The notes beneath the pieces were generated by a model. The model did not search any database. It saw only the letters and a program-made list of their open reading frames with translations, and was not told the origin of the DNA. A stretch of 64,000 nucleotides of DNA from Lachnospiraceae bacterium (GTDB lineage: Bacteria; Bacillota; Clostridia; Lachnospirales; Lachnospiraceae). Shown in pieces: positions 1-64,000 of the stretch. Within the stretch, counting starts at the first letter, position 1, and every line of letters begins with the position of its first letter. The position numbers and the translations under genes are program-made. Location of the stretch: contig CAJTGD010000007.1 in NCBI GenBank assembly GCA_910575475.1, positions 1 to 64,000 of the forward strand. The letters run 5' to 3'.

Positions 1-33
1 ATACCGATTGCTCTCTACATTCTAACAGCTTAA
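1..33 (+). CDS. possible 3' end of an upstream gene (partial)
   Basis: Frame 1 is open from the window edge to a TAA at 31-33, giving a hydrophobic tail (IPIALYILTA). With only ten codons this is merely compatible with the end of an upstream prophage gene. Nothing more can be said. Confidence 0.25.
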   Translation: MPIALYILTA

Positions 34-108
34 GCAACAAGATGGGTAATTCCTTACTGGCTGTAAGGGATATTAACCATAAATATATTGTAGTAGGAGG
101 TCAAATCA

Positions 109-210
109 ATGAATAATGGGTTAACAATCATGTCTTATACGTTTGCTGCTATGGCTGGCATCTGTTTCATCAAAGGGCTTGCCGTGTTATCCGGCGGAAG
201 GAGGGCATGA
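109..210 (+). CDS. 33-aa hydrophobic phage protein
   Basis: This short ORF starts at ATG 109, seven bases after a strong AGGAGG (95-100). It encodes 33 residues with one hydrophobic stretch (about residues 9-27), so it is probably a single-pass membrane peptide. Its stop overlaps the next start in an ATGA arrangement at 207-210, typical of translational coupling in a phage early operon. I do not recognise a family. Support comes from the ribosome binding site and the coupling, not from homology. Confidence 0.55.
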   Translation: MNNGLTIMSYTFAAMAGICFIKGLAVLSGGRRA

Positions 211-383
211 TCATGCGCGAGTTAGAGGGAATCGTTGCCATATTGGATTACACGTTGGATACTAAGAGAAAAAGACATATTGTCGGCGGCATACTCTTAA
301 GTATTTCTATGCTTTTTGGAGGCTTCGCCTTTACGGTGATGACGATCGGAAACGAGGAGGAAGAACATGAGGAAGAGTGTTAA
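207..383 (+). CDS. 58-aa single-pass membrane protein, unknown function
   Basis: The start at ATG 207 overlaps the preceding stop (ATGA); a second in-frame ATG lies at 213. A GGAAGGAGGG run at 196-205 serves as ribosome binding site. The 58 residues have a short charged N-terminus, one predicted membrane helix (about residues 26-48) and an acidic tail rich in Glu. It overlaps the next gene by 17 bases, so the three first genes read as one coupled operon. Family not recognised. Confidence 0.6.
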   Translation: MIMRELEGIVAILDYTLDTKRKRHIVGGILLSISMLFGGFAFTVMTIGNEEEEHEEEC

Positions 384-966
384 AGCTGCGTTTATATTTT
401 CTGCCGGTGCAGCAGTTGGATCTATATTGACCTGGAAACTGATAAAAACCAGGTATGAGAGGATCGCACAGGAAGAGATTGATTCTGTGAAAGCGGTATT
501 TTCCAGAAGAAAAGCCGAGACTTCTGAGAGGAAAGAGAAAGAAACGGATGAAAGCAACCGGACAATGGCGGATGAGGCGAGGGAAAAGCCCGATATCGCT
601 GAATATACAGAGAAATTAATGGAATATGGGTATATACATGAACAGGAAGACACAAGACCTGAGAAAAGGAGTGATGAAAGCGTGAAAAAAGAAACAGAAA
701 GACCTTATGTGATCGATCCGGACGATTTCGGTGAATTTGATGATTATGATAAAATCAGTCTTACTTATTATTCAGATGGCATTCTGGCTGATGATCAGGA
801 CGAAATAATCGAGGATATTGACGATATTATCGGCAGTGATTCGTTAGGCCATTTCGGCGAATATGAGGATGACGCAGTGCATGTGAGGAATGACATACTG
901 AAAGCGGATTATGAAATCCTACGTGATTTCCGTACATATGAGGAGACTGTCGGTGAGGAGCCATGA
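367..966 (+). CDS. N-terminally anchored acidic phage protein
   Basis: A 199-residue protein starting at ATG 367 behind GAGGAGGAAGAAC. Residues ~6-24 form a single hydrophobic segment with a basic flank (MRKSVK before, KLIKTRYER after), suggesting a membrane anchor with the bulk of the protein cytoplasmic. Residues ~25-115 are highly charged and probably helical; ~115-165 are strongly acidic (DPDDFGEFDDYD, DDQDEIIEDIDDIIG). No catalytic motif is visible. It overlaps the following gene by four bases (ATGA). It belongs to the replication-side operon, but its role cannot be inferred. Confidence 0.7.
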   Translation: MRKSVKAAFIFSAGAAVGSILTWKLIKTRYERIAQEEIDSVKAVFSRRKAETSERKEKETDESNRTMADEAREKPDIAEYTEKLMEYGYIHEQEDTRPEKRSDESVKKETERPYVIDPDDFGEFDDYDKISLTYYSDGILADDQDEIIEDIDDIIGSDSLGHFGEYEDDAVHVRNDILKADYEILRDFRTYEETVGEEP

Positions 967-1502
967 CAAAAGACAGCATCGTAAACAAATATTTTGATTG
1001 GCTTTGTTCACTGGTATACGACAGATCAAAATCCAGGAAACTGGCGCACAGAAAACTCCTGATGTATTTACACAATACGGAGTTTCGATATTCTATTCCG
1101 AATGACGGAAACAGGGCCGCGGACGGTATCGGGCTTCGTTCAAGGTTCGCTGATGAATGCGAAATACCAGAAGCGGAATCTTATCTGGACGGACCTTGCA
1201 GTGTCCTGGAAATGATGATCGCGCTGGCTGTCAGATGTGAAGTACATATCATGAATGACCCGGATATCGGCGACCGTACAGGTCAGTGGTTTTGGGACAT
1301 GATTTCAAATCTGGGGCTTGGCTTCGTGACCGACGTAAGGTTTGACAAAGAGTTTGTAAGCGATAAGGTCACAAGATTTCTGGATCGGGAGTATGAAAGG
1401 AATGGTGAAGGCGGCCTGTTTAAACTGGAGCATTGCCAGCACGATTTAAGAGACGTGGAAATATGGTATCAGATGTGTTGGTACCTGGACAGTATTTTGT
1501 GA
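963..1502 (+). CDS. hypothetical phage protein, 179 aa
   Basis: The start codon overlaps the previous stop (ATGA, 963-966). The 179-residue product is soluble, rich in Asp/Arg and Trp/Tyr, with a central DIGDRTGQWFWDMI segment and no transmembrane helix or nucleotide-binding motif. Its place directly upstream of the replication polyprotein suggests an early, possibly replication-accessory role. That is inference from position only. Family not recognised. Confidence 0.7.
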   Translation: MTKDSIVNKYFDWLCSLVYDRSKSRKLAHRKLLMYLHNTEFRYSIPNDGNRAADGIGLRSRFADECEIPEAESYLDGPCSVLEMMIALAVRCEVHIMNDPDIGDRTGQWFWDMISNLGLGFVTDVRFDKEFVSDKVTRFLDREYERNGEGGLFKLEHCQHDLRDVEIWYQMCWYLDSIL

Positions 1503-1521
1503 AAAATGAGGAGGTATTACT

Positions 1522-1779
1522 ATGAATGGATCGGCATTTAACTGGGTAATGGAAAATTTTATAGAGTTCAGAACAATTGGAAAAAAGCATACGGCAGCAA
1601 TAAGAGGTATTCAGAGAGTTCTTAGAAACCAGGCAAAATTGAACAGGACTTCCGCATATTTTCTGATAGCGGTCGGAGCTTATGCCGTTATAGCCAATAA
1701 GCGTCTTGACGCGCAGAAGTCAGAGATTGAAAAACTCGCAAAGGAAGTTGAAGAGCTTAAGCAGATGAAAGGGGAATAA
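1522..1779 (+). CDS. small membrane/coiled-coil phage protein
   Basis: The start at ATG 1522 follows GAGGAGG with good spacing. The 85-residue protein has a basic amphipathic N-terminal half, one hydrophobic segment at about residues 45-59 (YFLIAVGAYAVIA), and a C-terminal heptad-like stretch (about residues 62-82, rich in Lys/Glu with Ile/Leu/Val at regular spacing) that should form a coiled coil. It could tether the replication complex to the membrane, as small phage membrane proteins do in some Gram-positive phages, but there is no direct evidence here. Confidence 0.65.
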   Translation: MNGSAFNWVMENFIEFRTIGKKHTAAIRGIQRVLRNQAKLNRTSAYFLIAVGAYAVIANKRLDAQKSEIEKLAKEVEELKQMKGE

Positions 1780-1786
1780 GGATGTA

Positions 1787-4700
1787 ATGCTTGATTTTTT
1801 AATGATTTCTACACGCAGCACAAAACGCGGCGTAATAGAGATCTATCCGAAATTCATCATAAAGAAGAGCTCCGACCTGATGATACGCGGCGGTGATTTT
1901 TATGCTGTCTGGGTTGAGGAACGTGGCCTGTGGTCTACGGACGAGCAGGATGCGTTGCAGCTGATTGATGCTGAACTGGATGGGTATGCGGAAGAAAACC
2001 GTCAGAAATACGGTTCCGATCTTAAAGTACTGCATATGTGGGACGCGGAATCCGGTATGGTGGATACCTGGCATAAATACTGCCAGAAACAAATGCGGGA
2101 TTCCTTCCAGATGCTGGACGAAAAACTCATATTCTCCAATGTCAAGACAAGCAAGAAAGACTTTGCCAGCAGAAAGTTGGATTATCCGCTGGAACCCGGC
2201 GACTTACCTGCGTACGATAAACTGATGTCTACTTTATATTCCCCGGAAGAACGGCATAAGATTGAGTGGGCGATTGGTTCCGTCGTATGCGGGGACTCGA
2301 AGAAATTGCAGAAGTTTATGGTGCTGTATGGGGCGCATGGTACCGGGAAATCTACAGTGCTCAACATCATCCAGCAATTATTTGGAGAATATTGCTCCGT
2401 GTTTGACGCGAAAGCCCTGGGTTCTTCGACGAATGTCTTTGCTCTGGAGGCATTTAAGAGGAACCCTCTTGTGGCGATCCAGCATGACGGCGACCTGTCG
2501 AGGATTGAGGACAATACAAGACTGAACAGCCTGGTTTCTCATGAGCTTATGACGGTGAATGAGAAATTTAAGTCAACCTATTCCAATCGGTTTAAATGCT
2601 TCCTGTTCGTGGGGACAAACAAACCGGTAAAGATTACGGATGCAAAGTCGGGGCTGATCCGGAGACTGATCGACGTAAACCCTTCGGGAAATAAACTGAG
2701 TGCAAAGGACTACAGGGCAACTGTCAAGCAGATCAGTTTTGAGCTTGGCGCCATTGCCTGCCACTGCCAGGAAGTATATCTGGACAACCCCGGATTTTAT
2801 GATGATTATATCCCGACTGCAATGATGGGCGCGACGAATGACTTCTATAATTTTATGGAGGATTCCTATCTCGTATTTAAGAAAGAAGACGGTACGACAC
2901 TGAAGGCCGCGTGGGAAATGTACAAAACATATTGCGATGAAGCAAAAGTGACATACATATATCCGCAGAGGATTTTCAAAGAAGAACTGAAAAATTATTT
3001 TCGTGAGTTCGAAGACCGAGCAAACTTTGACGACGGTACCCGCCCACGGAAATATTATAGCGGCTTTAAGAGCGAGAAATTTGAATCCGAAAAAAATCCG
3101 GAGGGTGAGATTGCTGAAACCAATTCAAATTGGATTGAGTTCAAAGCACAGGAATCTATATTTGATAAGGCGTGCGGGAACTGCCCAGCGCAGTACGGCA
3201 CGGATGCAGGTACTCCTATGAATAAATGGGCAAAGGTTACGAAAACCCTGTCTGAGCTGGAGACCACAAAGCTTCACTATGTCAAAGTCCCGGAAAATCA
3301 TATTGTGATCGACTTTGATATCCCGGATGAGGACGGAAACAAGTCTCTTGAAAAGAATGTGGAAGAAGCGGGCAAATGGCCTCCGACGTATGCGGAACTC
3401 AGTAAAAGTGGAAACGGTGTGCATCTTCATTATATTTATACGGGAGATGCCGCGAAGCTGAGCCGTATTTATGATGACAAGGTAGAGATAAAAGTATTTA
3501 CGGGCAATAGCTCATTAAGACGAAAACTGTCGAAATGCAATAACCTGCCTATCGCATCTATCAGTTCGGGGTTGCCATTGAAAGGAGAAAAGAAAATGGT
3601 AAATTTTGAAGCCATACAAAGCGAGAAAGGACTTAGGACACTGATAAAACGTAATCTTAATAAAGAGATCCATCCAGGCACTAAGCCGAGTATCGACTTT
3701 ATATATAAGATATTAGAGGATGCGTACGCCAGCAATCTGAATTACGATGTAACGGATATGAGGAATGCGGTGCTGGCGTTTGCCGCAAACAGTACAAACC
3801 AGGCGGAATACTGTATCAAGCTGGTCAATAAGATGCCGTTTAAGTCCGAAGATTCATCAGCTGGAGTAAAAAATGATGACAGCAAGCTGGTATTCTATGA
3901 TGTGGAAGTATTTCCGAACCTGTTTCTGGTGAACTGGAAAATTGAAGGCGAGGAGAAACCGGTTGTACGGATGATCAATCCGTCCCCGACAGAGATCGAG
4001 GAGCTGATGCAGTTCCGTCTGGTGGGATTTAACTGCCGGAGGTATGATAATCATATTTTGTACGCAAGGCTCATGGGATACACTAATGAGCAGCTTTATA
4101 GCCTGTCTCAGAAGATCATAAATGGAAGCGCGAACTGTTTCTTTGGGGAAGCATATAACGTCAGTTACACGGATGTCTATGATTTTTCCAGTAAAAAACA
4201 ATCACTGAAAAAGTTCGAAATTGAACTGGGTATCCATCATCAGGAACTCGGGCTTCCGTGGGATCAGCCGGTACCGGAGGAGCTTTGGCCGAAGGTCGCT
4301 GAGTATTGTGATAACGATGTTTTGGCTACAGAAGCAGTATTTAACGCAAGGAAAGCCGATTTCACCGCAAGGCAGATTCTGGCAGATGTAGCTGGAATGA
4401 CTGTGAATGACACGACTAACACGCTGACTACTAGGATTATATTTGGTAGTAACAGAAAACCGCAGGATCAGTTTAATTACCGGGACATGGGAGTGGACGA
4501 GCTTCCATTCGATCAGGATGAAGTCGGGTTTTATAATGTTTTTGATGTGCACGGACGCCCCGAGTTTCCCGGTTACACTTTTGAGCGTGGAAAATCTACC
4601 TACCGCGGCGAGGAAGTTGGAGAGGGCGGCTATGTATATGCGGAACCTGGTATTTACGGAAATGTTGCACTATTGGATATCGCGTCCATGCATCCAAGCA

Positions 4701-5797
4701 GTATTGTAGCGGAAAATCTTTTCGGGGATACGTACACCCAGCGTTTTAAAGAGATTCTGGATGCCCGTATTGCCATTAAGCATAAGGACTTTGACAAGGC
4801 CAGAGAAATGCTTGGCGGAGCTTTGGCAAAATATTTAACGGATGAAGATGCTGCGGCTGATTTAGCACAAGCTCTGAAGATCGCTATCAATTCGGTTTAC
4901 GGCCTTACTTCAGCAACATTTGATAATGCATTCCGCGATCCAAGAAACAAAGACAATATCGTAGCTAAACGGGGAGCTCTGTTCATGATCAATCTCAAGC
5001 ATGAGGTGCAGGAACGGGGCTTTATTGTTGCCCATATTAAGACGGATTCCATCAAGATTCCGGACGCTACACCGGAGATTATCCAGTTTGTTATGGACTA
5101 TGGTAAACGATATGGGTACACATTTGAGCACGAGGCTACGTACGACAGGATGTGTTTAGTCAACGATGCAGTTTATATCGCCAAGTATAAAGATGGCAAG
5201 CATGCGGGAGAATGGACGGCCACCGGAGCCCAGTTCCAGGTTCCGTATGTATTTAAGAAACTCTTCAGTAAAGATGAAATCACATTTGACGATATGTGTG
5301 AGACCAAATCAGTCAGCAGTGCTTTATATTTGGACATGAATGAGAGTTTGCCGGATGTGTCAGGCTCTGAGAAGGAATATGCTAAACTGGAGGACCAGTA
5401 TAAAAAGGGACTGCTTTCGGATACAAGACTTGAACAGCTGTGCATTGAACTGAACGAGCGAATCGCGAAAGGGCATAACTATAGATTTATCGGAAAGGTA
5501 GGTAGATTTTGTCCAATCAAGCTCGGATCCGGCGGTGGACTTCTGATGCGGGAGAAAGACGGCAAGTATTACGCCGCGACCGGCTCGAAAGGCTATCGGT
5601 GGCTGGAAGCAGAGATGGTCAAAGAGCTAGGGAAGGAAGCAGACATCGACGAACAGTATTATATTTCGCTGGTAGATGATGCTGTTGAGACTATATCTAA
5701 GTACGGGGACTTCGAGAGGTTTGTATCCGAGGAACCGTATCTTCCGGATTTTATGAATATACCGGAAGGGATAGAGGAAGAGATACCATTCAAGTAG
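1787..5797 (+). CDS. fused SF3 helicase - AEP primase - family B DNA polymerase
   Basis: This 1336-residue protein appears to hold a whole replication core in one chain. Residues ~150-400 are a superfamily 3/D5-like helicase: Walker A GAHGTGKST at 182-190, Walker B-like HDGD around 233-236, and motif C Asn at 278 (VGTNKP). Residues ~480-620 look like an archaeo-eukaryotic primase: VIDFDI with Asp509 and Asp511, SGNGVHLH with His546/His548, then VEIKVF near 566. Residues ~700-1336 are a family B polymerase: exonuclease motifs at D705/E707, N749-D754 and Y840-D844; polymerase motif A (D964, DIASMHPSSI), motif B (K1031-x3-N-S-x-Y-G) and motif C (KTDS, Asp1087). The order helicase-primase-polymerase differs from the usual primase-first order. 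Motif C has Lys1085 where family B normally has Asp. The C-terminus is acidic and ends EEEIPFK. ATG 1787 is the annotated start; ATG 1802 is an alternative. Domain calls rest on motifs only. Confidence 0.88.
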   Translation: MLDFLMISTRSTKRGVIEIYPKFIIKKSSDLMIRGGDFYAVWVEERGLWSTDEQDALQLIDAELDGYAEENRQKYGSDLKVLHMWDAESGMVDTWHKYCQKQMRDSFQMLDEKLIFSNVKTSKKDFASRKLDYPLEPGDLPAYDKLMSTLYSPEERHKIEWAIGSVVCGDSKKLQKFMVLYGAHGTGKSTVLNIIQQLFGEYCSVFDAKALGSSTNVFALEAFKRNPLVAIQHDGDLSRIEDNTRLNSLVSHELMTVNEKFKSTYSNRFKCFLFVGTNKPVKITDAKSGLIRRLIDVNPSGNKLSAKDYRATVKQISFELGAIACHCQEVYLDNPGFYDDYIPTAMMGATNDFYNFMEDSYLVFKKEDGTTLKAAWEMYKTYCDEAKVTYIYPQRIFKEELKNYFREFEDRANFDDGTRPRKYYSGFKSEKFESEKNPEGEIAETNSNWIEFKAQESIFDKACGNCPAQYGTDAGTPMNKWAKVTKTLSELETTKLHYVKVPENHIVIDFDIPDEDGNKSLEKNVEEAGKWPPTYAELSKSGNGVHLHYIYTGDAAKLSRIYDDKVEIKVFTGNSSLRRKLSKCNNLPIASISSGLPLKGEKKMVNFEAIQSEKGLRTLIKRNLNKEIHPGTKPSIDFIYKILEDAYASNLNYDVTDMRNAVLAFAANSTNQAEYCIKLVNKMPFKSEDSSAGVKNDDSKLVFYDVEVFPNLFLVNWKIEGEEKPVVRMINPSPTEIEELMQFRLVGFNCRRYDNHILYARLMGYTNEQLYSLSQKIINGSANCFFGEAYNVSYTDVYDFSSKKQSLKKFEIELGIHHQELGLPWDQPVPEELWPKVAEYCDNDVLATEAVFNARKADFTARQILADVAGMTVNDTTNTLTTRIIFGSNRKPQDQFNYRDMGVDELPFDQDEVGFYNVFDVHGRPEFPGYTFERGKSTYRGEEVGEGGYVYAEPGIYGNVALLDIASMHPSSIVAENLFGDTYTQRFKEILDARIAIKHKDFDKAREMLGGALAKYLTDEDAAADLAQALKIAINSVYGLTSATFDNAFRDPRNKDNIVAKRGALFMINLKHEVQERGFIVAHIKTDSIKIPDATPEIIQFVMDYGKRYGYTFEHEATYDRMCLVNDAVYIAKYKDGKHAGEWTATGAQFQVPYVFKKLFSKDEITFDDMCETKSVSSALYLDMNESLPDVSGSEKEYAKLEDQYKKGLLSDTRLEQLCIELNERIAKGHNYRFIGKVGRFCPIKLGSGGGLLMREKDGKYYAATGSKGYRWLEAEMVKELGKEADIDEQYYISLVDDAVETISKYGDFERFVSEEPYLPDFMNIPEGIEEEIPFK

Positions 5798-5818
5798 AAA
5801 ATAGAAGGAGTTAGAAAA

Positions 5819-6304
5819 ATGACAAATAATAAGTTAGACAAATTAATCATTGAGGATGCCCGCATTATGTTTCGTAATTTCGCAGGCAGGGAATCCAAGT
5901 ACAACCGGGCTGGGGATCGTAATTTTTGCGTGGTGATCGATAATCCCAAAATGGCGCAGAAATTATCCGAGGATGGCTGGAATGTCCGTATTCTCGCCCC
6001 GCGGGAGGAAGGGGATGAGCCGAGGCATTATATTCCGGTTGCCGTGAGCTTCAAAAATATTCCGCCGAAGATTTATATGGTGACCAGAAGAACGAAAACC
6101 CGTCTGGATGAAGAATCAGTGGACGCTCTGGATTATGCGGAAATCAGAACGGTAGACCTGACAATCAATCCGAGCTGCTGGGAAGTCAACGGAAAAATAG
6201 GCGTCAAGGCATATGTGAGAACCATGTACGTAGTCATTGAGGAGGACGAATTTGCGGAAAAATATGCCGAGGAGGAATATCCCGGAGAAGTACCATTTTA
6301 TTGA
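5819..6304 (+). CDS. probable single-stranded DNA-binding protein
   Basis: ATG 5819 is preceded by AGAAGGAGTTAG and lies 21 bases after the polymerase gene. The 161-residue product reads as a compact beta-rich protein with an early aromatic/basic patch ([18 protein letters not shown]) and an acidic C-terminal tail ending in EVPFY. An acidic tail with a terminal Pro-Phe is the hallmark by which SSB proteins recruit partners. Together with its position after the helicase/primase/polymerase gene, this supports a phage SSB (OB-fold) role. The preceding polymerase ends in a similar EEEIPFK. Fold assignment needs a profile search. Confidence 0.65.
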
Positions 6305-6312
6305 TATTTTGG

Positions 6313-6345
6313 AGCGCTGGTTATAAATGGCTGGCGCTTTTGTTT
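6313..6345 (+). terminator. hairpin with T-run after SSB-like gene
   Basis: AGCGCTGG (6313-6320) can pair over eight positions, including two G-U pairs, with CTGGCGCT (6331-6338). A T-rich stretch follows (TTTTGTTTTT). It sits in the short gap between the SSB-like and methylase-like genes and fits a weak intrinsic terminator or attenuator. Confidence 0.55.
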
Positions 6346-6362
6346 TTGTGAAAGGAGAAAAA

Positions 6363-7262
6363 ATGTCATTTTGGAAAAAGAAACCGAAGAAGCGGTTAAA
6401 GCCCAAAGCAAAGGTGAGCACTTCCCAATCTTCCCCAATTAATAAACCAAAGATGGAAACCAGACAGCCGGATCCGTCTCATATTGAATGCGGGAAGAAT
6501 CCTCATTATAAAGAAAGACAGAAAATAATGCCACCTGTAAAAAGGCTTGATTCGAAAAAAGAATTTATGGACATATTCAATCAGCTTACATACAGACATC
6601 GGAGATGGGATGTTTGGAGCGACTTTGTTGTTATGTTTGCCTGTGCCTTGTCAAATCCGCTTGATAAATCTCATTTCGACGAGCGCGAAAAACGATATTT
6701 GAAGATCATAAAGAAATATGATAAACGGGAACAGCAGCTATTTCCAGATCTTGCTGCACATACGGTAATGGCATTGGAAGAGAACCCGGAACAGGACTTT
6801 TTGGGAGATATTTATATGAGGATGAATCTCGGAAGTCAGACCAGAGGGCAGTTCTTTACACCATATTCTATCAGCAGACTTATGGCTGAGATGACAGTGG
6901 ATGACGTGGTGTCCCGTGTGGAACAGGACGGTTATATTACGATTGGAGATTCCTGCTGCGGCGGGGGTTCTACATTAATAGCCGGGATTCATGCGGCGAG
7001 AGAACGGCTGGAAAGGGTAAATCTAAACTATCAGAATCATATACTGGTAGCTGCGCAGGATGTGGACGAGACGGTGGCTTTGATGTGTTATATTCAGCTT
7101 TCACTTCTGGGAGTGGCAGGATATATCAAGATAGGGAACACGTTTACAGAACCGATTGCTCAAGGCGACTCAATGGAAAATTACTGGTTTACTCCTATGT
7201 ATTTTTCAGATGTGTGGACTACGAGGCGGATGCTTAAGAAAATGGAGGCGTTGTTGCAATGA
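6363..7262 (+). CDS. N6-DNA-methylase-fold protein lacking a visible NPPF/Y motif
   Basis: ATG 6363 is chosen because AAAGGAGAAAAA sits directly before it; the longer in-frame ATG at 6327 has no such site. The 299-residue protein has a basic N-terminus (FWKKKPKKRLKPKAK), then a region like the M subunit of type I restriction systems: LGSQTRGQFFTPYSISRLM, the SAM-binding motif I GDSCCGGGST (residues 195-204), and a following QDVDETVALMCYIQLSLLG segment. The chain then ends after ~50 more residues without the catalytic NPPF/NPPY motif expected after a full HsdM-like fold. It may bind SAM or DNA without methylating, or work with a partner. The next gene overlaps its stop (ATGA). Confidence 0.72.
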   Translation: MSFWKKKPKKRLKPKAKVSTSQSSPINKPKMETRQPDPSHIECGKNPHYKERQKIMPPVKRLDSKKEFMDIFNQLTYRHRRWDVWSDFVVMFACALSNPLDKSHFDEREKRYLKIIKKYDKREQQLFPDLAAHTVMALEENPEQDFLGDIYMRMNLGSQTRGQFFTPYSISRLMAEMTVDDVVSRVEQDGYITIGDSCCGGGSTLIAGIHAARERLERVNLNYQNHILVAAQDVDETVALMCYIQLSLLGVAGYIKIGNTFTEPIAQGDSMENYWFTPMYFSDVWTTRRMLKKMEALLQ

Positions 7263-7606
7263 AGAAGAAAATCATTTTAGAAAAAGAAGATTGCTATTAC
7301 GATCTCGAGGAATTTTATTCGAAGGTAGCTCAGAAAATGAAAACTGATATCTCTCCAGAAACCTTGTTTGATTGCAGGAAAATATGCGTTACAAAGCCTG
7401 TCCAGGACGAATTATGGAAATACCAGAGAGAAGTAAAAGGACTGGATAATCAAGCGATTGCGGCACTTTTCTTATGTATGGGGCCAAAAGCGAACCTGTC
7501 TGAGCAAAAGGGGGAACCATATGCGGCAGAGGTTACGGACGGATTTCTGAGTAAAATAAAGGTAAGTAACCATGGAATTATATGGCTATCAGCTCAAAGC
7601 AATTGA
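7259..7606 (+). CDS. hypothetical phage protein, 115 aa
   Basis: The start overlaps the methylase-like gene stop (ATGA, 7259-7262), and its 3' end overlaps the helicase gene by 35 bases, so it is translationally nested in the operon. The product is a small soluble protein with a charged N-terminal half and no recognisable catalytic motif. Always-coupled placement between a SAM-fold protein and an SNF2-like helicase hints at a shared process, but that is inference. Confidence 0.6.
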   Translation: MKKKIILEKEDCYYDLEEFYSKVAQKMKTDISPETLFDCRKICVTKPVQDELWKYQREVKGLDNQAIAALFLCMGPKANLSEQKGEPYAAEVTDGFLSKIKVSNHGIIWLSAQSN

Positions 7607-8813
7607 AAAAATGAAAAACGGATGTATTCTATGCGGCGGAGTTGGCTCAGGCAAATCCAGAACAGCGCTTGCCTATTATTTCTTTCGGGAAGGAGGAGAG
7701 CTGCTTGGATATGCGGCTGGAGACAATTATATTCCGATGAATGATCCGCCGAAAGACTTGTATATCATCACAACGGCGCGGAAAAGAGATACTTTAGAAT
7801 GGGAGGGCGAGCTTTCGCCTTTCCTTCTTTCTACAAATCCGGAGGTCAGCTTATATTCTAACAGGGTGGTCGTTGACTCGTGGAATAATATAAAAAAATA
7901 CGTCGGTATCGCGGGTGCGTTTTTTATATTTGACGAACAGCGTGTTGTCGGATCTGGCACATGGGTAAAATCATTTCTCAAGATTGCCAGAGCTAACGAG
8001 TGGATTCTGCTATCTGCTACACCCGGGGATACCTGGCAGGATTATATTCCAGTGTTTGTGGCAAATGGCTTCTACCGGAACCGGACGGAATTTATAAGGG
8101 AGCATGTGGTGTATAGCCGATTCAGTAAGTTTCCAAAAGTAGATCGATATTTGAATACCAGGAGACTTGTCAGGCTTAGAGATTCTATCTTAGTACGGAT
8201 GGATTTTAAAAGGAATACGGTATCGCATCATGAGGATATTTATGTTTCATATGATATTTCGAAGTATAAGGACGTGTCTCGAACCAGATGGGATCCATAT
8301 AAGGAAGAACCGATCATGAATGCTGGTGGGCTCTGCTATGTTTGGAGGAAGATTGTAAATACATCAGAAGCTAGGCAGGTTGCTGTTTTGGAAATCATTG
8401 AAAAACATCCACGAGCCATCATATTCTACAACTTCGATTATGAGTTAGAGCTGCTTAGGGAAATGTTCCTTGGCCGTGCAGATTGCGGAGAGGACGGAGA
8501 TTTTGAAATGGCGGAGTGGAACGGGCATATGCACCAGCCAGTTCCAGAATCTAAGAGTTGGGTATATTTGGTGCAGTATAATGCCGGTGCCGAAGGATGG
8601 AATTGTATTAAAACCGATACTATTATATTTTACTCTCAGAACTATTCCTACAAGATTATGCAGCAGTCGGCAGGCCGAATTGACAGGCTTAATACACCGT
8701 ATAAGGATTTATACTACTACCATTTGAAGTCTAGGTCTGGAATTGACTTGGCCATCAGCCGAGCGTTGAAAGATAAAAAAGATTTCAATGAAAGTAGATA
8801 TGCAAAATGGTAG
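7572..8813 (+). CDS. SNF2/DEAD-like helicase
   Basis: A 413-residue superfamily 2 helicase. Near the N-terminus it has a Q-motif-like YGYQLKAIEKM and Walker A GGVGSGKS (residues 22-29). Motif II appears as FDEQR rather than DExH, and motif III as LLSATPGDTW. The second RecA-like domain carries NAGAEGWN (motif V) and QQSAGRIDR (motif VI, QxxGRxxR). Such compact helicases are common in phage replication modules, where they remodel forks or protein-DNA complexes. The start at ATG 7572 overlaps the upstream gene; a GTAAGT sequence rather than a strong ribosome site precedes it, so translation is probably coupled. Confidence 0.85.
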   Translation: MELYGYQLKAIEKMKNGCILCGGVGSGKSRTALAYYFFREGGELLGYAAGDNYIPMNDPPKDLYIITTARKRDTLEWEGELSPFLLSTNPEVSLYSNRVVVDSWNNIKKYVGIAGAFFIFDEQRVVGSGTWVKSFLKIARANEWILLSATPGDTWQDYIPVFVANGFYRNRTEFIREHVVYSRFSKFPKVDRYLNTRRLVRLRDSILVRMDFKRNTVSHHEDIYVSYDISKYKDVSRTRWDPYKEEPIMNAGGLCYVWRKIVNTSEARQVAVLEIIEKHPRAIIFYNFDYELELLREMFLGRADCGEDGDFEMAEWNGHMHQPVPESKSWVYLVQYNAGAEGWNCIKTDTIIFYSQNYSYKIMQQSAGRIDRLNTPYKDLYYYHLKSRSGIDLAISRALKDKKDFNESRYAKW

Positions 8814-9001
8814 AAAGGAGCGTCCCAAAGAAGCGGAGGAAGAAACGATCGATGCTGGATGAATATATCAAAGCCTATATTATGGCGAAGCTTGAAGGTG
8901 ATACAGATAAGATGAAAACCATAGAGAACGATTTAGAAAAGTTAGGAATGGATAAGGGAACTCTTTATATTCTTGCATGTTCCATCTTATCTGGACATTA
9001 G
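8807..9001 (+). CDS. small basic/helical phage protein
   Basis: The longest form (64 aa) starts at ATG 8807, overlapping the helicase stop. A GGAGGA at 8835-8840 points to an alternative start at ATG 8852 (49 aa). The long form begins with a Lys/Arg-rich tail (PKKRRKKR); the rest is an alpha-helical segment without known motifs. Which start is used is unresolved. Confidence 0.5.
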   Translation: MVERSVPKKRRKKRSMLDEYIKAYIMAKLEGDTDKMKTIENDLEKLGMDKGTLYILACSILSGH

Positions 9002-9032
9002 TAGATAATTTTGAAATAAGGGAGGAAATAAC

Positions 9033-9437
9033 ATGCCAATCTCAAAACAGGTAATGAAAAAAGAGGCCGTTGCGCGGATGGAAAGTTTAAAAATCCATTC
9101 TAATGCGGTAATCATATTTGCGGAAAATGATATTTTGAATCTGTCTTTTAATGGGTTTCTTCATTATTTAAGCGACGAACAGAAAGAGATGGTTCGGAAA
9201 TTTGAAGAGGAGCATAACAATTTAGTTTACCACGTAATACAGAACTTTACCAGCCTTGGGGAAATGCTGACGTTCTTATACGTTTCGCCTTATCCAGAGG
9301 AGTGGGCGCAGGATAGGAGAGATATTAAGGCTGGTTATCCCATAGCTTACGTGGTTAATGTGGATGACGACCATTTATCGGAATTTGGTTCCGTTCGTGT
9401 TCAGCCATGCGATGGCGGCGTTATCAGAACTGTATAA
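9033..9437 (+). CDS. hypothetical phage protein, 134 aa
   Basis: A clear AGGGAGGAA precedes ATG 9033. The 134-residue product begins with a helical region, has a hydrophobic strand (NAVIIFAENDILNLSF), and ends in a small beta-rich region (AYVVNVDDDHLSEFGSVRV) that reads like a compact two-domain cytosolic protein. No catalytic motif recognised. It is part of the run of small genes between helicase and nucleotide-metabolism genes. Confidence 0.7.
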   Translation: MPISKQVMKKEAVARMESLKIHSNAVIIFAENDILNLSFNGFLHYLSDEQKEMVRKFEEEHNNLVYHVIQNFTSLGEMLTFLYVSPYPEEWAQDRRDIKAGYPIAYVVNVDDDHLSEFGSVRVQPCDGGVIRTV

Positions 9438-9472
9438 ATTTGTTATAAAAGATTAATAGAGAGGATTAAAAC

Positions 9473-9760
9473 ATGAAGAAAAAAATATTACATATCATCG
9501 TTACTACAGCTATCGTTGGAACTATTATTACGGGATGCCAGCAAACAATGACAAAAAATTTTGGCGGGGATATGACTCTGGAACTGGAACCAAATCAAAA
9601 ACTTGAAGAAATTACATGGAAAGACGATTCTTTGTGGTATCTTACCAGGCCGATGAGGGATGATGAAAAAGCTGAGACGCATATTTTCATGGAATCGTCT
9701 AACACCGGTTTTTTCGAAGGTACGATTACAGTTATAGAATCAACGGAGGTAACAGAATGA
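9473..9760 (+). CDS. small prophage lipoprotein
   Basis: A 95-residue protein with a basic start (MKKK), hydrophobic stretch (residues 5-20) and lipobox-like IITGC with Cys22, so it should be lipid-anchored on the outer face of the membrane. The mature part is only ~73 residues and beta-rich. AGAGAGGA precedes ATG 9473 and its stop overlaps the next start (ATGA). Lipoproteins in phage early regions sometimes block superinfection; that is a possibility, not shown here. Confidence 0.7.
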   Translation: MKKKILHIIVTTAIVGTIITGCQQTMTKNFGGDMTLELEPNQKLEEITWKDDSLWYLTRPMRDDEKAETHIFMESSNTGFFEGTITVIESTEVTE

Positions 9761-10257
9761 GTTGCCAATATGATCTATATTTAGAAAAACATAAGGCGAA
9801 TGTCAAGAAAGGCTTTGAGTGGATGCTGGAAAATCTTCCAGAGCTTGTCAGGGATATTCCAGATTTAGAATGGCAGACCGGGTTTGCGCATGACCAGTCG
9901 AAGTCCGAACCGGATGAATATGAAGCCTATGATGCATATTTTTATGGCGGCAACAGGTCATATTCCGTGGTTCAGGAGTATCGGAAAGCGTGGCTATTGC
10001 ACCTTCACAGAAACCCGCATCATTGGCAATATTGGATCCTGATTAATGACGATCAAGAAGAAGGAGAAATCATTTTAGAAATGCCGGATAATTATATTCT
10101 GGAGATGATCTGCGATTGGTGGGCGTTCAGCTGGGCAGAGGGAAATCTGTCAGAGATATTTAACTGGTATGATGAACACAAGAAGTATATGAAATTGCAT
10201 CCGGATACCAGAAAGCGGGTGGAGTATATTCTGGGGAGGATGAAGGAGAAGATATGA
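9757..10257 (+). CDS. DUF5662-like phage protein
   Basis: A 166-residue protein whose start overlaps the lipoprotein stop. It has a histidine-rich core: FAHDQSK at about residue 46, and HLHRNPHHWQYW about 45 residues later, with several Asp/Glu in between. This pattern resembles the DUF5662 family and could form an HD-like metal site, but no biochemical function is known to me. The C-terminal half has a Trp-rich helix (DWWAFSWAEGN). It is coupled at its end to the next gene (ATGA). Confidence 0.68.
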   Translation: MSCQYDLYLEKHKANVKKGFEWMLENLPELVRDIPDLEWQTGFAHDQSKSEPDEYEAYDAYFYGGNRSYSVVQEYRKAWLLHLHRNPHHWQYWILINDDQEEGEIILEMPDNYILEMICDWWAFSWAEGNLSEIFNWYDEHKKYMKLHPDTRKRVEYILGRMKEKI

Positions 10258-10484
10258 ATGTTGACGAAAAAGTACCACTAAGTAAAGTTCTTGATGATAT
10301 GTATAATCCAGATGGTGGCTTTGTATCTATTGCCGCCAGAGATTATTACTATCGGTATTATGCAACCGATGAAGAGCGAGAAATTATGGATTACGAGGAC
10401 AAAATGGATACTATCATAACTGTTATATTTTTGGTGTGTTTTTTTCTAATGATGGTATTTGCCGTTGTGATATCGCTAATTTGA
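10254..10484 (+). CDS. C-terminally anchored small protein
   Basis: A 76-residue protein starting in an ATGA overlap. The first ~50 residues are polar and Tyr/Asp-rich (RDYYYRYYATDEER). The C-terminus is one long hydrophobic helix (about residues 52-76), giving a tail-anchored topology. No family recognised. Confidence 0.6.
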   Translation: MNVDEKVPLSKVLDDMYNPDGGFVSIAARDYYYRYYATDEEREIMDYEDKMDTIITVIFLVCFFLMMVFAVVISLI

Positions 10485-10495
10485 AAGGAGGAAAA

Positions 10496-10975
10496 ATGAG
10501 ACTATTTGACAGTGGTTATATGAAAGGGTATTCCAACTTCATAGAAAACGAGTGGGTGGATAATAAACCAACATTTATGATTGGAGCGCGGAACCAGGGA
10601 AAAACCAAACTGCTTATAGAACAAGCTGCCGAAACAAATGGAGTCATAGTTTGCCCTAGCCATCATATGGTGGAATATATTATTTATATGGCGCGAGATC
10701 TTGGATACTCTATCAACCGCCCTATTACCTACTATGAATTATTCATTTATTCAAAAAGTAGAAAAGACACGGACTACTACTTTGATGAATATGGTATGCA
10801 ATTAGAGAGCATTATTCGGCGAGCAATCAATGATTTTGAGCGCGATCATGTCAAAACCATCATGATTGACAAGGAATCTATAAGTCGGCTGAATGATATT
10901 TTAAGCTGGTTAAAAGTATGCGATATGGATGGTAAGAAATTAAGATTAAAAATAGAACTTTGTGAGGAGGATTAA
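10496..10975 (+). CDS. P-loop NTPase-like phage protein
   Basis: ATG 10496 is selected because GAAAGGAGG immediately precedes it; an in-frame upstream ATG at 10436 lies inside the previous gene. The 159-residue protein has a Walker A motif GARNQGKT (about residues 32-39) and a Walker B-like YYFDEYG about 65 residues later. It is shorter than most RecA- or AAA-type ATPases, so it is a minimal P-loop protein. Function unknown. Confidence 0.68.
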   Translation: MRLFDSGYMKGYSNFIENEWVDNKPTFMIGARNQGKTKLLIEQAAETNGVIVCPSHHMVEYIIYMARDLGYSINRPITYYELFIYSKSRKDTDYYFDEYGMQLESIIRRAINDFERDHVKTIMIDKESISRLNDILSWLKVCDMDGKKLRLKIELCEED

Positions 10976-10980
10976 GCGGT

Positions 10981-12005
10981 ATGGATTATAAAATTATTGC
11001 GGTGGATTTTGACGGTACTTTGTGTGAGAACAAGTTTCCGGAAATTGGAGAAGCAAACAAAGAGATGATTAAATATCTGAAAGATCGGCAGGAGACAAGC
11101 TTATTTTGTGGACTTGCCGTATTGGCGAGATTCTGGAAAATGCTGTGAGGTGGTCTGCCGAGCAGGGTCTCATATTTGATGCTGTCAACGAGAATCTGCC
11201 AGAGATCGTGATATCTTTCGGGACGGATACGAGAAAGATATTTGCCCATGAGTATATTGATGACCGGAATGTACGGATGTCTTTATGCCGTGAAAAATCG
11301 AATATGCAATCTTGGGCGGAACGAGAAATAGAAATAGCCTGCCAGCGTGAACGAGCTGAATCAGGCAGTAAAGAGAGCGAATTTGATTATGGCTGTGCCT
11401 GCTATGAAAGCGCCTTAAAGGCTTTCAATAGTCTTCTTGAAGACGGACACTCCGGGTTTAGCATTGGTGTGACAAAACATATTTTGAATCGCCTTCTTGA
11501 AGGTAAGCCCATTTCTCCTATTGAAGATACGGAAGATGTCTGGAATGATATTTCCGATATAAGTGGGCTGGATGGAGAGATGGCCAATTATCAATGCAAA
11601 CGGATGAGCTCTCTGTTCAAGTATGTGTATCCAGACGGAACTGTTAAATACAGAGATGTCGACCGGTATTACGGAGTAACACTTGATAACCCGAACTGTT
11701 CTCATCATAATGGTCTTATTGACAAGGTTATGGATGAGTTATATCCTATTCGGATGCCGTACATTCCTTGTGATATATCATTCAAAGTTGTTTGCGAAGA
11801 ATTCTTGACCGATCGGAAAAATGGAGATTTTGATACGGTTGGAATATTATATTTCATCGATCCCAATGGTGTTCGTTGGGAATTAAATCGGTATTTCAAA
11901 GAAGCCGAAGACGATTTTGTAGAGATAGGAGAAGAAGAGTACGAAGAACGGCGAGTTATGTATCAGGAACTTTTAAAGAAGGAGTATGATAATGAACCGA
12001 AGTAA
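10981..12005 (+). pseudogene. HAD-family phosphatase fused to phage domain, broken by a 1-base frameshift
   Basis: ATG 10981 opens a HAD-type hydrolase: VDFDGTLCE (nucleophile motif) near residue 9. The frame ends at 11147. From ~11091 the other frame continues the same protein: GDKLILWTCR (the conserved HAD segment with Thr), then NENLPEI, DTRK and YIDDRN (Asp-Asp motif), followed by a ~200-residue domain of unknown function (AEREIEIACQRERAESG onward) to TAA at 12005. Adding one G in CAGGAG at ~11089-11093 would restore CAG GGA GAC and one continuous ~340-residue ORF. The 299-residue ORF from TTG 11106 could still be made, but it lacks the nucleophile. Sequencing error, recent mutation or frameshifting are all possible. 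Confidence 0.8.
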
Positions 12006-12315
12006 ATTTATTCAGGGATTGAAAAGCGACGATCAGCTTTCAGAAAAAGAACGTCGGCGTATTCTCCGCGGAACGGTTAAGAAATATCCGTGGAAACTAA
12101 ATTGCACGATTGCGATGGAAGAATTTGCGGAATTACAGCAGCAAATTAGCAAACAGATTCGCGGATACGGAGATAAATTAGGACTCTTGGAAGAGATGGC
12201 AGATGCTTATATTTGCTTATCGCTCCTTGAGTCTATTTTTGATATTAAGCAGGAAGAATTGCAAAAGGCTATGGATGTTAAATTTCAAAGAGAAAGAGAA
12301 CGACTTAGAGCATAG
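11992..12315 (+). CDS. MazG-like nucleotide pyrophosphohydrolase
   Basis: ATG 11992 fits the AAGAAGGAG site at 11976-11984 better than ATG 11986. The 107-residue protein has the helical MazG/all-alpha NTP pyrophosphohydrolase pattern: AMEEFAELQQQ (EExxE-like) and ~24 residues later EEMADAYI (ExxD), with a helical C-terminus. The family hydrolyses (d)NTPs to monophosphates, and phage copies are thought to tune nucleotide pools or lower alarmone. It overlaps the end of the HAD gene. Confidence in the fold is good; substrate unknown. Confidence 0.75.
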   Translation: MNRSKFIQGLKSDDQLSEKERRRILRGTVKKYPWKLNCTIAMEEFAELQQQISKQIRGYGDKLGLLEEMADAYICLSLLESIFDIKQEELQKAMDVKFQRERERLRA

Positions 12316-12340
12316 CTGCTATTTTTGAAAGGAGAAAATA

Positions 12341-13087
12341 ATGATAAAAATTGAGAACACACAGACTATAGGTTTGGAACATGCAATTCGAGGGATGCGA
12401 AATCCGATGAATAGTTAGAGTTACTCTGACAGCTATCATAATAAAGAAGAATATGACAGCTTAAATGGACGGAAATATATCGAAACTGATAATGTGGATT
12501 ATTGCATTGGGCATAACGACTACGAGCTTATGATGAAACTGGCAGCAGGAGGTCCGGTTCACGCGAAATACAGACGGATGATTATGGTATATTTGGATAT
12601 TACCGCTCCGCTCTACTGGTGGAAAGAGTTTGATACTTATCGCGTGGGAGTAACCCCAAACCCTACAGATATCGAGATGAACTCCTGCTCTACCATGCAT
12701 AAGATTCACGCTAAGGAATTCGAGTTGGAGGATTTCTCTTGTGAGCATTTAGAAGATTTTGATGGGTACAAAGATCCGGTTACCGGCTCCCCAAGCATTG
12801 CATGGTTTAAAATCTGCTTACAAGGGCTTATTGATCAACTAAACTATGCCAGAGAATTATATTTGCAGACTAAAGATAAGAAATATTGGTGGCAGATGAT
12901 TCAGCTTCTTCCGAGTAGCTATAACCAGAAACGGACTGTTATGCTGAACTATGAAGTCTTGGCCGGAATCTATCCAATGCGAAAAGAGCATAAGCTGGAC
13001 GAGTGGCGCGAATTTTGCCAGTGGATTGAGAATTTACCATATTCGGAGATTATTATTGACAGTGACAAAGGAGGACAAGATGAGTAA
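12341..13087 (+). pseudogene. phage protein interrupted by an in-frame TAG
   Basis: ATG 12341 follows GAAAGGAGAAAATA. The frame reads IRGMRNPMNS then TAG at 12416-12418, then continues open (SYSDSYHN...) to 13087. An intact product would be ~247 aa. The stop lies where a Trp (TGG) is plausible, so a single G-to-A change would explain it. The downstream part (from ATG 12494, 197 aa) has TAPLYWWKEFDTYRVG and LPSSYNQKRTVMLNYE segments I associate with a widespread phage protein of unknown function. TAG is used as a normal stop in neighbouring genes, so recoding is unlikely. Confidence 0.72.
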
Positions 13088-13433
13088 GATAGGGACTGAA
13101 CAACCAAAAGAATACAGTGACCGTTTTGATGAGCTGCGCCAGAACCGTGTGGCTTTTTCATTTCATAAGTATGGCACGGCAGCGGATAATTTTGGTATGA
13201 GGTTGGTTAATGCTTTGGAATCTCACGATATGTGTATTCAAAAATATTTGGAGACGGGAAATACGGAATATTTGTGCGATGCCGCGAACTATTTAATGTT
13301 TGAGTTTATGTATCCGCAAAAGGAAGGGGCATATTTCAAAGCAACAGAATCCAAAGATTCCGCAGGTATAAGCGGTATTTCTGTAAAGGAGTTGTGCACC
13401 GATAAACATTTCGAAGCGATCATAGGGAAATAG
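13080..13433 (+). CDS. hypothetical phage protein, 117 aa
   Basis: ATG 13080 follows AAAGGAGGACAAG and overlaps the previous frame by eight bases; this start is preferred over upstream in-frame codons inside the preceding gene. The 117-residue product is soluble with a helical core and a short C-terminal region (KATESKDSAGISGISVKEL). No family recognised. It is probably co-expressed with its neighbours. Confidence 0.62.
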   Translation: MSKIGTEQPKEYSDRFDELRQNRVAFSFHKYGTAADNFGMRLVNALESHDMCIQKYLETGNTEYLCDAANYLMFEFMYPQKEGAYFKATESKDSAGISGISVKELCTDKHFEAIIGK

Positions 13434-13453
13434 ATATTTTCAGGAGGAATATT

Positions 13454-13816
13454 ATGAAACGCTCTGAAATCCGGCGAGCTATGAAAAATAAAGAGAAAGA
13501 AAAGACCGCTACATACAATTTGACAAAATCGCAGCTGGACAACATAATCCGCGGACATATTGACCAAGACCTCGAAAGAGTTAAGCAGCAGGCTACGGAT
13601 GAAGCAGTAAATACAGCTATGATATTGCTTCTGACGCTTCCCCTGGAGGTGCTGATGGACCATTACTGGAAAAAGTCTTATGCCAAACGGATTCCAGAGT
13701 TTACCGCTTATGTTTTAGAATATTATGAAAAGTGGCAGAACGGAGAACTGGATATGGATAAACTGCGGGAAGATTTATGGGAGTATGGCGGAATACGGTT
13801 GGAGGAGGAAAAGTGA
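13454..13816 (+). CDS. hypothetical phage protein, 120 aa
   Basis: CAGGAGGAATATT precedes ATG 13454. The 120-residue protein is helical, with a Lys-rich N-terminus and a mildly hydrophobic middle (MILLLTLPLEVLMDHYWKK), then a compact C-terminal helical segment (ELDMDKLREDLWEYGG). It is a recurrent type of small phage early protein, function unknown. Confidence 0.65.
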   Translation: MKRSEIRRAMKNKEKEKTATYNLTKSQLDNIIRGHIDQDLERVKQQATDEAVNTAMILLLTLPLEVLMDHYWKKSYAKRIPEFTAYVLEYYEKWQNGELDMDKLREDLWEYGGIRLEEEK

Positions 13817-13860
13817 GATTCTTTATTTTGACACCGTAAAATTAGGAGGTGAGAAGTTTT

Positions 13861-14061
13861 TTGACTGATAGAGATTTACGAAAGAATGCTTACGGATATT
13901 CGGATCCGACGGCATATAAAGCTATGAAAAATGCAGAAAAAGAAGATGTCAGATTTCATAGACTTTTGGATACCATTTTTAATATTTGTGAGCTTTCCGG
14001 TTTCCATTTGGAAGGGAGGATTATATTGAAAGATAAAAAGACGGGAAGAATTTGGAGGTAA
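13861..14061 (+). CDS. small phage protein with TTG start
   Basis: TTG 13861 lies nine bases after AGGAGGTG (13844-13851), so it is preferred over the in-frame GTG at 13849, which overlaps the ribosome site itself. The 66-residue product is polar with a C-terminal basic tail (KDKKTGRIWR). It is the last gene of the leftward + strand operon and is followed by a convergent terminator. Confidence 0.58.
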   Translation: MTDRDLRKNAYGYSDPTAYKAMKNAEKEDVRFHRLLDTIFNICELSGFHLEGRIILKDKKTGRIWR

Positions 14062-14074
14062 TGGACATATAAAA

Positions 14075-14103
14075 TATACCCTATAGACGAACCATAGGGT
14101 ATA
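14075..14103. terminator. bidirectional hairpin between convergent genes
   Basis: TATACCCTAT (14075-14084) and ATAGGGTATA (14094-14103) form a perfect 10-bp stem with a nine-base loop, placed between the converging genes ending at 14061 (+) and 14111 (-). A/T-rich flanks on both sides fit a bidirectional intrinsic terminator. Confidence 0.75.
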
Positions 14104-14110
14104 GAATAGA

Positions 14111-14368
14111 TTATCTTATTTTTTCTTTATGCTTTACGATCCAAGAGCCAAAAATAATATTTTTAGTGACTATATCGCCGTCCCATTCATCGGAAAAAGA
14201 TTCATTATCTTCTGTGATGCCGCTAACAGTCGCTGTATAACCGGAATCGGAATTTTCGTCTTTATAGATTACAACAAAAAATTCAGAATCTGTATAATCA
14301 GATTCATTTTTTAAATCCGAAGACATTATACAAGTTAACTTATAACCTAATAGTTCTTCAATCAACAT
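14111..14368 (-). CDS. minus-strand small acidic protein
   Basis: On the minus strand, GGGAGGAAATAGT precedes the ATG at 14368. The 85-residue product is acidic and beta-rich (EFFVVIYKDENSDSGYTATVSG), with no membrane segment. It is the only convincing minus-strand gene in the early prophage and sits beside a structured RNA leader, so it may be lysogenically expressed. Function unknown. Confidence 0.68.
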   Translation of the reverse strand: MLIEELLGYKLTCIMSSDLKNESDYTDSEFFVVIYKDENSDSGYTATVSGITEDNESFSDEWDGDIVTKNIIFGSWIVKHKEKIR

Positions 14369-14486
14369 ACTATTTCCTCCCTTTGAAAATATACTTTTTT
14401 AGGAGATTAAATATAACATTATTATTTAAGACAGTCAACATATTCTTATAATTTGTGTAATAAATATTTCTTTTTTTGCATGTATG

Positions 14487-14495
14487 TGCTATACT
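14487..14495 (+). promoter_or_regulatory. extended -10 promoter (TGCTATACT)
   Basis: TG at 14487-14488, one base, then TATACT at 14490-14495 makes an extended -10 element in an A/T-rich stretch. No good -35 is seen, which extended -10 promoters tolerate. It would start transcription just at the 5' side of the structured RNA at 14502. Confidence 0.55.
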
Positions 14496-14501
14496 TAAGT
14501 T

Positions 14502-14655
14502 GCCACACAGTTGTATATTTGCTTTAATCAAGGGAATCACTTTGGTAAAAAGTGTATTCTCTCTTTACTTATACCTTGATTAGGGCAAGATTGTGTGGCG
14601 CAATGGGAGATGGCATTTTTTACGGTGCGTCTTCTCATTGGGGGCGCACCTTTTT
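14502..14655 (+). ncRNA. structured leader RNA with terminator/antiterminator-like 3' half
   Basis: Three nested stems are visible: GCCACACA (14502-14509) with TGTGTGGC (14592-14599); TAATCAAGG (14525-14533) with CCTTGATTA (14574-14582); and GAATCACTTT (14534-14543) with AAAGTG-t-ATTC (14549-14559). Downstream, CAATGGGAG (14601-14609) can pair with the TTCTCATTG region (14632-14640). Alternatively GGTGCGTC (14624-14631) pairs with GGCGCACC (14643-14650), followed by TTTTT (14651-14655), an intrinsic terminator. The two are mutually exclusive. This is the layout of a riboswitch or attenuator; a free-standing RNA (6S-like bulged rod) is the alternative. I do not recognise the aptamer. The gene at 14694 lies directly downstream. 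Confidence 0.62.
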
Positions 14656-14693
14656 AATTTGTGGAGAAATGGTATAGGTAGAGGGAGGAAACT

Positions 14694-15623
14694 ATGATTA
14701 AACGTTCTATATTAGCGTTTTCATTGAGTTTATTTCTCGCCATGATAAGCGGATGCGGTGATGGAAAAACGGACGAAAGAATAAATATGCCGTCGTCGTC
14801 CGAAGAATTTGAAGGCGTTAATTACGAAGATGCAGTGACTAAATTACAAAAAGCAGGTTTTACTAATGTGGAAACTAAAATATTAGATGATTTGGTTACC
14901 GGGTGGTTAACAAAAGACGGAGAAGTAGAAAGAGTATCGGTTGATGGAGACACTGATTTCAGCGAGGGATCAAAATATTTACCAGATGCAAAAGTAGTTG
15001 TTACTTATCATACGTTCCCAGAAAAAAGCGAGGATTCAGGTGGAGATAAAAAAGATACTACACAAGTTGAATTTGACGACGCAAAGGATGAACAGACAGA
15101 TAATAACAAAGTAACCGAATCTACCAATAAAGAAGAAGTAACGTCTAATCCGCCGGAAATAGAAGAAGATATTTCAAAAGAAGATCAACATGCCGAAGAA
15201 ATTTCAGCTGAACCGACAATAACCATTGAAAATAACGAAGACTTTGCTAATATTTTAACTTCCGGAACGGAGGTGGATGAACGATATCCAGGCTTTGTAG
15301 AATCTCATAAAAATGAGAAGATTGAATTCGATGGGTATATTGCTTATATAACTCCGCATAGTACATATAATCCTATTACTGGAAAATCGAAGGAAATGAA
15401 AACCAGATATGATTTCTTGTTACAAGCTGGTGACTATGTTGATGAAAATACGTGGAATCCGGGGCCAAGTTTTAAAATGGAGAATGTTGGAATAACGGAT
15501 TTGAGCTCTGAAAACTCGGATTTTTATATAGGTGATAATGTTCATGTTGTAGCTACGATAAACGATTATACCCCTGACACTGGCATGTGGTTTTTGAATT
15601 TCGAATCCATGAGCCATAGATAA
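14694..15623 (+). CDS. cargo lipoprotein: PASTA-like plus DUF4839-type domain
   Basis: AGGGAGGAAACT precedes ATG 14694. The 309-residue protein has a lipoprotein signal (basic MIKR, hydrophobic core, lipobox ISGC with Cys21). A PASTA-like repeat follows (about residues 40-105, NYEDAVTKLQKAGFTNVETK), then an acidic low-complexity linker (~110-175), and a C-terminal domain matching the DUF4839 pattern (IEFDGYIAYITPH, TRYDFLLQAGDY, NVHVVATINDYTPDTG). It should be anchored outside the membrane. It lies behind the structured leader RNA, which may control it. Lipoproteins of this kind are also found on plasmids and chromosomes, so it is probably cargo rather than a phage life-cycle gene. Confidence 0.78.
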   Translation: MIKRSILAFSLSLFLAMISGCGDGKTDERINMPSSSEEFEGVNYEDAVTKLQKAGFTNVETKILDDLVTGWLTKDGEVERVSVDGDTDFSEGSKYLPDAKVVVTYHTFPEKSEDSGGDKKDTTQVEFDDAKDEQTDNNKVTESTNKEEVTSNPPEIEEDISKEDQHAEEISAEPTITIENNEDFANILTSGTEVDERYPGFVESHKNEKIEFDGYIAYITPHSTYNPITGKSKEMKTRYDFLLQAGDYVDENTWNPGPSFKMENVGITDLSSENSDFYIGDNVHVVATINDYTPDTGMWFLNFESMSHR

Positions 15624-15659
15624 ATATTTAAAAACTGCGTAATAATGTGAGGTACTAAA

Positions 15660-16283
15660 GTGAAGAAAAAAATAATAGGTTGTTTAGTTTTTGTAGTTGC
15701 TATAGTTATTATTGCTGGTGGGTTGTATTTTGTAAATCGAAAAAATGACGTTGCATTTGTCGGGGAAAAAGTGACGGACAAAATAAATTTAGAAACCCTT
15801 AGCGAAGAAATAAAATCTATTGGAGAGTTAGCTGCAACGGAATATCTCTATACTGATGCCGGACAATTTTCTAATAATCTCAAAGTCAAAGGGTTTGATA
15901 TCCCTCTTACTCAAAAATCATTTATTGTTAGATGGGACGGTATTATTAAAGCTGGGATAGATGTTACCAAAATAAAAATTGACGTAAATGAAAACAATAA
16001 AATAGTAAAAATTCAAATACCACATTCGATGATTTTAAGCCACGAAATAGACCACGACAGTTTTGAAACCTTGGACGAAAGTAATGGTATTTTTAACGGT
16101 ATCAGCGTGGATGATGTCAATACTTTTATTGGTGATAGCAAGAAATCCATTGAAGAAAAAGTAGTGAGCAACGGATTATTAGACAAAGCAGATGTAAGTG
16201 TTAAAGAACTTCTAACAAAATTCATAGAGTCGTATGTTAATAAAGAGTATGTAATAAGCATCGAAACAAGTGAAGAGTCCTGA
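15660..16283 (+). CDS. membrane-anchored DUF4230-type protein
   Basis: The start is GTG 15660 after GTGAGG. The 207-residue protein has a short basic start, one membrane helix (about residues 5-24), then an extracellular domain of DUF4230 type: a helix followed by TDAGQFSNN, a strand-rich part (SFIVRWDGIIKAGIDVTKIKIDVNE) and helical C-terminus. Function of DUF4230 is unknown to me. It is paired with the upstream lipoprotein and ends in an intrinsic terminator, so the two form a separate cargo transcription unit. Confidence 0.75.
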   Translation: MKKKIIGCLVFVVAIVIIAGGLYFVNRKNDVAFVGEKVTDKINLETLSEEIKSIGELAATEYLYTDAGQFSNNLKVKGFDIPLTQKSFIVRWDGIIKAGIDVTKIKIDVNENNKIVKIQIPHSMILSHEIDHDSFETLDESNGIFNGISVDDVNTFIGDSKKSIEEKVVSNGLLDKADVSVKELLTKFIESYVNKEYVISIETSEES

Positions 16284-16299
16284 ACAAGGGCTCTTTTTT
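16275..16299 (+). terminator. intrinsic terminator overlapping gene end
   Basis: GAGTCC (16275-16280) pairs with GGGCTC (16288-16293, one G-U), followed by TTTTTT. It overlaps the last codons of the DUF4230-type gene. A near copy occurs at 16926-16952. Confidence 0.7.
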
Positions 16300-16337
16300 A
16301 CGTCCGTACACGTTCTTAAATCGATAAAAAATTGCAT

Positions 16338-16645
16338 ATTTCTGACCAGTTTTTAAAATCGAAAATTGGTCTTGCATTCATTTTTGTGAGGAGGTGAGTA
16401 TTTTTGAAGAAATTTTGGAGCAATTACGGACGATTTTTGCGAAAAAAGCCCATTTTTCTGCCCAGTTGTCCAGTTTCTGACCACTTTTGAAAACCAAAAC
16501 TGGGCAGACTTTTCGTGGCATAACTTGGCATAACTTGGCATATCGTGTCTCTGCCCAAATGTCCAGTTTTTTTCTTAAGTAAATGTGATAAAAAGTTTAT
16601 ATATTTATAGTAACTAGGGTAAAAAAAGTGGACAACTGGGCAGAA
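16338..16645. repeat. non-coding repeat cluster (TGCCCA/TGTCCAG inverted copies and GGCATAACTT tandem)
   Basis: Within this gap (16284-16712) CTGCCCAGTTGTCCA (16458-16472) occurs again as an exact inverted copy at 16630-16644. Shorter copies are AACTGGGCAG near 16498 and CTGCCCAAATGTCCAG near 16551. GGCATAACTT is repeated head to tail ending in GGCATATCG (~16515-16545). A further imperfect palindrome, GACCAGTTTTT/AAAATTGGTC, lies near 16342-16372. The pattern suggests binding sites for a phage protein, for example an origin or operator array. No protein-coding reading is convincing apart from one short ORF. Confidence 0.6.
16404..16490 (+). CDS. possible 28-aa leader peptide
   Basis: TTG 16404 follows GAGGTG at 16391-16396 and opens 28 codons to TGA at 16490. 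The peptide is very basic and aromatic at its N-terminus (KKFWSNYGRFLRKK). Its 3' half coincides with the repeat arm at 16458-16472. It might be a real leader peptide or an accident of the repeat. Confidence 0.3.
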   Translation: MKKFWSNYGRFLRKKPIFLPSCPVSDHF

Positions 16646-16655
16646 CGTATTTGTA

Positions 16656-16683
16656 CGCAAAAAACACAATTCCTTTTATGAAT
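16656..16683 (+). repeat. degenerate copy of an intergenic repeat (copy 1)
   Basis: A diverged form of the 33-base element found at 16954 and 22380 (shared core: ACGC, A-run, ACA, then CCTTTTATGAA). It precedes the small membrane protein gene at 16713. Candidate promoter-like element; see findings. Confidence 0.5.
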
Positions 16684-16712
16684 AATAAAACTTATTTTAA
16701 GGAGGAAGAAAT

Positions 16713-16934
16713 ATGTTAGAAATTATTTTGGTAACTAGCGAAATTGTAACTTTAGTATTCATTATGTATGTTATGTATGTGGTAAGAAGAGTGATGGACG
16801 AATTACATCAAATCGAAGCATATAAGCATGTACCAAGAACATGGACAAAAGTAGAAGGACTAGCGTACGATTTAAAAAACATAATAACCGAAACGAAACA
16901 TAAGTATTATAAGAAATTCAAAGAGGAGTCCTAA
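16713..16934 (+). CDS. small membrane protein, 73 aa
   Basis: ATG 16713 follows AAGGAGGAAGAAAT. The 73-residue protein starts with a long hydrophobic helix (residues ~2-25) and continues with a basic, Lys/Tyr-rich cytosolic tail ending KFKEES. It lies alone between two intrinsic terminators with a repeat copy on each side. Family not recognised. Confidence 0.65.
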   Translation: MLEIILVTSEIVTLVFIMYVMYVVRRVMDELHQIEAYKHVPRTWTKVEGLAYDLKNIITETKHKYYKKFKEES

Positions 16935-16952
16935 CAAGGGCTCTTTCTTTTT
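16926..16952 (+). terminator. intrinsic terminator, copy of the one at 16275
   Basis: GAGTCC (16926-16931) pairs with GGGCTC (16938-16943), followed by TTTCTTTTT. The spacer and stem are nearly identical to the terminator at 16275-16299, suggesting duplication. Confidence 0.65.
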
Positions 16953-16953
16953 G

Positions 16954-16986
16954 CACGCGAAAAAAACATACCCTTTTATGAAGAGA
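16954..16986 (+). repeat. 33-base intergenic repeat (copy 2)
   Basis: This 33-base stretch (CACGCG, seven A, CATACCC, TTTTATGAAGAGA) recurs exactly at 22380-22412. Both copies are intergenic and lie on the coding strand between transcription units. It may be a promoter or regulatory site. Confidence 0.75.
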
Positions 16987-17072
16987 AAGGAAAAAACGTC
17001 CAGTTTTATATTCTACATTCTCTTTTGGGTTTTGTGGAAGGAGACGGAAAATTTATCATCGGAGGATAACAG

Positions 17073-17363
17073 ATGTTAGAGAGTAATTTTCAGGCAAAAC
17101 TGATCAAAGACTTGAAGGCTTTATTTCCAGGCTGTATTGTTACCAAAAACGATGCTGGCTATATTCAGGGAATTCCCGACCTTCTCATACTCTATAGAGA
17201 CAAGTGGGCCGCTTTGGAATGTAAAAAAAGTTCGTGTGCGAAGAAGCAACCAAATCAAGAATATTATGTCGGATTAATGGACGAGATGTCATTCTCAAGA
17301 TTCATTTGTCCGGAGAATAAGGAGGAAGTGTTATATGAACTTCAACAAGCATTCAAAACTTGA
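17073..17363 (+). CDS. VRR-NUC domain nuclease
   Basis: ATG 17073 follows GGAGGATAACAG. The 96-residue protein is a minimal VRR-NUC (PD-(D/E)XK superfamily) domain: an early Glu helix (ESNFQAKLIKDLK), GIPDLLIL with the catalytic Asp, LECKKS with the E-x-K pair, and QPNQEYYV. Phage VRR-NUC proteins are thought to act as structure-selective nucleases, for instance on replication or recombination intermediates. It overlaps the next nuclease gene by 29 bases. Confidence 0.85.
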   Translation: MLESNFQAKLIKDLKALFPGCIVTKNDAGYIQGIPDLLILYRDKWAALECKKSSCAKKQPNQEYYVGLMDEMSFSRFICPENKEEVLYELQQAFKT

Positions 17364-17892
17364 GGGACAGCACGCGTTTCTTGGTGCAAGCAAATATCAT
17401 TGGATTCGCTACAGCGAGGAAAAACTTGCGGAATCATATTCTAATTTCTTAGCAACACAGAAAGGAACCATGCTTCATGAGTTCGCAGCTCAGTGTATTA
17501 GACTGGGACAGAAGCTACCTAAGTCGCATAAAACACTGAATATGTACGTAAACGATGCTGTCGGTTTTAAGATGGTACCGGAACAACTATTATATTATTC
17601 CGATAACTGTTTTGGAACAGCAGACTCAATCGTATTCAGAAATGGTTTATTAAGAATACATGATCTAAAGACTGGCACAACGCCAACGCACATGGAGCAG
17701 CTTGAAATCTATGCTGCTCTTTTTTGTTTGGAGTATAAGATGAAGCCTTCTGAAATCGACATGGAACTTCGGATATATCAAAATGATGAAATTCTATATC
17801 ATAAGCCGACTGCGGAAGATATTGTTCCGATTATGGATAAGATCATTACATTCGACAAAGTCATCAACAAAATAAAAGCTGAGGAGGAGTAA
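17335..17892 (+). CDS. PD-(D/E)XK (RecB/Cas4-like) nuclease
   Basis: The start at ATG 17335 uses GGAGGAAGTG inside the upstream gene. The 185-residue protein shows the RecB-family nuclease order: GTMLHEFAAQ (His), GTADSIVF (Asp), IHDLKTG (D-x-K) and EQLEIYAALF (motif with Gln and Tyr). Such single-domain nucleases occur in phage recombination modules, often beside ssDNA annealing proteins. Here the partner is the VRR-NUC gene. Catalytic residues appear intact. Confidence 0.82.
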   Translation: MNFNKHSKLEGQHAFLGASKYHWIRYSEEKLAESYSNFLATQKGTMLHEFAAQCIRLGQKLPKSHKTLNMYVNDAVGFKMVPEQLLYYSDNCFGTADSIVFRNGLLRIHDLKTGTTPTHMEQLEIYAALFCLEYKMKPSEIDMELRIYQNDEILYHKPTAEDIVPIMDKIITFDKVINKIKAEEE

Positions 17893-17895
17893 ACC

Positions 17896-20628
17896 ATGAA
17901 CAGTATAGCGGAAGATATATTGATGCATTATGGAGTAAAGAGACGATCCGGCAGGTATCCCTGGGGTTCCGGTGATAATCCTTATCAGCACAGCGCAGAT
18001 TTTCTGAGTCGTGTGTCTGAGTTGAAGAAGCAGGGATTCAGCGAAAAAGAGATAGCGGAGAGTATGCACCTTACTACGGGACAACTCAGGATTCAGGTTG
18101 GGCTGGCAAAGGATGAGAGAAGATCACTCCAAGTCGATACGGCAAAGGGTTTGAGGGAGAAAGGATATAGTCTGAACGAGATTGCGGAGAAAATGGGGTT
18201 TGCGAACGATTCATCCGTAAGATCTCTTTTAAACGAGAACTCAGAGATTCGTATGAACCAGGCGAAGCAAACCGCCGAACTTCTGAAAAAGATGGTCGAT
18301 GAAAAAGGAATGATCGATGTCGGCGCTGGCGTAGAGCGTGAACTTGGTATATCAAGAGAGAAGCTTAATCAGGCTCTTTATATTTTGGAGATGGAAGGAT
18401 ATGATACGTTCGGTGGTGGAGTTCCGCAAGTAACGAATCCAGGTAAGCAGACAAATCTTAAAGTTCTTTGTCCTCCTGGATCTGAGCATAAAGATATTTA
18501 TAGCTTCGAAAATATTCATACAGTCACTGACTATATTTCTTACGATGGCGGAGACTCTTTCAGAAAGTCTTTTGAGTATCCGTCCAGCATGGATTCAAAG
18601 CGGCTGAAGATCCGTTATGCAGAAGATGGCGGCGATGATAAGGATGGTGTAATTGAGCTCCGTCGTGGAGTGAAGGATCTTTCTTTGGGTGATTCCCGTT
18701 ATGCACAAGTCCGAATTATGGTTGATGGGACTCATTATTTAAAAGGGATGGCTTTATATTCAGATGATATGCCGGATGGAGTTGACGTTATATTTAATAC
18801 CAATAAGAAATCAGGAACGCCTACCACCGATGTTCTGAAGAAGATAAAGGACGATCCGGATAATCCGTTTGGTTCATTGATTAAGGAGCATGGCGGTCAA
18901 AGCTATTATGACGATCCAAAAGGTAAGTTCACCGATCCGATTACGGGTAAGAAACAATCACTCTCACTCGTGAATAAAACCCGGGAAGAAGGGGAGTGGA
19001 CGGAATGGTCTAATAAATTACCATCCCAATTCCTTTCCAAACAAACTAAGCAATTGGTTGACAAACAGCTTAATCTTGCGGCGGCTGACAAAGTTGCGGA
19101 GTTTGATGAAATCTGTTCACTTACGAATCCGACCGTAAAGAAAACACTTCTGAAATCATTTTCGGATGATTGTGACGCGGCGGCGGTGCATTTGAAAGCA
19201 GCAGCTTTGCCTAGACAGAAATACAAAGTTATATTGCCAATTACTTCAATGAAAGATAATGAGGTCTATGCTCCTGATTATAAAAACGGAGAAAAAGTAG
19301 CACTCATTCGGTATCCTCATGCCGGAACTTTTGAGATTCCGATTCTTACTGTAAATAATAAGCATTCGGAGGCTAAAAGAATCCTTGAAAACGCTAAGGA
19401 TGCCATCGGCATCAATAAAAGAGTTGCAGACAGACTCTCTGGAGCCGACTTTGATGGCGATACCGTAATGGTTATTCCTACAGGAGGCAAAGTAAAGATC
19501 AACTCGACACCTCAGTTAAAAGGATTAAAAGGATTTGACCCTAAAGCAGAATATGGAACTGTAAAAAAGAACGATGACTACTACAATGCCAGCGGGAAAA
19601 AGATAAAGGTCATGAGGAACACTCAGACAGAGATGGGTAAAATTTCAAACCTTATTACCGACATGACTTTAAAAGGTGCTAATGATGATGAACTGGCGAG
19701 AGCAGTCCGTCACAGCATGGTAGTCATTGATGCCGAGAAGCATAAGCTAGACTACAGACAGAGTGAGAAAGACAACGGCATCAAGGAGTTGAAGACTAAG
19801 TATCAGGGAAGGATCGGAGAAGATGGCAAGTGGCATGAAGGAGCCGCAACACTGATCTCTCGCGCTAAAGCTGAAACTTCGGTTACTAAAAGACAAGGCA
19901 GTCCGATGATCGACCCCAAGACGGGAGAGCAAACCTGGAAGACAGTTGCCGAGACGACGTATGTAGATAAGAAAACAGGCAAGACAGTAAAGAGAACTCA
20001 GAAGAGTACGCAGATGGCAGAGACAAAGGATGCGCGTACTCTTTCATCTGGACACCCCATCGAGGAAGCGTATGCCTCCTATGCCAATAGGATGAAGTCC
20101 CTGGCTAATCAGGCCCGTAAAGAGATGATGAGCACATCTAATATACCGTACTCCGCATCAGCAAAAGCGGTGTATCAGAAGGAAGTAGCATCTTTAAACA
20201 GCAAGTTGAACGTATCGTTAAAGAACGCGCCGCGAGAAAGGAAAGCTCAGACCATGGCAAATACTGTCGTGGATGCAAAAAAGAAAGCGAATCCGGACAT
20301 GACCAAGGCTGAAATAAAGAAAGCTGGTCAGCAGGCGCTTGTTCAGGCACGTATCTCAGTGGGAGCAAAGCGTACACCTGTTGTGATTACTGATAGAGAA
20401 TGGGAAGCGATTCAGGCAGGAGCTATCAGTGCAAACAAACTGTCACAGATTCTGGATCATACGGATATCGACGCCCTGAAACAAAGAGCTATGCCAAGAG
20501 CCACGACTTCTTTGAGTGTGGCCAAGATTCAAAAGATCTCGTCCATGAGCTCCTCCGGCTATACAACGGCTGAGATTGCGGAAGCTCTTGGCGTTTCTTC
20601 GTCTACTGTATCGAAATACTTGAAATGA
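17896..20628 (+). CDS. single-chain RNA polymerase-like protein (DFDGD) with flanking HTH domains
   Basis: ATG 17896 lies after GAGGAGGAGTAAACC. The 910-residue protein has, at its N-terminus, an MHYGVKRRSGRYPWGSG segment and two HTH-like units (QGFSEKEIAESMHLTTGQLR at ~42-61, KGYSLNEIAEKMGF at ~89-102). The core (~430-620) carries LIRYPHAGTFEIPI and ~40 residues later SGADFDGDTVMVIP, with the triple-Asp DFDGD at 518-522. This is the catalytic signature of two-barrel RNA polymerases, seen in bacterial beta-prime, eukaryotic QDE-1-type RdRp and the phage single-chain enzyme YonO. The C-terminus ends in another HTH (GYTTAEIAEALGVSSSTVSKYL). The likely role is a phage transcriptase. It sits upstream of packaging genes, so it could be a late-gene or virion enzyme. 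RNAP activity is inferred from motif and context. Confidence 0.8.
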   Translation: MNSIAEDILMHYGVKRRSGRYPWGSGDNPYQHSADFLSRVSELKKQGFSEKEIAESMHLTTGQLRIQVGLAKDERRSLQVDTAKGLREKGYSLNEIAEKMGFANDSSVRSLLNENSEIRMNQAKQTAELLKKMVDEKGMIDVGAGVERELGISREKLNQALYILEMEGYDTFGGGVPQVTNPGKQTNLKVLCPPGSEHKDIYSFENIHTVTDYISYDGGDSFRKSFEYPSSMDSKRLKIRYAEDGGDDKDGVIELRRGVKDLSLGDSRYAQVRIMVDGTHYLKGMALYSDDMPDGVDVIFNTNKKSGTPTTDVLKKIKDDPDNPFGSLIKEHGGQSYYDDPKGKFTDPITGKKQSLSLVNKTREEGEWTEWSNKLPSQFLSKQTKQLVDKQLNLAAADKVAEFDEICSLTNPTVKKTLLKSFSDDCDAAAVHLKAAALPRQKYKVILPITSMKDNEVYAPDYKNGEKVALIRYPHAGTFEIPILTVNNKHSEAKRILENAKDAIGINKRVADRLSGADFDGDTVMVIPTGGKVKINSTPQLKGLKGFDPKAEYGTVKKNDDYYNASGKKIKVMRNTQTEMGKISNLITDMTLKGANDDELARAVRHSMVVIDAEKHKLDYRQSEKDNGIKELKTKYQGRIGEDGKWHEGAATLISRAKAETSVTKRQGSPMIDPKTGEQTWKTVAETTYVDKKTGKTVKRTQKSTQMAETKDARTLSSGHPIEEAYASYANRMKSLANQARKEMMSTSNIPYSASAKAVYQKEVASLNSKLNVSLKNAPRERKAQTMANTVVDAKKKANPDMTKAEIKKAGQQALVQARISVGAKRTPVVITDREWEAIQAGAISANKLSQILDHTDIDALKQRAMPRATTSLSVAKIQKISSMSSSGYTTAEIAEALGVSSSTVSKYLK

Positions 20629-20645
20629 AAGGAGTGAATCAATGT

Positions 20646-20897
20646 ATGGAAACTTCGTGTGCTTTAACAACATTTGACAATCCTTTTGATCCGTTTGAAC
20701 AATTCACTTCTTGGTTTTTGTTTGACGTGGAGAAAGGATATGACTCATGCTCATACCTGGGCAGAGTGGCCAGAACTTCTGATCAATTGTCAGAAGAAGA
20801 AAACAATTTGGAAATCGAAAGAGCAATTGATGAAATTATTAAATACGATTTCATGAATGTATATAGGAAGGTAAAAAGAAAAGCTTCTGCTGCATAA
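20646..20897 (+). CDS. small conserved-type phage protein, 83 aa
   Basis: ATG 20646 is preferred: AAAGGAG at 20628-20634 gives acceptable spacing, and upstream in-frame ATG 20625 lies before that site. The product has an N-terminal TTFDNPFDPFEQF motif with repeated Phe-Asp-Pro, FDVEKGYDSCSYLGRV, and a Glu-rich helix. I associate this pattern with small proteins next to packaging genes in clostridial phages, function unknown. Confidence 0.65.
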   Translation: METSCALTTFDNPFDPFEQFTSWFLFDVEKGYDSCSYLGRVARTSDQLSEEENNLEIERAIDEIIKYDFMNVYRKVKRKASAA

Positions 20898-21147
20898 TCA
20901 TTGGCAATTTATGAGTCAGTTTTAAGACAACTTCATTCGCTGATATGTTTGTTGCAGAATCAAAACGGATTATAGATTGATAAAGATATAGGGGGGGGAC
21001 GCCAAAATAACACCCCCTCCCCTCATCGCGGCCCTCTTTGAAAATTCTCCGGAGGGATATTTGGGGAGAGCTTTCCAGTATTCCATGATATTTAAAAGAG
21101 CCTATGAGGTTGGCCCAGGCTGTGTTTCTACCTTTTTTCTTGCTCAT
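20851..21147 (-). CDS. possible minus-strand protein inside the packaging-side gap
   Basis: On the minus strand ATG 21147 follows AAAGGAGAAAAC, a convincing ribosome site, and opens 98 codons (MSKKKGRNTAWANLIGSF...). The C-terminal third has unusual composition and overlaps the upstream + strand gene. The start lies in the loop of a 33-bp inverted repeat. It may be a real short gene, or only its N-terminal part may be meaningful. Confidence 0.35.
   Translation of the reverse strand: MSKKKGRNTAWANLIGSFKYHGILESSPQISLRRIFKEGRDEGRGCYFGVPPLYLYQSIIRFDSATNISANEVVLKLTHKLPMIMQQKLFFLPSYIHS
20991..21020 (+). other. G8 tract with complementary C-rich stretch
   Basis: Eight consecutive G (20991-20998) are followed 14 bases later by CCCCCTCCCC, so AGGGGG/CCCCCT can pair. 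Upstream of an HNH nuclease and terminase this could be part of a packaging (cos) or regulatory region; no direct evidence. Confidence 0.35.
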
Positions 21148-21211
21148 GTTTTCTCCTTTCATTAGAAACGATAACCGGCTTCGTAGACTCTTTTAAATGT
21201 CATGGAATACT
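21077..21211. repeat. 33-bp imperfect inverted repeat with 69-base loop
   Basis: The left arm 21077-21109 and right arm 21179-21211 are reverse complements at 29 of 33 positions. Three of the four differences would be G-U pairs in RNA. The arms read AGTATTCCATGA and, ~10 bases on, TTTAAAAGAG. The loop holds the ribosome site and start of a possible minus-strand gene. It lies in the 378-base gap before the packaging genes. Confidence 0.7.
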
Positions 21212-21275
21212 TATGAGAAAGTTTGTTGGAAGACTCAGAAAGCATATCTGATTTGTAAAGAAGGTGATTGTAAAA

Positions 21276-21608
21276 ATGCAAAAAACCAAGGCAAAAGCGG
21301 AGTCAAAAAGAATGAGGCCAGCTATGACTCCTGAAGCAAGAGAAAACCAACTGATATCATTAGCTGTGGATCTTGCTGAGAAACAACTGAGAGAGGGAAC
21401 AGCTTCCTCACAGGTTATTACTCAAATATTAAAGAACGCTTCCAGCAAGGCGAGACTGGAAAACGAGATGCTCGAAATGCAAAAAGAATTGATTGCCGCA
21501 AAAACAGAAAGTCTGAGATCTGCACAGAAGATGGAGGAACTCTTTGCAGAAGCTATCAATGCATTTAAAGGTTATAGCGGACAGGATGATGAACAAGATG
21601 AGTATTAG
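21276..21608 (+). CDS. coiled-coil packaging-region protein (possible small terminase)
   Basis: ATG 21276 is chosen with AAGGTGA at 21261-21267; an in-frame GTG at 21264 overlaps that site. The 110-residue protein has a basic start, a PAMTPEARENQLISLAVDLAEKQLREGTASSQ segment, and a long helix (~58-95) with coiled-coil spacing, ending in an acidic tail (GQDDEQDEY). Its place just before HNH nuclease and terminase makes a small terminase or packaging accessory role plausible but unproven. Confidence 0.62.
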   Translation: MQKTKAKAESKRMRPAMTPEARENQLISLAVDLAEKQLREGTASSQVITQILKNASSKARLENEMLEMQKELIAAKTESLRSAQKMEELFAEAINAFKGYSGQDDEQDEY

Positions 21609-22014
21609 AACATATTCGGAATTAATAAAGCTGGCCTCATTCGAGGAACGATATGAGTATTTGAAACTTAATGGAACGGTCGGACAGGAGACGTTTGGAT
21701 TTGACAGATATATGAATCAGCAGTTCTATAAATCTCAGGAATGGAAAGTTGTTAGAGATCTGGTTATCGTCAGAGATGGCGGATTTGACCTGGGAATTGA
21801 GGACCACGATATTCTGGGAAAGATTTATATACATCATATGAATCCGATATCACAGAAGGATATTCAGACAAGGAGTGACCTTCTGCTGAACCCAGAATAT
21901 CTCATTTCAACTACTTTTTCTACTCACAATGCGATTCACTACGGAGACGAGAACCTGCTTCCGCAAGCTCCTGTTGAGAGGTGTAAGAATGATACGTGTC
22001 CGTGGAGACGGTAA
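21598..22014 (+). CDS. HNH endonuclease
   Basis: The start at ATG 21598 overlaps the upstream gene; ATG 21586 and 21589 in the same frame are alternatives. The 138-residue protein contains SQEWKVVRDLVIVRDGG, then KIYIHHMNP (HH of the beta-beta-alpha-metal fold), LLNPEYL (Asn) and STHNAIHYG (final His), the HNH order. HNH proteins beside the terminase assist cos cleavage in many Gram-positive and HK97-like phages, and that is the likely role here. Confidence 0.82.
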   Translation: MSIRTYSELIKLASFEERYEYLKLNGTVGQETFGFDRYMNQQFYKSQEWKVVRDLVIVRDGGFDLGIEDHDILGKIYIHHMNPISQKDIQTRSDLLLNPEYLISTTFSTHNAIHYGDENLLPQAPVERCKNDTCPWRR

Positions 22015-22027
22015 AAAGGGGGACGAC

Positions 22028-22369
22028 ATGGAAGAAAGTATTTTAACATCAATTAAACAATTGCTTGGGATTGCGGAAGAGTATGAGCACTTTGATCCGA
22101 ATATTATCATGCACATCAATTCTGTATTCTCAATCTTGACGCAGATGGGCGTAGGTCCGGCAGCAGGATTTTCGATTAAGGATAAAAGTGCGGTATGGTC
22201 GGATTTTATTTCGGAGGAGTCGAAACTGGAAGCGGTGAAATCGTATATAAATATGAAAGTAAGGCTCCTGTTTGACCCGCCTCTCAGTTCAGCAGTTATC
22301 GAGTGTATGAACCGGATGATAAGCGAGTTTGAGTGGCGATTAAATTTTGCGGCTGAGAATAAGGATTGA
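22028..22369 (+). CDS. probable head-tail connector-like protein
   Basis: ATG 22028 follows AAAGGGGGACGAC; upstream in-frame codons overlap the HNH gene. The 113-residue protein is mostly helical: IIMHINSVFSILTQMGVGP, KSYINMKVRLLFDPP, and a C-terminal EFEWRLNFAAE. This matches what I know of small gp6-like connector proteins, although it lies upstream of the terminase rather than after the capsid. Assignment is by pattern. Confidence 0.6.
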   Translation: MEESILTSIKQLLGIAEEYEHFDPNIIMHINSVFSILTQMGVGPAAGFSIKDKSAVWSDFISEESKLEAVKSYINMKVRLLFDPPLSSAVIECMNRMISEFEWRLNFAAENKD

Positions 22370-22379
22370 CAGAGCAATC

Positions 22380-22412
22380 CACGCGAAAAAAACATACCCT
22401 TTTATGAAGAGA
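22380..22412 (+). repeat. 33-base intergenic repeat (copy 3)
   Basis: Exact copy of 16954-16986, here ten bases after the connector-like gene and before the gene at 22547. A shorter degenerate form (ACGC, C-run, TTTTACGAA) lies at 22496-22514 in the same gap. Candidate phage promoter or regulatory site. Confidence 0.75.
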
Positions 22413-22546
22413 GAAGGAAGTAAGACTTTCTCTTTTCCTTTTGCTGTCATATGCCCTTATAGAAGGTTCATTAAATATCTTGCATTTCGCTTAAAACGCA
22501 CCCCCTTTTACGAAAAGATAAACTTTAATTCTGAAAGGAGAATAGT

Positions 22547-22909
22547 ATGAACGAACGTATTGATATTGTTGATTTTAAGAAAGAGGCAAGGAGACGTGAG
22601 CGGAAAGAGAAGTTCGAAGCAAAAATGAAAGATGTTAAAGATTGGATTAACGATAACAGAGAACTACTTCTGATTCTTGGACCGGCAGCGATTGGCGCTG
22701 TTACAACCGGAGCGAAGGCTGTTGGCAGACAAGCAAAGCTGAGAAAAGAAAAAGATTTAAAAGATCTGTATTGTTATGATAGATCATTGGGACATTATTG
22801 GAGACTGAGGCGGGAACTGTCAAATGCCGAATGGGTCGAGATTGATAAGCGGAAAAATAATGGAGAACGTTTAGCGGATATTTTAAGTGAATTGAAAGTG
22901 TTAAAGTGA
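22547..22909 (+). CDS. basic phage protein with a hydrophobic segment
   Basis: GAAAGGAGAATAGT precedes ATG 22547. The 120-residue protein has a very basic helical N-terminus (KKEARRRERKEKFEAKMKD), one hydrophobic segment (about residues 40-58, LLLILGPAAIGAVTTGAKAV), then a Tyr/Arg-rich part (YDRSLGHYWRLRRELS). It may associate with membrane or nucleic acid. Unknown family, located just before the terminase block. Confidence 0.65.
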   Translation: MNERIDIVDFKKEARRRERKEKFEAKMKDVKDWINDNRELLLILGPAAIGAVTTGAKAVGRQAKLRKEKDLKDLYCYDRSLGHYWRLRRELSNAEWVEIDKRKNNGERLADILSELKVLK

Positions 22910-22924
22910 AATCGACAAAGATAG

Positions 22925-22956
22925 GAGACTATGGAAACATAGCCTCTTTTCTTCTG
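22925..22956 (+). terminator. short terminator-like hairpin
   Basis: GAGACTATG pairs with CATAGCCTC across a GAAA loop (one mismatch), followed by TTTTCTT. It separates 22909 from the terminase transcription block. Confidence 0.5.
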
Positions 22957-22982
22957 CAAATTTTAGGAGGTGGGAGTTCAAA

Positions 22983-23363
22983 ATGGATACCACATTACGA
23001 CATCATGGCGTAAAGGGCATGAAGTGGGGAGTGCGGAGGAGCCCAAAGAGGCTTGGGAGAAATAGAAAAATAAAGAAAAATATTGCGGCACCGAGCAAGA
23101 AAACAAAATCGCTAAAAGAATTATCTGACGATGAACTTAGATCAAGAATCAGCCGACTTGAAATGGAAAAGAAGTACAAAGATTTGACAAAAAGTGAAAA
23201 TCAGATTAAAACTTCAAAAGGGAAAGCATTTGTGATGGACGTTCTTGAAAAATCCGGAAAGAATATTGCAACTCAAACCGCGACTTACATTTTAGGAACC
23301 GGAGTCAATAAAGTAGCAGGAAAAGAGATTGTCAATCCGAAGAAGGGACAAAAAGATAAGTAG
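22983..23363 (+). CDS. small basic protein with HHGVKGMKWGVRR motif
   Basis: AGGAGGTGGGAGTTCAAA precedes ATG 22983. The 126-residue protein starts with an HHGVKGMKWGVRR motif (residues 7-19). A Lys/Arg-rich linker follows, then a helical LSDDELRSRISRLEMEKKY segment and a small C-terminal region. The same motif opens the protein at 25138, and a variant opens the RNA polymerase-like protein. It lies directly upstream of the terminase large subunit, so a virion or packaging function is likely. Mechanism unknown. Confidence 0.75.
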   Translation: MDTTLRHHGVKGMKWGVRRSPKRLGRNRKIKKNIAAPSKKTKSLKELSDDELRSRISRLEMEKKYKDLTKSENQIKTSKGKAFVMDVLEKSGKNIATQTATYILGTGVNKVAGKEIVNPKKGQKDK

Positions 23364-23377
23364 AAGGTGATTCAATT

Positions 23378-25123
23378 ATGGCATTATCGAACACAGCCAC
23401 GCCAAAGTATTACGGCCAATTTCGAGATGCCGTAATCAGAGGCGAAATACCTATATGTCGCGAAATAGAAATGGAGATGCATCGTATCGACGAACACATT
23501 GCAAATCCAGATTACTATTACGACGACAAGGCCGTAGAAGGGTGGATTAAGTTCTGCGAGAATGAACTTACCCTTACTGATGGTTCGGATCTGAAACTTC
23601 TTGATACTTTCAAATTATGGGGAGAACAGATATTCGGATGGTATTATTTTGTGGACCGCAGTGTTTATGAACCATATCCGGATGGACACGGGGGCCATTA
23701 TGTCAGAAAAACGATCAAGAAAAGACTGAAAAACAAACAGTATCTAATCGTGGGACGAAGCGCGGCCAAGTCTTTGTATGCTTCATGCATTCATGCTTTT
23801 TTCGAAAATGTCGATTCTACGACCACCCATCAGATTACCACAGCGCCGACAATGAAACAGGCGGAGGAAGTGATAAATCCGATCAGAACTGCTATCACGA
23901 GAGCCAGAGGACCGTATTTCAAACTTCTTACCTGGGGGTCAATACAAAACACTACCGGATCCAAAGCGAACCGGACAAAGCTAGCGTCAACAAAAAAGGG
24001 GATAGAAAATTTCCTGACAGGATCTCTGTTGGAAATCCGCCCAATGAGCATAGACAAATTGCAAGGACTACGATGCAAGATAGCGACGGTAGATGAATGG
24101 CTTTCGGGAGATATCAGGGAGGATGTTGTCGGAGCAATCGAGCAGGGCGCTTCGAAGGTTGATGATTATCTTATCATAGCTACGAGCTCGGAAGGAACAG
24201 TTCGCAACGGCAGCGGTGATACAATCAAAATGGAATTGATGAATATTCTAAAAGGGGATTACCCAGCTGAAAATGTCTCTATTTGGTGGTATAAGTTGGA
24301 TTCCGTTGATGAAGTGTCCGATCTGGATATGTGGCTGAAGGCAAATCCAAACCTGGGAAAGACCGTCTCCTATGAGACCTATCAGCGTGACGTAGAAAGG
24401 GCTGAAAACGCTCCTGCCGTAAGGAATGACATTCTGGCAAAACGTTTCGGACTCCCCATGGAGGGATATACCTATTTCTTTACTTACGAGGAAACCCTTC
24501 CACATCGGAAGCGAACGTTTTGGAATATGCCGTGTTCTCTAGGAGCCGATTTGTCTCAGGGTGATGACTTCTGTGCGTTTACATTTCTCTTTCCGCTATC
24601 AAACGGGGCTTTTGGAATAAAGACCAGGAACTATATTTCTTCATCGACTCTTATGAAACTACCAGCCGCAATGCGAATTAAATATGATCAGTTCATGGCC
24701 GAAGGAAGTTTATTTGTGATGGAGGGAACTGTCCTGGACATGATGGAGGTCTATGAGGATCTGGACAATCACATTGCGGAATGCGGTTATGATGTTCGTA
24801 CCTTTGGTTATGACGTATACAATGCCAAAGAATTTGTTGCTAGGTGGGAACAAGAGAACGGCCCGTTTGGAATAGAGAAAGTTCCACAGGGAGTCCGCAC
24901 CGAATCCGTTCCATTGGGGGAACTGAAGAAACTTTCGGAAGAAAGACTGCTTTTATTTGACGAAGAGTTGATGACATTTGCGATGGGGAATTGCATAGTC
25001 ATGGAGGACACGAATGGTAACCGGAAACTGTTAAAAAAACGGTATGAGGCTAAGATTGATGCTGTTGCAGCTATGATGGACGGATATATTGCATATAAGC
25101 ATAATCCGGATGCGTTTGAATAA
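23378..25123 (+). CDS. terL: terminase large subunit
   Basis: The 581-residue protein has the two-domain TerL layout. The ATPase domain carries a P-loop variant VGRSAAKS at ~125-132, a region with TTAPTMKQAEEV, and Walker B IATVDEW with Asp239/Glu240. The nuclease domain starts around LGADLSQGDD (catalytic Asp391) and has further acidic residues near the C-terminus (YEAKIDAVAAMMDGY). It powers DNA packaging into proheads and cuts the concatemer. Start ATG 23378 has GAAGGTGATTC upstream. The family resembles Terminase_1. Confidence 0.93.
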   Translation: MALSNTATPKYYGQFRDAVIRGEIPICREIEMEMHRIDEHIANPDYYYDDKAVEGWIKFCENELTLTDGSDLKLLDTFKLWGEQIFGWYYFVDRSVYEPYPDGHGGHYVRKTIKKRLKNKQYLIVGRSAAKSLYASCIHAFFENVDSTTTHQITTAPTMKQAEEVINPIRTAITRARGPYFKLLTWGSIQNTTGSKANRTKLASTKKGIENFLTGSLLEIRPMSIDKLQGLRCKIATVDEWLSGDIREDVVGAIEQGASKVDDYLIIATSSEGTVRNGSGDTIKMELMNILKGDYPAENVSIWWYKLDSVDEVSDLDMWLKANPNLGKTVSYETYQRDVERAENAPAVRNDILAKRFGLPMEGYTYFFTYEETLPHRKRTFWNMPCSLGADLSQGDDFCAFTFLFPLSNGAFGIKTRNYISSSTLMKLPAAMRIKYDQFMAEGSLFVMEGTVLDMMEVYEDLDNHIAECGYDVRTFGYDVYNAKEFVARWEQENGPFGIEKVPQGVRTESVPLGELKKLSEERLLLFDEELMTFAMGNCIVMEDTNGNRKLLKKRYEAKIDAVAAMMDGYIAYKHNPDAFE

Positions 25124-25137
25124 GGAGGGAGATTAAT

Positions 25138-25479
25138 ATGGATCAATTAATGCATTATGGTGTGCTGGGCATGAAGTGGGGAGTGCGAAGGAATCCACAG
25201 AAGGCATTTGCCAAAGCACAAAAGAAAATGGTAAGACTGGATAATAAATCTCAAAAAGCTCAGAGAAAAGCATTTAAAAACAAACATTTCATTCTTACCA
25301 GTAAGAACAAAGCCGATGAATACCAGCATGAAGCGGATAGAGTAACCTATAAAGCATATAAATGGTATAAAAAAGTCGAAAAGACATTAGGCTCTAAAAT
25401 GGCAAGTCAAATGGAGAACGAAGGTGTCAATATGGGAAAACGTTACGTTGACTGGTATTTGCACGGGACTCGCACCTGA
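25138..25479 (+). CDS. small basic protein with HYGVLGMKWGVRR motif
   Basis: AAGGAGGGAG precedes ATG 25138. The 113-residue protein begins MHYGVLGMKWGVRRNPQKAF (residues 5-24) and continues as a very basic, helical chain (KAQKKMVRLDNKSQKAQRKAF), ending DWYLHG. It shares its N-terminal motif with the gene at 22983. It lies between terminase and portal, so it is probably a minor head protein or an internal basic virion protein. No enzyme motif. Confidence 0.75.
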   Translation: MDQLMHYGVLGMKWGVRRNPQKAFAKAQKKMVRLDNKSQKAQRKAFKNKHFILTSKNKADEYQHEADRVTYKAYKWYKKVEKTLGSKMASQMENEGVNMGKRYVDWYLHGTRT

Positions 25480-25538
25480 TGATAAGCCTTTTACAACATG
25501 ATTGGAAATAGCTCGTACAAGGGAGGTAAAATTTCAAA

Positions 25539-26768
25539 ATGGAAATTACAGTTGGATCCAGGCTGAAACATGCCTGGAATGCTTTTATGAACCGAAACCC
25601 GACACGGTACTACGGAGACATCGGTATGGGGTATTCATACAGACCCGACCGGGTCCGCTTTAGCCGGGGAAACGAACGTTCCATCGTGACATCCGTATAT
25701 AACCGTATAGCGATTGACGCGGCAGCCATTAACATTCAGCATGTTCGTCTGGATGAAAACAACAGATTTTTAGAGACGATCAAATCGGGATTAAACAATT
25801 GTCTCACCGTAGAAGCAAACGTGGATCAGAGCGGGCGTGGATTTATACAGGATATTGTAATGTCCATGTTGGACGAAGGCTGTGTGGCAGTGCTGCCAAT
25901 AGACACAGATGACGATCCGGACGTAACCGGCTCTTATAAAATTGAGACAATGCGGACTGGAAAAATTCTGGATTGGTATCCGGAACATGTATGCGTTCGG
26001 GTCTACAATGACCGAACCGGGCAAAAGGAGGACATTGTTGTGCCTAAAAGTACGGTTGCCATCATTGAAAACCCATTATATGCGGTAATCAATGAACCAA
26101 ACTCGACAATGCAGCGTCTTATAAGAAAACTCAATCTTCTGGACGTGATTGATGAACAGAGCGGCTCTGGAAAACTGGATCTGATTATTCAGTTACCCTA
26201 TGTCATCAAGACGGAAGCCAGAAGAAAACAGGCGGAGAATCGGCGTAAGGATATTGAAATGCAGCTGGCCGGATCAAAGTACGGCATTGCGTATACAGAT
26301 GGAACAGAGCGAATCACTCAACTTAACCGTGCTGTTGATAATAACCTGATGTCCCAAATCGAATATCTGACTAACATGCTATACAGCCAGTTGGGAATCA
26401 CCCAAAGCATATTGGATGGTACTGCCGATGAGAAAACGATGCTGAATTACTATAATCGTACGATTGAACCTATCGTTTCGGCAATCGTTGACGAGATGAA
26501 ACGAAAGTTTCTCACGAAAACCGCACGGTCGCAGTTTCAGTCAATTTGCTCGTTCAGGGATCCATTTAAGTTGGTTCCTGTTTCAGAGATTGCCGAGATT
26601 GCGGATAAGATGACTCGTAATGAGATTATGACATCTAATGAAATCCGTCAGGTGATTGGCATGAAACCGTCAAATGATCCGAAAGCGGATGAACTTCGGA
26701 ACAAGAACCTGAGTGCTCCGAACGGAGACCAAATAAATGAAGAGGAGGAAACTGATTATGAAGATTGA
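25539..26768 (+). CDS. portal protein
   Basis: GGGAGGTAAAATTTCAAA precedes ATG 25539. The 409-residue protein fits the HK97-type portal family: VYNRIAIDAAAINIQHVRLD near residue 50, DEGCVAVLPIDTD, a central STVAIIENPLYAV stretch, and the long helix with LYSQLGITQSILDGTADEKTMLNYYNRTIEPIV. It forms the twelve-part ring through which DNA is packaged and to which the tail attaches. Order after TerL is canonical. Confidence 0.92.
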   Translation: MEITVGSRLKHAWNAFMNRNPTRYYGDIGMGYSYRPDRVRFSRGNERSIVTSVYNRIAIDAAAINIQHVRLDENNRFLETIKSGLNNCLTVEANVDQSGRGFIQDIVMSMLDEGCVAVLPIDTDDDPDVTGSYKIETMRTGKILDWYPEHVCVRVYNDRTGQKEDIVVPKSTVAIIENPLYAVINEPNSTMQRLIRKLNLLDVIDEQSGSGKLDLIIQLPYVIKTEARRKQAENRRKDIEMQLAGSKYGIAYTDGTERITQLNRAVDNNLMSQIEYLTNMLYSQLGITQSILDGTADEKTMLNYYNRTIEPIVSAIVDEMKRKFLTKTARSQFQSICSFRDPFKLVPVSEIAEIADKMTRNEIMTSNEIRQVIGMKPSNDPKADELRNKNLSAPNGDQINEEEETDYED

Positions 26769-26958
26769 TGATGTTTTTAAGTATCATTCACCGAAAGACG
26801 ATCAGTCGCAAAGGTACGAGCAACTGCGAGAAAAAGCAAAAGAACTCGCCTGCCTGATTGATGAATTATGTCCAGATAGCAGGGAAAAATCTCTTGCTTT
26901 TACAAATCTCGAACAGGCGAGCATGTGGGCGAATGCTTCCATTGCAAGAAATGAATAA
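26758..26958 (+). CDS. acb2: Acb2/Tad1-type cyclic-nucleotide sponge (anti-CBASS)
   Basis: ATG 26758 follows GAGGAGGAAACTGATT and overlaps the end of the portal gene. The 66-residue protein reads YHSPKDDQSQRYEQLREKAK, a helical middle, then SREKSLAFTNLEQASMWAN and ASIARNE at the C-terminus. This PxSREKSLAxTxLExAxMWANAxIARN hairpin is the signature of the Acb2/Tad1 hairpin family. Members bind cyclic oligonucleotides and so block CBASS (and, for Tad1, Thoeris) effectors. The copy is compact, with little beyond the hairpin domain. Position among structural genes suits such small inhibitors. Activity not proven. Confidence 0.8.
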   Translation: MKIDDVFKYHSPKDDQSQRYEQLREKAKELACLIDELCPDSREKSLAFTNLEQASMWANASIARNE

Positions 26959-26973
26959 GGAGGAAAATTCAAA

Positions 26974-28833
26974 ATGAAGAAAAAATTTGATTTCAGTGGC
27001 TGGGCCACTCGAAATAATCTGCGGTGCTCTGACGGCAGGACAATCCGCAAAGACGCTTTTAAAGACTGCAATGGTCAGACAGTACCTTTAGTCTGGAACC
27101 ACCAGCACAGCAGTGCAGATAACGTCCTGGGACATGCTCTGCTGGAAAACAGGGACGAAGGTGTTTATGCTTACTGCACATTCAACGAGACTGATTCGGG
27201 CCGGAACGCCAAGCTCTTAGTCGAGCATGGGGACGTTTCGGCTCTTTCTATTCTGGCTAATCAACTGAAGCAGCAGGCAGGGAACGTGCTTCATGGTGCA
27301 ATCCGTGAAGTCAGTCTCGTACTTGCGGGAGCAAATCCAGGAGCGTTTATCGATTCTATCATGCGCCATGGTGAGGAATCCGATGAAGAAGCAATTATCT
27401 ATACAGGCGAGGACATCTTTCTGTACCATTCCGATGGCGGGAAAGAAGGTGATGATCCCGAAAAGAAAAAGGATGAAGAAGATGATGACGAGACCATCGC
27501 TGACGTGTTTGACACATTAACCGACAAACAGAAAAATGTGGTATACACCATGGTTGGATCAGCGCTTGAATACGATGGAGAAACTGACGACGAAGATGGT
27601 GAAGAAGAAAAAGGAGGTAACGGATCAATGAAACATAATTTATTCGACAGGGAAGAGCAGCAGAGCGATGTTTTAAGTCATTCCGCACAGGAGGAGATCA
27701 TTAGTATCGCGAAATCCAGCCAGGTTGGAACTTTACAGGCAGCACTTGAACTCTATGCGGAAGACAACAATCTTCAGCACGCGGATGTGACGACTGCCGC
27801 AAGCAGAGGCTTTGCCCAGACAGGAGACGGCAATATTTATAACCTGTTTCCGGAGTACAAGGAAGTCCGTCCGGGAGCGCCGGAGCTGATCACTAACGAT
27901 CAGGGGTGGATTTCCGTAGTTCTGAACAAGGTACATAAGAGTCCTATTTCCAGAATCAGAACCAGCCAGGTTGACATCCGCAATATTGATTCCCTGCGGG
28001 CAAAAGGATACGACAAGGGTAAGAAGAAATCTCTGTCTGGAAATTTAAAACTGGTCAGAAGGACTACTGATCCGCAGACCGTTTACGTGAAGAACGCCCT
28101 GCATCGGGATGATATCGTTGATATTACGGATTTCGATTATGTACAGTACCTGTACAAGATTGACCGGATGATGCTGAATGAGGAACTGGCGACCGCGATC
28201 ATGCTGGGAGACGGCCGTGATGATGGAGATGCCGATAAGATTGCTCCTGAGCATATCAGACCGATCTGGACCGATGACGATCTGTACACATTGCATGTTG
28301 ATCTGGACATTGACGCGGCAAAGAAAGAACTCCAGGGAACAAACACCGGGGCAAGCTTTGGGGAAAATTACATTCTTGCCGAGGCGCTCGTTAACACTGT
28401 CCTGTATGCAAGGGAGAGGTACAAGGGCACCGGAACACCGGATTTATACTGCACTCCGCATATGCTGAATGTGATGCTCCTGGCGCGTGATATGAATGGT
28501 CGGCGTATTTACTCCTCCAAGGCGGAGCTGGCTTCTTCTCTGAATGTTGGCGATATCCATACAGCAGAACAGTTCGAGGGAAAGACCCGGACGACAAGTG
28601 ATAACAAGAAAAAAGAACTTATTGGTATTATCGCGAACCTGGCAGACTATTCCCTGGGTGCTACCAAAGGCGGAGAGGTTACTCATTTTACGCAGTTTGA
28701 CATTGACTTCAACCAGGAGAAGTCCCTGCTGGAAACCAGATGTTCGGGTGCGTTGACCAGGGTGTATTCCGCAATCGCGATCGAGAAACCTGTAGCAACA
28801 ACAGGCGGAAGCTCTTCTCAGGGAACCGTTTGA
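26974..28833 (+). CDS. prohead protease - major capsid protein fusion
   Basis: The start at ATG 26974 is preceded by AAGGAGGAAAATTCAAA. This 619-residue chain combines an HK97-type S78 prohead protease (~1-135; catalytic-like His in WNHQH and Ser in VSALS, closing with IREVSLVLAGANPGAF), an acidic scaffold-like linker (~140-215, rich in Asp/Glu/Lys) and an HK97-fold major capsid protein (~219-619). The protease processes the prohead; the capsid part forms the shell. A strong internal AAAGGAGG plus ATG at 27628 would also give the capsid part alone. Confidence 0.88.
   Translation: MKKKFDFSGWATRNNLRCSDGRTIRKDAFKDCNGQTVPLVWNHQHSSADNVLGHALLENRDEGVYAYCTFNETDSGRNAKLLVEHGDVSALSILANQLKQQAGNVLHGAIREVSLVLAGANPGAFIDSIMRHGEESDEEAIIYTGEDIFLYHSDGGKEGDDPEKKKDEEDDDETIADVFDTLTDKQKNVVYTMVGSALEYDGETDDEDGEEEKGGNGSMKHNLFDREEQQSDVLSHSAQEEIISIAKSSQVGTLQAALELYAEDNNLQHADVTTAASRGFAQTGDGNIYNLFPEYKEVRPGAPELITNDQGWISVVLNKVHKSPISRIRTSQVDIRNIDSLRAKGYDKGKKKSLSGNLKLVRRTTDPQTVYVKNALHRDDIVDITDFDYVQYLYKIDRMMLNEELATAIMLGDGRDDGDADKIAPEHIRPIWTDDDLYTLHVDLDIDAAKKELQGTNTGASFGENYILAEALVNTVLYARERYKGTGTPDLYCTPHMLNVMLLARDMNGRRIYSSKAELASSLNVGDIHTAEQFEGKTRTTSDNKKKELIGIIANLADYSLGATKGGEVTHFTQFDIDFNQEKSLLETRCSGALTRVYSAIAIEKPVATTGGSSSQGTV
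27628..28833 (+). CDS. internal-start major capsid protein
   Basis: ATG 27628 (residue 219 of the fusion) follows AAAGGAGGTAACGGATCA, a near-ideal ribosome site inside the coding frame. It would produce a 401-residue HK97-fold capsid protein without protease, starting MKHNLFDREEQQ. This would allow many capsid subunits per protease. It fits the normal size for an HK97-type capsid protein with a delta domain. Predicted from sequence only. Confidence 0.7.
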   Translation: MKHNLFDREEQQSDVLSHSAQEEIISIAKSSQVGTLQAALELYAEDNNLQHADVTTAASRGFAQTGDGNIYNLFPEYKEVRPGAPELITNDQGWISVVLNKVHKSPISRIRTSQVDIRNIDSLRAKGYDKGKKKSLSGNLKLVRRTTDPQTVYVKNALHRDDIVDITDFDYVQYLYKIDRMMLNEELATAIMLGDGRDDGDADKIAPEHIRPIWTDDDLYTLHVDLDIDAAKKELQGTNTGASFGENYILAEALVNTVLYARERYKGTGTPDLYCTPHMLNVMLLARDMNGRRIYSSKAELASSLNVGDIHTAEQFEGKTRTTSDNKKKELIGIIANLADYSLGATKGGEVTHFTQFDIDFNQEKSLLETRCSGALTRVYSAIAIEKPVATTGGSSSQGTV

Positions 28834-28912
28834 GGGTATGACTGGCCGTGGGATCCGTTTCGATTCTCTGTGGATTCCGTTGATATGAATTGGAGTACCG
28901 AGGAAATTCAAA

Positions 28913-28960
28913 ATGGAAAGGGAGAATCGAAATCAGGTTACAGTTAATCAGGATCCCTAA
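28913..28960 (+). CDS. possible 15-aa mini-ORF after the capsid gene
   Basis: ATG 28913 has GAGGAAATTCAAA before it and reads 15 codons (MERENRNQVTVNQDP) to TAA at 28960. It may be a remnant of a longer gene, a leader peptide, or chance. Confidence 0.3.
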   Translation: MERENRNQVTVNQDP

Positions 28961-28976
28961 TTTAAAGGAGGTAACA

Positions 28977-29336
28977 ATGGCAAAATTTTATGGGGCAATC
29001 GGCTACGCTGAAACAGTGGAGACTCGTCCGGGGGTGTCTGTGGAACGGATTACGGAACGTATGTATTTTGGTGATCTGATCAGGAACATCCGAAAGCTGC
29101 AAACATCCGGACAGCTTAATGATAATGTTAACATTGCGAATGAGATCAGCATCGTAGCCGACCCATTTGCCAATGAGAACTTCCATGCAATGCGGTATGT
29201 CGAGTTTATGGGAGCAAAGTGGAAGATTGAAAGTGTAGAGGTTCAATATCCAAGGCTGATATTGAGCATAGGAGGTGTATACAATGGAGAGACGGCTTCA
29301 GCTTCATCGGATTCTGTTGGAGATCCTGGGAAGTGA
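28977..29336 (+). CDS. head-completion/connector protein
   Basis: ATG 28977 follows AAAGGAGGTAACA; an upstream in-frame start at 28890 is not supported. The 119-residue protein is beta-rich: FYGAIGYAETVETRPGVSVERITER, and YVEFMGAKWKIESVEVQYPRL near the end, a pattern of small head-tail joining proteins between capsid and tail tube. Specific family (DUF7253-like) is my recollection. Confidence 0.68.
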   Translation: MAKFYGAIGYAETVETRPGVSVERITERMYFGDLIRNIRKLQTSGQLNDNVNIANEISIVADPFANENFHAMRYVEFMGAKWKIESVEVQYPRLILSIGGVYNGETASASSDSVGDPGK

Positions 29337-29589
29337 GAATGTCTATTTCCAGCCACCGGAATCCACCAGAATGAAATATCCTTGTATTGTGTATCAGAGG
29401 AACGCTGCGGATACGAAGTTTGCGGATGACAAGCCGTATCTGAAAATGAAACGATATACGGTTACGGTTATTGACAAAGACCCGGACAGCAAGATACCAG
29501 ATAAAATTGCGGCATTGCCGTTATGCACATTTAACAGGCATTATACTGTAGATAATCTGAACCACGATATTTATAACTTGTATTATTAG
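29284..29589 (+). CDS. tail-completion/terminator-like protein
   Basis: ATG 29284 follows AGGAGGTG; in-frame GTG 29275 overlaps that site. The 101-residue protein has an N-terminal helix, YPCIVYQRNAADTKFADDKPY and RYTVTVIDKDPDSKIPDKI, a beta sheet typical of phage tail terminator/completion proteins that cap the tail tube. The next gene encodes the tube itself, matching expected order. Confidence 0.7.
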   Translation: MERRLQLHRILLEILGSENVYFQPPESTRMKYPCIVYQRNAADTKFADDKPYLKMKRYTVTVIDKDPDSKIPDKIAALPLCTFNRHYTVDNLNHDIYNLYY

Positions 29590-29604
29590 AGGAGGAAGAA
29601 ATAT

Positions 29605-30279
29605 ATGAGTAAATTGACTTGGGATCAAGTAGGCGAGAAAACCTATGAGACCGGTTCGTCAAAGGGAGTGTTGTATCTCTTAGATAGCCAGGGGAAATAT
29701 AGTCACGGAGTGGCCTGGAATGGTCTGAGCGGTGTGACAGAGTCTCCAAGCGGAGCAGAGGCTACGCCTATTTGGGCGGATGATGTTAAATATCTTAGCT
29801 TATTGTCAGCAGAAGAGTTCGGCGCAACAGTGGAGGCATATACATATCCGGATGATTTTGAGAAGTGTGATGGTTCTGCTGAGATTTCTCCTGGTGTGAC
29901 GATTGGACAGCAGAATCGTTCTGCATTCGGGTTCTGTTATCGGACTGTTTTGGGGAACGATGTCGAACTGGATGAGTACGGATATAAATTGCATTTGATC
30001 TATGGCTGCAAAGCTACTCCATCTGAGAAAGGCTTTAAGACAAAGTCGGATTCTCCCGAGGCAGTAAACATGTCTTGGAAAATCGAGACGACACCTGTCC
30101 CGGTATCAGGTCATAAACCGACTGCTTCTCTCGTAATTAATTCGACGAAGGTACCGGAGGCAGCTATGAAAAAAATCGAGGATGCACTGTACGGTACGGA
30201 TGATGCGGAAGCATATCTGCCCCTTCCGGATGAGATCCTGGCGATTATAAAAGAGGCGGAAACAGCGGTAGAGCCGTAA
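29605..30279 (+). CDS. major tail tube protein
   Basis: AGAGGAGGAAGAAAT precedes ATG 29605. The 224-residue protein resembles phi13-type major tail proteins: KGVLYLLDSQGKYSHGVAWNGLSGV at its start, the EAYTYPDDFEKCDG strand region, and PVSGHKPTASLVI near the end. Its location before the tail assembly chaperone is standard for long non-contractile tails. Confidence 0.85.
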   Translation: MSKLTWDQVGEKTYETGSSKGVLYLLDSQGKYSHGVAWNGLSGVTESPSGAEATPIWADDVKYLSLLSAEEFGATVEAYTYPDDFEKCDGSAEISPGVTIGQQNRSAFGFCYRTVLGNDVELDEYGYKLHLIYGCKATPSEKGFKTKSDSPEAVNMSWKIETTPVPVSGHKPTASLVINSTKVPEAAMKKIEDALYGTDDAEAYLPLPDEILAIIKEAETAVEP

Positions 30280-30307
30280 TTCACGGATTATTGAAAGGAG
30301 AAAACAA

Positions 30308-30904
30308 ATGTTAAGAAAAGTAATCAATTATGTAGATTTCAATGGGAAAGCAAGAACTGAAAAAGCATATTTTCACATTTCCAAGGCTGAAATGACCCGT
30401 GCCGTTGCGCAAGGCGTAATCGACGAAAAAGAGATTAAAGCAGCGTTAACCAATGAGGATAATAATTACATGTTCAACGCTTTGGAGAAATTTATCAGTC
30501 TGTCGTATGGACAGCAGAGCGAAGATGGAACGAGATTCCATAAAGATCCCGGGCTTACGGATGATTTCATGAGATCACCGGCATACGATGCATTTTTCGC
30601 AGAATTATTGGGCAATATGTCAAATGCGCTTGAATTCGTCAAAGGAGTGTTCCCAGCTGATCTGACATCTGGCATCGAGAAAACGATGGCGGAACTGGAT
30701 GTTGATAACCCGAAGGTAAAAGAGGCCGTTGCACAGATCGCAGATATACGTTCGAAGGATGAAAAAGATAGTGTTCTCGTTCCATCATCGAATGTGCCGA
30801 ATACGGATGCGCGTTTAAACGTGTATGATGATGCATTCGAAGCAGCTGTGCAAAAAGTGGTGGAAGAGAGGCTGAAACTTGCTGGAACTGGCAATCTTAG
30901 TTGA
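30308..30904 (+). CDS. tail assembly chaperone
   Basis: GAAAGGAGAAAACAA precedes ATG 30308. The 198-residue protein is helical and acidic in its middle. It begins with a small region (VDFNGKARTEKAYFHISKAEM) typical of Gram-positive phage tail chaperones, which coat the tape measure during assembly. It overlaps the next gene by 26 bases in a different frame. Confidence 0.72.
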   Translation: MLRKVINYVDFNGKARTEKAYFHISKAEMTRAVAQGVIDEKEIKAALTNEDNNYMFNALEKFISLSYGQQSEDGTRFHKDPGLTDDFMRSPAYDAFFAELLGNMSNALEFVKGVFPADLTSGIEKTMAELDVDNPKVKEAVAQIADIRSKDEKDSVLVPSSNVPNTDARLNVYDDAFEAAVQKVVEERLKLAGTGNLS

Positions 30905-31409
30905 GGAAAAATATGATGAGGAGAGCGGACGGTTCACAAAGATTACAAAACCTTTGCGAATGGAACATAGTCTCGCTGCGATTTCAAAATGGGAATGCAT
31001 TTGGGAAAAAGCATTTTTGTCGAAGAGGGACAAGACTCCGGAAGAGAACCTCAGCTATATACAATGTATGTGTTTGAATGAGGAAGATCAATATCTTATC
31101 GCATATTTAACGCTGGAACAACTGAAAGAAATACAGACGTACATGAACCGAAAAATGACAGCAGCGTGGTTCTGGGAAGATCCGAATGCTGATAATAACA
31201 GTGTAACCACAGCGGAAGATATTTACTATTCCATGTTTGGAAATAACATTCCATTAGAGTGTGAAAATTGGCATTTAGGAAGACTGATTGCTCTTATTCA
31301 AACGTTTCAGGAGAGGAACAATCCTAAAAAGATGACGAGAGAACAAATTATCGCTAGAAATAAAGCCTTGAATAGAGAACGGAGAGCAAGGATGAAATCG
31401 AAAGGATGA
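30879..31409 (+). CDS. second tail assembly chaperone-like protein
   Basis: The only upstream start in this frame is TTG 30879, overlapping the previous gene; an upstream stop in the same frame at 30873 sets the limit. The 176-residue protein contains MEHSLAAISKWECIWEKAFL and WHLGRLIALIQTF segments and a basic tail (REQIIARNKALNRERRARM). In many phages the corresponding protein is made by frameshifting or by reinitiation; reinitiation is simplest here. Confidence 0.68.
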   Translation: MLELAILVEEKYDEESGRFTKITKPLRMEHSLAAISKWECIWEKAFLSKRDKTPEENLSYIQCMCLNEEDQYLIAYLTLEQLKEIQTYMNRKMTAAWFWEDPNADNNSVTTAEDIYYSMFGNNIPLECENWHLGRLIALIQTFQERNNPKKMTREQIIARNKALNRERRARMKSKG

Positions 31410-32482
31410 TGCATATGGGAAATTTTTTAAACGGTATCGATATTTCGGCTTGGCAGACTGGAATCAATCTTGCGGCAGTACCGGCCGATTTTGTGATTAT
31501 CAAAGTGACAGAAGGGACTGGCTACGAGAATCCGGATTGGCGTCGCCAGTATCAGCAGGCAAAATCTTCCGGAAAGCGTTTGGGACTTTACCATTACGCA
31601 AACGGAAGAGATGTAGTAGCTGAAGCAAACTACTTTTTAAGCAAGATTCAAGACTGTATCGGGACGGCGATGCTGTTTCTGGATTGGGAAAAAGAGAATA
31701 ATCCAACATTCGGAGTCAATGACTACAACTGGTGTAATCATTGGCTCTCTTACGTTAAGCAGAAAACCGGGGTGACGCCGATCATCTACATCTCCCAGAG
31801 TGTGATGCCGGTCTTACAGAATCTGAAATTTGAGTTCTGGATCGCACAGTATGCGAACATGGATACAACCGGATACCAGAGCAACCCATGGAACGAAGGG
31901 GCGTATGGATGCCTAATCCGCCAGTATTCTTCCAGAGGCAGGCTGTCCGGATTTGGCGGAGATCTGGATCTGAACAAGTTCTATGGTACAGGAGCTGATT
32001 GGGACAAGCGTGCAAAAGGTGTCTCTGTCCATGGAAACAATGCATCACCGTCTAAACCTGGCTCTGCAACCGTACAAGCTCCGACCGAACCTACATTACA
32101 GGTGGCAGTTGATGTGATGCAGGGAAGATATGGAAACGGCGATGTGCGAAAGAAAGCACTTGGATCCAGGTATGATGAAGTACAGAGCTTCATTGACCAC
32201 ATTTCAACGGCTTCGAAAGAGACTCTGGCGGCGGAAGTGAAGCAGGGGAAGTACGGAAACGGAGAAGTAAGACGTGTTGTCCTAGGGGCAAGATACAACG
32301 AAGTGCAGAACCTGATCGACCAGCAGTCAAATTCCGGAGGAATGTGGTACATTATTCAGTCAGGTGACACGCTGTCGGGGATTGCGGCAAAGTATGGTAC
32401 CACCTGGCAGCAGCTGGCAAAGATTAACGGAATCGGGAACCCGAATTACATTATGCCTGGACGGAAAATCAGGATTCGGTAG
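31406..32482 (+). CDS. endolysin: GH25 muramidase, two CW_7-type repeats, LysM
   Basis: The 358-residue protein is a modular cell-wall lysin. Residues ~4-195 form a GH25 muramidase (GIDISAWQ with Asp, VIIKVTEG, GLYHYANG, LFLDWEKE with the acidic pair, and FWIAQYAN). Then come two CW_7-type units (QGRYGNGDVRKKALGSRY and QGKYGNGEVRRVVLGARY) that bind peptidoglycan, and a C-terminal LysM (YIIQSGDTLSGIAAKYG). Start ATG 31406, 31409 or 31415 is possible. It cleaves host peptidoglycan. Unusually, it lies between tail chaperone and tape measure, far from the holin genes. Confidence 0.93.
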   Translation: MMHMGNFLNGIDISAWQTGINLAAVPADFVIIKVTEGTGYENPDWRRQYQQAKSSGKRLGLYHYANGRDVVAEANYFLSKIQDCIGTAMLFLDWEKENNPTFGVNDYNWCNHWLSYVKQKTGVTPIIYISQSVMPVLQNLKFEFWIAQYANMDTTGYQSNPWNEGAYGCLIRQYSSRGRLSGFGGDLDLNKFYGTGADWDKRAKGVSVHGNNASPSKPGSATVQAPTEPTLQVAVDVMQGRYGNGDVRKKALGSRYDEVQSFIDHISTASKETLAAEVKQGKYGNGEVRRVVLGARYNEVQNLIDQQSNSGGMWYIIQSGDTLSGIAAKYGTTWQQLAKINGIGNPNYIMPGRKIRIR

Positions 32483-32493
32483 GAGGATTCAAA

Positions 32494-32871
32494 ATGATAG
32501 TGGTTAAGCATAGCGGGAACTTTGATAAGACGGAGAAGTTCTTAAAGAAAATGAGTAAAGGCGACATCTTCAAGTCGCTGGATCGATATGGACGAAAGGG
32601 AGTTTCCGCTCTTGCTGCCTCGACACCGAGAGACAGTGGAAAAACCGCAGGCTCTTGGAGTTATGAGGTACAGATGGGGAGTGACTCGTATTCCATCATC
32701 TGGTCGAACAATAATACGAATAAAGGTGTAAATATAGCTGTTATTTTGCAGTATGGTCATGGAACCAGAAACGGAGGCTTCGTACAGGGAAGGGATTACA
32801 TTAACCCTGCTATGAGGCCTATTTTTGATGAAATTGCAGAAGAGGCATGGAAGGAGGTTACAAGGTCGTGA
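32494..32871 (+). CDS. HK97 gp10-like tail component
   Basis: AGGAGGATTCAAA precedes ATG 32494. The 125-residue protein has a basic helical N-terminus and the closing region ILQYGHGTRNGGFVQGRDYINPAMRPIF, which marks gp10-like tail-joining proteins. Its place after the endolysin and before the tape measure, rather than beside the connectors, suggests local rearrangement. Confidence 0.78.
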   Translation: MIVVKHSGNFDKTEKFLKKMSKGDIFKSLDRYGRKGVSALAASTPRDSGKTAGSWSYEVQMGSDSYSIIWSNNNTNKGVNIAVILQYGHGTRNGGFVQGRDYINPAMRPIFDEIAEEAWKEVTRS

Positions 32872-35800
32872 GCAGTGTTGATAATCGAATCGTTAAGATG
32901 CAGTTTGAAAATAGTTCCTTCCAAAAGAACGCGACTGAAACGATCGGTACTCTGGATCGCCTGAAGCAGGCCTTGAATCTTACCGGAGCCTCGAAAGGGC
33001 TGGAAGGAATTTCGGCCGCCGCTGCATCTGTCAATCTGGGACATCTTTCAGAGGGTGTGGAGAACGCGAACAATAGTTTTAGCGTTTTCGGAGCGGCTGC
33101 GGCAGTAGTATTAGGCAACATCGCCACCAAAGCAATTGAAACCGGGGCACAGGTAGCTAAAGCGTTTGTGTTGGATCCGGTTCTTCAGGGCTTCCAAGAG
33201 TATGAGCTCAAAATGAACTCTATTCAAACTATGATGATGAGTACCGGAGAGCCGCTGGAACGAGTGAATCAGAAACTGGGCGAGTTAAACAACTATGCTG
33301 ATAAAACCATATATTCGTTCTCAGACATGACTTCGAATATAGGTAAATTTACTAATGCTGGTGTCGGTCTGGATGCTTCGGTGGCAGCTATTCAGGGTGT
33401 AGCTAATGTGGCAGCACTTTCTGGAGCCAATGCTACAGAAGCGTCCCATGCGATGTACAACTTCGGACAGGCTCTGTCCTCTGGTGCCGTTAGACTTGTC
33501 GACTGGAAATCGATCGAAGTTGCGAATATGGCGACTGTTGAGTTTAAAAATGAGTTGATTCAGACGGCGTTAGAGATGGGGACTTTGGTTCAGCAGGGAG
33601 ATAGATATATTTCTACGACCACTGATTTGAATGGGAAGGTCTCGGAAGCGTTTAATGCTACACAGATGTTTAATGATTCGTTGTCTTCGCAATGGATGAC
33701 TTCGGAAGTGCTAACAGCAACATTAGGCCGCTATGCTGATGAAACTACAGAAATCGGTAAGAAAGCGTTTAAAGCCGCTACACAGGTTAAGACCTTTTCG
33801 CAGCTTATAGATACAACAAAGGAAGCTATCGGGACTGGATGGGCAGATGCTTTTGAAATTGTAATAGGCAATTTTGAAGAGGCGAGAGATCTTTGGACAT
33901 CTGTAGCCAACGTTACTGGCGATGTGATTGACCGGCAGGCAAAAGCTCGACAGGAAATGCTTCAAACTTGGAAAGACTTAGGCGGACGAACTAATCTGAT
34001 ACAGGGATTATCTAACGTATTCCATGCTCTCGGCGCTGTTATGAATGCTATTGGTGATGCTTGGAAGTCAGTATTTCCGCCGATGACGGGAACAAAATTG
34101 GCATTACTTACTCAGCAGTTTCTGAAATTCACAGAAACATTAAAACCATCCGAAAGTCTATTGAATGCGATCCGAAATGTATTTACTGGCCTGTTTAGCG
34201 TTATCAGCTTTGGAATCAAGGTAGTATCTCCATTTGTTAGCATAGCATTAAAACTTGTTGGTGTATTTGTGCAATTGGTCGGAGTTATCATGCGGATTCT
34301 CTCACCAATTGGAGCGTTCATTGGATTTTTGAATAATGCGGTACTTAGCACAACACATCTGAATCAGGCAACACGGTTAATCAAGTCAGCATTCGAAGCG
34401 TTATTATCTCCGATTAAAAAGTTTGGTTCACTATTCGAGCCGGTATTTGGTAAGGCTTCCGAAATAGTAGACGACTTTGGCAGAAAAGCATCTCAGATGT
34501 ATGCCAAAGTATTCAATGTGGTTAAGCGGTTTGATTTGGAAGATGCCGTAGGGCCAATTACGAGTGTTTTAAAAACGATCGGCATGGCTTTTGCAGGACT
34601 TGGAGCCTTAATCGGAAGCGGTCTGCAATCCTTAGGAATATGGGTATCTGGACAATCCTGGTTTCAAGAATTCATACAGTCACTTGATACATATCGTGAC
34701 AATATCAACAGTAAGTTGACAGATTTTGCGAATGTTTTGAGCGAACGAAAGAATGAAATAGGCGAAGCTCTGTCTTCCTTATTTAAAAACATAAATACCA
34801 TGGATGTGTCAGACTGGTCAGAAGCTTTTGAAGTTCTCAGTTCCCGCTTTCAGGAAGCTGTTGATGACTTGAAATTCAAAACGGAAGGATTCAAAGCATG
34901 GATCGGTTCACTCGAATTCCCAGAATTGAGTTCGATATTAGACGGCATAGCGAAGCCCTTCAAAAGTCTAAGTGATATCATACAAAAAGCATTGGCTAAT
35001 ACTCCTTCCGTGGTGCAAAATGCGTTCACGCTGATAGGAACCGCAATCAAAGGAGGCGCAGCAATAATAGCAGGCGGTTTCATGCTTGTAATAGAAGGAA
35101 TCACTACATTATGGGAATCCGCTGGAGGCACGATTACCGATTTTATCCGTGAGATCGGAAATTTAGTTGGTGATGGTTTTGATTATATTTTCGACAAGAT
35201 CAGTCTGGCCAGCGATATCCTGAAGGATTTGTTGGAACCATTTTTTGATCTGCTGAAGAACCGGCAATTTGGTTCTAATCTGGAAACAGGTATATTTGGA
35301 ATCATCGCGCTTGGGATTAAACATTTATTGGACGCGCTTTCTAAATTTACAAATGAAGGAGCGGGAGTCTTAAAAGGTGTTACGAAAGTTCTGGATGGTG
35401 TAAGAGGATGTCTGGAGGCTTATCAAAAGTCTTTGAAAGCAGAGACCTTAATGACCATAGCAAAGGCAATAGGCATTTTGGCGGCATCCATATTTATACT
35501 GGCATTGGTACCGAGTGATCAATTAATGACAGGAGTTACCGCAATTTCAGCGGCAGCAGTCGAATTGATGGTCGCTATGAAAATACTCTCAAAGATTCTA
35601 GATAAATCAAAGTTCGAAGGTGTTGGCAAGGTATCAGCGGCGATGCTTGCTCTGGCGGCATCTACAGCGATCCTGGGGTTGGCTTTGAAAAGCTTAAGCG
35701 GTTTGGAATGGGAGGAATTGGGCGTAGGGTTAACCGGAGTCACCGTTTTAATCGGCGAATTGATTGCGACCAGCTTAATTCTATCTAAACACGAAGCAAA

Positions 35801-38417
35801 ATTTTCCAAAGGGGTATTTTCGCTATTGCTGTTCGCTATGGCTATAAAGGAAATGGGGAAAGCAGTCACAGCATTATCTGGATTGGATACCGGGAATGCG
35901 GTATTGGGCTTGGCTACCGTCGGGTTGCTGACTGCGGCATTAGCTGCATTTGTAAGAGTAGCTAAAGTGTCTCAACTCAAAATGGAGAATGGCGTAGCTA
36001 TAGCGGCAATCGCAACAGCTATAAAAACAATGGCATCTTCGGTAGAGAGCCTTGGTTCTTTAAATATTAAACAGCTCCAAAAAGGTCTCGGTTCTATGGG
36101 AATCGCTTTAGCGGAAATTGCGCTGGCAGCAAGAGCAATGAGCGGATTAGGGAGCATGGGTAATATAGGAACCACGTTTGTTGCGCTTGGTGTTGCAATG
36201 TTGGAATTTTCGGCAGTAATCGCAATATTAGGCAGTATGCAGTTAGAAACTGTAGCTCAGGGAATGATCGCATTAGGAGTTGCGCTTGCCGAATTGGCAC
36301 TTGCATCAAATGTGATGAAAGGAACATTGGGAGCATCAGCCGCTGTACTAGCTATGGCAACCGCACTACTGGTTTTAACGCCAGTTATCGCAGTGTTAGG
36401 ATCATTACCCCTGGCGGTCATTGCGACTGGATTAGGAACTATTGCGGCGGCATTCACCATTATGGGAGTTGCCGGATACTTGCTGGCGCCAGTTGCCCCG
36501 ATCATTGCCCTCTTAGCTGGATCATTGTTACTGCTATCAACGTCCGTAATCGTTGCAGGAGCCGGTCTTATCGCGTTTGGAACAGGTCTCGCGGCTGTAG
36601 CGGCCGGCATCGTTGCCTTTGCAGCAATATCTTCAGCGGCTATTAACGGGTTTTTAATGGCACTGGAAGCGTTGATATCCGGTATCTTAAGAACAATAGC
36701 TAATGTAGCAGACGATGTCGCTCAAGCCGCTGCGTCAATAGTGATTGCGTTGGCTAATGCGATTATTCAGGCGGCACCGGCAGTTATGACAGCTGCTTTC
36801 ACATTGATATCTTTGTTAGTGCAAGGAATTACAGAACTATTGCCGCAATTGGCGGAACTTGGAGTTCAAATTGTCGTTTCACTATTGGACGCTATTTCCA
36901 GCCATGCCTATGAGATTGCGGATGCGGGAATCGAATTGGTAACAAATCTGGCAAATGCGATTTCAGATAATCTTGATCCATTACTTCAAGCCGCGTCAAA
37001 TCTCGTAATATCGTTGATTAATGGTATTGCGAATGCGTTGAGAGAAAATGTGGGACCACTTATGGATGCGCTAAAGAATTTATGGTCGTCCTTAGTTGAG
37101 TCTATATTGGAAATCGTGGCGAGTCTATTGGAAGATCTGCCAGGCATAGGCGACGCTGCGGCTGAGAAAGTAAGAGAAGCGAAAGAAAAGATTCGTTCGG
37201 AATTAGCTCCTGAATCCATGTCCCAAATAGGGAGCGATGCTGTAAATGGATTAAATAGCGGAATCCAAAGTGGGAGCGAAACCACGACGCAAACAGCGCT
37301 GCAACTGGGATCAAATGTAAAGTCGAAAATCAGCGAAGGAGTCGGGGATTTATATCCGGTAGGTTCTGGCAAGATCTCTGATTTCTGCGGCGGTATGGAA
37401 AGTATGTCCGGAAATGCTTTTGATTCTGGTAATTTAGTTGGAATAAGTTCAGTAAATGGTCTGGAAAGTATTGCTGGAATGTTTCCGGCAGACGGCACAC
37501 TTGATGGTTCAGAGTTCGCCAACGCTTTATCTGCTACATCCGGAGACGCACAAGCAGCAGGCAACGAAGTGGGAACAAGTGCTTCGCAGGCGGTTAATAG
37601 CCATGTTCCAGAGTTTAATCCGATGGGTAACGAAGCGGGAACCCAATGGGCAGGTGGAATTAGCGGAAAATCGGGAGATGCACAATCGGCTGGAAATAGC
37701 ATTGGTGCCAGTGCTGTATCTGGTGTCTCCGCACATGTAGGCAGCTTCTACGGATTAGGTGATAGCGCCGGTGCGGGATTTGCGGCAGGGATCGCTGGCA
37801 AAATTCAGTCAGTAGCGGCAGCGGCAGGCGATATGGTAAGGAGTGCTATTGCGGCCGCCAGAGAAGCACAAGATTCAAATTCACCTTCTAAAGAATTTGC
37901 CAAACTTGGTGGAGATGCCGGAGACGGTTTGATCGTAGGATATCGGAACAAGAAAGGTGAGGTTCAGGATGCCGCCGCCGATATGGTTGGCGGTTCTTTA
38001 AGTGGAGTTGGAACAGCTATTAGTGCGGCTCTTCGCGCTATTGAAAATGCGGACGATTTTACCCCGACGGTTACTCCAGTAGTGGATTTATCAAATGTAT
38101 CGGCAAGCGCAAAACAGATTTCCGGCTTGCTAAATCAAAATGAAGGATTGCAGATGGCAGCGAAAGTGACTTCAACGATTAACACCAGGGAGGAATATAG
38201 TGAGCAAATCCTTCAAGATTTTGCCAGAGGGTTCGAAACCCGTGATAAGTCGCTTATGGACAGCTTGAAGGAACTTCGAAGCGATTTTATAAAAATAGCG
38301 AAAGGATTTTCGCAATTAAAAGTTGTCATGGACAACGGTACCTTGGTGGGTGAGCTGGCCGGGCCGATGGATCAGATATTGGGCGAACGTATGGCATACG
38401 CAGAAAGGGGGATGTAA
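32868..38417 (+). CDS. tape measure protein
   Basis: GTG 32868 is preferred because AAGGAGGTT precedes it; ATG 32847 contains that ribosome site. The 1849-residue protein starts SSVDNRIVKMQFENSSF, typical of this tape measure group, and has alternating helical and hydrophobic stretches through residues ~400-1300, with Gly/Ala-rich, repeat-like parts near 1450-1650. It sets tail length; by the usual ~1.5 angstrom per residue rule the tail would be near 270-280 nm. Long antisense ORFs over it are shadows. Confidence 0.92.
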   Translation: MSSVDNRIVKMQFENSSFQKNATETIGTLDRLKQALNLTGASKGLEGISAAAASVNLGHLSEGVENANNSFSVFGAAAAVVLGNIATKAIETGAQVAKAFVLDPVLQGFQEYELKMNSIQTMMMSTGEPLERVNQKLGELNNYADKTIYSFSDMTSNIGKFTNAGVGLDASVAAIQGVANVAALSGANATEASHAMYNFGQALSSGAVRLVDWKSIEVANMATVEFKNELIQTALEMGTLVQQGDRYISTTTDLNGKVSEAFNATQMFNDSLSSQWMTSEVLTATLGRYADETTEIGKKAFKAATQVKTFSQLIDTTKEAIGTGWADAFEIVIGNFEEARDLWTSVANVTGDVIDRQAKARQEMLQTWKDLGGRTNLIQGLSNVFHALGAVMNAIGDAWKSVFPPMTGTKLALLTQQFLKFTETLKPSESLLNAIRNVFTGLFSVISFGIKVVSPFVSIALKLVGVFVQLVGVIMRILSPIGAFIGFLNNAVLSTTHLNQATRLIKSAFEALLSPIKKFGSLFEPVFGKASEIVDDFGRKASQMYAKVFNVVKRFDLEDAVGPITSVLKTIGMAFAGLGALIGSGLQSLGIWVSGQSWFQEFIQSLDTYRDNINSKLTDFANVLSERKNEIGEALSSLFKNINTMDVSDWSEAFEVLSSRFQEAVDDLKFKTEGFKAWIGSLEFPELSSILDGIAKPFKSLSDIIQKALANTPSVVQNAFTLIGTAIKGGAAIIAGGFMLVIEGITTLWESAGGTITDFIREIGNLVGDGFDYIFDKISLASDILKDLLEPFFDLLKNRQFGSNLETGIFGIIALGIKHLLDALSKFTNEGAGVLKGVTKVLDGVRGCLEAYQKSLKAETLMTIAKAIGILAASIFILALVPSDQLMTGVTAISAAAVELMVAMKILSKILDKSKFEGVGKVSAAMLALAASTAILGLALKSLSGLEWEELGVGLTGVTVLIGELIATSLILSKHEAKFSKGVFSLLLFAMAIKEMGKAVTALSGLDTGNAVLGLATVGLLTAALAAFVRVAKVSQLKMENGVAIAAIATAIKTMASSVESLGSLNIKQLQKGLGSMGIALAEIALAARAMSGLGSMGNIGTTFVALGVAMLEFSAVIAILGSMQLETVAQGMIALGVALAELALASNVMKGTLGASAAVLAMATALLVLTPVIAVLGSLPLAVIATGLGTIAAAFTIMGVAGYLLAPVAPIIALLAGSLLLLSTSVIVAGAGLIAFGTGLAAVAAGIVAFAAISSAAINGFLMALEALISGILRTIANVADDVAQAAASIVIALANAIIQAAPAVMTAAFTLISLLVQGITELLPQLAELGVQIVVSLLDAISSHAYEIADAGIELVTNLANAISDNLDPLLQAASNLVISLINGIANALRENVGPLMDALKNLWSSLVESILEIVASLLEDLPGIGDAAAEKVREAKEKIRSELAPESMSQIGSDAVNGLNSGIQSGSETTTQTALQLGSNVKSKISEGVGDLYPVGSGKISDFCGGMESMSGNAFDSGNLVGISSVNGLESIAGMFPADGTLDGSEFANALSATSGDAQAAGNEVGTSASQAVNSHVPEFNPMGNEAGTQWAGGISGKSGDAQSAGNSIGASAVSGVSAHVGSFYGLGDSAGAGFAAGIAGKIQSVAAAAGDMVRSAIAAAREAQDSNSPSKEFAKLGGDAGDGLIVGYRNKKGEVQDAAADMVGGSLSGVGTAISAALRAIENADDFTPTVTPVVDLSNVSASAKQISGLLNQNEGLQMAAKVTSTINTREEYSEQILQDFARGFETRDKSLMDSLKELRSDFIKIAKGFSQLKVVMDNGTLVGELAGPMDQILGERMAYAERGM

Positions 38418-39200
38418 ATGTTCGAAAGTGTAGAGAATTATCATGTGCCGCACTCGATTACATTTGGTGAGAAGAATAGCTGGGACGACTGGCATCTTAT
38501 TGCTCCGACCAGGCCGTTTTTCAATCCCCCGGCTCAAAAGACAACATATCTTGATATACCGGGCGCGAAAGGGTCTCTTGATATTTCGGAGACCCTGACC
38601 GGTTATCCACTGTATGATAATCGTGAAGGACAATTCCAGTTTTTGGTGATGAACGGCTATAAAGACTGGACTGAGACTTACGCTGATATCATGGAGTATT
38701 TGCATGGAAGGCGTATTCAGGCGTATTTAGAAGACGATCCTGACTATTTTTACGAGGGACGATTCGAAGTTTCCGAATGGCAGTCTACGCATCCATGGAG
38801 CAGCATCACGATAAATTACAACGTTGATCCGTTTAAATGGTCGAAGAAGCTGTCTACAGAAGACTGGCTATGGGATCCATTCGTTTTTGCGACGGATTGG
38901 GTTAAGAAATCTCCGTTCAGAGACATTGTGATCGACAGCGATGAGTGGACGGCATATGCATTTAAACCGCAGGATTTCGGGGTGGCTCCGGTCTGCCCGT
39001 ATTTTATTGTGGACACGGAATCCGGATCGGGGCTGGATGTAAAGTATAAGAATCTCGCCCTGGGCTTATCCATAGAGCAGCATCTTCCAAACGGAAAAAC
39101 AAGGTATCCTGGGTTTATATTTTATGGATATTCGGAATATGAGCTATATTTCAAAGGTCACGGGACTTTATTTATCGAATTTCGAGCAGGGAGGTTATGA
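38418..39200 (+). CDS. distal tail protein (Dit)
   Basis: The gene starts right after the tape measure stop. The 260-residue protein has the Dit-like N-terminal strand region (HSITFGEKNSWDDWHLI), the belt (AKGSLDISETLTGYPLYDNREGQFQF) and a galectin-like C-terminal half. Dit forms the hub at the tail tip linking the tail tube to Tal and fibres. Confidence 0.85.
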   Translation: MFESVENYHVPHSITFGEKNSWDDWHLIAPTRPFFNPPAQKTTYLDIPGAKGSLDISETLTGYPLYDNREGQFQFLVMNGYKDWTETYADIMEYLHGRRIQAYLEDDPDYFYEGRFEVSEWQSTHPWSSITINYNVDPFKWSKKLSTEDWLWDPFVFATDWVKKSPFRDIVIDSDEWTAYAFKPQDFGVAPVCPYFIVDTESGSGLDVKYKNLALGLSIEQHLPNGKTRYPGFIFYGYSEYELYFKGHGTLFIEFRAGRL

Positions 39201-41236
39201 CTATGTACAGCGTATATTCGGATGATATATGTATTCATAACGATGCGTATTTGGACAACGGTTATAAACTTATCGGCCCGAAACTTACGTTAGAAGACAA
39301 TTCGGCAGGATCATTCGAAATGACAATCCCCCTGAATAATGTCGGGTATGATAGTGCAAAACGTTTAGCTTCGACAATACATATCGAGAGAGATGGTAAA
39401 TTCTTTTGGGAAGGACGCATCATCAATGAAAAATCTGATTTCTGGAAGCAAAGACGTATGACTTGTGAGGGGGAACTTGGTTATCTGAATGACACAACGC
39501 AGCCGCCGGGAGAGTACCACGATTATACAGTTCGGCAGTTTTTGACTGCATTAATCGCCGAACACAACCGGAAGGTTGATGACAGCAAGAAATTTACAGT
39601 TGGGGTGGTCACAGTAACAGATTCCAATGACAGCTTGTATCGTTATACCAATAGTGAGACAACGTTCAAATGTATCCAGGAGAAGCTGGTAGACCGGCTC
39701 GGAGGACATATTCGGACACGACATGCTGATGGTGTAAGATATTTGGATTATCTTGCGGAATACCCAAACACCAATACACAGGAAGTTCGATTCGGAGAAA
39801 ATCTATTGGATTTCACAAAGAATTTCGACCTGACTAAACTCGCCACTGTGATTACGCCGAGAGGTGCAAGACTGGAAGAATCTCCGATAGAGGCATTGGA
39901 AGCCTATACAACGGTAGAAAGTGTAAACGGAGGGAGTATTTACGTCACTTCCGAGGAGGCAATTAAGACATACGGTTGGATCGAGCAGGTTGTGGATTGG
40001 GACGACGTTAATATTCCTGCTAATCTATTGAGAAAAGCAAAGGAATATTTAAAAGATGTGCAATTCGAGGAGATGGTGCTTGAGTTATCGGCGTTCGATC
40101 TGCATAACATTTCGAAAACTACAGAGCCGATCAGTTTGCTTGACCAAGTGAGGTGTGTATCGCCGCCGCATGGCATGGACCGGTATTTTCCTGTCACAAA
40201 GATGTCTATCCCTCTCGATCAACCGGATCAGGCTACTTATACGTTTGGGAATACAGAACAGTTAAGTCTTACTGCAAATAATAAAAAAATCAATAGTCAA
40301 ATTTTAAAAAGAATTGACGAACTTCCGACAAAGGAATCCATTTTAAAAGCGGCAAAGGATAACGCTACAGCGTTGATAACAATGGCTACGAATGGGTTTA
40401 TCACGATTACTAAAAACGAGTACGGCGCTCAGGAGCTTTATATCACAGATACCGTGGATTACACCAAAGCGACTCGATTGTGGAGGTGGAACATTAATGG
40501 GCTTGGATATTCCAAGGATGGAGGGGAGACGTTCGGCCTAGCTATGACTATGGATGGGGCAATCGTTGCGGACTTTATCACAGTGGGAACTATGAGTGCC
40601 GACCGGGTGAGAACTGGGATCTTAAAAAGTCAAAATGGAAATACTTCGTGGGATTTGAACACAGGGGTACTTACCATGGTGAAGGGATCGATCTCTCTTG
40701 GAAATGGTCGATTTTCTGTTGATGATTCCGGATATTTAACAAGTACGTCCGGAAAAATCGGTGGCTTTAATATTAGTACATCGGCCATATACAACGAATC
40801 TTTGTATTTAGATAAGAATGGTCTGACTATAAAAAGGGACGATGTTGCAATCGGGAGAATAGGGACTAACAATATCAAAGGTTATCCAACACAAAGAGGA
40901 TTGGTGTTTGACTTGGATCCGAATGGAAACTATATGGCTTGGGCTTATAAAAGGTCAGGAGGTACAGATTACGATATTGTAATGGCCTATGCCGCAAGTT
41001 ATACAAATGGCTTATCGACGGGTAAGATGAACATGGGTGTTGATCTGGATATGATGGGGCACAATATTCAAAATGGGTGGATTAATCCTAACAATGGAGG
41101 TGCTGTGGGTGGAATTACCGGTACGATGAATTTTGTAAAGGTCAATTCTATGAGCAGCGATGGAACCGTATCGAGTTGGTCTAACGGATGCAGGCTGGAA
41201 TTTAAAAAAGGGTTTCTTGTCGGCGCAACTTTTTAA
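39197..41236 (+). CDS. tail-associated baseplate protein (Tal/prophage endopeptidase type)
   Basis: ATG 39197 overlaps the Dit stop (ATGA); ATG 39203 is an alternative with better spacing to GGAGG. The 679-residue protein has an N-terminal Tal-like hub domain (~1-370, with RRMTCEGELGYLNDT, and DFTKNFDLTKLATVITPRGA), then a helical linker and a beta-rich C-terminal part with repeated Gly/Asp turns (~400-679). It closes the tail channel and carries receptor-binding proteins. Confidence 0.86.
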   Translation: MTMYSVYSDDICIHNDAYLDNGYKLIGPKLTLEDNSAGSFEMTIPLNNVGYDSAKRLASTIHIERDGKFFWEGRIINEKSDFWKQRRMTCEGELGYLNDTTQPPGEYHDYTVRQFLTALIAEHNRKVDDSKKFTVGVVTVTDSNDSLYRYTNSETTFKCIQEKLVDRLGGHIRTRHADGVRYLDYLAEYPNTNTQEVRFGENLLDFTKNFDLTKLATVITPRGARLEESPIEALEAYTTVESVNGGSIYVTSEEAIKTYGWIEQVVDWDDVNIPANLLRKAKEYLKDVQFEEMVLELSAFDLHNISKTTEPISLLDQVRCVSPPHGMDRYFPVTKMSIPLDQPDQATYTFGNTEQLSLTANNKKINSQILKRIDELPTKESILKAAKDNATALITMATNGFITITKNEYGAQELYITDTVDYTKATRLWRWNINGLGYSKDGGETFGLAMTMDGAIVADFITVGTMSADRVRTGILKSQNGNTSWDLNTGVLTMVKGSISLGNGRFSVDDSGYLTSTSGKIGGFNISTSAIYNESLYLDKNGLTIKRDDVAIGRIGTNNIKGYPTQRGLVFDLDPNGNYMAWAYKRSGGTDYDIVMAYAASYTNGLSTGKMNMGVDLDMMGHNIQNGWINPNNGGAVGGITGTMNFVKVNSMSSDGTVSSWSNGCRLEFKKGFLVGATF

Positions 41237-41248
41237 GGAGGAATGCGT

Positions 41249-41386
41249 ATGGCCGAAGAAACAACATATGTTGTGGGCAGTGATGGAGAGAAAAACTATA
41301 TGGTTACAAGAAGTACAGTTGACTATAGTAGTGAACCAACCTCTCCGAAAGATAATCAAGAACCAGAAAATGAAGGAGAAAAGTGA
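41249..41386 (+). CDS. 45-aa small phage protein
   Basis: AAGGAGGAATGCGT precedes ATG 41249. The 45-residue acidic peptide (AEETTYVVGSDGEKNYMV...) sits between Tal and the next gene. Unknown function. Confidence 0.6.
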   Translation: MAEETTYVVGSDGEKNYMVTRSTVDYSSEPTSPKDNQEPENEGEK

Positions 41387-41388
41387 CA

Positions 41389-41760
41389 ATGACATTGACA
41401 AATGCAAAAATGGAAGCGATGATTGAAGACCTGAAAATTCTTCTTCCACATAGAGATAAAATAGGATATGCGGCAGCTAGAAATACACGTATTCTGAATG
41501 ACGCTCTGACCGAGTATAGCAAGTTTAAAAACGATTTGATACTAAAATACGGAAAAGATGATACAGATAAAGAGGGAAACGCGCTCCCCACAGTTAGTCT
41601 TAAGTATTCAGATCCGAATTTCAAAGAATTTACAACAGAGCTGGAGAAAATTTCTACAATTGAGCATTCTGTAACACTTATGACTCTGAAATATGAGGAA
41701 ATTATAGGACTTTTGTCTGGGGAAGAAATACTCAGGGTTTCGTGGATGCTCGAAGATTAA
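41389..41760 (+). CDS. DUF1617-like phage protein
   Basis: ATG 41389 (or GTG 41383) follows GAAGGAGAAAAG. The 123-residue helical protein (NAKMEAMIEDLKILLPHRDKIGYAAARNTRILND) resembles DUF1617-type proteins placed between baseplate and fibre genes in Gram-positive siphophages. Function unknown. Confidence 0.65.
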   Translation: MTLTNAKMEAMIEDLKILLPHRDKIGYAAARNTRILNDALTEYSKFKNDLILKYGKDDTDKEGNALPTVSLKYSDPNFKEFTTELEKISTIEHSVTLMTLKYEEIIGLLSGEEILRVSWMLED

Positions 41761-41773
41761 GGAGGAGATATTA

Positions 41774-43057
41774 ATGGCTGACATTCAATCACATTTAGAT
41801 TGGCTAATGGATGCTGAACGAGGGGAAGATGTACGTGGCAGCATACGTGACGCAATTGCGGCGATAAATTCCGAATCAATCGCTGCAAAAGATGCTTCTT
41901 CCTTATCGGCACAAGCAGCAGAAAATTCCGCTCGGGAAGCGGCTGATTCAGCGGAGGAAGCTACTAACGCCGCAAATGCCGCTCGGGAAGTTCAGAAGCA
42001 GGCGAACGAAGGAGATCTGGCCGGAACGGTACAAATCGGAACAGTAATTACCTCGGATCCTGGGACATCTGCATCTGTGGAAAATTCCGGGACACCAAAG
42101 GACGCGGTGCTAAACTTTGAGATTCCAAGAGGAGATACAGGAGTTCCTGGAGCATCGTTCAGAATGAGAAAGACATGGGAATCGGGCACGCCATATGTCA
42201 ATGACTCATCGCACATAGATGTTGTCGCCTATAAAGGAGGTACATATGGCTGCCTTATTTCTCACACGTCAAGTGATGAACTGACTCCTGATAGTTCTGA
42301 ATACTGGCAGTGTATTGCCGAGAAAGGCGAAACCGGTACTGTAGAAAATATTGGTGAAACAAAAATCGAATTCACAATAGCCGAAAAGTTATCCAATATC
42401 AGTAAAGACGATTCACTGTCTGTAATTTTAGGAAAGCTGGAGAAAATAGTTTCTGAACTGAAGACCTATAACGCAATGATTGGAGCAACGGCAGAAGAAG
42501 CGGGAAGCGAAGGGCTTGTTCCAGCTCCAGGCATGGGGATGCAGGATGCATTCTTGCAAGGTAGCGGTTTATGGAAGAATCTTGGCGCGGCCGCTTTTCT
42601 AGGGGTTGTCAATAACAGGGATACGACTGAAGAAGGATTTCTTGCCGATGCCAGACAGCTAAAGGAAATTCAGGATCAGATTGATTTGCAGAACTCCACT
42701 TTGGAATCTATGGGTGGAGGAAACGGAACCAATTTACCAGAAGGTGCACATGTTTACTTTTCAAAAAATAGCAAAAGATCTTACGCAGATGCATTCGGAA
42801 ACGATTCGAGCATCGATTTGAGTACGATAAATTCATTGGATTTAATCCATACGTCTATAAACAACCTCAGCACGGGTGCGCAAATTTTTTTCAATACAGT
42901 TGACCGTGTGAATATTGGGCTAGTTCTACATAAATACTCATATGAGTATTACGCAGGAATGATTATTTCCACTCATATGTACTCAAGTGGACGCTTGCCT
43001 GTATATTTTTCTTACGCTACTGGAAACTTTGCAATATTTTTTCCAAAACGTATATAA
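41774..43057 (+). CDS. phase-variable tail-fibre/receptor-binding protein (expressed variant A)
   Basis: AGGAGGAGATATTA precedes ATG 41774. The 427-residue protein has a short N-terminal attachment region, an Ala/Glu coiled-coil part (~36-80), a collagen-like PRGDTGVPGASF segment (~117-128), further helical linkers, and a C-terminal variable domain of ~115 residues after NSTLE. The recombination site copy lies inside the frame at 42691-42705, exactly at NSTLE (AAC at 42692). Everything downstream of it is exchangeable with three silent segments at 43091-43382, 44525-44809 and 44846-45137. The role is host receptor recognition; switching should change specificity. Confidence 0.85.
   Translation: MADIQSHLDWLMDAERGEDVRGSIRDAIAAINSESIAAKDASSLSAQAAENSAREAADSAEEATNAANAAREVQKQANEGDLAGTVQIGTVITSDPGTSASVENSGTPKDAVLNFEIPRGDTGVPGASFRMRKTWESGTPYVNDSSHIDVVAYKGGTYGCLISHTSSDELTPDSSEYWQCIAEKGETGTVENIGETKIEFTIAEKLSNISKDDSLSVILGKLEKIVSELKTYNAMIGATAEEAGSEGLVPAPGMGMQDAFLQGSGLWKNLGAAAFLGVVNNRDTTEEGFLADARQLKEIQDQIDLQNSTLESMGGGNGTNLPEGAHVYFSKNSKRSYADAFGNDSSIDLSTINSLDLIHTSINNLSTGAQIFFNTVDRVNIGLVLHKYSYEYYAGMIISTHMYSSGRLPVYFSYATGNFAIFFPKRI
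42691..42705 (+). other. shufflon recombination site 1 (fixed, inside expressed fibre gene)
   Basis: GAACTCCACTTTGGA on the + strand. The core holds TCCA-CTT-TGGA, an inverted repeat around a three-base centre. Flanks differ from the other three copies (GC before instead of TTCGAA). Confidence 0.85.
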
Positions 43058-43086
43058 TTTTATAATCCGGTACATAGAAAATTATA
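43053..43086. terminator. convergent hairpin between variant A and variant B
   Basis: TATAATTTT (43053-43061) pairs with AAAATTATA (43078-43086). It separates the 3' ends of two fibre variants that face each other, so either one gains a terminator after inversion. Confidence 0.5.
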
Positions 43087-43090
43087 ACCT

Positions 43091-43382
43091 TTACGAGGCC
43101 GTTATCTTTTTCCATGATTTCCAACTGCCATTAAGATTGTCTCTGACATATATGGCGGCATCACTCCTCGAAAAACAAATTTGTATTCGAAGATTTTTGT
43201 TTCCGATGGTCAATATATGACTCCCGTTGACAACATTTGGAATGTTGTTCGCGCTTGTGAACGTATATGCTAAAGAATTTATAGGTAGGTTGTCGGTGTT
43301 TGCATATTCGTTTTGTGTGTACGTAAATGCTAATTCGCCAGAATAGCCGTTTCCTCCACCCACCCCCTCCAAAGTGGAGTTC
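43091..43382 (-). pseudogene. silent fibre C-terminus, variant B (minus strand)
   Basis: On the minus strand an open frame without a proper start runs through the site copy (KNSTLEGVGGGNGYSGELAF...) to its stop at 43091. It has ~95 residues after NSTLE, ending IYVRDNLNGSWKSWKKI, a pyocin-knob-like receptor-binding pattern. Codon phase through the site equals that of the expressed gene, so inversion between sites 1 and 2 would fuse it precisely. It is a stored allele, not a decayed gene. Confidence 0.85.
43368..43382 (-). other. shufflon recombination site 2
   Basis: Reverse copy of the 15-base core (TCCAAAGTGGAGTTC on +), followed on + by TTCGAA. It is inverted relative to site 1. Confidence 0.88.
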
Positions 43383-43405
43383 TTCGAACATAAGCTGTTC
43401 GTTTC

Positions 43406-43414
43406 TGTTATACT
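43406..43414 (+). promoter_or_regulatory. extended -10 promoter for the recombinase
   Basis: TG at 43406-43407, one base, then TATACT at 43409-43414, 26 bases upstream of the recombinase start. It lies inside the invertible region, so recombinase expression does not depend on fibre transcription. Confidence 0.55.
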
Positions 43415-43439
43415 TATGACAAAAAGGAGTGTAACAAAA

Positions 43440-44435
43440 ATGGATGTACGTACACAGATTATCAACAATGTTCTTGGGGCTCTGGTGGGAATTGAAAATG
43501 CGATATTGGATAGGATTGAGAATGCATTGCATATTCAACTGAAGGACTACGAGATACAGGAAAGATGCACAGAAATTGTTCCTCATGATGGTACAAATCT
43601 TGGGATGGTAAGAAAATTTATCGCAACGAAGAGATTGGAAGGGAAAAGTGAAAAGACACTGGAAAAGTATCAGATGGATTTAGAAAATCTGGTATCAACA
43701 TTAAATAAGAAATTACAAGACGTAGAGACATATGATTTGCGATTGTATCTTGCACTTTACAAGGAAAATAGAAAGGTAAGTAACAGGACGCTGGATAACA
43801 TCAGGAAATCAATATCCAGTTTCTTTAGCTGGCTGAATGATGAAGGGTTTATAAGCAGGAACCCAGCCCGAGCGTTGAAGCAAATCAAGTATGATAAGGT
43901 TGTCAGAAAGCCCTTTACAGCTGTAGACCGGGAAAAGCTGAAAAATGCCTGTGAGTTTTTGCGTGATTTGGCACTAACAGAGTTTCTGTATGCATCGGGA
44001 TTGCGCGTATCTGAGGTTGCTTCTCTTGATAGAAATAATATAAACTTTCTGACGAGGGAAGCAACTACGATTGGAAAAGGTGGAAAAGAACGAAAATTTT
44101 ATTTGTCAGAAGTGGCCACGGAGTATCTCCAGCAATATATACGTAGCAGAACCGATTCAAACCCAGCCTTATTTGTATCTGTGAAAGCGCCTTTTGGAAG
44201 GCTGGGAAAAGAAGGGATAGAGGTTGCGGTTAAACGGCTGGGAATAAAGGCAGGGGTGGATAACGTACATCCGCACCGTTTCCGCAGGACATTGGCCACA
44301 GATTTGGTAAAGAAGAATGTGCCGATACAGGAAGTGGCTGAGATACTTGGACATGCTGATTTACGTACCACGCAAGTATACGTATGCTTAGACCAGGAGT
44401 CTGTAAAATATCATTATAATAAGGCAATCGCATAA
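43440..44435 (+). CDS. shufflon tyrosine recombinase
   Basis: ATG 43440 follows AAAAAGGAGTGTAACAA; the longer frame back to 43374 runs through the recombination site and is not needed. The 331-residue protein has a SAM-like core-binding domain (~60-145) and a tyrosine recombinase catalytic domain: Arg189 (SGLRVSEV), Lys in GKGGKERK, HPHR with His277/Arg280, His305 (LGHADLRTT) and nucleophile Tyr314. It resembles XerD/phage shufflon recombinases rather than the Tn916-type integrase at 46817. Flanked by sites 2 and 3, it should invert the fibre segments. Confidence 0.9.
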   Translation: MDVRTQIINNVLGALVGIENAILDRIENALHIQLKDYEIQERCTEIVPHDGTNLGMVRKFIATKRLEGKSEKTLEKYQMDLENLVSTLNKKLQDVETYDLRLYLALYKENRKVSNRTLDNIRKSISSFFSWLNDEGFISRNPARALKQIKYDKVVRKPFTAVDREKLKNACEFLRDLALTEFLYASGLRVSEVASLDRNNINFLTREATTIGKGGKERKFYLSEVATEYLQQYIRSRTDSNPALFVSVKAPFGRLGKEGIEVAVKRLGIKAGVDNVHPHRFRRTLATDLVKKNVPIQEVAEILGHADLRTTQVYVCLDQESVKYHYNKAIA

Positions 44436-44464
44436 GCATTAATCGAAGCAAATATTGTTTAAAA

Positions 44465-44485
44465 ACCTGATGATTCAGGTCTTTT
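44465..44485 (+). terminator. intrinsic terminator after recombinase
   Basis: ACCTGA (44465-44470) pairs with TCAGGT (44475-44480) across TGAT, followed by CTTTTT. It ends recombinase transcription before site 3. Confidence 0.75.
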
Positions 44486-44523
44486 TGGCGTGGATATCAG
44501 ATTTTTTGCATTATTCATTCGAA

Positions 44524-44538
44524 GAACTCCACTTTGGA
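44524..44538 (+). other. shufflon recombination site 3
   Basis: GAACTCCACTTTGGA on +, preceded by TTCGAA overlap (TTCGAAGAACTCC) and followed by GAG. Same orientation as site 1. Confidence 0.88.
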
Positions 44539-44809
44539 GAATATAGGGGATGGAGGAAATATCGCCATAATCACAAGAAGTATAACAAAATCAATAGATG
44601 TGGAAGCCAATTCATGGACTACACATATATTTAATGGATACGATATTCCAAAGGGATACACATATTTATTTTCATTTCCCAACATCAACATTGCTGGTGT
44701 GGTTTGTGTTGTTACTAATCATTCTAGTACAGGCGCGTATGTAAGAGTGCATGCTCTCAGCGCCGTTAAGGCAAATTTGACAGTTACGCAAGTATATTTT
44801 AAGCAATAA
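44525..44809 (+). pseudogene. silent fibre C-terminus, variant C (plus strand)
   Basis: An open frame in phase with NSTLE (AAC at 44525) runs to TAA at 44809: ENIGDGGNIAIITRSITKSI... ending VTQVYFKQ, about 90 residues after NSTLE and unlike variants A, B and D. It has no ribosome site, so it is silent where it stands. It would be expressed after recombination between site 1 and the segment bounded by site 3. Confidence 0.82.
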
Positions 44810-44813
44810 CAAT

Positions 44814-44836
44814 TTTCTATGATCAGATCATAGAAA
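44814..44836. terminator. perfect hairpin between variants C and D
   Basis: TTTCTATGATC (44814-44824) and GATCATAGAAA (44826-44836) form an 11-bp stem with a one-base centre as DNA cruciform, or a shorter RNA hairpin, between convergent 3' ends. Acts as a shared terminator for whichever allele is expressed. Confidence 0.65.
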
Positions 44837-44845
44837 TTTACAATA

Positions 44846-45137
44846 TTATGTGGTTGTTATTTTTTTCCAGGCTCTCCACGAACCGTTAAGATTGTCTCTA
44901 ACGTATATGAAATTACCACTCCTCGAAAAACAAATTTGTATTCGAAGATTTTTGTTTCCAATAGTCAGTATATGGCTTCCATTTGCAACGCTTGGAATGT
45001 TGCTTGCGCTTTCGAACGTGTACGCCAAAGAATTTACAGGCAGGTCGTTGGCATTTGCATATTCGTTTTGTGTGTATATAAACGCCAATTCACCGGAATA
45101 GCCATTTCCTGCACCTATCCCCTCCAAAGTGGAGTTC
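44846..45137 (-). pseudogene. silent fibre C-terminus, variant D (minus strand)
   Basis: Minus-strand open frame through site 4 (NSTLEGIGAGNGYSGELAF...) ending at 44846, ~95 residues after NSTLE with the same IYVRDNLNGSWRAWKKI pyocin-knob-like end as variant B. B and D are close paralogues differing mainly by scattered substitutions (for example TDNLPIN/ANDLPVN, DAAI/GNFI). Stored allele in phase with the fibre gene. Confidence 0.85.
45123..45137 (-). other. shufflon recombination site 4
   Basis: Reverse copy of the core (TCCAAAGTGGAGTTC on +) followed by TTCGAA. Same orientation as site 2. It marks the right edge of the shufflon. Confidence 0.88.
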
Positions 45138-45170
45138 TTCGAATGAAATATAGAAAATATATACTAAAGC

Positions 45171-45196
45171 GCATCCTTACCGATAGGGTGCTTTTT
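45171..45196 (+). terminator. intrinsic terminator right of the shufflon
   Basis: GCATCCT (45171-45177) pairs with AGGGTGC (45185-45191, two G-U) followed by TTTTT. It closes transcription from the shufflon and insulates the lysis genes. Confidence 0.7.
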
Positions 45197-45310
45197 ATTA
45201 TGCATTTTTATAAGAAAGGAAGGTGCAGATTATGCAAATAAGAGCTGATCCGTGATCAAACTGTGTTTTTTAAGCAATTTAGAATTAAAAAAGAAAGAGA
45301 GGATTATATC

Positions 45311-45715
45311 GTGGAAGGAAAAGAAAAAATCGTACTGAAAGACGGTACCGTATTGGCAATCGAAAACGGAGCGTGCGAAAATTGTATCCAGATGACAATC
45401 CAGGATTTGGACGAGCTGAAGGGGTTAGATACAAAATTCACTGACGAGAATTTGGAAAGTTATACCATTCAAAATGCGGCGGGTCTTACTTGCGCTACGC
45501 ATGAGAACAAGCACTTGGTAAGTGAGCTGGTTGAGCATGTGAAAGACGGTATCAGAATATCTTTTAATCTCGCAGACGTTGATATGGTTGAAAAACGTCT
45601 TAACGCATTGGAGGCCGCACAAGAAGGAATAAACTCCGAACAGGCTATACAGGATGGTGCTATCGCTGACCTGGGAGAAATCGTAGGAGGAATGATGGAA
45701 GGCGGTGAAATGTAA
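45311..45715 (+). CDS. phage protein of the post-fibre region
   Basis: GTG 45311 follows GAAAGAGAGG; upstream in-frame start 45263 lacks a site. The 134-residue protein starts VLKDGTVLAIENGACENC, is mixed alpha/beta, then ends in a helical region (MVEKRLNALEAAQEG) with a Gly-rich tail. Such proteins often follow fibre genes in clostridial phages; function unknown. Confidence 0.68.
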   Translation: MEGKEKIVLKDGTVLAIENGACENCIQMTIQDLDELKGLDTKFTDENLESYTIQNAAGLTCATHENKHLVSELVEHVKDGIRISFNLADVDMVEKRLNALEAAQEGINSEQAIQDGAIADLGEIVGGMMEGGEM

Positions 45716-45840
45716 TGGTTAAATTCTATGTGGAAAAGATTCGAAACGGTACGATTAACCAAAACACAGGCGTTGCTTGGACAGTGGAAGATGTTCCGAA
45801 ACCTTGGCGGTCGAAAGTAGAGAAAGAATTGAATAAATAG
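45715..45840 (+). CDS. 41-aa XkdX/CD1375-type small protein
   Basis: The start overlaps the previous stop (TAATG). The 41-residue product contains KFYVEKIRNGTI and VPKPWRSKVEKEL, the pattern of short proteins between fibre and holin genes in Gram-positive phages. Function unknown. Confidence 0.65.
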   Translation: MVKFYVEKIRNGTINQNTGVAWTVEDVPKPWRSKVEKELNK

Positions 45841-45851
45841 GAGAAGAACCG

Positions 45852-46160
45852 ATGACTGAACAAATCGAGAGGGAAGAACATGAGGAGTTCAAACTTAGAC
45901 TCGAAGAGTGGAACAAGCGGCAGGACAAACGACTTGAACTCATAGAGGAAAGTGTGAAACGAATTGAAACTTTGAACTCTTCGATAGAAAAACTGGCTTT
46001 TAACATGGAGTGTATGTTGAAAGAACTCACGGCGCAGGGAAAGCGCCTGGAAATATTAGAATCCAGGGACGGAGAAATGTGGCGTAAGGTAGTTAGTCAC
46101 GCGGTTACGGTAATCGTTGGAATCGTTTTGGGATTCGTATTCAAACAGATTGGAATGTAG
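45852..46160 (+). CDS. XhlA-like holin-accessory protein
   Basis: AGGAGAAGAACC precedes ATG 45852. The 102-residue protein has a long coiled-coil helix (~5-72) and one C-terminal membrane helix (VSHAVTVIVGIVLGFVFKQIG), the architecture of XhlA-type proteins that work with holins. Confidence 0.75.
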   Translation: MTEQIEREEHEEFKLRLEEWNKRQDKRLELIEESVKRIETLNSSIEKLAFNMECMLKELTAQGKRLEILESRDGEMWRKVVSHAVTVIVGIVLGFVFKQIGM

Positions 46161-46187
46161 ATTCGAAAGAAAGAGAGGGTGAATAGA

Positions 46188-46511
46188 ATGAACATGGAAC
46201 TATTGATACAGTATGTAACATATTTGCTTATGGCAGTAGGCGTTCTGGCCTTTTTGGTGGGCGTAATCGTTCAGGTGATAAAAGAGCTGCCGTGGCTGAG
46301 AAATATACCAACGAGCGTAGTGACACTGGTTATCTCCCTTATTTTGTGCCCAGTGTCCGTAATCATTGCCTGCCAGTATTTTAAGATCGTAATTCTCTGG
46401 TATTACGTGTTTGCTTCCTTCATTGCGGCGTTTATTGTATATTTGGTGGCAAGCGGCGGATGGGAACGCATTTCTGAGATGTGGAACCGTACGAAATATA
46501 ATAAGAAATAG
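46188..46511 (+). CDS. phage holin
   Basis: ATG 46188 follows GAGAGGGTGAATA; in-frame GTG 46179 overlaps the ribosome site. The 107-residue protein has three hydrophobic segments (about residues 9-30, 43-61 and 67-87) and a basic C-terminal tail (WNRTKYNKK), fitting a phage holin that permeabilises the membrane for the endolysin. The endolysin gene itself lies 14 kb upstream. Confidence 0.78.
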   Translation: MNMELLIQYVTYLLMAVGVLAFLVGVIVQVIKELPWLRNIPTSVVTLVISLILCPVSVIIACQYFKIVILWYYVFASFIAAFIVYLVASGGWERISEMWNRTKYNKK

Positions 46512-46531
46512 AATCGGGAGGTATAGAGCAT

Positions 46532-46729
46532 ATGGACAATGTACCGATTTGGGAAAAGTTTGCTCTGACCATTCAGGAAGCTGCTCAGTATTTCAACCTT
46601 GGTGAGAAGAAAATCAGAAAGTTGGCACAGGAGCATGTGGACTTTGGGTTTGTGCTGCAAAACGGTAGCAAGACTCTGATAAAGCGCAAAAAGTTCGAAG
46701 AGTTTATAAATTCGACGAGCTCAATATAA
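46532..46729 (+). CDS. xis: Tn916-type excisionase (Xis)
   Basis: GGGAGGTATAGAGCAT precedes ATG 46532. The 65-residue protein reads VPIWEKFALTIQEAAQYFNLGEKKIRKLAQ, a winged-helix/MerR-like HTH highly typical of Tn916 family excisionases, ending with a basic KRKKFEEFI. It directs excision together with the integrase 88 bases downstream. Confidence 0.88.
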   Translation: MDNVPIWEKFALTIQEAAQYFNLGEKKIRKLAQEHVDFGFVLQNGSKTLIKRKKFEEFINSTSSI

Positions 46730-46751
46730 ATGAAAAATCGATAGATTTTGG

Positions 46752-46797
46752 GCCTTAGTTATGGTACAATTGCTGTATCGTACTAAGGCTCTTTTTT
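46752..46797 (+). terminator. hairpin between xis and int
   Basis: GCCTTAGT (46752-46759) pairs with ACTAAGGC (46782-46789), followed by TCTTTTTT. It could limit read-through from xis to int. Confidence 0.7.
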
Positions 46798-46816
46798 ATG
46801 GAAAGGAGTACAGACA

Positions 46817-48034
46817 ATGAGTGTAAAAAGACGAGACAATAAGAATCGTATTTTACGCAATGGAGAGAGCCAGAGAAAGGACGGAAGATACGCATATGTT
46901 TACGTGGATACTGACGGGAAGCAGAAGTTCCTTTATAGCTGGAAGCTGGAGGAGACAGACAGGTTACCGCAGGAAAAACGGGATTGCGTGTCTCTACGAA
47001 CCAAGATAAAAAATCTAAAGAAGGATATTGATGATGGGATTCGCCCGAATGGTGATGGGCTGACGGTATTGGAGTTGGTGGAGAAATATACCTCACAAAA
47101 AAATGGGGTGCGAAGCTCTACAAAAGCAGGCTATGATTATGCAATCCAAATCACACAGAAAGATTCTTTTGGAAGAAAACGTATAGACCAGGTTAAGTTG
47201 TCAGATGTCAAACAGTGGTTTATAAAAATGCAAAAGAATGGAAAAAGTTATAGTACAATTTGTCGAGTACGTGGTGTTTTAAAACCGGCTTTTCAAATGG
47301 CTGTAGATGATGATTTGATTCGTAAAAATCCGTTTGATTTCCCGCTTTCTACTATTGTTATCAATGACAGTAAAGCGAGAGAAGCACTAACGGAAGATCA
47401 GCAGGAAAAATTCTTAGACTTTGTGAAGAATGATAGTCATTTTTCCCAATATTACGATGCGATTTATATTTTGTTTCACACGGGACTACGGATTTCAGAA
47501 TTTACTGGACTGCTGGAATCTAATATCGATTTTGATAATCGTAAAATCATTGTAAATCATCAATTGCTTCGAAGGTCGGTAAATCATCATATGGAATATT
47601 ATATCGAGGATACGAAAACGGCTAAAGGCGTAAGAGAAGTTCCCATGACTCAAGATGTTGCTGAATGTTTCCTTCGGATTTTCAAAAGAAGAAATAAAAC
47701 GGATAATGACCTTGTGGTTGATGGTATGAGAGGTTTTATTTTTCGATCAAAAAATAATGGCCCGGTAAGTGCGAACCATTGGCAAAATTATTTCGAAGGC
47801 ATTTGCATGAAATATAACAAGTGCCATGATTCACAAAAACTTAAGGTGACTCCACATGTATGCCGACATACTTTTTGTACTAATATGGCAAGACATGGCA
47901 TGAATCCTAAAACATTGCAATATATCATGGGGCATTCCAACATTAGCATTACGTTAGATGTTTATACTCACATCGGTTACGATGATGCTCAAATGGAGAT
48001 GGAACGGGTATATGGCAACATGAAAACTTACTAA
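46817..48034 (+). CDS. int: Tn916-type tyrosine integrase
   Basis: GAAAGGAGTACAGACA precedes ATG 46817. The 405-residue protein has an N-terminal Tn916-Int arm-binding-like domain, a core-binding domain (~100-190) and a catalytic domain: TGLRISEF (Arg), HVCRHTF (HxxR), GHSNISITLDVY (His and Tyr). Highly similar in layout to integrative conjugative element integrases, yet here it closes a prophage. It should act on att sites just beyond the gene. Confidence 0.93.
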   Translation: MSVKRRDNKNRILRNGESQRKDGRYAYVYVDTDGKQKFLYSWKLEETDRLPQEKRDCVSLRTKIKNLKKDIDDGIRPNGDGLTVLELVEKYTSQKNGVRSSTKAGYDYAIQITQKDSFGRKRIDQVKLSDVKQWFIKMQKNGKSYSTICRVRGVLKPAFQMAVDDDLIRKNPFDFPLSTIVINDSKAREALTEDQQEKFLDFVKNDSHFSQYYDAIYILFHTGLRISEFTGLLESNIDFDNRKIIVNHQLLRRSVNHHMEYYIEDTKTAKGVREVPMTQDVAECFLRIFKRRNKTDNDLVVDGMRGFIFRSKNNGPVSANHWQNYFEGICMKYNKCHDSQKLKVTPHVCRHTFCTNMARHGMNPKTLQYIMGHSNISITLDVYTHIGYDDAQMEMERVYGNMKTY

Positions 48035-48152
48035 AAATTTACTAATTTTGAAGGCTAAGATATGCCAACTTATATCAAGAAAAGGCGGAGATCCTTTTTA
48101 CTTATAAAAATCAGAAAATGGTGTCAAACCCAGTAAATACGGAGGGAATGCG
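48035..48152. other. probable right attachment region (attR) / prophage boundary
   Basis: This A/T-rich stretch follows the integrase stop and precedes the host-type AAA-ATPase gene. Tn916-family elements integrate next to int. The exact core cannot be fixed, because the left boundary is outside the window and no duplicate can be compared. Confidence 0.5.
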
Positions 48153-49844
48153 ATGAAACTGCCTATAAATATTACCGATTTTTCGAAGATAAGAAAAGAA
48201 GGCTTTTACTATGTGGATAAAACAGGTTTCATTGCAGAACTTCTCCGAACCAGAGGGAGCGTCAATCTATTTACAAGGCCTCGGCGATTTGGAAAAAGCC
48301 TGAATATGGATATGCTCAAATCCTTTTTTGAGATTGGGGCAGACGCTTCATTGTTTGATGGACTTGAGATTTCCAGGGATACGGAACTGTTCAGGCAGCA
48401 TTTGGGGAAGTATCCGGTGATATCTATTAGTCTGAAGGATGTGGAAGGCGAGGATTTTCAGGCGGCGTATGATATGCTTGGCGCCCGTATCAGCGAGGAA
48501 GCAGAACGTTTCAGCTTTCTTTTGGAGAGTGACAGGCTGACAAAATCTCAGAAGGCAAAGTTTCAGAAATTATTAGACGAGGATTTTGATAAGAGCTCAA
48601 TACTTTATGGGAGCATGAGACTGATGACAGAAGTTCTGCGCAGGCATTATGATTCTCCGGTGCTTGTTTTGATTGATGAGTATGACGTACCGTTGGATAA
48701 AGCTTATCAGGCCGGATATTACCCTAAGATGGTTCGGCTGATCCGGTCCCTGTTCAGCCAGGCGTTGAAGACAAATGCGAATTTGTATTTTGCTGTGTTC
48801 ACAGGATGTCTGCGGATTGCGAAGGAGAGTATTTTCACAGGACTGAATAATTTCAAGGTGCGCTCGACCGCAAGCGTTGATTATGCAGAGTATTTCGGAT
48901 TTACGGACATGGAAGTGGAAGAGATGCTGAAATATTACGGTGTGGAAGAACGTTTCCCGGATATGAAGGAGTGGTATGATGGATACCGGTTCGGTAATTT
49001 GGATGTTTACTGCCCATGGGATGTGATCAGCCAGTGTGATATATTAAGAGTGGAAAAGGATGCGGCGATGGAGCCGCACTGGGCGAACAGCAGCGGAAAT
49101 GTGATTGTTCATGATATCCTGAAAAATGCTACGGAAGCGACAAAAGCAGAGATTGAGATGTTGATATCCGGTGAATGCGTAGAAAAAGAAATCATCCCTG
49201 AGTTAACGTATACTGATCTGGACAGCCGGGAACCTAAAGTCCGCCAGAAGTATTTGTGGAGTGTCCTTTTTGCCGCAGGCTATCTGACGGATATGGAGAA
49301 GCCAAACGGCAGAATGCATAAGCTGGTGATTCCTAACAAAGAGGTTCTTGGAATTTATGAAGACAAAATACGTTCCTGGTTTGAGTCGAAAGTAACAGGC
49401 AGTACAGAACAATGGAGACGGTTCTGCACCGCAATTAAGAATGGTGATGTAAAAAATGTCGAGATACTTTTTAATGGATTCCTCTCCGAAGCGATCAGTA
49501 TCCGTGATACTGCCGTGAAGAGTGAAATGAAGGAAAACTTTTATCATGGTTTGCTGCTGGGACTTTTGAATATCGAGGGGAGTTGGATCGCTAAGTCCAA
49601 TATAGAGTCTGGTATTGGATATACAGATATAAAAATTACAGTTCCCGCAGAGAAAATCGGCTGCATTATAGAAGTGAAATATGCGGAGAATGGGGCATTT
49701 GACGCGGCATGCAGGAAAGCGATGAAGCAGATCGAGGATGACGGATATGTCACGGCGCTCCGGCAGGAGGGAATGGAGACGATTCATAAATACGGGATCG
49801 CCTGCTACAAGAAGACCTGTAAAGCTGTATACGAAAAAGAATAG
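48153..49844 (+). CDS. AAA-ATPase-like/PD-(D/E)XK protein
   Basis: ACGGAGGGAATGCG precedes ATG 48153. The 563-residue protein has a modified Walker A (RPRRFGKSLN, ~41-50), Walker B LVLIDEYDVPL (~173-183) and the AAA-ATPase-like/DUF1703 layout, with a C-terminal PD-(D/E)XK nuclease-like region (IGYTDIKITVP and IIEVKYAENG). Function of this abundant gut-bacterial family is unclear; it spreads as multicopy families. It lies just outside the prophage and may have served as context for integration. Confidence 0.85.
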   Translation: MKLPINITDFSKIRKEGFYYVDKTGFIAELLRTRGSVNLFTRPRRFGKSLNMDMLKSFFEIGADASLFDGLEISRDTELFRQHLGKYPVISISLKDVEGEDFQAAYDMLGARISEEAERFSFLLESDRLTKSQKAKFQKLLDEDFDKSSILYGSMRLMTEVLRRHYDSPVLVLIDEYDVPLDKAYQAGYYPKMVRLIRSLFSQALKTNANLYFAVFTGCLRIAKESIFTGLNNFKVRSTASVDYAEYFGFTDMEVEEMLKYYGVEERFPDMKEWYDGYRFGNLDVYCPWDVISQCDILRVEKDAAMEPHWANSSGNVIVHDILKNATEATKAEIEMLISGECVEKEIIPELTYTDLDSREPKVRQKYLWSVLFAAGYLTDMEKPNGRMHKLVIPNKEVLGIYEDKIRSWFESKVTGSTEQWRRFCTAIKNGDVKNVEILFNGFLSEAISIRDTAVKSEMKENFYHGLLLGLLNIEGSWIAKSNIESGIGYTDIKITVPAEKIGCIIEVKYAENGAFDAACRKAMKQIEDDGYVTALRQEGMETIHKYGIACYKKTCKAVYEKE

Positions 49845-49860
49845 AAAGGAACCACCAACC

Positions 49861-52734
49861 ATGGAAATCACACACTTAAAAGTCAATCACCTTGTCAACC
49901 CTCTGGGCTACGACCTGGGTCAGCCTACCATCTCTTACGTGGTAAGGGACACCCTGGCCAAGAAGCAGGAGAAAGCCCAGATCCTTGTCTCATTGGATGA
50001 GGATTTTTCCGCCCTCCTCTATGACAGCGGTGAGACAGATACCATCACCAGCACCGCGTTTCCCCTGCCCATCGATCTGGAGCCGGAGACCCGTTATTAC
50101 TGGAAGGTCCGTGTCTGGGCGGACAACGGAGAATCCGCGGAAAGCCCGGCGGCATGGTTTGAGACCGCCAAGGGCGGAGACTGGAAGGCGGACTGGATCA
50201 CCCCCTGTACCCCGAAGGAAATGCAGATGTCTGTATTCAAGACATTGACCGTCACGAAACCGGTGGCCCGCTGCAGGATGTACCTCACAGGCGTGGGCCT
50301 CTATGAGCTGTACATAAACGGCGAAAAGCAGGGGGACGAGTGCCTCCTTCCCGGGTTCTGCGACTACGACACCTGGATCCAGTATCAGACCTGGGAGATC
50401 ACACTTCAATCCGGTGAAAATGAGATCGAAGTCCTGCTGGGCGACGGCTGGTACAAGGGCTGGTACGGCCTCCGACAGACCGAGGAAAACTATGGGGACC
50501 GGCTGGCATGCATCGGCGAGCTGCACATTTTCTATGAGGACGGAACGGCAGAGGTGATCACCACGGATCCTACCTGGCAGGCCAGAAAAAGCAGGGTGGT
50601 GTCCAGCGGCATTTATCCCGGAGAGGTGTATGACGCGGCTTTGGATATCAGCGAGACCTTTCCGGTGGAAAAGGCAGACCTGGACAAAGGAAAGCTCTCT
50701 CCCCGCCTGAGCCCGCCCATCAAGATCCATGAACGGATCACGCCTGTGGAGCTGATCCATACCCCCGCCGGGGAAACGGTGCTGGACATGGGACAGAACA
50801 TGGTGGGCTGGCTGGGCTTCCACTGCAAGGCGCCAAGGGGCACGAAGCTGTATTTCCAGTTCGGAGAGATCCTGCAGGACGGGAATTTTTACAATGACAA
50901 TCTGCGGACGGCAAAGGCGGAATTTACCTATATCGCAGACGGAATCGAGTGTGATGTGCGGCAGCATTTTACATTTTACGGCTACCGTTTCGTCAAGATC
51001 ACCGGATGGGACGGGGAGCCGGATGTCAATGATTTCCGGGGGCTGGTCATCCACTCCGAAATGGAAGAGGTGGGGGATATCGAGACCTCCGACCCGCTGG
51101 TCAACCAGCTGATCCACAACGCGAAATGGGGCCAGAAGGGTAATTTTGTGGACGTGCCGACGGACTGCCCCCAGAGGGACGAGCGCTACGGCTGGACGGG
51201 GGACGCCCAGATCTTCAGCGGAACCGCCTGCTTCAACATGGATACCTATGCATTTTACACAAAATACGGCAAGGATATCTATGCGGAGCAGCAGAAGCTG
51301 GGCGGCAGCGTGCCCGATGTGGTTCCAGTGGCGAATTATCCCGGCGACGGATCCACCGCATGGGGCGAGGCGGCCACCGTGATCCCCTGGAATGTGTACC
51401 TGCATTACGGCGACAAGGGGATCCTGAAACGCCAGTACGCCAGCATGAAGGCCTGGGTGGATTATATGAAGGGCGAGGATGACAGATCCGGCGGCAGGCG
51501 CCTGTGGCAGAGCGGTTTTCATTACGGCGACTGGCTGGCCCTGGACGGAAATGTGGAGGGCGGCGTGTACGGGGCGACCGACCCGCACCTGATCGCTTCC
51601 GGATATTACTATCATTCCACGATGATCGTGGCAAAGACGGCGAAGCTCCTGGGAAAGGAAGCGGATGCGGAAGCTTACGGAAGTCTTGCGGAAGAAATCC
51701 GAAACGCATTTATTCGGGAATATTTTACCCCGACAGGGAATCTGAGCGTGGATACCATGACGGCTTATGTGGTAGTTCTATATATGGGTCTGACGCCGGA
51801 CTATGCCTATGAAAGAGTGTGCAGGGGGCTTCTGAACAAGCTGAAAAAGAACCGGTATCATCTGAATACCGGGTTTGTGGGAACGCCCTACCTGTGCCGG
51901 ATGCTGTCCGAGAACGGCATGAACGACCTGGCCTATCATCTGCTTCTGGAAAAGGGATTCCCGGGGTGGCTCTATGAGGTGCTGATGGGCGCGACGACCG
52001 TGTGGGAGCGGTGGAATTCCGTGCTCCCGGACGGAAAGATCAGCGGGACGGAGATGAACTCCCTGAACCATTACGCATACGGCTCCATTGTGGAATGGAT
52101 GTACCGCAACATGCTGGGGTTCCAGCCCATGGAGGAGGGCGCCGGGTTCAAGAAATTCCGGGTTGCGCCTGCGCCCAATTATCAGATCTCCTGGGCAAAG
52201 GGGTGTCTGCGGTCGGCGGCGGGAATGATCAAGAGCTCCTGGACCATCGACGGGAAGAAGCTGAAAATGATCGTGACCGTGCCCTTTGACGCCGAGGCAG
52301 AGATCGTGCTGCCGGATGCGGATGTGCATGAGATTAAGAAGCTGCGGGGCAAGGGAGAAAGCAATGGGGGCAGCAGTGCAGATGCGGTTTGTGAGAGCAG
52401 TGACAGCAATAACAGCGGAATCCGCAGGATCACGCAGACCGGCAGCTGCGTTACAGTAGAAGCAGAGGCAGGGACATATGTCTTTGAATACGAGCCGACG
52501 AAGCCGTACCGGAAGGTTTACAGCATCGATTCCCCGATGGAAGAACTGATGGAAAACGCGGAAACCAGAAAGATATTGGAAGAAAACTATCTGTGCCGGT
52601 TTAAGAATATCCCGTTTGAAAAGGAGCTGTTTACGCTGGAAGAACTGATGAACGGGCCGTTTACAAGCCTGCCGCGGGAAGAGTGGGAGGCGCTGGATGC
52701 GAAGCTGAGGAGTGTGGATCCCTCCCTGCATTGA
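49861..52734 (+). CDS. GH78 alpha-L-rhamnosidase
   Basis: ATG 49861 follows GAAAGGAACC; the in-frame extension to 49738 overlaps the previous gene. The 957-residue protein has N-terminal beta domains (~1-330), then a catalytic (alpha/alpha)6 barrel with DVPTDCPQRDERYGWTGDAQIF (~430-450; acidic residues for catalysis) and C-terminal beta-sandwich. No signal peptide, so it is cytosolic. It releases rhamnose from plant or bacterial glycans. It is clearly more GC-rich than the prophage. Long antisense ORFs over it are shadows. Confidence 0.93.
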   Translation: MEITHLKVNHLVNPLGYDLGQPTISYVVRDTLAKKQEKAQILVSLDEDFSALLYDSGETDTITSTAFPLPIDLEPETRYYWKVRVWADNGESAESPAAWFETAKGGDWKADWITPCTPKEMQMSVFKTLTVTKPVARCRMYLTGVGLYELYINGEKQGDECLLPGFCDYDTWIQYQTWEITLQSGENEIEVLLGDGWYKGWYGLRQTEENYGDRLACIGELHIFYEDGTAEVITTDPTWQARKSRVVSSGIYPGEVYDAALDISETFPVEKADLDKGKLSPRLSPPIKIHERITPVELIHTPAGETVLDMGQNMVGWLGFHCKAPRGTKLYFQFGEILQDGNFYNDNLRTAKAEFTYIADGIECDVRQHFTFYGYRFVKITGWDGEPDVNDFRGLVIHSEMEEVGDIETSDPLVNQLIHNAKWGQKGNFVDVPTDCPQRDERYGWTGDAQIFSGTACFNMDTYAFYTKYGKDIYAEQQKLGGSVPDVVPVANYPGDGSTAWGEAATVIPWNVYLHYGDKGILKRQYASMKAWVDYMKGEDDRSGGRRLWQSGFHYGDWLALDGNVEGGVYGATDPHLIASGYYYHSTMIVAKTAKLLGKEADAEAYGSLAEEIRNAFIREYFTPTGNLSVDTMTAYVVVLYMGLTPDYAYERVCRGLLNKLKKNRYHLNTGFVGTPYLCRMLSENGMNDLAYHLLLEKGFPGWLYEVLMGATTVWERWNSVLPDGKISGTEMNSLNHYAYGSIVEWMYRNMLGFQPMEEGAGFKKFRVAPAPNYQISWAKGCLRSAAGMIKSSWTIDGKKLKMIVTVPFDAEAEIVLPDADVHEIKKLRGKGESNGGSSADAVCESSDSNNSGIRRITQTGSCVTVEAEAGTYVFEYEPTKPYRKVYSIDSPMEELMENAETRKILEENYLCRFKNIPFEKELFTLEELMNGPFTSLPREEWEALDAKLRSVDPSLH

Positions 52735-52759
52735 CATCCCCGCACAACCATGTTATCCT
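52731..52759 (+). promoter_or_regulatory. strong sigma-A-type promoter
   Basis: TTGACA (52731-52736), 17-base spacer, TATCCT (52754-52759). The -35 overlaps the rhamnosidase stop codon. It drives the gene at 52805. Confidence 0.78.
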
Positions 52760-52804
52760 ATCCCTACGAAAACAAAAATCACACGCAAAAGGGAGATATA
52801 TTCT

Positions 52805-53263
52805 ATGGATATCCAGGAAACCACCCAACCATCAGCACAAAAGCAGCCCCTCTCCCCCCAGGAGATCAGAACCGTCAAATCCATCCTCAACCAGCCCAGG
52901 CGTCTCCAAAAAGACTGGGACTGCATTAAAAGCCTTTTACAGTCCAGAAGCCTTTTTACCGTTCATCCCGCGGACGAAGCGCTGTTTCGCAGATTTACCA
53001 TAGACGGCGTACTGTACGATCAGGACGTGCTCCTGGCATTCACAGACCCGGAGGACTGTGAGGAATATGGAAGAAGATATGCCGCGGTGCGGATCGGCAG
53101 AGAGTTCGCCATTGTCACTGTGCCATATGATGATATCATCCGTATCGCAGAACATCACGAAAAAGATGTTTATATTGATATGAGAAAAGAATTTGAAGAG
53201 CGCTACCTCGTTTATGACGGAAAAAGAAAAACACTTCATCTGTGTATCAATCAGAATATGTAA
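52805..53263 (+). CDS. hypothetical cytosolic protein, 152 aa
   Basis: ATG 52805 follows AAGGGAGATATATTCT and a strong promoter; the ORF can be extended upstream to 52712 but without a ribosome site. The 152-residue protein is soluble with LSPQEIRTVKSILNQPRRL and a beta-rich half (GVLYDQDVLLAF, FAIVTVPYDDIIRIA). Not recognised. Confidence 0.65.
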   Translation: MDIQETTQPSAQKQPLSPQEIRTVKSILNQPRRLQKDWDCIKSLLQSRSLFTVHPADEALFRRFTIDGVLYDQDVLLAFTDPEDCEEYGRRYAAVRIGREFAIVTVPYDDIIRIAEHHEKDVYIDMRKEFEERYLVYDGKRKTLHLCINQNM

Positions 53264-53283
53264 ACAGACAGCACCTTCATCTG

Positions 53284-54540
53284 CTACTTTGGGTGCCTGC
53301 CGGCTTCATCCTCCCGCATGGCTTTTAAAGCGGACATGCTGATCAGAATTACTACAAAGATCATTGGAAATCCAAGCACGATCGCAAATTTTTGTATCAG
53401 GCTCAGTCCGCCGGTCATCGACAGCGCGATCGACAGCGCAAAGATCATGATGGCCCAGCTGAAACGGTTATACAAATGCGGGTCCTGATCCGGATCCAGT
53501 TTGTCCGAGGTTGCCGTACCCAATACCAGAGCCGTTGAATCAATGGTAGTTGCCAGTACCACTCCTTCATTGCCTTCCGTCTGCAGAATGCTCACCAGGT
53601 CTATGATACCGTTCTTCTGCAGGTAGAGTGAATAGCCGCCCAGAATGCCCAGAAATGTACAACATCCTAAGGTCCCCCATATCATCTGGCCTGTGATCAC
53701 CTGCTTCAGCGTCCGGCCTCTTGAGACCTTTGCAATAAACATGCCCATGATCGGTACAAAGGTCAGCCACCAGGCCAAGTAGAAGATCGTCCATTCATTC
53801 AAAAATGCTTTATCCCCGAAGGGGTCTGCATAGCACATAATCCGCGGAAGCTGGCTTATATAGAGTCCCAGACTGTTGACCTCCATACAGAAGATCTCCC
53901 CGGTGGGGGTGCATAACATAAAGATTGCAAGAAATCCGAAGATCAAAGCCATATTTACATTGGTAAGCTGCCGGATTCCTTTATCCAATCCCCGAAATAC
54001 ACTCCACCCAAAAATAAAAAACCAGACAGCGAATACGAAGATGTTCATATAGATACTTTCCGGTATGCCCGTTGCGCTGGATATCAGCTTGCTCATAACC
54101 GGTACGGCCAGCCCCAGTGAAGTAGTGATGGATGCAACGATCCCAAATGTCACGATGATATCGATCAGCTTTCCCAAGGGGCTTCCTGGAAATCTACTCC
54201 CCAGGAGGGGAACCAGGGCATTTGAAAACTTAATGTCCCGGCTCTCCCTCTTATAGAGCATATAGCAAAGCGCAACGATGGCAGGTACATAGAAAGCCCA
54301 GGCACTCAGCCCCCAATGGAACTGCCCGTACATATGCGCATATTCAAACGCTTCCTCCGACATTGGTTCAATATGGAATGGTGTGTTGGTCAGGTAATAT
54401 ACGGGTTCCGCAAAGCCAAGGATGATCACACTGGATCCGGCCCCGGACGCGAAGATCCTCGCCGCCCAGCTGAAGGTGGAAAACCGAGGCTTTTCCTCCT
54501 CGCTGCCCAGCTTGATATTTCCATACCTTCCGAGTATGTG
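53284..54540 (-). pseudogene. BCCT-family transporter, N-terminally truncated
   Basis: From ~54530 down to 53284 the minus strand encodes a betaine/carnitine/choline transporter: FSTFSWAARIFASGAGS, then GFAEPVYYL and about ten membrane helices, with WTIFYLAWWLTFVPIMGMFIAK and SRGRT, ending DEAGRHPK. The usual first ~70 residues (first helix and start) are missing. Instead the reading frame joins a TIM-barrel gene out of frame at ~54535. A start at ATG 54429 could give a 381-residue product lacking the N-terminus, unlikely to work. Confidence 0.85.
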
Positions 54541-54736
54541 CGATCAGGCCGTATCCGTTTACAAGGTCACGGGCATATTTCATCTCAGAAGCGCTGTACA
54601 TATAATCGCCGTCCCAGTCATGGATCCATGAAGTATGGGTAAACTTTGCGTCCGCGATGCATTTCAGCTGATGCTCGATCTCAGGCCACTGCGGTATATC
54701 ATTATTATAATCTGAATTAATGGATGTCTGTAACAT
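54532..54736 (-). pseudogene. sugar isomerase/TIM-barrel N-terminus, cut off by deletion
   Basis: Minus-strand ATG 54736 after GAGGAGACGTTTTCT starts a protein with WPEIEHQLKCIADAKFTHTSWIHDWDGDYMYS, typical of xylose isomerase-like TIM barrels. After ~68 residues (LIAHT) it runs into transporter sequence in the wrong frame. The rest of the enzyme (~200 residues) is gone, so one deletion removed both the 3' end of this gene and the 5' end of the transporter. Confidence 0.78.
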
Positions 54737-54798
54737 AGAAAACGTCTCCTCTCGTATTTATTATTTTATTGCTTATTTGAATCATTTCTTACTCTTGC

Positions 54799-55786
54799 CT
54801 ACTGGTGCTTCTCTGCCAGCATCTTTCCATGAGCGTCGTTTGACTTTTTCAGGATGATGACGCCGGGATTCTTATCCATCAGTGAACCCGCCAGCGTATA
54901 AGCGAACATTTCCGGAGCATATCCTACGATCGATATGATGCCGGAAGCAGTGCCTGCCAGCATGGATGCTGCAAACATCAGCACATAGGATCGGAAAATA
55001 CCAAGGACAGCAGCTCCTTACCTGACAGACCATATACTTCTGTCAGGTAAGGAGTAATGTATCCGAACAAGATCACCGCCGTATAGTTACATGCTACCAC
55101 GATCCCGCAGAGCCATACACGCGGAATCTTCATTACGATCTTAAAATCGCTCCATTTCTGTTTTGTTCCGTCATCCTCTACTGCTCCGATCTTTGCAGGG
55201 TCCTTGATGAAGATGATGGACAGGACTCCGGCAACCATCATAGCGATGCTGTAATACATGATGATGCCGCGGACTCCCATGACCTCATTGGCAAACCGCT
55301 CAAATACCCATACAGACCCCAGCGCTACCAGAGTACCGATCAGCCCCCGGCCTCCTTCCAGAAGACCGAACATTTTTCCCTGCTCATCACCTGACCCCAG
55401 ATTATTGGTGATCTTTACCATAGCTGCCCAGAATGTGAATACGGTTGTGATACCGAATGCTGCATGAATGGCAACCAGATAGGGATAAGGAGGCAGGAAA
55501 GAATACCAGATCCCCGCTAAACCAGTTCCGAAACAGGAGATCACAACCAGCAGCTTTGGTGAAAAGCGGTCTGCCAGAAAACCGCCTGGAATATAAACGA
55601 TCGTATTCATGATCCCGTAGGCCGTCAAAAGGAAGGCGAACTGTGTATTCGTAATTCCCATTGCTGTTGTAAGTGCTGAATAATAGCTGTCCTTGATATA
55701 GGGAGCTTTGTTATGATCCCTCCTACAAGCGCTACTACAAATAAAATAATCCAACGTTCCATTTTTGATGACTTAGATGTTGACAT
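54799..55786 (-). pseudogene. MFS transporter with two frameshifts and an internal deletion
   Basis: Minus-strand ATG 55786 after GGGAGGAGAATCA starts STSKSSKMERWIILFVVALVGG, then the frame changes near 55715 (IITK to APYIKDSYY). The middle (54978-55754) contains MFS helices with GGFLADRFSPK. Near 54990 the frame changes again, from SGKE to VLGIFRSYVLMFAASM. The C-terminus jumps from DKNPGV to ILKKSNDAHG, missing the last helix region. Total coding ~330 residues against ~420 expected. Non-functional. Confidence 0.85.
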
Positions 55787-55902
55787 TGATTCTCCTCCCA
55801 TCATATATATTTTTAAAAATCATCGTCCCTTTCTATTACACTTTTTACTGCTTTTACTCTTGCTTTTCCCCTCCCTTTCCAGGCATAAATTTTGACAAGA
55901 GA

Positions 55903-55957
55903 ACAAAAAAAGACCGCAGAACATCTCAGACCTATGTCTATTGTCTTCCTGCAGTCT
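55903..55957 (-). terminator. intrinsic terminator downstream of glpP
   Basis: On the minus strand AGACTGCAG (55957-55949) pairs with CTGCGGTCT (55919-55911, one G-U) followed by a run of T. It ends transcription from glpP. The remaining gap 55787-56071 holds only A/T-rich sequence. Confidence 0.7.
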
Positions 55958-56071
55958 CATTCTCTCATATCGGAAAAACTAACTTAGTATATCATTTTAT
56001 ATAAAAAAGTCGAGCGTTTAAAAATAAAATTGTGAAATATATACAAAAAAGGCTGATGCCCCGATTTTTCT

Positions 56072-56641
56072 TTACATCGTCCATGCATCCGGATTGGTGG
56101 TGGAAATCGCCACCGCTCCGGCGCTCAGTGCATTGATGATGTCCTCCTTATCCGAGATCAGCCCTCCGCAGATGACAGGGATGGAGAGATTTTCTGTAAC
56201 GCGCTGTGTCACCTTCGGCATGATCCCGGGCAGGATCTCGATCATATCCGCAAAGGAACCGTCCTGCTTCATTACATTTTCCAGAGCCATGGAATCCAGT
56301 ACAAAGAACCGCAGGATCGTAAACAGGCCCAGATCCTTCCCACGTTTGATCATGGCCGGTTTTGTGGAAATGATCCCGTCGGCATCCGTGGATTTCCGAA
56401 TAAAATCCACGGAAATTTCTTTATTTCCCAGGCCGATGATCAGATCCATGTGTACGATCGCAAGCTTTCCGGCAGCTTTGACTGTTTTTACGATCTCATC
56501 GATGCTGCAGATATCCCCAAACAGGATAAAGACCACGTTTGATTCCTGCTTGATACACTCTCGGACACCTGCCCAGTCCTTGACGGCCATGATGACAGGG
56601 GTGTCCTCAATGATTTCTTTGATCTTCTCTTTTGCTTCCAT
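56072..56641 (-). CDS. glpP: glycerol-3-phosphate-responsive antiterminator GlpP
   Basis: Minus-strand ATG 56641 follows GGGAGGCGCATATCT. The 189-residue protein is a TIM-barrel-like GlpP: VIMAVKD near the start, LFGDICSIDEIV, VHMDLIIGLG, DGIISTKP, FFVLDSMAL, EILPGIMPKV, VICGGLI and AISTTNPDAW. GlpP binds leader mRNA in the presence of glycerol-3-phosphate and prevents termination. It is divergent from the glpAB-type operon, which it probably controls. Confidence 0.92.
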   Translation of the reverse strand: MEAKEKIKEIIEDTPVIMAVKDWAGVRECIKQESNVVFILFGDICSIDEIVKTVKAAGKLAIVHMDLIIGLGNKEISVDFIRKSTDADGIISTKPAMIKRGKDLGLFTILRFFVLDSMALENVMKQDGSFADMIEILPGIMPKVTQRVTENLSIPVICGGLISDKEDIINALSAGAVAISTTNPDAWTM

Positions 56642-56724
56642 AGATATGCGCCTCCCAATGTTCTTTCTGTTGCTTTCAGGTGTACTGACTACCGGTTGTT
56701 GCTCTTACATCTGTGCACACAAAA

Positions 56725-56763
56725 AGCAGGGAATCATATAGCCGTAAACTATACCACCCTGCT
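56725..56763 (-). terminator. leader terminator upstream of glpP
   Basis: On the minus strand AGCAGGG pairs with CCCTGCT (positions 56757-56763 and 56725-56731), with an inner TATAG/CTATA stem, followed by TTTTT. It lies between promoter and glpP start, consistent with antitermination of glpP itself. Confidence 0.65.
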
Positions 56764-56805
56764 CAGCAATCTCCAGTAGTAATGCTATATTTAGTGTAGC
56801 ACAGC

Positions 56806-56833
56806 ATTATACGAAATGCAATAACAAAATCAA
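56806..56833 (-). promoter_or_regulatory. glpP promoter
   Basis: On the minus strand TTGATT (56833-56828), 16-base spacer, TATAAT (56811-56806), upstream of the leader terminator. Confidence 0.7.
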
Positions 56834-56875
56834 GGCTGGAAATATTATAAAAATGATGAAAAATAAAATGATAAC

Positions 56876-56904
56876 TTGTAATTACATTTATTCCGTGTTA
56901 AAAT
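56876..56904 (+). promoter_or_regulatory. promoter of the glycerol-3-phosphate oxidase-type operon
   Basis: TTGTAA (56876-56881), 17 bases, TAAAAT (56899-56904) on +. It precedes the ~230-base leader of the gene at 57140. Confidence 0.7.
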
Positions 56905-57013
56905 GAACTCAGCAGATTTAATGATGTGGCATTCCGCTTACACGAGTCTTTCGGGTGGGATGACCACGGTTTCATAAGTAAGGTTCATTCAGGCTTTGAG
57001 CGAAGAGAAGAGG

Positions 57014-57068
57014 TCAGGTGAAGGGAGCAGACATATACATATATGTCTATTCTTCATCTGATTTTTTT
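57014..57068 (+). terminator. leader terminator upstream of the glpA-type gene (GlpP target)
   Basis: TCAGGTGAAG (57014-57023) pairs with CTTCATCTGA (57052-57061, one G-U) and contains an inner AGACATATA/TATATGTCT stem. TTTTTTT follows. An intrinsic terminator in the leader of a glycerol operon beside glpP matches the known GlpP antitermination mechanism. Confidence 0.72.
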
Positions 57069-57139
57069 CTTTTAGAAAGCACGAGCGCAAAAAATCTTTT
57101 GAGCCTGCAATGTACTTTGAAATGATGGAGGAAAAAAAG

Positions 57140-58573
57140 ATGTATGATGTTGTGATTATTGGTGCGGGTGTGTCCGGCACCGCGTCTGCGAGAGCACTGT
57201 CCGCCTACGATCTGAAGATCTGTGTGGTGGAAAAGGCGGAGGATGTGTGCTGCGGCACATCAAAGGCAAACAGCGCGATCGTACATGCAGGCTACGACGC
57301 GAAACCAGGTTCCCTGATGGCAAAGCTGAATGTACGGGGCAACAAAATGATGCCCCAGGTCGTAAAGGATCTGGATGTGCCGTTTAATCCCTGCGGCTCC
57401 CTGGTAGTCTGCCGGGAGGAGGAAGATGAGGGGCTTTTGCAGGAACTGTATGACCAGGGCATTGCGAATGGAGTGGAAGGACTGAAGATCCTGAATAAGG
57501 AGGAAGCCCATGCCAAGGAACCCAATTTGGCGGATGACGTAAAAGCAGCCCTTTGGGCGCCCAGCGCCGGGGTGATCTGTCCCTTCCTGCTGAATATCGC
57601 GTATGCGGAAAATGCCTGTGAAAATGGGGCGGAATTTCGATTTGACACGGAAGTACAGGAAATTGAAAGGATCGACGGGGGCTATCGTCTGATCACAGAC
57701 AGCGGACTCCTGGAGACAAAGGTGGTAGTCAATGCGGCCGGCGTCCATGCGGATCGGTTCCACAATATGGTAAGCGGGAATCCTATCCATATCACACCTA
57801 GGAGAGGAGATTACTGCCTTTTGGACAAGACCGCAGGCAATCTGGTCTCCAGGACTATTTTCCAGCTTCCCGGAAAATACGGCAAGGGAGTGCTGGTGTC
57901 TCCGACGGTCCATGGAAATATCATCGTGGGTCCCACAGCCATCGAGCAGGAAGACAGAGAATCAACGGCTACGACCCGGGAGGGGCTGGATCAGGTGATC
58001 ACGAAATCCGCAATGTCCGTAAAAAATATCCCCATGCGCCAGGTCATTACCTCCTTTGCGGGACTGCGCGCCCATGAGGACGGAGGCGAGTTTATTATAG
58101 AAGAACTGAAAGACGCAAAGGGCTTTGTGGACTGCGCCGGAATTGAATCTCCGGGACTTGCAAGCTCCCCGGCAGTGGGAGAATATGTAAAAGATATCGT
58201 GGTCAATATCTTGCATCCGTCCGAAAAGGCAGATTATAAATCCACAAGAAGAGGAATCCTGGATCCAAAGACATTATCCGCGGAGGAACAGGATGCCCTG
58301 ATCCGGGAGAATCCGGCTTACGGAAATATCATCTGCCGCTGTGAAAAGGTGACAGAAGGAGAAATCCTGGACGCGATCCACAGGCCCCTGGGAGCAAGAT
58401 CGCTGGACGGCGTGAAACGGCGTACCCGTGCGGGAATGGGAAGATGCCAGTCTGGTTTCTGTTCGCCGAGGACGATGGAGATCCTGGCAAGAGAGCTGGA
58501 TATGAACATGTCGGAAATTACGAAATGCGGAAAAGGCTCCGGATTGATCGTAGGAAAGAATAAAGAAATTTAG
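57140..58573 (+). CDS. glpA: GlpA-type FAD oxidoreductase with BFD-like iron-sulfur domain
   Basis: ATG 57140 follows GGAGGAAAAAAA; in-frame ATG 57110 lacks spacing. The 477-residue protein has the FAD Rossmann motif VIIGAGVSGTASA (~5-17), a glycine oxidase/G3P dehydrogenase-like fold, and a C-terminal Cys-rich BFD-like [2Fe-2S] part (ICRCEKVTEGEI and GRCQSGFC, four Cys). Such proteins oxidise glycerol-3-phosphate or related 2-hydroxy acids, with subunit B. First of three genes under a GlpP-type leader. Confidence 0.86.
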   Translation: MYDVVIIGAGVSGTASARALSAYDLKICVVEKAEDVCCGTSKANSAIVHAGYDAKPGSLMAKLNVRGNKMMPQVVKDLDVPFNPCGSLVVCREEEDEGLLQELYDQGIANGVEGLKILNKEEAHAKEPNLADDVKAALWAPSAGVICPFLLNIAYAENACENGAEFRFDTEVQEIERIDGGYRLITDSGLLETKVVVNAAGVHADRFHNMVSGNPIHITPRRGDYCLLDKTAGNLVSRTIFQLPGKYGKGVLVSPTVHGNIIVGPTAIEQEDRESTATTREGLDQVITKSAMSVKNIPMRQVITSFAGLRAHEDGGEFIIEELKDAKGFVDCAGIESPGLASSPAVGEYVKDIVVNILHPSEKADYKSTRRGILDPKTLSAEEQDALIRENPAYGNIICRCEKVTEGEILDAIHRPLGARSLDGVKRRTRAGMGRCQSGFCSPRTMEILARELDMNMSEITKCGKGSGLIVGKNKEI

Positions 58574-58655
58574 TCACTTTTTGGAACAGCAGAGTACATT
58601 CAGCAGGCAATCAATTTGCTACGCAAATTGGTTACAGATATCAGGAGGAAAAAAC

Positions 58656-59927
58656 ATGCAGAATCATTACGATCTGGTGATCGTGGGCGGCGGCCCGGCC
58701 GGCCTTGCCGCAGCGGAAGCAGCCAGAAAAAACGGCATTGAAAATATGATCATACTCGAACGGGATAAGGAACTGGGAGGGATTCTGAATCAGTGCATCC
58801 ACAATGGATTCGGCCTTCACACCTTCAAGGAAGAACTGACCGGTCCCGAATACGCGCAGCGTTTTATCGACCGTGTAAAGGAGCTGGATATCCCTTACAA
58901 ATTAAATACCATGGTGATGGACATCTCCGAGGACAAGAAGGTCACCATCATGAATCGGGAGGAGGGCCTGCAGGTGCTTCAGGCCAGGTCGGTCATTCTC
59001 GCCATGGGCTGCAGGGAACGGCCCCGCGGTGCTCTGAACATACCCGGCAGCCGTCCGGCAGGGATCTATTCTGCGGGAACGGCACAGCGTCTGGTTAATA
59101 TGGAGGGCTTCATGCCCGGACGGGAGGTCGTGATCCTCGGCTCCGGGGATATCGGTCTGATCATGGCAAGGCGGATGACCCTGGAAGGCGCAAAGGTCAA
59201 GGTGATAGCAGAGCTGATGCCATATTCCGGCGGCCTGAAACGAAATATCGTACAGTGCCTGGACGATTTCGGGATTCCGCTGAAGCTCAGCCATACGGTC
59301 ATTGATATCGACGGGAAGGACCGGGTCAGGGGCATCACGCTGGCACAGGTAGATGACAGAGGGAAACCGATCCCGGGCACCGAAGAATATTATTCCTGTG
59401 ATACCCTGCTGCTCTCGGTCGGACTGATCCCGGAAAATGAACTGTCCAAGGAAGCAGGCGTGGAACTCTCCCCGGTGACCAGCGGACCTGTTGTCAACGA
59501 AAGCCTGGAAACCAACATTCCCGGCGTATTTGCCTGCGGAAATGTGCTGCACGTCCATGATCTGGTAGATTTTGTGTCAGAGGAAGCGGCGGCAGCCGGA
59601 AAGAATGCAGCAAAATATATTCTTGGAAACACGGATACAGAGTCCGGTGAAAAAGTAATCCCGATCATCCCCACATCAGGTGTCCGCTATACGGTTCCGG
59701 CGAATATCCGCGTGGAAAAGATGGAGGAACAGCTCAAGGTCCGTTTCCGTGTGGGCGCGGTTTACTCCAAATGCTATGTCAGTGTGTATCTGGACGAGGA
59801 GCGGATCATCCACAGAAGGCGTCCGGTCATGGCTCCGGGAGAGATGGAGGAGATCCTGCTGAAAAAACAGCAGCTCCAGGACCATGAGGGGCTTGCGCAG
59901 ATCACCGTGAAGATTGAGGAGGCATAA
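58656..59927 (+). CDS. GlpB-like FAD-dependent oxidoreductase subunit
   Basis: ATG 58656 follows AGGAGGAAAAAAC. The 423-residue protein starts with the FAD motif VIVGGGPAGLAAAEAA and ILERDKELGGILNQC; a second nucleotide motif VVILGSGDIGLIMARRM lies at ~160-176; and GVFACGNVLHVHDLVDFV (~290-307) is the closing FAD-binding strand. It pairs with the preceding gene as the anaerobic glycerol-3-phosphate dehydrogenase-type complex, passing electrons to an acceptor. Confidence 0.86.
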   Translation: MQNHYDLVIVGGGPAGLAAAEAARKNGIENMIILERDKELGGILNQCIHNGFGLHTFKEELTGPEYAQRFIDRVKELDIPYKLNTMVMDISEDKKVTIMNREEGLQVLQARSVILAMGCRERPRGALNIPGSRPAGIYSAGTAQRLVNMEGFMPGREVVILGSGDIGLIMARRMTLEGAKVKVIAELMPYSGGLKRNIVQCLDDFGIPLKLSHTVIDIDGKDRVRGITLAQVDDRGKPIPGTEEYYSCDTLLLSVGLIPENELSKEAGVELSPVTSGPVVNESLETNIPGVFACGNVLHVHDLVDFVSEEAAAAGKNAAKYILGNTDTESGEKVIPIIPTSGVRYTVPANIRVEKMEEQLKVRFRVGAVYSKCYVSVYLDEERIIHRRRPVMAPGEMEEILLKKQQLQDHEGLAQITVKIEEA

Positions 59928-59930
59928 GAG

Positions 59931-60305
59931 ATGAAAAAGACAGAACTGACCTGTATCGGCTGCCCCATGGGGTGTGCTGTGACAGTAGAAATGGATGGGG
60001 AAGGCAAAATCACCGGCGTAACAGGCCATACCTGTAAGCGCGGGGAGGACTATGCCAGAAAAGAAGTGACCAATCCGACCCGGATCGTGACCTCCACCGT
60101 GAAGGTAGAAGGAGGCACGCTGGATATGGTTTCCGTAAAAACAAGATCTGACATCCCGAAGGGGAAGATGGCAGAGTGCGTAGACAGCCTCAGAGGCGTC
60201 TGCGTCAAGGCGCCGGTGCATATCGGTGATGTGATCTCGGCAGATATTGCCGGGACAGGGGTTGATATTGTAGCGACGAAGGAAGTACCGGCTTATATGC
60301 CGTGA
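59931..60305 (+). CDS. DUF1667 Cys-rich protein (third subunit)
   Basis: The gene starts at ATG 59931 three bases after the previous stop, with GAGGAGGCATAAG upstream. The 124-residue protein has CIGCPMGC (CxxCxxxC) near residue 8 and HTCKRG, a metal-binding pattern, followed by beta-rich DUF1667. It accompanies glpAB-like pairs in clostridia and probably carries an iron-sulfur cluster. Confidence 0.85.
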   Translation: MKKTELTCIGCPMGCAVTVEMDGEGKITGVTGHTCKRGEDYARKEVTNPTRIVTSTVKVEGGTLDMVSVKTRSDIPKGKMAECVDSLRGVCVKAPVHIGDVISADIAGTGVDIVATKEVPAYMP

Positions 60306-60337
60306 GTATGTGCCGGATTTGTTACTGCTTACACGGT

Positions 60338-60481
60338 GCCGTGCACTCACTGCACGGCAGCCGGCCAATACAGTGCTGGAACGGGCATCCGGCTCGTCTA
60401 CACTCCGTTTCGGTCCGTCCTAAACAAGCGTCACAGGCGCTTAGGACCGCCGCCAGGCGGCTTCTCAATGAGCCGGATGCC
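60338..60481. repeat. REP-like palindromic element
   Basis: Perfect arms GGCATCCGGCTC (60384-60395) and GAGCCGGATGCC (60470-60481) enclose further stems: GTCCTAA/TTAGGAC, AAGCG/CGCTT and GCCGCC/GGCGGC. Upstream GCCGTGCA/TGCACGGC (60338-60345, 60351-60358) forms another hairpin. It is GC-rich, unlike its A/T-rich right flank. This fits a dispersed palindromic unit or a MITE-like element. Confidence 0.6.
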
Positions 60482-60557
60482 TTTACTGTGAATACCTGGT
60501 CAGGGTTTGGACAGTAACCTGGATTTTGTGAACAAAAAATGAAAAATACAAAATAGC

Positions 60558-60586
60558 TTGCAATTTTGTCGAAAATAAAGTATCAT
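60558..60586 (+). promoter_or_regulatory. sigma-A-type promoter
   Basis: TTGCAA (60558-60563), 17-base spacer, TATCAT (60581-60586) in A/T-rich DNA, ~110 bases upstream of the EssB-like gene. Confidence 0.7.
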
Positions 60587-60692
60587 ACAATTACTCTGAT
60601 TCCAAATCATATGAATTCTGTTTTATCAAGATCGGTTCTGGTTAAAGTTTTCAATTTATAATGAAAAATGACTGCCAATCATACAGAAAGGA

Positions 60693-62039
60693 GTGGATGC
60701 ATCAATTCAAGATCACTATGACGTTTTAAAATTTATAGAGCATGGAGGGCGCTGCCGGCCTGCAATGGACTATATACAGGGAGATCTGCTGATCTACAGA
60801 CTGAAGCGCTGCAAGGAAATGGAAAAAGCACTTTTGTTTGAGTGGATGAGAGAACTTCTCTGCCAGCTTGATCAGTATCATAAGTGCTTCGGCAATCAGG
60901 GATACCGCTATGTGAATCCATACAGCGTGCTTGTGACGGCAGAAGGGAAGCTGCTTCTGCTGGATCTGAAAGCAGAAAGCAACGAATTTGTCCTGCGGAA
61001 TATGCAGAAGCGGGCCATGCGGGAACATTTTGTAAAACCAATCGTTCAAATCAGGGAAAATACAAAAATTTCCCTGGATCTATATGGTTATGCCAAGACC
61101 ATACAATTCATACTGGCTAACGTACAAGTTGAGCCTTCATTAACAAGCCGGGAGGAAAACCGGCTGGAAAAGATCATTGACAAATGTCTTTGTAAAAATT
61201 CGAAAAAGCAATATGAAGATTTTAAACAGGTTCAGAAAGAACTGCCGTCCTTCCGCAGCCGAAGCCGGAAATCAGGGAAAAAGATGCAGAGGAAGGAATG
61301 GAAGAAATGGCTGGTTCTGCTGGTGATCGCCGCGGTGATCCTTGCAGTATTCGTGTTAGATCATATGAAAAGCAGGAAACTAGAGGAACGGACCTGGACG
61401 CATATGCAGACCGAGGGGCAGGAAGAGATGGATATGGAAAGTCAGGAGCTGGAAAGGAGTGTGCAGGATGACACAGAAGAGTCCGAAAGACAGGAAATAA
61501 AAAAGCAGGATCTGACAGAACAGGGAACCCGGGAGTATCCCCAGGATGGAATGAAGGAACTAGAAGAAAATGTGGATGCCCTGCAGGAATATGTATTTCA
61601 GAATACTGCGGCGGATAACCAGGAGATCATCAAGCAGGGAGAATCGCTGAAAAGGGAGCTGCTCCGTTATCTGGCCGCTGCATATGACCGGGAGGAGATG
61701 AAGGATCAGGCTCTGGATGCCTATCGGGAATTGTGCGGGACAGAGATACACAAGGAACTGCTGGAGGCCGCATATCTCAGGCTGATCGCGTTGGAAATGG
61801 AACAGAACAGAGAGATTGCGCTTGCAACGGCCAAAGAGGCGCTGTCACGCATTCCGGATTCGGAGTCACTGGCAGAAAAGTCTCTGGAGGTCCTGGCAGG
61901 GATGGAAGCCATGACAAAGGAAGAATGCGGGAAGGAACTGGAAATATTGGAGGGTTTTTATCCGGATCTAAAGCTTCTGGAAAATTATCAGAGGATGGAA
62001 GAAGCAGATGAAGACGCTCATGAAACTGACTCAAAATAG
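60693..62039 (+). CDS. EssB/pseudokinase-like membrane protein
   Basis: The only start in this frame close to AAAGGAG is GTG 60693, with unusually tight spacing. The 448-residue protein has an N-terminal ~190-residue kinase-like cytosolic region (LVTAEGKLLLLDLKAE resembles a degenerate catalytic loop), one membrane helix (~206-224), a charged linker and a helical C-terminal region (~290-440) with TPR-like repeats. This architecture recalls EssB/YukC of type VII secretion but lacks other genes for certainty in the window. Confidence 0.62.
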   Translation: MDASIQDHYDVLKFIEHGGRCRPAMDYIQGDLLIYRLKRCKEMEKALLFEWMRELLCQLDQYHKCFGNQGYRYVNPYSVLVTAEGKLLLLDLKAESNEFVLRNMQKRAMREHFVKPIVQIRENTKISLDLYGYAKTIQFILANVQVEPSLTSREENRLEKIIDKCLCKNSKKQYEDFKQVQKELPSFRSRSRKSGKKMQRKEWKKWLVLLVIAAVILAVFVLDHMKSRKLEERTWTHMQTEGQEEMDMESQELERSVQDDTEESERQEIKKQDLTEQGTREYPQDGMKELEENVDALQEYVFQNTAADNQEIIKQGESLKRELLRYLAAAYDREEMKDQALDAYRELCGTEIHKELLEAAYLRLIALEMEQNREIALATAKEALSRIPDSESLAEKSLEVLAGMEAMTKEECGKELEILEGFYPDLKLLENYQRMEEADEDAHETDSK

Positions 62040-62133
62040 CATGCTGCAGACCGCATATCATACGGAACGCCAGCTCAATCTGCCGTGAGTATACTTAGCG
62101 GTCTGCAAAGGAAAATAAAGGGAGGAACGATAG

Positions 62134-64000
62134 ATGAGGATAAAAATGCATCTGCTGGGAACAGGTACTGCGCTGCTGCTCTCAGTATATGCGGTTACGG
62201 CCTATGCAGGCCAGGAGATCAGGGAACAGAGACGGTCAATGGAAAATCTCCTCATGCCGGAGATCCGATATGAGGAGCCGGACAGTGATCAGGGCTATTA
62301 TAAGGCGGCGCCGGAAGTTCGCATTGTCCACAAACAGGCCGGTGCGGTCACAAAGTATGAACTTTTGTCAGCAGATAACAGCAAAAAAGCAGGAAGCCTA
62401 GAGCTGATGGAAGGACAGGATGAAGAAAGCGTTTATCTGGCGGGAGAAGATTTTAAAGAGGGTAAAAATATACTTCATGTATGGATGGAAAAAGATCCTG
62501 CCGGGCCGGATGAAAATGAAACAGATGAAAATGGAGAAGAAGGAAATGGTACAGGAGAAAATGAATCAGAAGAAAGTGGAAACGAAGAAAATGGTACAGG
62601 GGGAACCGAATCTGAGGGAAGCGGGGCAGGTTCAGCAGAAAACGGATCAGTGGAAAATTTTGAGGAGGATGATCTGCCTTCAGAACATCCGATGCAAAAC
62701 GAAGCACAGCAGCAGGGCGCATTACAGCCGGATCCTGGACAGACAGAGGAATCTCTGCAGAATCACATTGCAGATGAATCGAAGGAGTATTCTGCACCAG
62801 TCCGGCCGGAAGCGCCGGATCCGGTAGTCAAAGCTGACCTGTCAGAGGATGCCGCATCAGAAGACAATACACCGGAAAAGAAACCTATGCAGCCGGCTGA
62901 ACCGGAGATCGTGTTTGAAAAAGAAATCTGCTTCCGGATTGATACAAAGAAGCCTCAAAAGGTTCATTTTTCATACAACAGGGCGATCCTGGACGGTTCC
63001 ATCCTGACAAATGAGCCTGTAGAGCTGACATTGAAAAGCACGGATGAGGGCAGCGGCATGGAAGCCATCTGCTATAAGACAGGAGACGGAACAGCAGGAG
63101 TGCTGACTGGAGACAGCGGAAGTATTGTGTTGAATCCGGGATTTCGCGGACAGATAGAGGCATATGCTGTGGATAAAGCCGGAAATCAATCGGAACCGGA
63201 GCTGTCGGCAATGCTTCTCTGCGAAAACCAGTCTCCCGAAATTCAGATTGAAACCGAGGGGAGTCCGGATGCCTGGCGTTCGGACCCGCTGAGAGTGCAT
63301 GTAAAGGTAACGGATCCGGGTTTGAGCGCCGGAATCCAGTGTCTGAAATGCTATGCCGGAGGTGAGATCGCAGTGCACCGGGAAAATGAAGCCCAGACGG
63401 GAATTACATCCATGGAGGACGGATTTACGGTGGATATCGCCTCAGAAGGCGGAAAAGGAATCCCGGTGGTTGTTGAAGCGCTGGACTGGGCCGGCAATTT
63501 TCACTCGGACAGCAGACTGGTCTATATCGACAAGGCGGCTCCGGTGATTCAGAGTGAGGGCATTCATGACCGTATGATCGCAGGAGAGCCTGTAAAAGGC
63601 AAGATGCGGATCCGGGAAGAAAACGACCTTGCGTCCGCCGGCATGAAGGTCTGGAAGGTCACTTCTGGCAAAAAGAGAGAAGTGATCGAGGAAAAGAAGA
63701 AAGAGACGGAGCCTTTTTCCGGCGCTCAGGACATCGAATGGGACATCGTGCTGGAAGAGGACGGGACGTATGACATCCGGATGACCGCAAAGGACAGGGC
63801 AGGCCATGAGAGCAGGCAGGACAGACGGGTCATTGTGGATCAGACCAATCCGGTGATTCGTTATGTAGATCAGATGCAGGGCGTATATGTACCGTATTTT
63901 CAATGGAATTACGGAAAAGAAGAGGTGGTTCAGGATGAGACGGACTATTCCTATGACATTTTTCTGGACGGAGCATTCTACACCACAGGGAAAAAAATAA
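62134..64000 (+). CDS. secreted Ig-like domain protein (runs off the window)
   Basis: ATG 62134 follows GGGAGGAACGATAG. The frame is open to the window end (622 codons), so the stop is outside. There is a signal peptide (~1-28), a low-complexity acidic region (~125-180, Glu/Asn/Gly), then at least four repeated beta-sandwich units of bacterial Ig-like type, each ending with motifs like AVDKAGN, ALDWAGN and AKDRAGH. It follows the EssB-like gene by 94 bases and may be a cell-surface partner. Confidence 0.78.
   Translation, partial: MRIKMHLLGTGTALLLSVYAVTAYAGQEIREQRRSMENLLMPEIRYEEPDSDQGYYKAAPEVRIVHKQAGAVTKYELLSADNSKKAGSLELMEGQDEESVYLAGEDFKEGKNILHVWMEKDPAGPDENETDENGEEGNGTGENESEESGNEENGTGGTESEGSGAGSAENGSVENFEEDDLPSEHPMQNEAQQQGALQPDPGQTEESLQNHIADESKEYSAPVRPEAPDPVVKADLSEDAASEDNTPEKKPMQPAEPEIVFEKEICFRIDTKKPQKVHFSYNRAILDGSILTNEPVELTLKSTDEGSGMEAICYKTGDGTAGVLTGDSGSIVLNPGFRGQIEAYAVDKAGNQSEPELSAMLLCENQSPEIQIETEGSPDAWRSDPLRVHVKVTDPGLSAGIQCLKCYAGGEIAVHRENEAQTGITSMEDGFTVDIASEGGKGIPVVVEALDWAGNFHSDSRLVYIDKAAPVIQSEGIHDRMIAGEPVKGKMRIREENDLASAGMKVWKVTSGKKREVIEEKKKETEPFSGAQDIEWDIVLEEDGTYDIRMTAKDRAGHESRQDRRVIVDQTNPVIRYVDQMQGVYVPYFQWNYGKEEVVQDETDYSYDIFLDGAFYTTGKKI

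What the first reader, a model, noticed from the sequence alone, without database searches (positions are those of the whole stretch)
41774..45137. Phage-encoded shufflon switching four tail-fibre C-termini
One expressed fibre gene and three silent 3' segments (B minus, C plus, D minus) are each bordered by the same 15-base site, at 42691, 43368, 44524 and 45123. Sites 1 and 3 face right, and 2 and 4 face left. All four open frames cross the site in the same phase, reading NSTLE, so any inversion creates a full-length fibre. A dedicated tyrosine recombinase gene sits in the middle. This explains the region completely and predicts a mixed phage population with at least four receptor specificities.
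Basis: partly seen in the sequence, partly recalled or inferred. Interest (0 to 1): 0.95.

Follow-up and report, generated by a model that had tools for sequence, protein, structure and literature searches.

The report
Four-ended tail-fibre switch in a prophage
A prophage in a gut-type bacterium (Lachnospiraceae) carries one tail-fibre gene, three spare fibre ends and a recombinase gene separated by four copies of the same 16-base site; the recombinase would likely flip these pieces to change the tip of the fibre, and related loci carry their own pieces in flipped positions.

Summary
In detail: a 16-base site occurs four times (+,-,+,-) in the window and nowhere else in the 6.06-Mb genome (up to 2 mismatches), and all four ends read NSTLE in one phase. 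The best reading is a tail-fibre shufflon run by a tyrosine recombinase encoded inside the array. Inversion was not seen in this prophage, but homologous loci carry blocks inverted or moved between positions, with breaks at the sites, and a public protein matches this fibre at 311 of 311 residues up to NSTLE, then carries another end. Of 44 loci with the four-site layout, I class 36 as tail-fibre type and 8 as type I restriction (HsdS) type; their recombinases separate on one branch. The kind is known (the Rin shufflon of bifidophages). New here: the recombinase-inside layout, the fixed codon phase, the HsdS kinship, and an orphan two-site switch elsewhere in the genome whose silent end is 95% identical to the end on that public fibre.

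The parts
41774..42706 (+). constant part of the tail-fibre gene, codons 1-311, ending with NSTLE
   Evidence: ORF 41774-43057; PHROGs phrog_21765 (unknown function) E 2.2e-32, minor tail protein E 8.2e-8, tail fiber E 1.8e-4; P0001 identical over 311 of 311 residues
42690..42705 (+). site 1
   Evidence: exact 16-mer
42707..43057 (+). end A, the one now joined to the fibre
   Evidence: in frame after site 1
43091..43381 (-). silent end B
   Evidence: open from site 2, 95 codons from the site; 82% identical to D
43368..43383 (-). site 2
   Evidence: exact 16-mer
43385..43401 (+). terminator-like hairpin ahead of the recombinase gene (predicted)
   Evidence: 6 terminator-like sites in the region against a shuffled mean of 2.7, sd 1.8
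43440..44435 (+). tyrosine recombinase gene, 331 aa, between sites 2 and 3
   Evidence: PF00589 E 2.4e-35 and SAM-like domain; R189, K213, H279, R282, H305, Y314 invariant in 7 of 7 rows of A1 (that these are the catalytic residues is recalled)
44465..44480 (+). terminator-like hairpin after the recombinase gene (predicted)
44523..44538 (+). site 3
   Evidence: exact 16-mer
44525..44809 (+). silent end C
   Evidence: open from site 3, 93 codons from the site
44814..44836 (.). hairpin of 10 pairs between ends C and D, possibly a two-way terminator
   Evidence: -8.7 kcal/mol, 2 of 200 shuffles as low; the A/B gap has no such hairpin (99 and 98 of 200 shuffles as low)
44846..45136 (-). silent end D
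   Evidence: open from site 4, 95 codons from the site
45123..45138 (-). site 4
   Evidence: exact 16-mer
38418..41236 (+). context: Dit-type and tail-endopeptidase-type genes just upstream
   Evidence: phrog_33 Dit E 2.8e-12; PF06605 Prophage_tail E 2.2e-17
46817..48034 (+). context: separate prophage integrase with a Tn916-type DNA-binding domain
   Evidence: PF02920 E 1e-29 and PF00589 E 1.7e-32

Best explanation
This is a prophage tail-fibre shufflon: four copies of a 16-base site, two convergent pairs of alternative fibre 3' ends and a tyrosine-recombinase gene between the pairs, which is predicted to invert the pairs and so change the tip of the fibre. Shown by the sequence: the sites, their alternating directions, the common reading phase and the open recombinase gene. 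Shown in homologues: blocks inverted or moved between the two positions with break points at the sites, and this fibre's N-terminus joined to a different end exactly behind the site. Inferred: that this recombinase acts on these sites; that it exchanges strands inside the shared core, probably around the six bases TCCACT; that only the end next to site 1 is made as fibre; that the ends bind different receptors. Label-only enumeration: inversions between opposed sites give 16 arrangements, four for each end, always with the recombinase gene in the middle; recombination between parallel sites (1x3, 2x4) would delete the recombinase gene, so loss would stop itself.
For: Four exact sites in alternating directions, unique in the genome; one reading phase; tyrosine recombinase distinct from the prophage integrase. 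The same four-site layout in 48 of 124 recombinase loci against 1 of 77 with shuffled flanks. Inverted or moved blocks in related loci: L110/L112 right block inverted, 98.8% over 563 bp, recombinase block parallel 97.5%; L125/L135 block moved right to left and inverted, 99.3% over 725 bp, right flanks parallel 97.1%; L083/L156 433 bp inverted, 98.4%, right flanks 97.2%. P0001: 311 of 311 residues identical up to NSTLE, then 36 of 110; P0003: 183 of 306 identical before and a D-like end (45% over 93 aa) behind NSTLE.
Against: The inverted pairs are relatives whose recombinases are 36-72% identical to the query nearest to them, not strains of this phage. The recombinase points the same way as the fibre in 29 of 36 fibre-type loci, the other way in 6, unclear in 1, not the even split of free inversion. 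A close relative (L075, recombinase 70%) has seven sites with the recombinase at the edge, so the middle position is not required. Binding by the ends is untested.
Confidence: 0.9

Rival explanations
1. The recombinase also works in trans: it serves the orphan two-site fibre switch on contig C21 and ends pass between co-resident prophages at the NSTLE site, so the array is one part of a shared pool.
For: The orphan block reads NSTLE at both sites, shares AACTCCACTTT including TCCACT, and no recombinase of the family was found in the 14-kb stretch read; only C7 and C11 matched in the genome. Its silent end is 94.9% identical over 118 residues to the end that P0001 carries behind the window's fibre N-terminus.
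Against: P0001's own locus could not be read; older horizontal transfer of an end would look the same; the genome is rated 7.46% contaminated, so C21 may come from another strain.
Confidence: 0.28
2. The spare ends are exchanged by ordinary homologous recombination, or the array is a relic; the recombinase no longer works on these sites.
For: B and D share about 298 bases at 82%, enough for occasional homologous exchange; one same-genus genome, G398, holds only a fragment of the recombinase next to similar ends.
Against: The four cores are exact while their surroundings differ; breaks in relatives fall at the sites; the switch in P0001 falls exactly behind NSTLE; the recombinase frame is open with its key residues kept.
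Confidence: 0.06
3. The recombinase is a second integrase or a Xer-type dimer resolver that happens to lie here.
For: NCBIfam hits are XerA/XerC/XerD models, all below their cut-offs.
Against: A separate integrase lies at 46817; family members lie in the middle of such arrays in 48 of 124 loci; the 12 same-genus genomes do not all have it (6 of 12 matched), unlike a housekeeping Xer (recalled).
Confidence: 0.03

Closest known systems
Rin shufflon of Bifidobacterium prophages (Mavrich et al. 2018, PMC6109161; passages including the abstract seen); also reported in Eggerthella lenta clade 1 prophages (PMC8778435; passages)
   Same: Prophage receptor-binding-protein gene with a constant N-terminal part, several alternative C-terminal segments, short repeats as sites, and a XerD-like tyrosine recombinase separate from the integrase; inversions seen there in prophage and virion DNA
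   Different: Rin: segments flanked by the constant gene on one side and rin on the other, 11-bp asymmetric site TTCCCTAACCC. Here: four alternating sites, two convergent pairs, recombinase gene inside; other site; closer kin to HsdS-type recombinases. Sequence kinship of the two recombinases was not tested.
HsdS inversion systems such as the pneumococcal cod locus with PsrA (PMC7096588, passages)
   Same: Tyrosine recombinase gene among inverted gene parts; short site in coding sequence (15-bp IR1 there); eight loci found here have the same four-site layout and the same codon phase with HsdS-type genes
   Different: Product is restriction specificity, not a fibre; PsrA itself was not compared by sequence
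Mu Gin, P1 Cin and p15B Min tail-fibre inversion (named in PMC6109161 passages)
   Same: Inversion swaps tail-fibre ends lying back to back
   Different: Those use serine recombinases; here a tyrosine recombinase
R64 plasmid shufflon with Rci (recalled)
   Same: Several segments, short repeats, tyrosine recombinase, alternative C-termini
   Different: Pilus adhesin on a plasmid; recombinase gene beside the array (recalled)

Membership tests
Shufflon (multi-segment inversion array with tyrosine recombinase) | Several segments bounded by short sites in opposed directions | tested here: met
Shufflon (multi-segment inversion array with tyrosine recombinase) | One constant 5' part and several 3' ends in one frame across the site | tested here: met
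Shufflon (multi-segment inversion array with tyrosine recombinase) | Linked tyrosine recombinase | tested here: met
Shufflon (multi-segment inversion array with tyrosine recombinase) | Rearranged states observed | tested here: inconclusive
   not seen in this prophage; seen between related loci and in P0001
Rin shufflon | Prophage receptor-binding protein as target, with Xer-like recombinase separate from integrase | tested here: met
   fibre role by PHROGs match and position
Rin shufflon | Recombinase gene at the far edge of the segment array | tested here: not met
   recombinase lies between sites 2 and 3; the relative L075 does have it at the edge
Rin shufflon | Recombinase homologous to Bifidobacterium Rin | not tested
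   Rin sequence was not obtained
HsdS inversion system | Target is hsdS | tested here: not met
   window fibre has no Methylase_S match
Gin/Cin/Min inversion system | Serine recombinase | tested here: not met
   Phage_integrase family tyrosine recombinase
Diversity-generating retroelement | Reverse transcriptase with template and variable repeats | not tested
   no search for a reverse transcriptase was run

The most novel reading that the evidence does not exclude
Prophages living in one Lachnospiraceae cell share one pool of receptor-binding ends: the recombinase of this self-limiting, recombinase-inside shufflon also serves an orphan two-site fibre switch in another prophage and passes ends between them at a common NSTLE site, with an enzyme family whose near kin switch the restriction specificity of the bacteria themselves.
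Probability: 0.28. Interest if true: 0.8.

Novelty: new variant of a known kind. Interest (0 to 1): 0.6.

Why it matters
It extends tyrosine-recombinase receptor switching from actinobacterial prophages to a large set of Lachnospiraceae and other gut-type phages, with a simple recognition rule (sites in one codon phase, usually four, recombinase usually inside). It ties phage fibre switching and restriction switching to one recombinase family. The orphan locus makes it testable whether co-resident prophages exchange host-range parts by site-specific recombination. It also suggests one answer to the question raised for Rin, how deletion between parallel sites is kept in check: here any such deletion would remove the recombinase gene.

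Tried and rejected
The exact 16-mer in viral contigs gave 28 stretches with one match each; a shufflon needs several, so none was used. The recombinase alone found no relative in viral contigs; alignments A1 and A2 found 4 loci and the best 80 of 528. Seven phage records were read: Terrisporobacter phage TPELB_ph1, a 32% relative behind a tail gene, shows no alternating array by the script; faecal records L241 and L242 show four alternating TAAATGATAATTT-type sites like the HsdS-type locus L102; L243-L246 show none. Contig ends: 12 of 26 right-hand contig ends closer than 3 kb lie within 231 bases after the recombinase, which would fit assemblies breaking where both orders exist, but several of these (for example L122, L130, L131) show no recognisable site there, so I do not rely on it. 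Promoter-like matches in the array were fewer than in shuffles (4 against a mean of 10.8), so no promoter is claimed. A structure model of the fibre could not be made.

Literature: eight searches of the held open-access library led to Rin and the Eggerthella case; I saw no description of this Lachnospiraceae family in those listings. Subscription papers and preprints are not in that library. PMC11892184 (passages) ties invertons of Clostridia to tyrosine recombinases and restriction S genes; the word phage does not occur in its text. PMC5903667 and PMC8138268 were seen as passages.

Rows dropped: of 48 four-site loci, L153 and L139 are copies of L083 and L081, L142's repeats do not read as a site, and for L087 the script chose the wrong frame (one search shows INENL, HsdS-like). 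The split into 36 fibre-type and 8 HsdS-type is mine, from the reading at the site and the two long halves; Pfam gives Methylase_S in 7 of the 44, and the family tables are summed over members, so not each of the 36 was matched to a tail family by itself.
Full report
Where it lies. The window is the start of a 183.7-kb contig (C7) of a 6.06-Mb genome rated 97.02% complete and 7.46% contaminated. A same-genus genome, G398, has a contig of 6,346,997 bases, the length of the Schaedlerella arabinosiphila DSM 106076 record, so the host is probably of or near that genus, in Lachnospiraceae (inference; lineage). Terminase, portal, head protease and endolysin matches place the array in a prophage. It follows Dit-type and tail-endopeptidase-type genes and precedes a gene matched to phrog_937 ('hemolysin') and the integrase.

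Observation. The 16-base site occurs four times in alternating directions and nowhere else in the genome with up to 2 mismatches. Site 1 has 329 open codons before it, the others 52, 18 and 10; all four have 93-120 after it in one phase. Ends B and D are 82% identical; A and C are different from them and from each other. A 10-pair hairpin lies between C and D, none better than chance between A and B, and terminator-like hairpins lie on both sides of the recombinase gene; their roles are predictions. The fibre label rests on position and on modest PHROGs matches.

The recombinase. It has a Phage_integrase domain and a SAM-like domain, six key residues invariant in 7 of 7 aligned relatives (their catalytic role is recalled), and about 55 N-terminal residues outside the matches to XerC-like, XerD and XerA chains. 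Unlike the integrase at 46817 it has no Tn916-type DNA-binding match. Relatives at E 1e-30 occur in 62 of 397 genomes drawn from the family and 6 of 12 of the genus.

A family with one common layout. A script looked for a 13-mer with at most one mismatch recurring in both directions on both sides of the recombinase. Of 125 loci given, 124 had a recombinase hit and 48 show two sites on each side in strict alternation; with shuffled flanks 1 of 77 does. After four rows were dropped, 44 remain; I class 36 as tail-fibre type and 8 as HsdS type. Summed over the 44, Pfam finds Methylase_S in 7, collagen in 5, Gp53-like tail fibre in 4 and other phage fibre or baseplate families in 2 each; PHROGs finds many tail-fibre families. 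Constant parts range from near-identical (L123, L126, L134) to unrelated: the window's and that of L074 in the same genome are 18% identical in the 44-row alignment. The same kind of cassette thus sits behind different fibres.

One codon phase. Aligned on the inward reading, the site has an Asn codon at the same place in at least three of four sites in 39 of 44 loci by script. On inspection L121 was anchored one codon off, which leaves 38; in the other six that codon is AAT, AAC, TAT, TAC or AGT. In the 31 fibre-type loci that the script anchored, the bases from -2 to +7 of that codon are 91-100% identical within a locus, and the six bases behind the codon differ between loci: TCCACT here, TCCGCT in the second shufflon of the same genome. 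I take those six bases as the likely crossover region (inference).

Tree. In a maximum-likelihood tree of the 44 recombinases and two outgroup rows, fibre-type and HsdS-type fall on the two sides of one branch (support 96/99; one change of label, shuffled mean 7.6). Whether they are sister groups depends on the root, which the distant outgroups do not fix. The eight HsdS-type rows all come from genomes of the window's family.

Evidence that such arrays move. L110 and L112, two loci of one genome: right block inverted, 98.8% over 563 bp, recombinase block parallel at 97.5%. L125 and L135: a block moved from the right to the left position and inverted, 99.3% over 725 bp, ending at the sites; right flanks parallel at 97.1%, recombinase blocks at 87.2%. 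L083 and L156: 433 bp of the right block, ending at the site, inverted at 98.4%; right flanks 97.2%. L123 and L134: left flanks 99.0% identical up to site 1, left block inverted at only 85.3%, and a similar block lies elsewhere in L123, so this pair is weaker. For the window's own fibre, protein P0001 is identical over 311 of 311 residues up to NSTLE and then differs (36 of 110 aligned residues); P0003 has 183 of 306 identical residues before NSTLE and an end 45% identical to D behind it. In the search with the whole fibre these were two of 7 hits.

Results against. No inverted state of this prophage was seen, and its contig runs through all four sites in one order. The recombinase faces the same way as the fibre in 29 of 36 fibre-type loci, opposed in 6, unclear in 1, not the even split of free inversion; weaker 2x3 and 1x4 inversion, or selection for direction, could cause it. 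The relative L075 (recombinase 70%) has seven sites reading NSSL or near it in one phase, with ends of 84-119 codons, all on one side of the recombinase, so the middle position is common, not required. In G398 only a fragment of the recombinase remains beside similar ends.

Self-limiting layout. With labels only: 16 arrangements, each end expressed in four; B and D are one inversion away, C two; of 32 parallel-site pairs over all states none could delete DNA without removing the recombinase gene. That this explains the layout is a hypothesis, and L075 speaks against its being general.

Second and third loci in the same genome. Contig C11 carries another four-site array with a 90% identical recombinase, a different fibre and a TCCGCT site. 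Contig C21 carries a fibre-like gene with two opposed NSTLE sites and one silent end; no recombinase of the family was found in the 14-kb stretch read, and only C7 and C11 matched in the genome. The C21 silent end is 94.9% identical over 118 residues to the end that P0001 carries behind the window's fibre N-terminus. Either a recombinase works in trans and ends pass between prophages, or an end was transferred earlier; contamination of the assembly is a caveat.

Verdict. The array is most likely a working tail-fibre shufflon. The kind is known from Rin (PMC6109161, passages); this is a new variant with its own layout, site rule and kin. That the ends bind different receptors is inferred.

Noticed in passing
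L236 (G000:C21:62000-76000), 6375-7480: Orphan two-site fibre switch in the same genome: sites at 6732 (+) and 7369 (-) inside a 36-base perfect inverted repeat, both reading NSTLE, no family recombinase in the stretch; silent end 94.9% identical to the end of P0001.
   Followed up: partly
L074 (G000:C11:54000-72000): Second four-site shufflon in the same genome, recombinase 90% identical, different fibre and TCCGCT instead of TCCACT in the site.
   Followed up: partly
L075 (G028:C7:48000-66000), 8486-11772: Expanded relative: seven sites, seven ends in one phase, recombinase at the edge.
   Followed up: partly
L094 (G398:C1:687001-707000), about 10143-12060: Decayed relative in a same-genus genome: a fragment of the recombinase beside ends similar to A and D and two opposed sites.
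   Followed up: no
L234 (G404:C45) base 1, and L093 (G404:C155): In a same-genus genome one contig begins exactly at a shufflon site and another ends 19 bases ahead of the recombinase gene, as an assembly might break if both orders were present.
   Followed up: no
IMG/VR loci, for example L144, L162, L164, L172: 12 of 26 right-hand contig ends closer than 3 kb fall within 231 bases after the recombinase, near where site 3 lies in intact loci; cause unsettled.
   Followed up: partly
window 17896-20628: 910-aa protein matching phrog_4291 over its whole length (bits 1343), named there RNA-dependent RNA polymerase; possibly a phage-encoded single-subunit RNA polymerase of the YonO type (recalled).
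   Followed up: no
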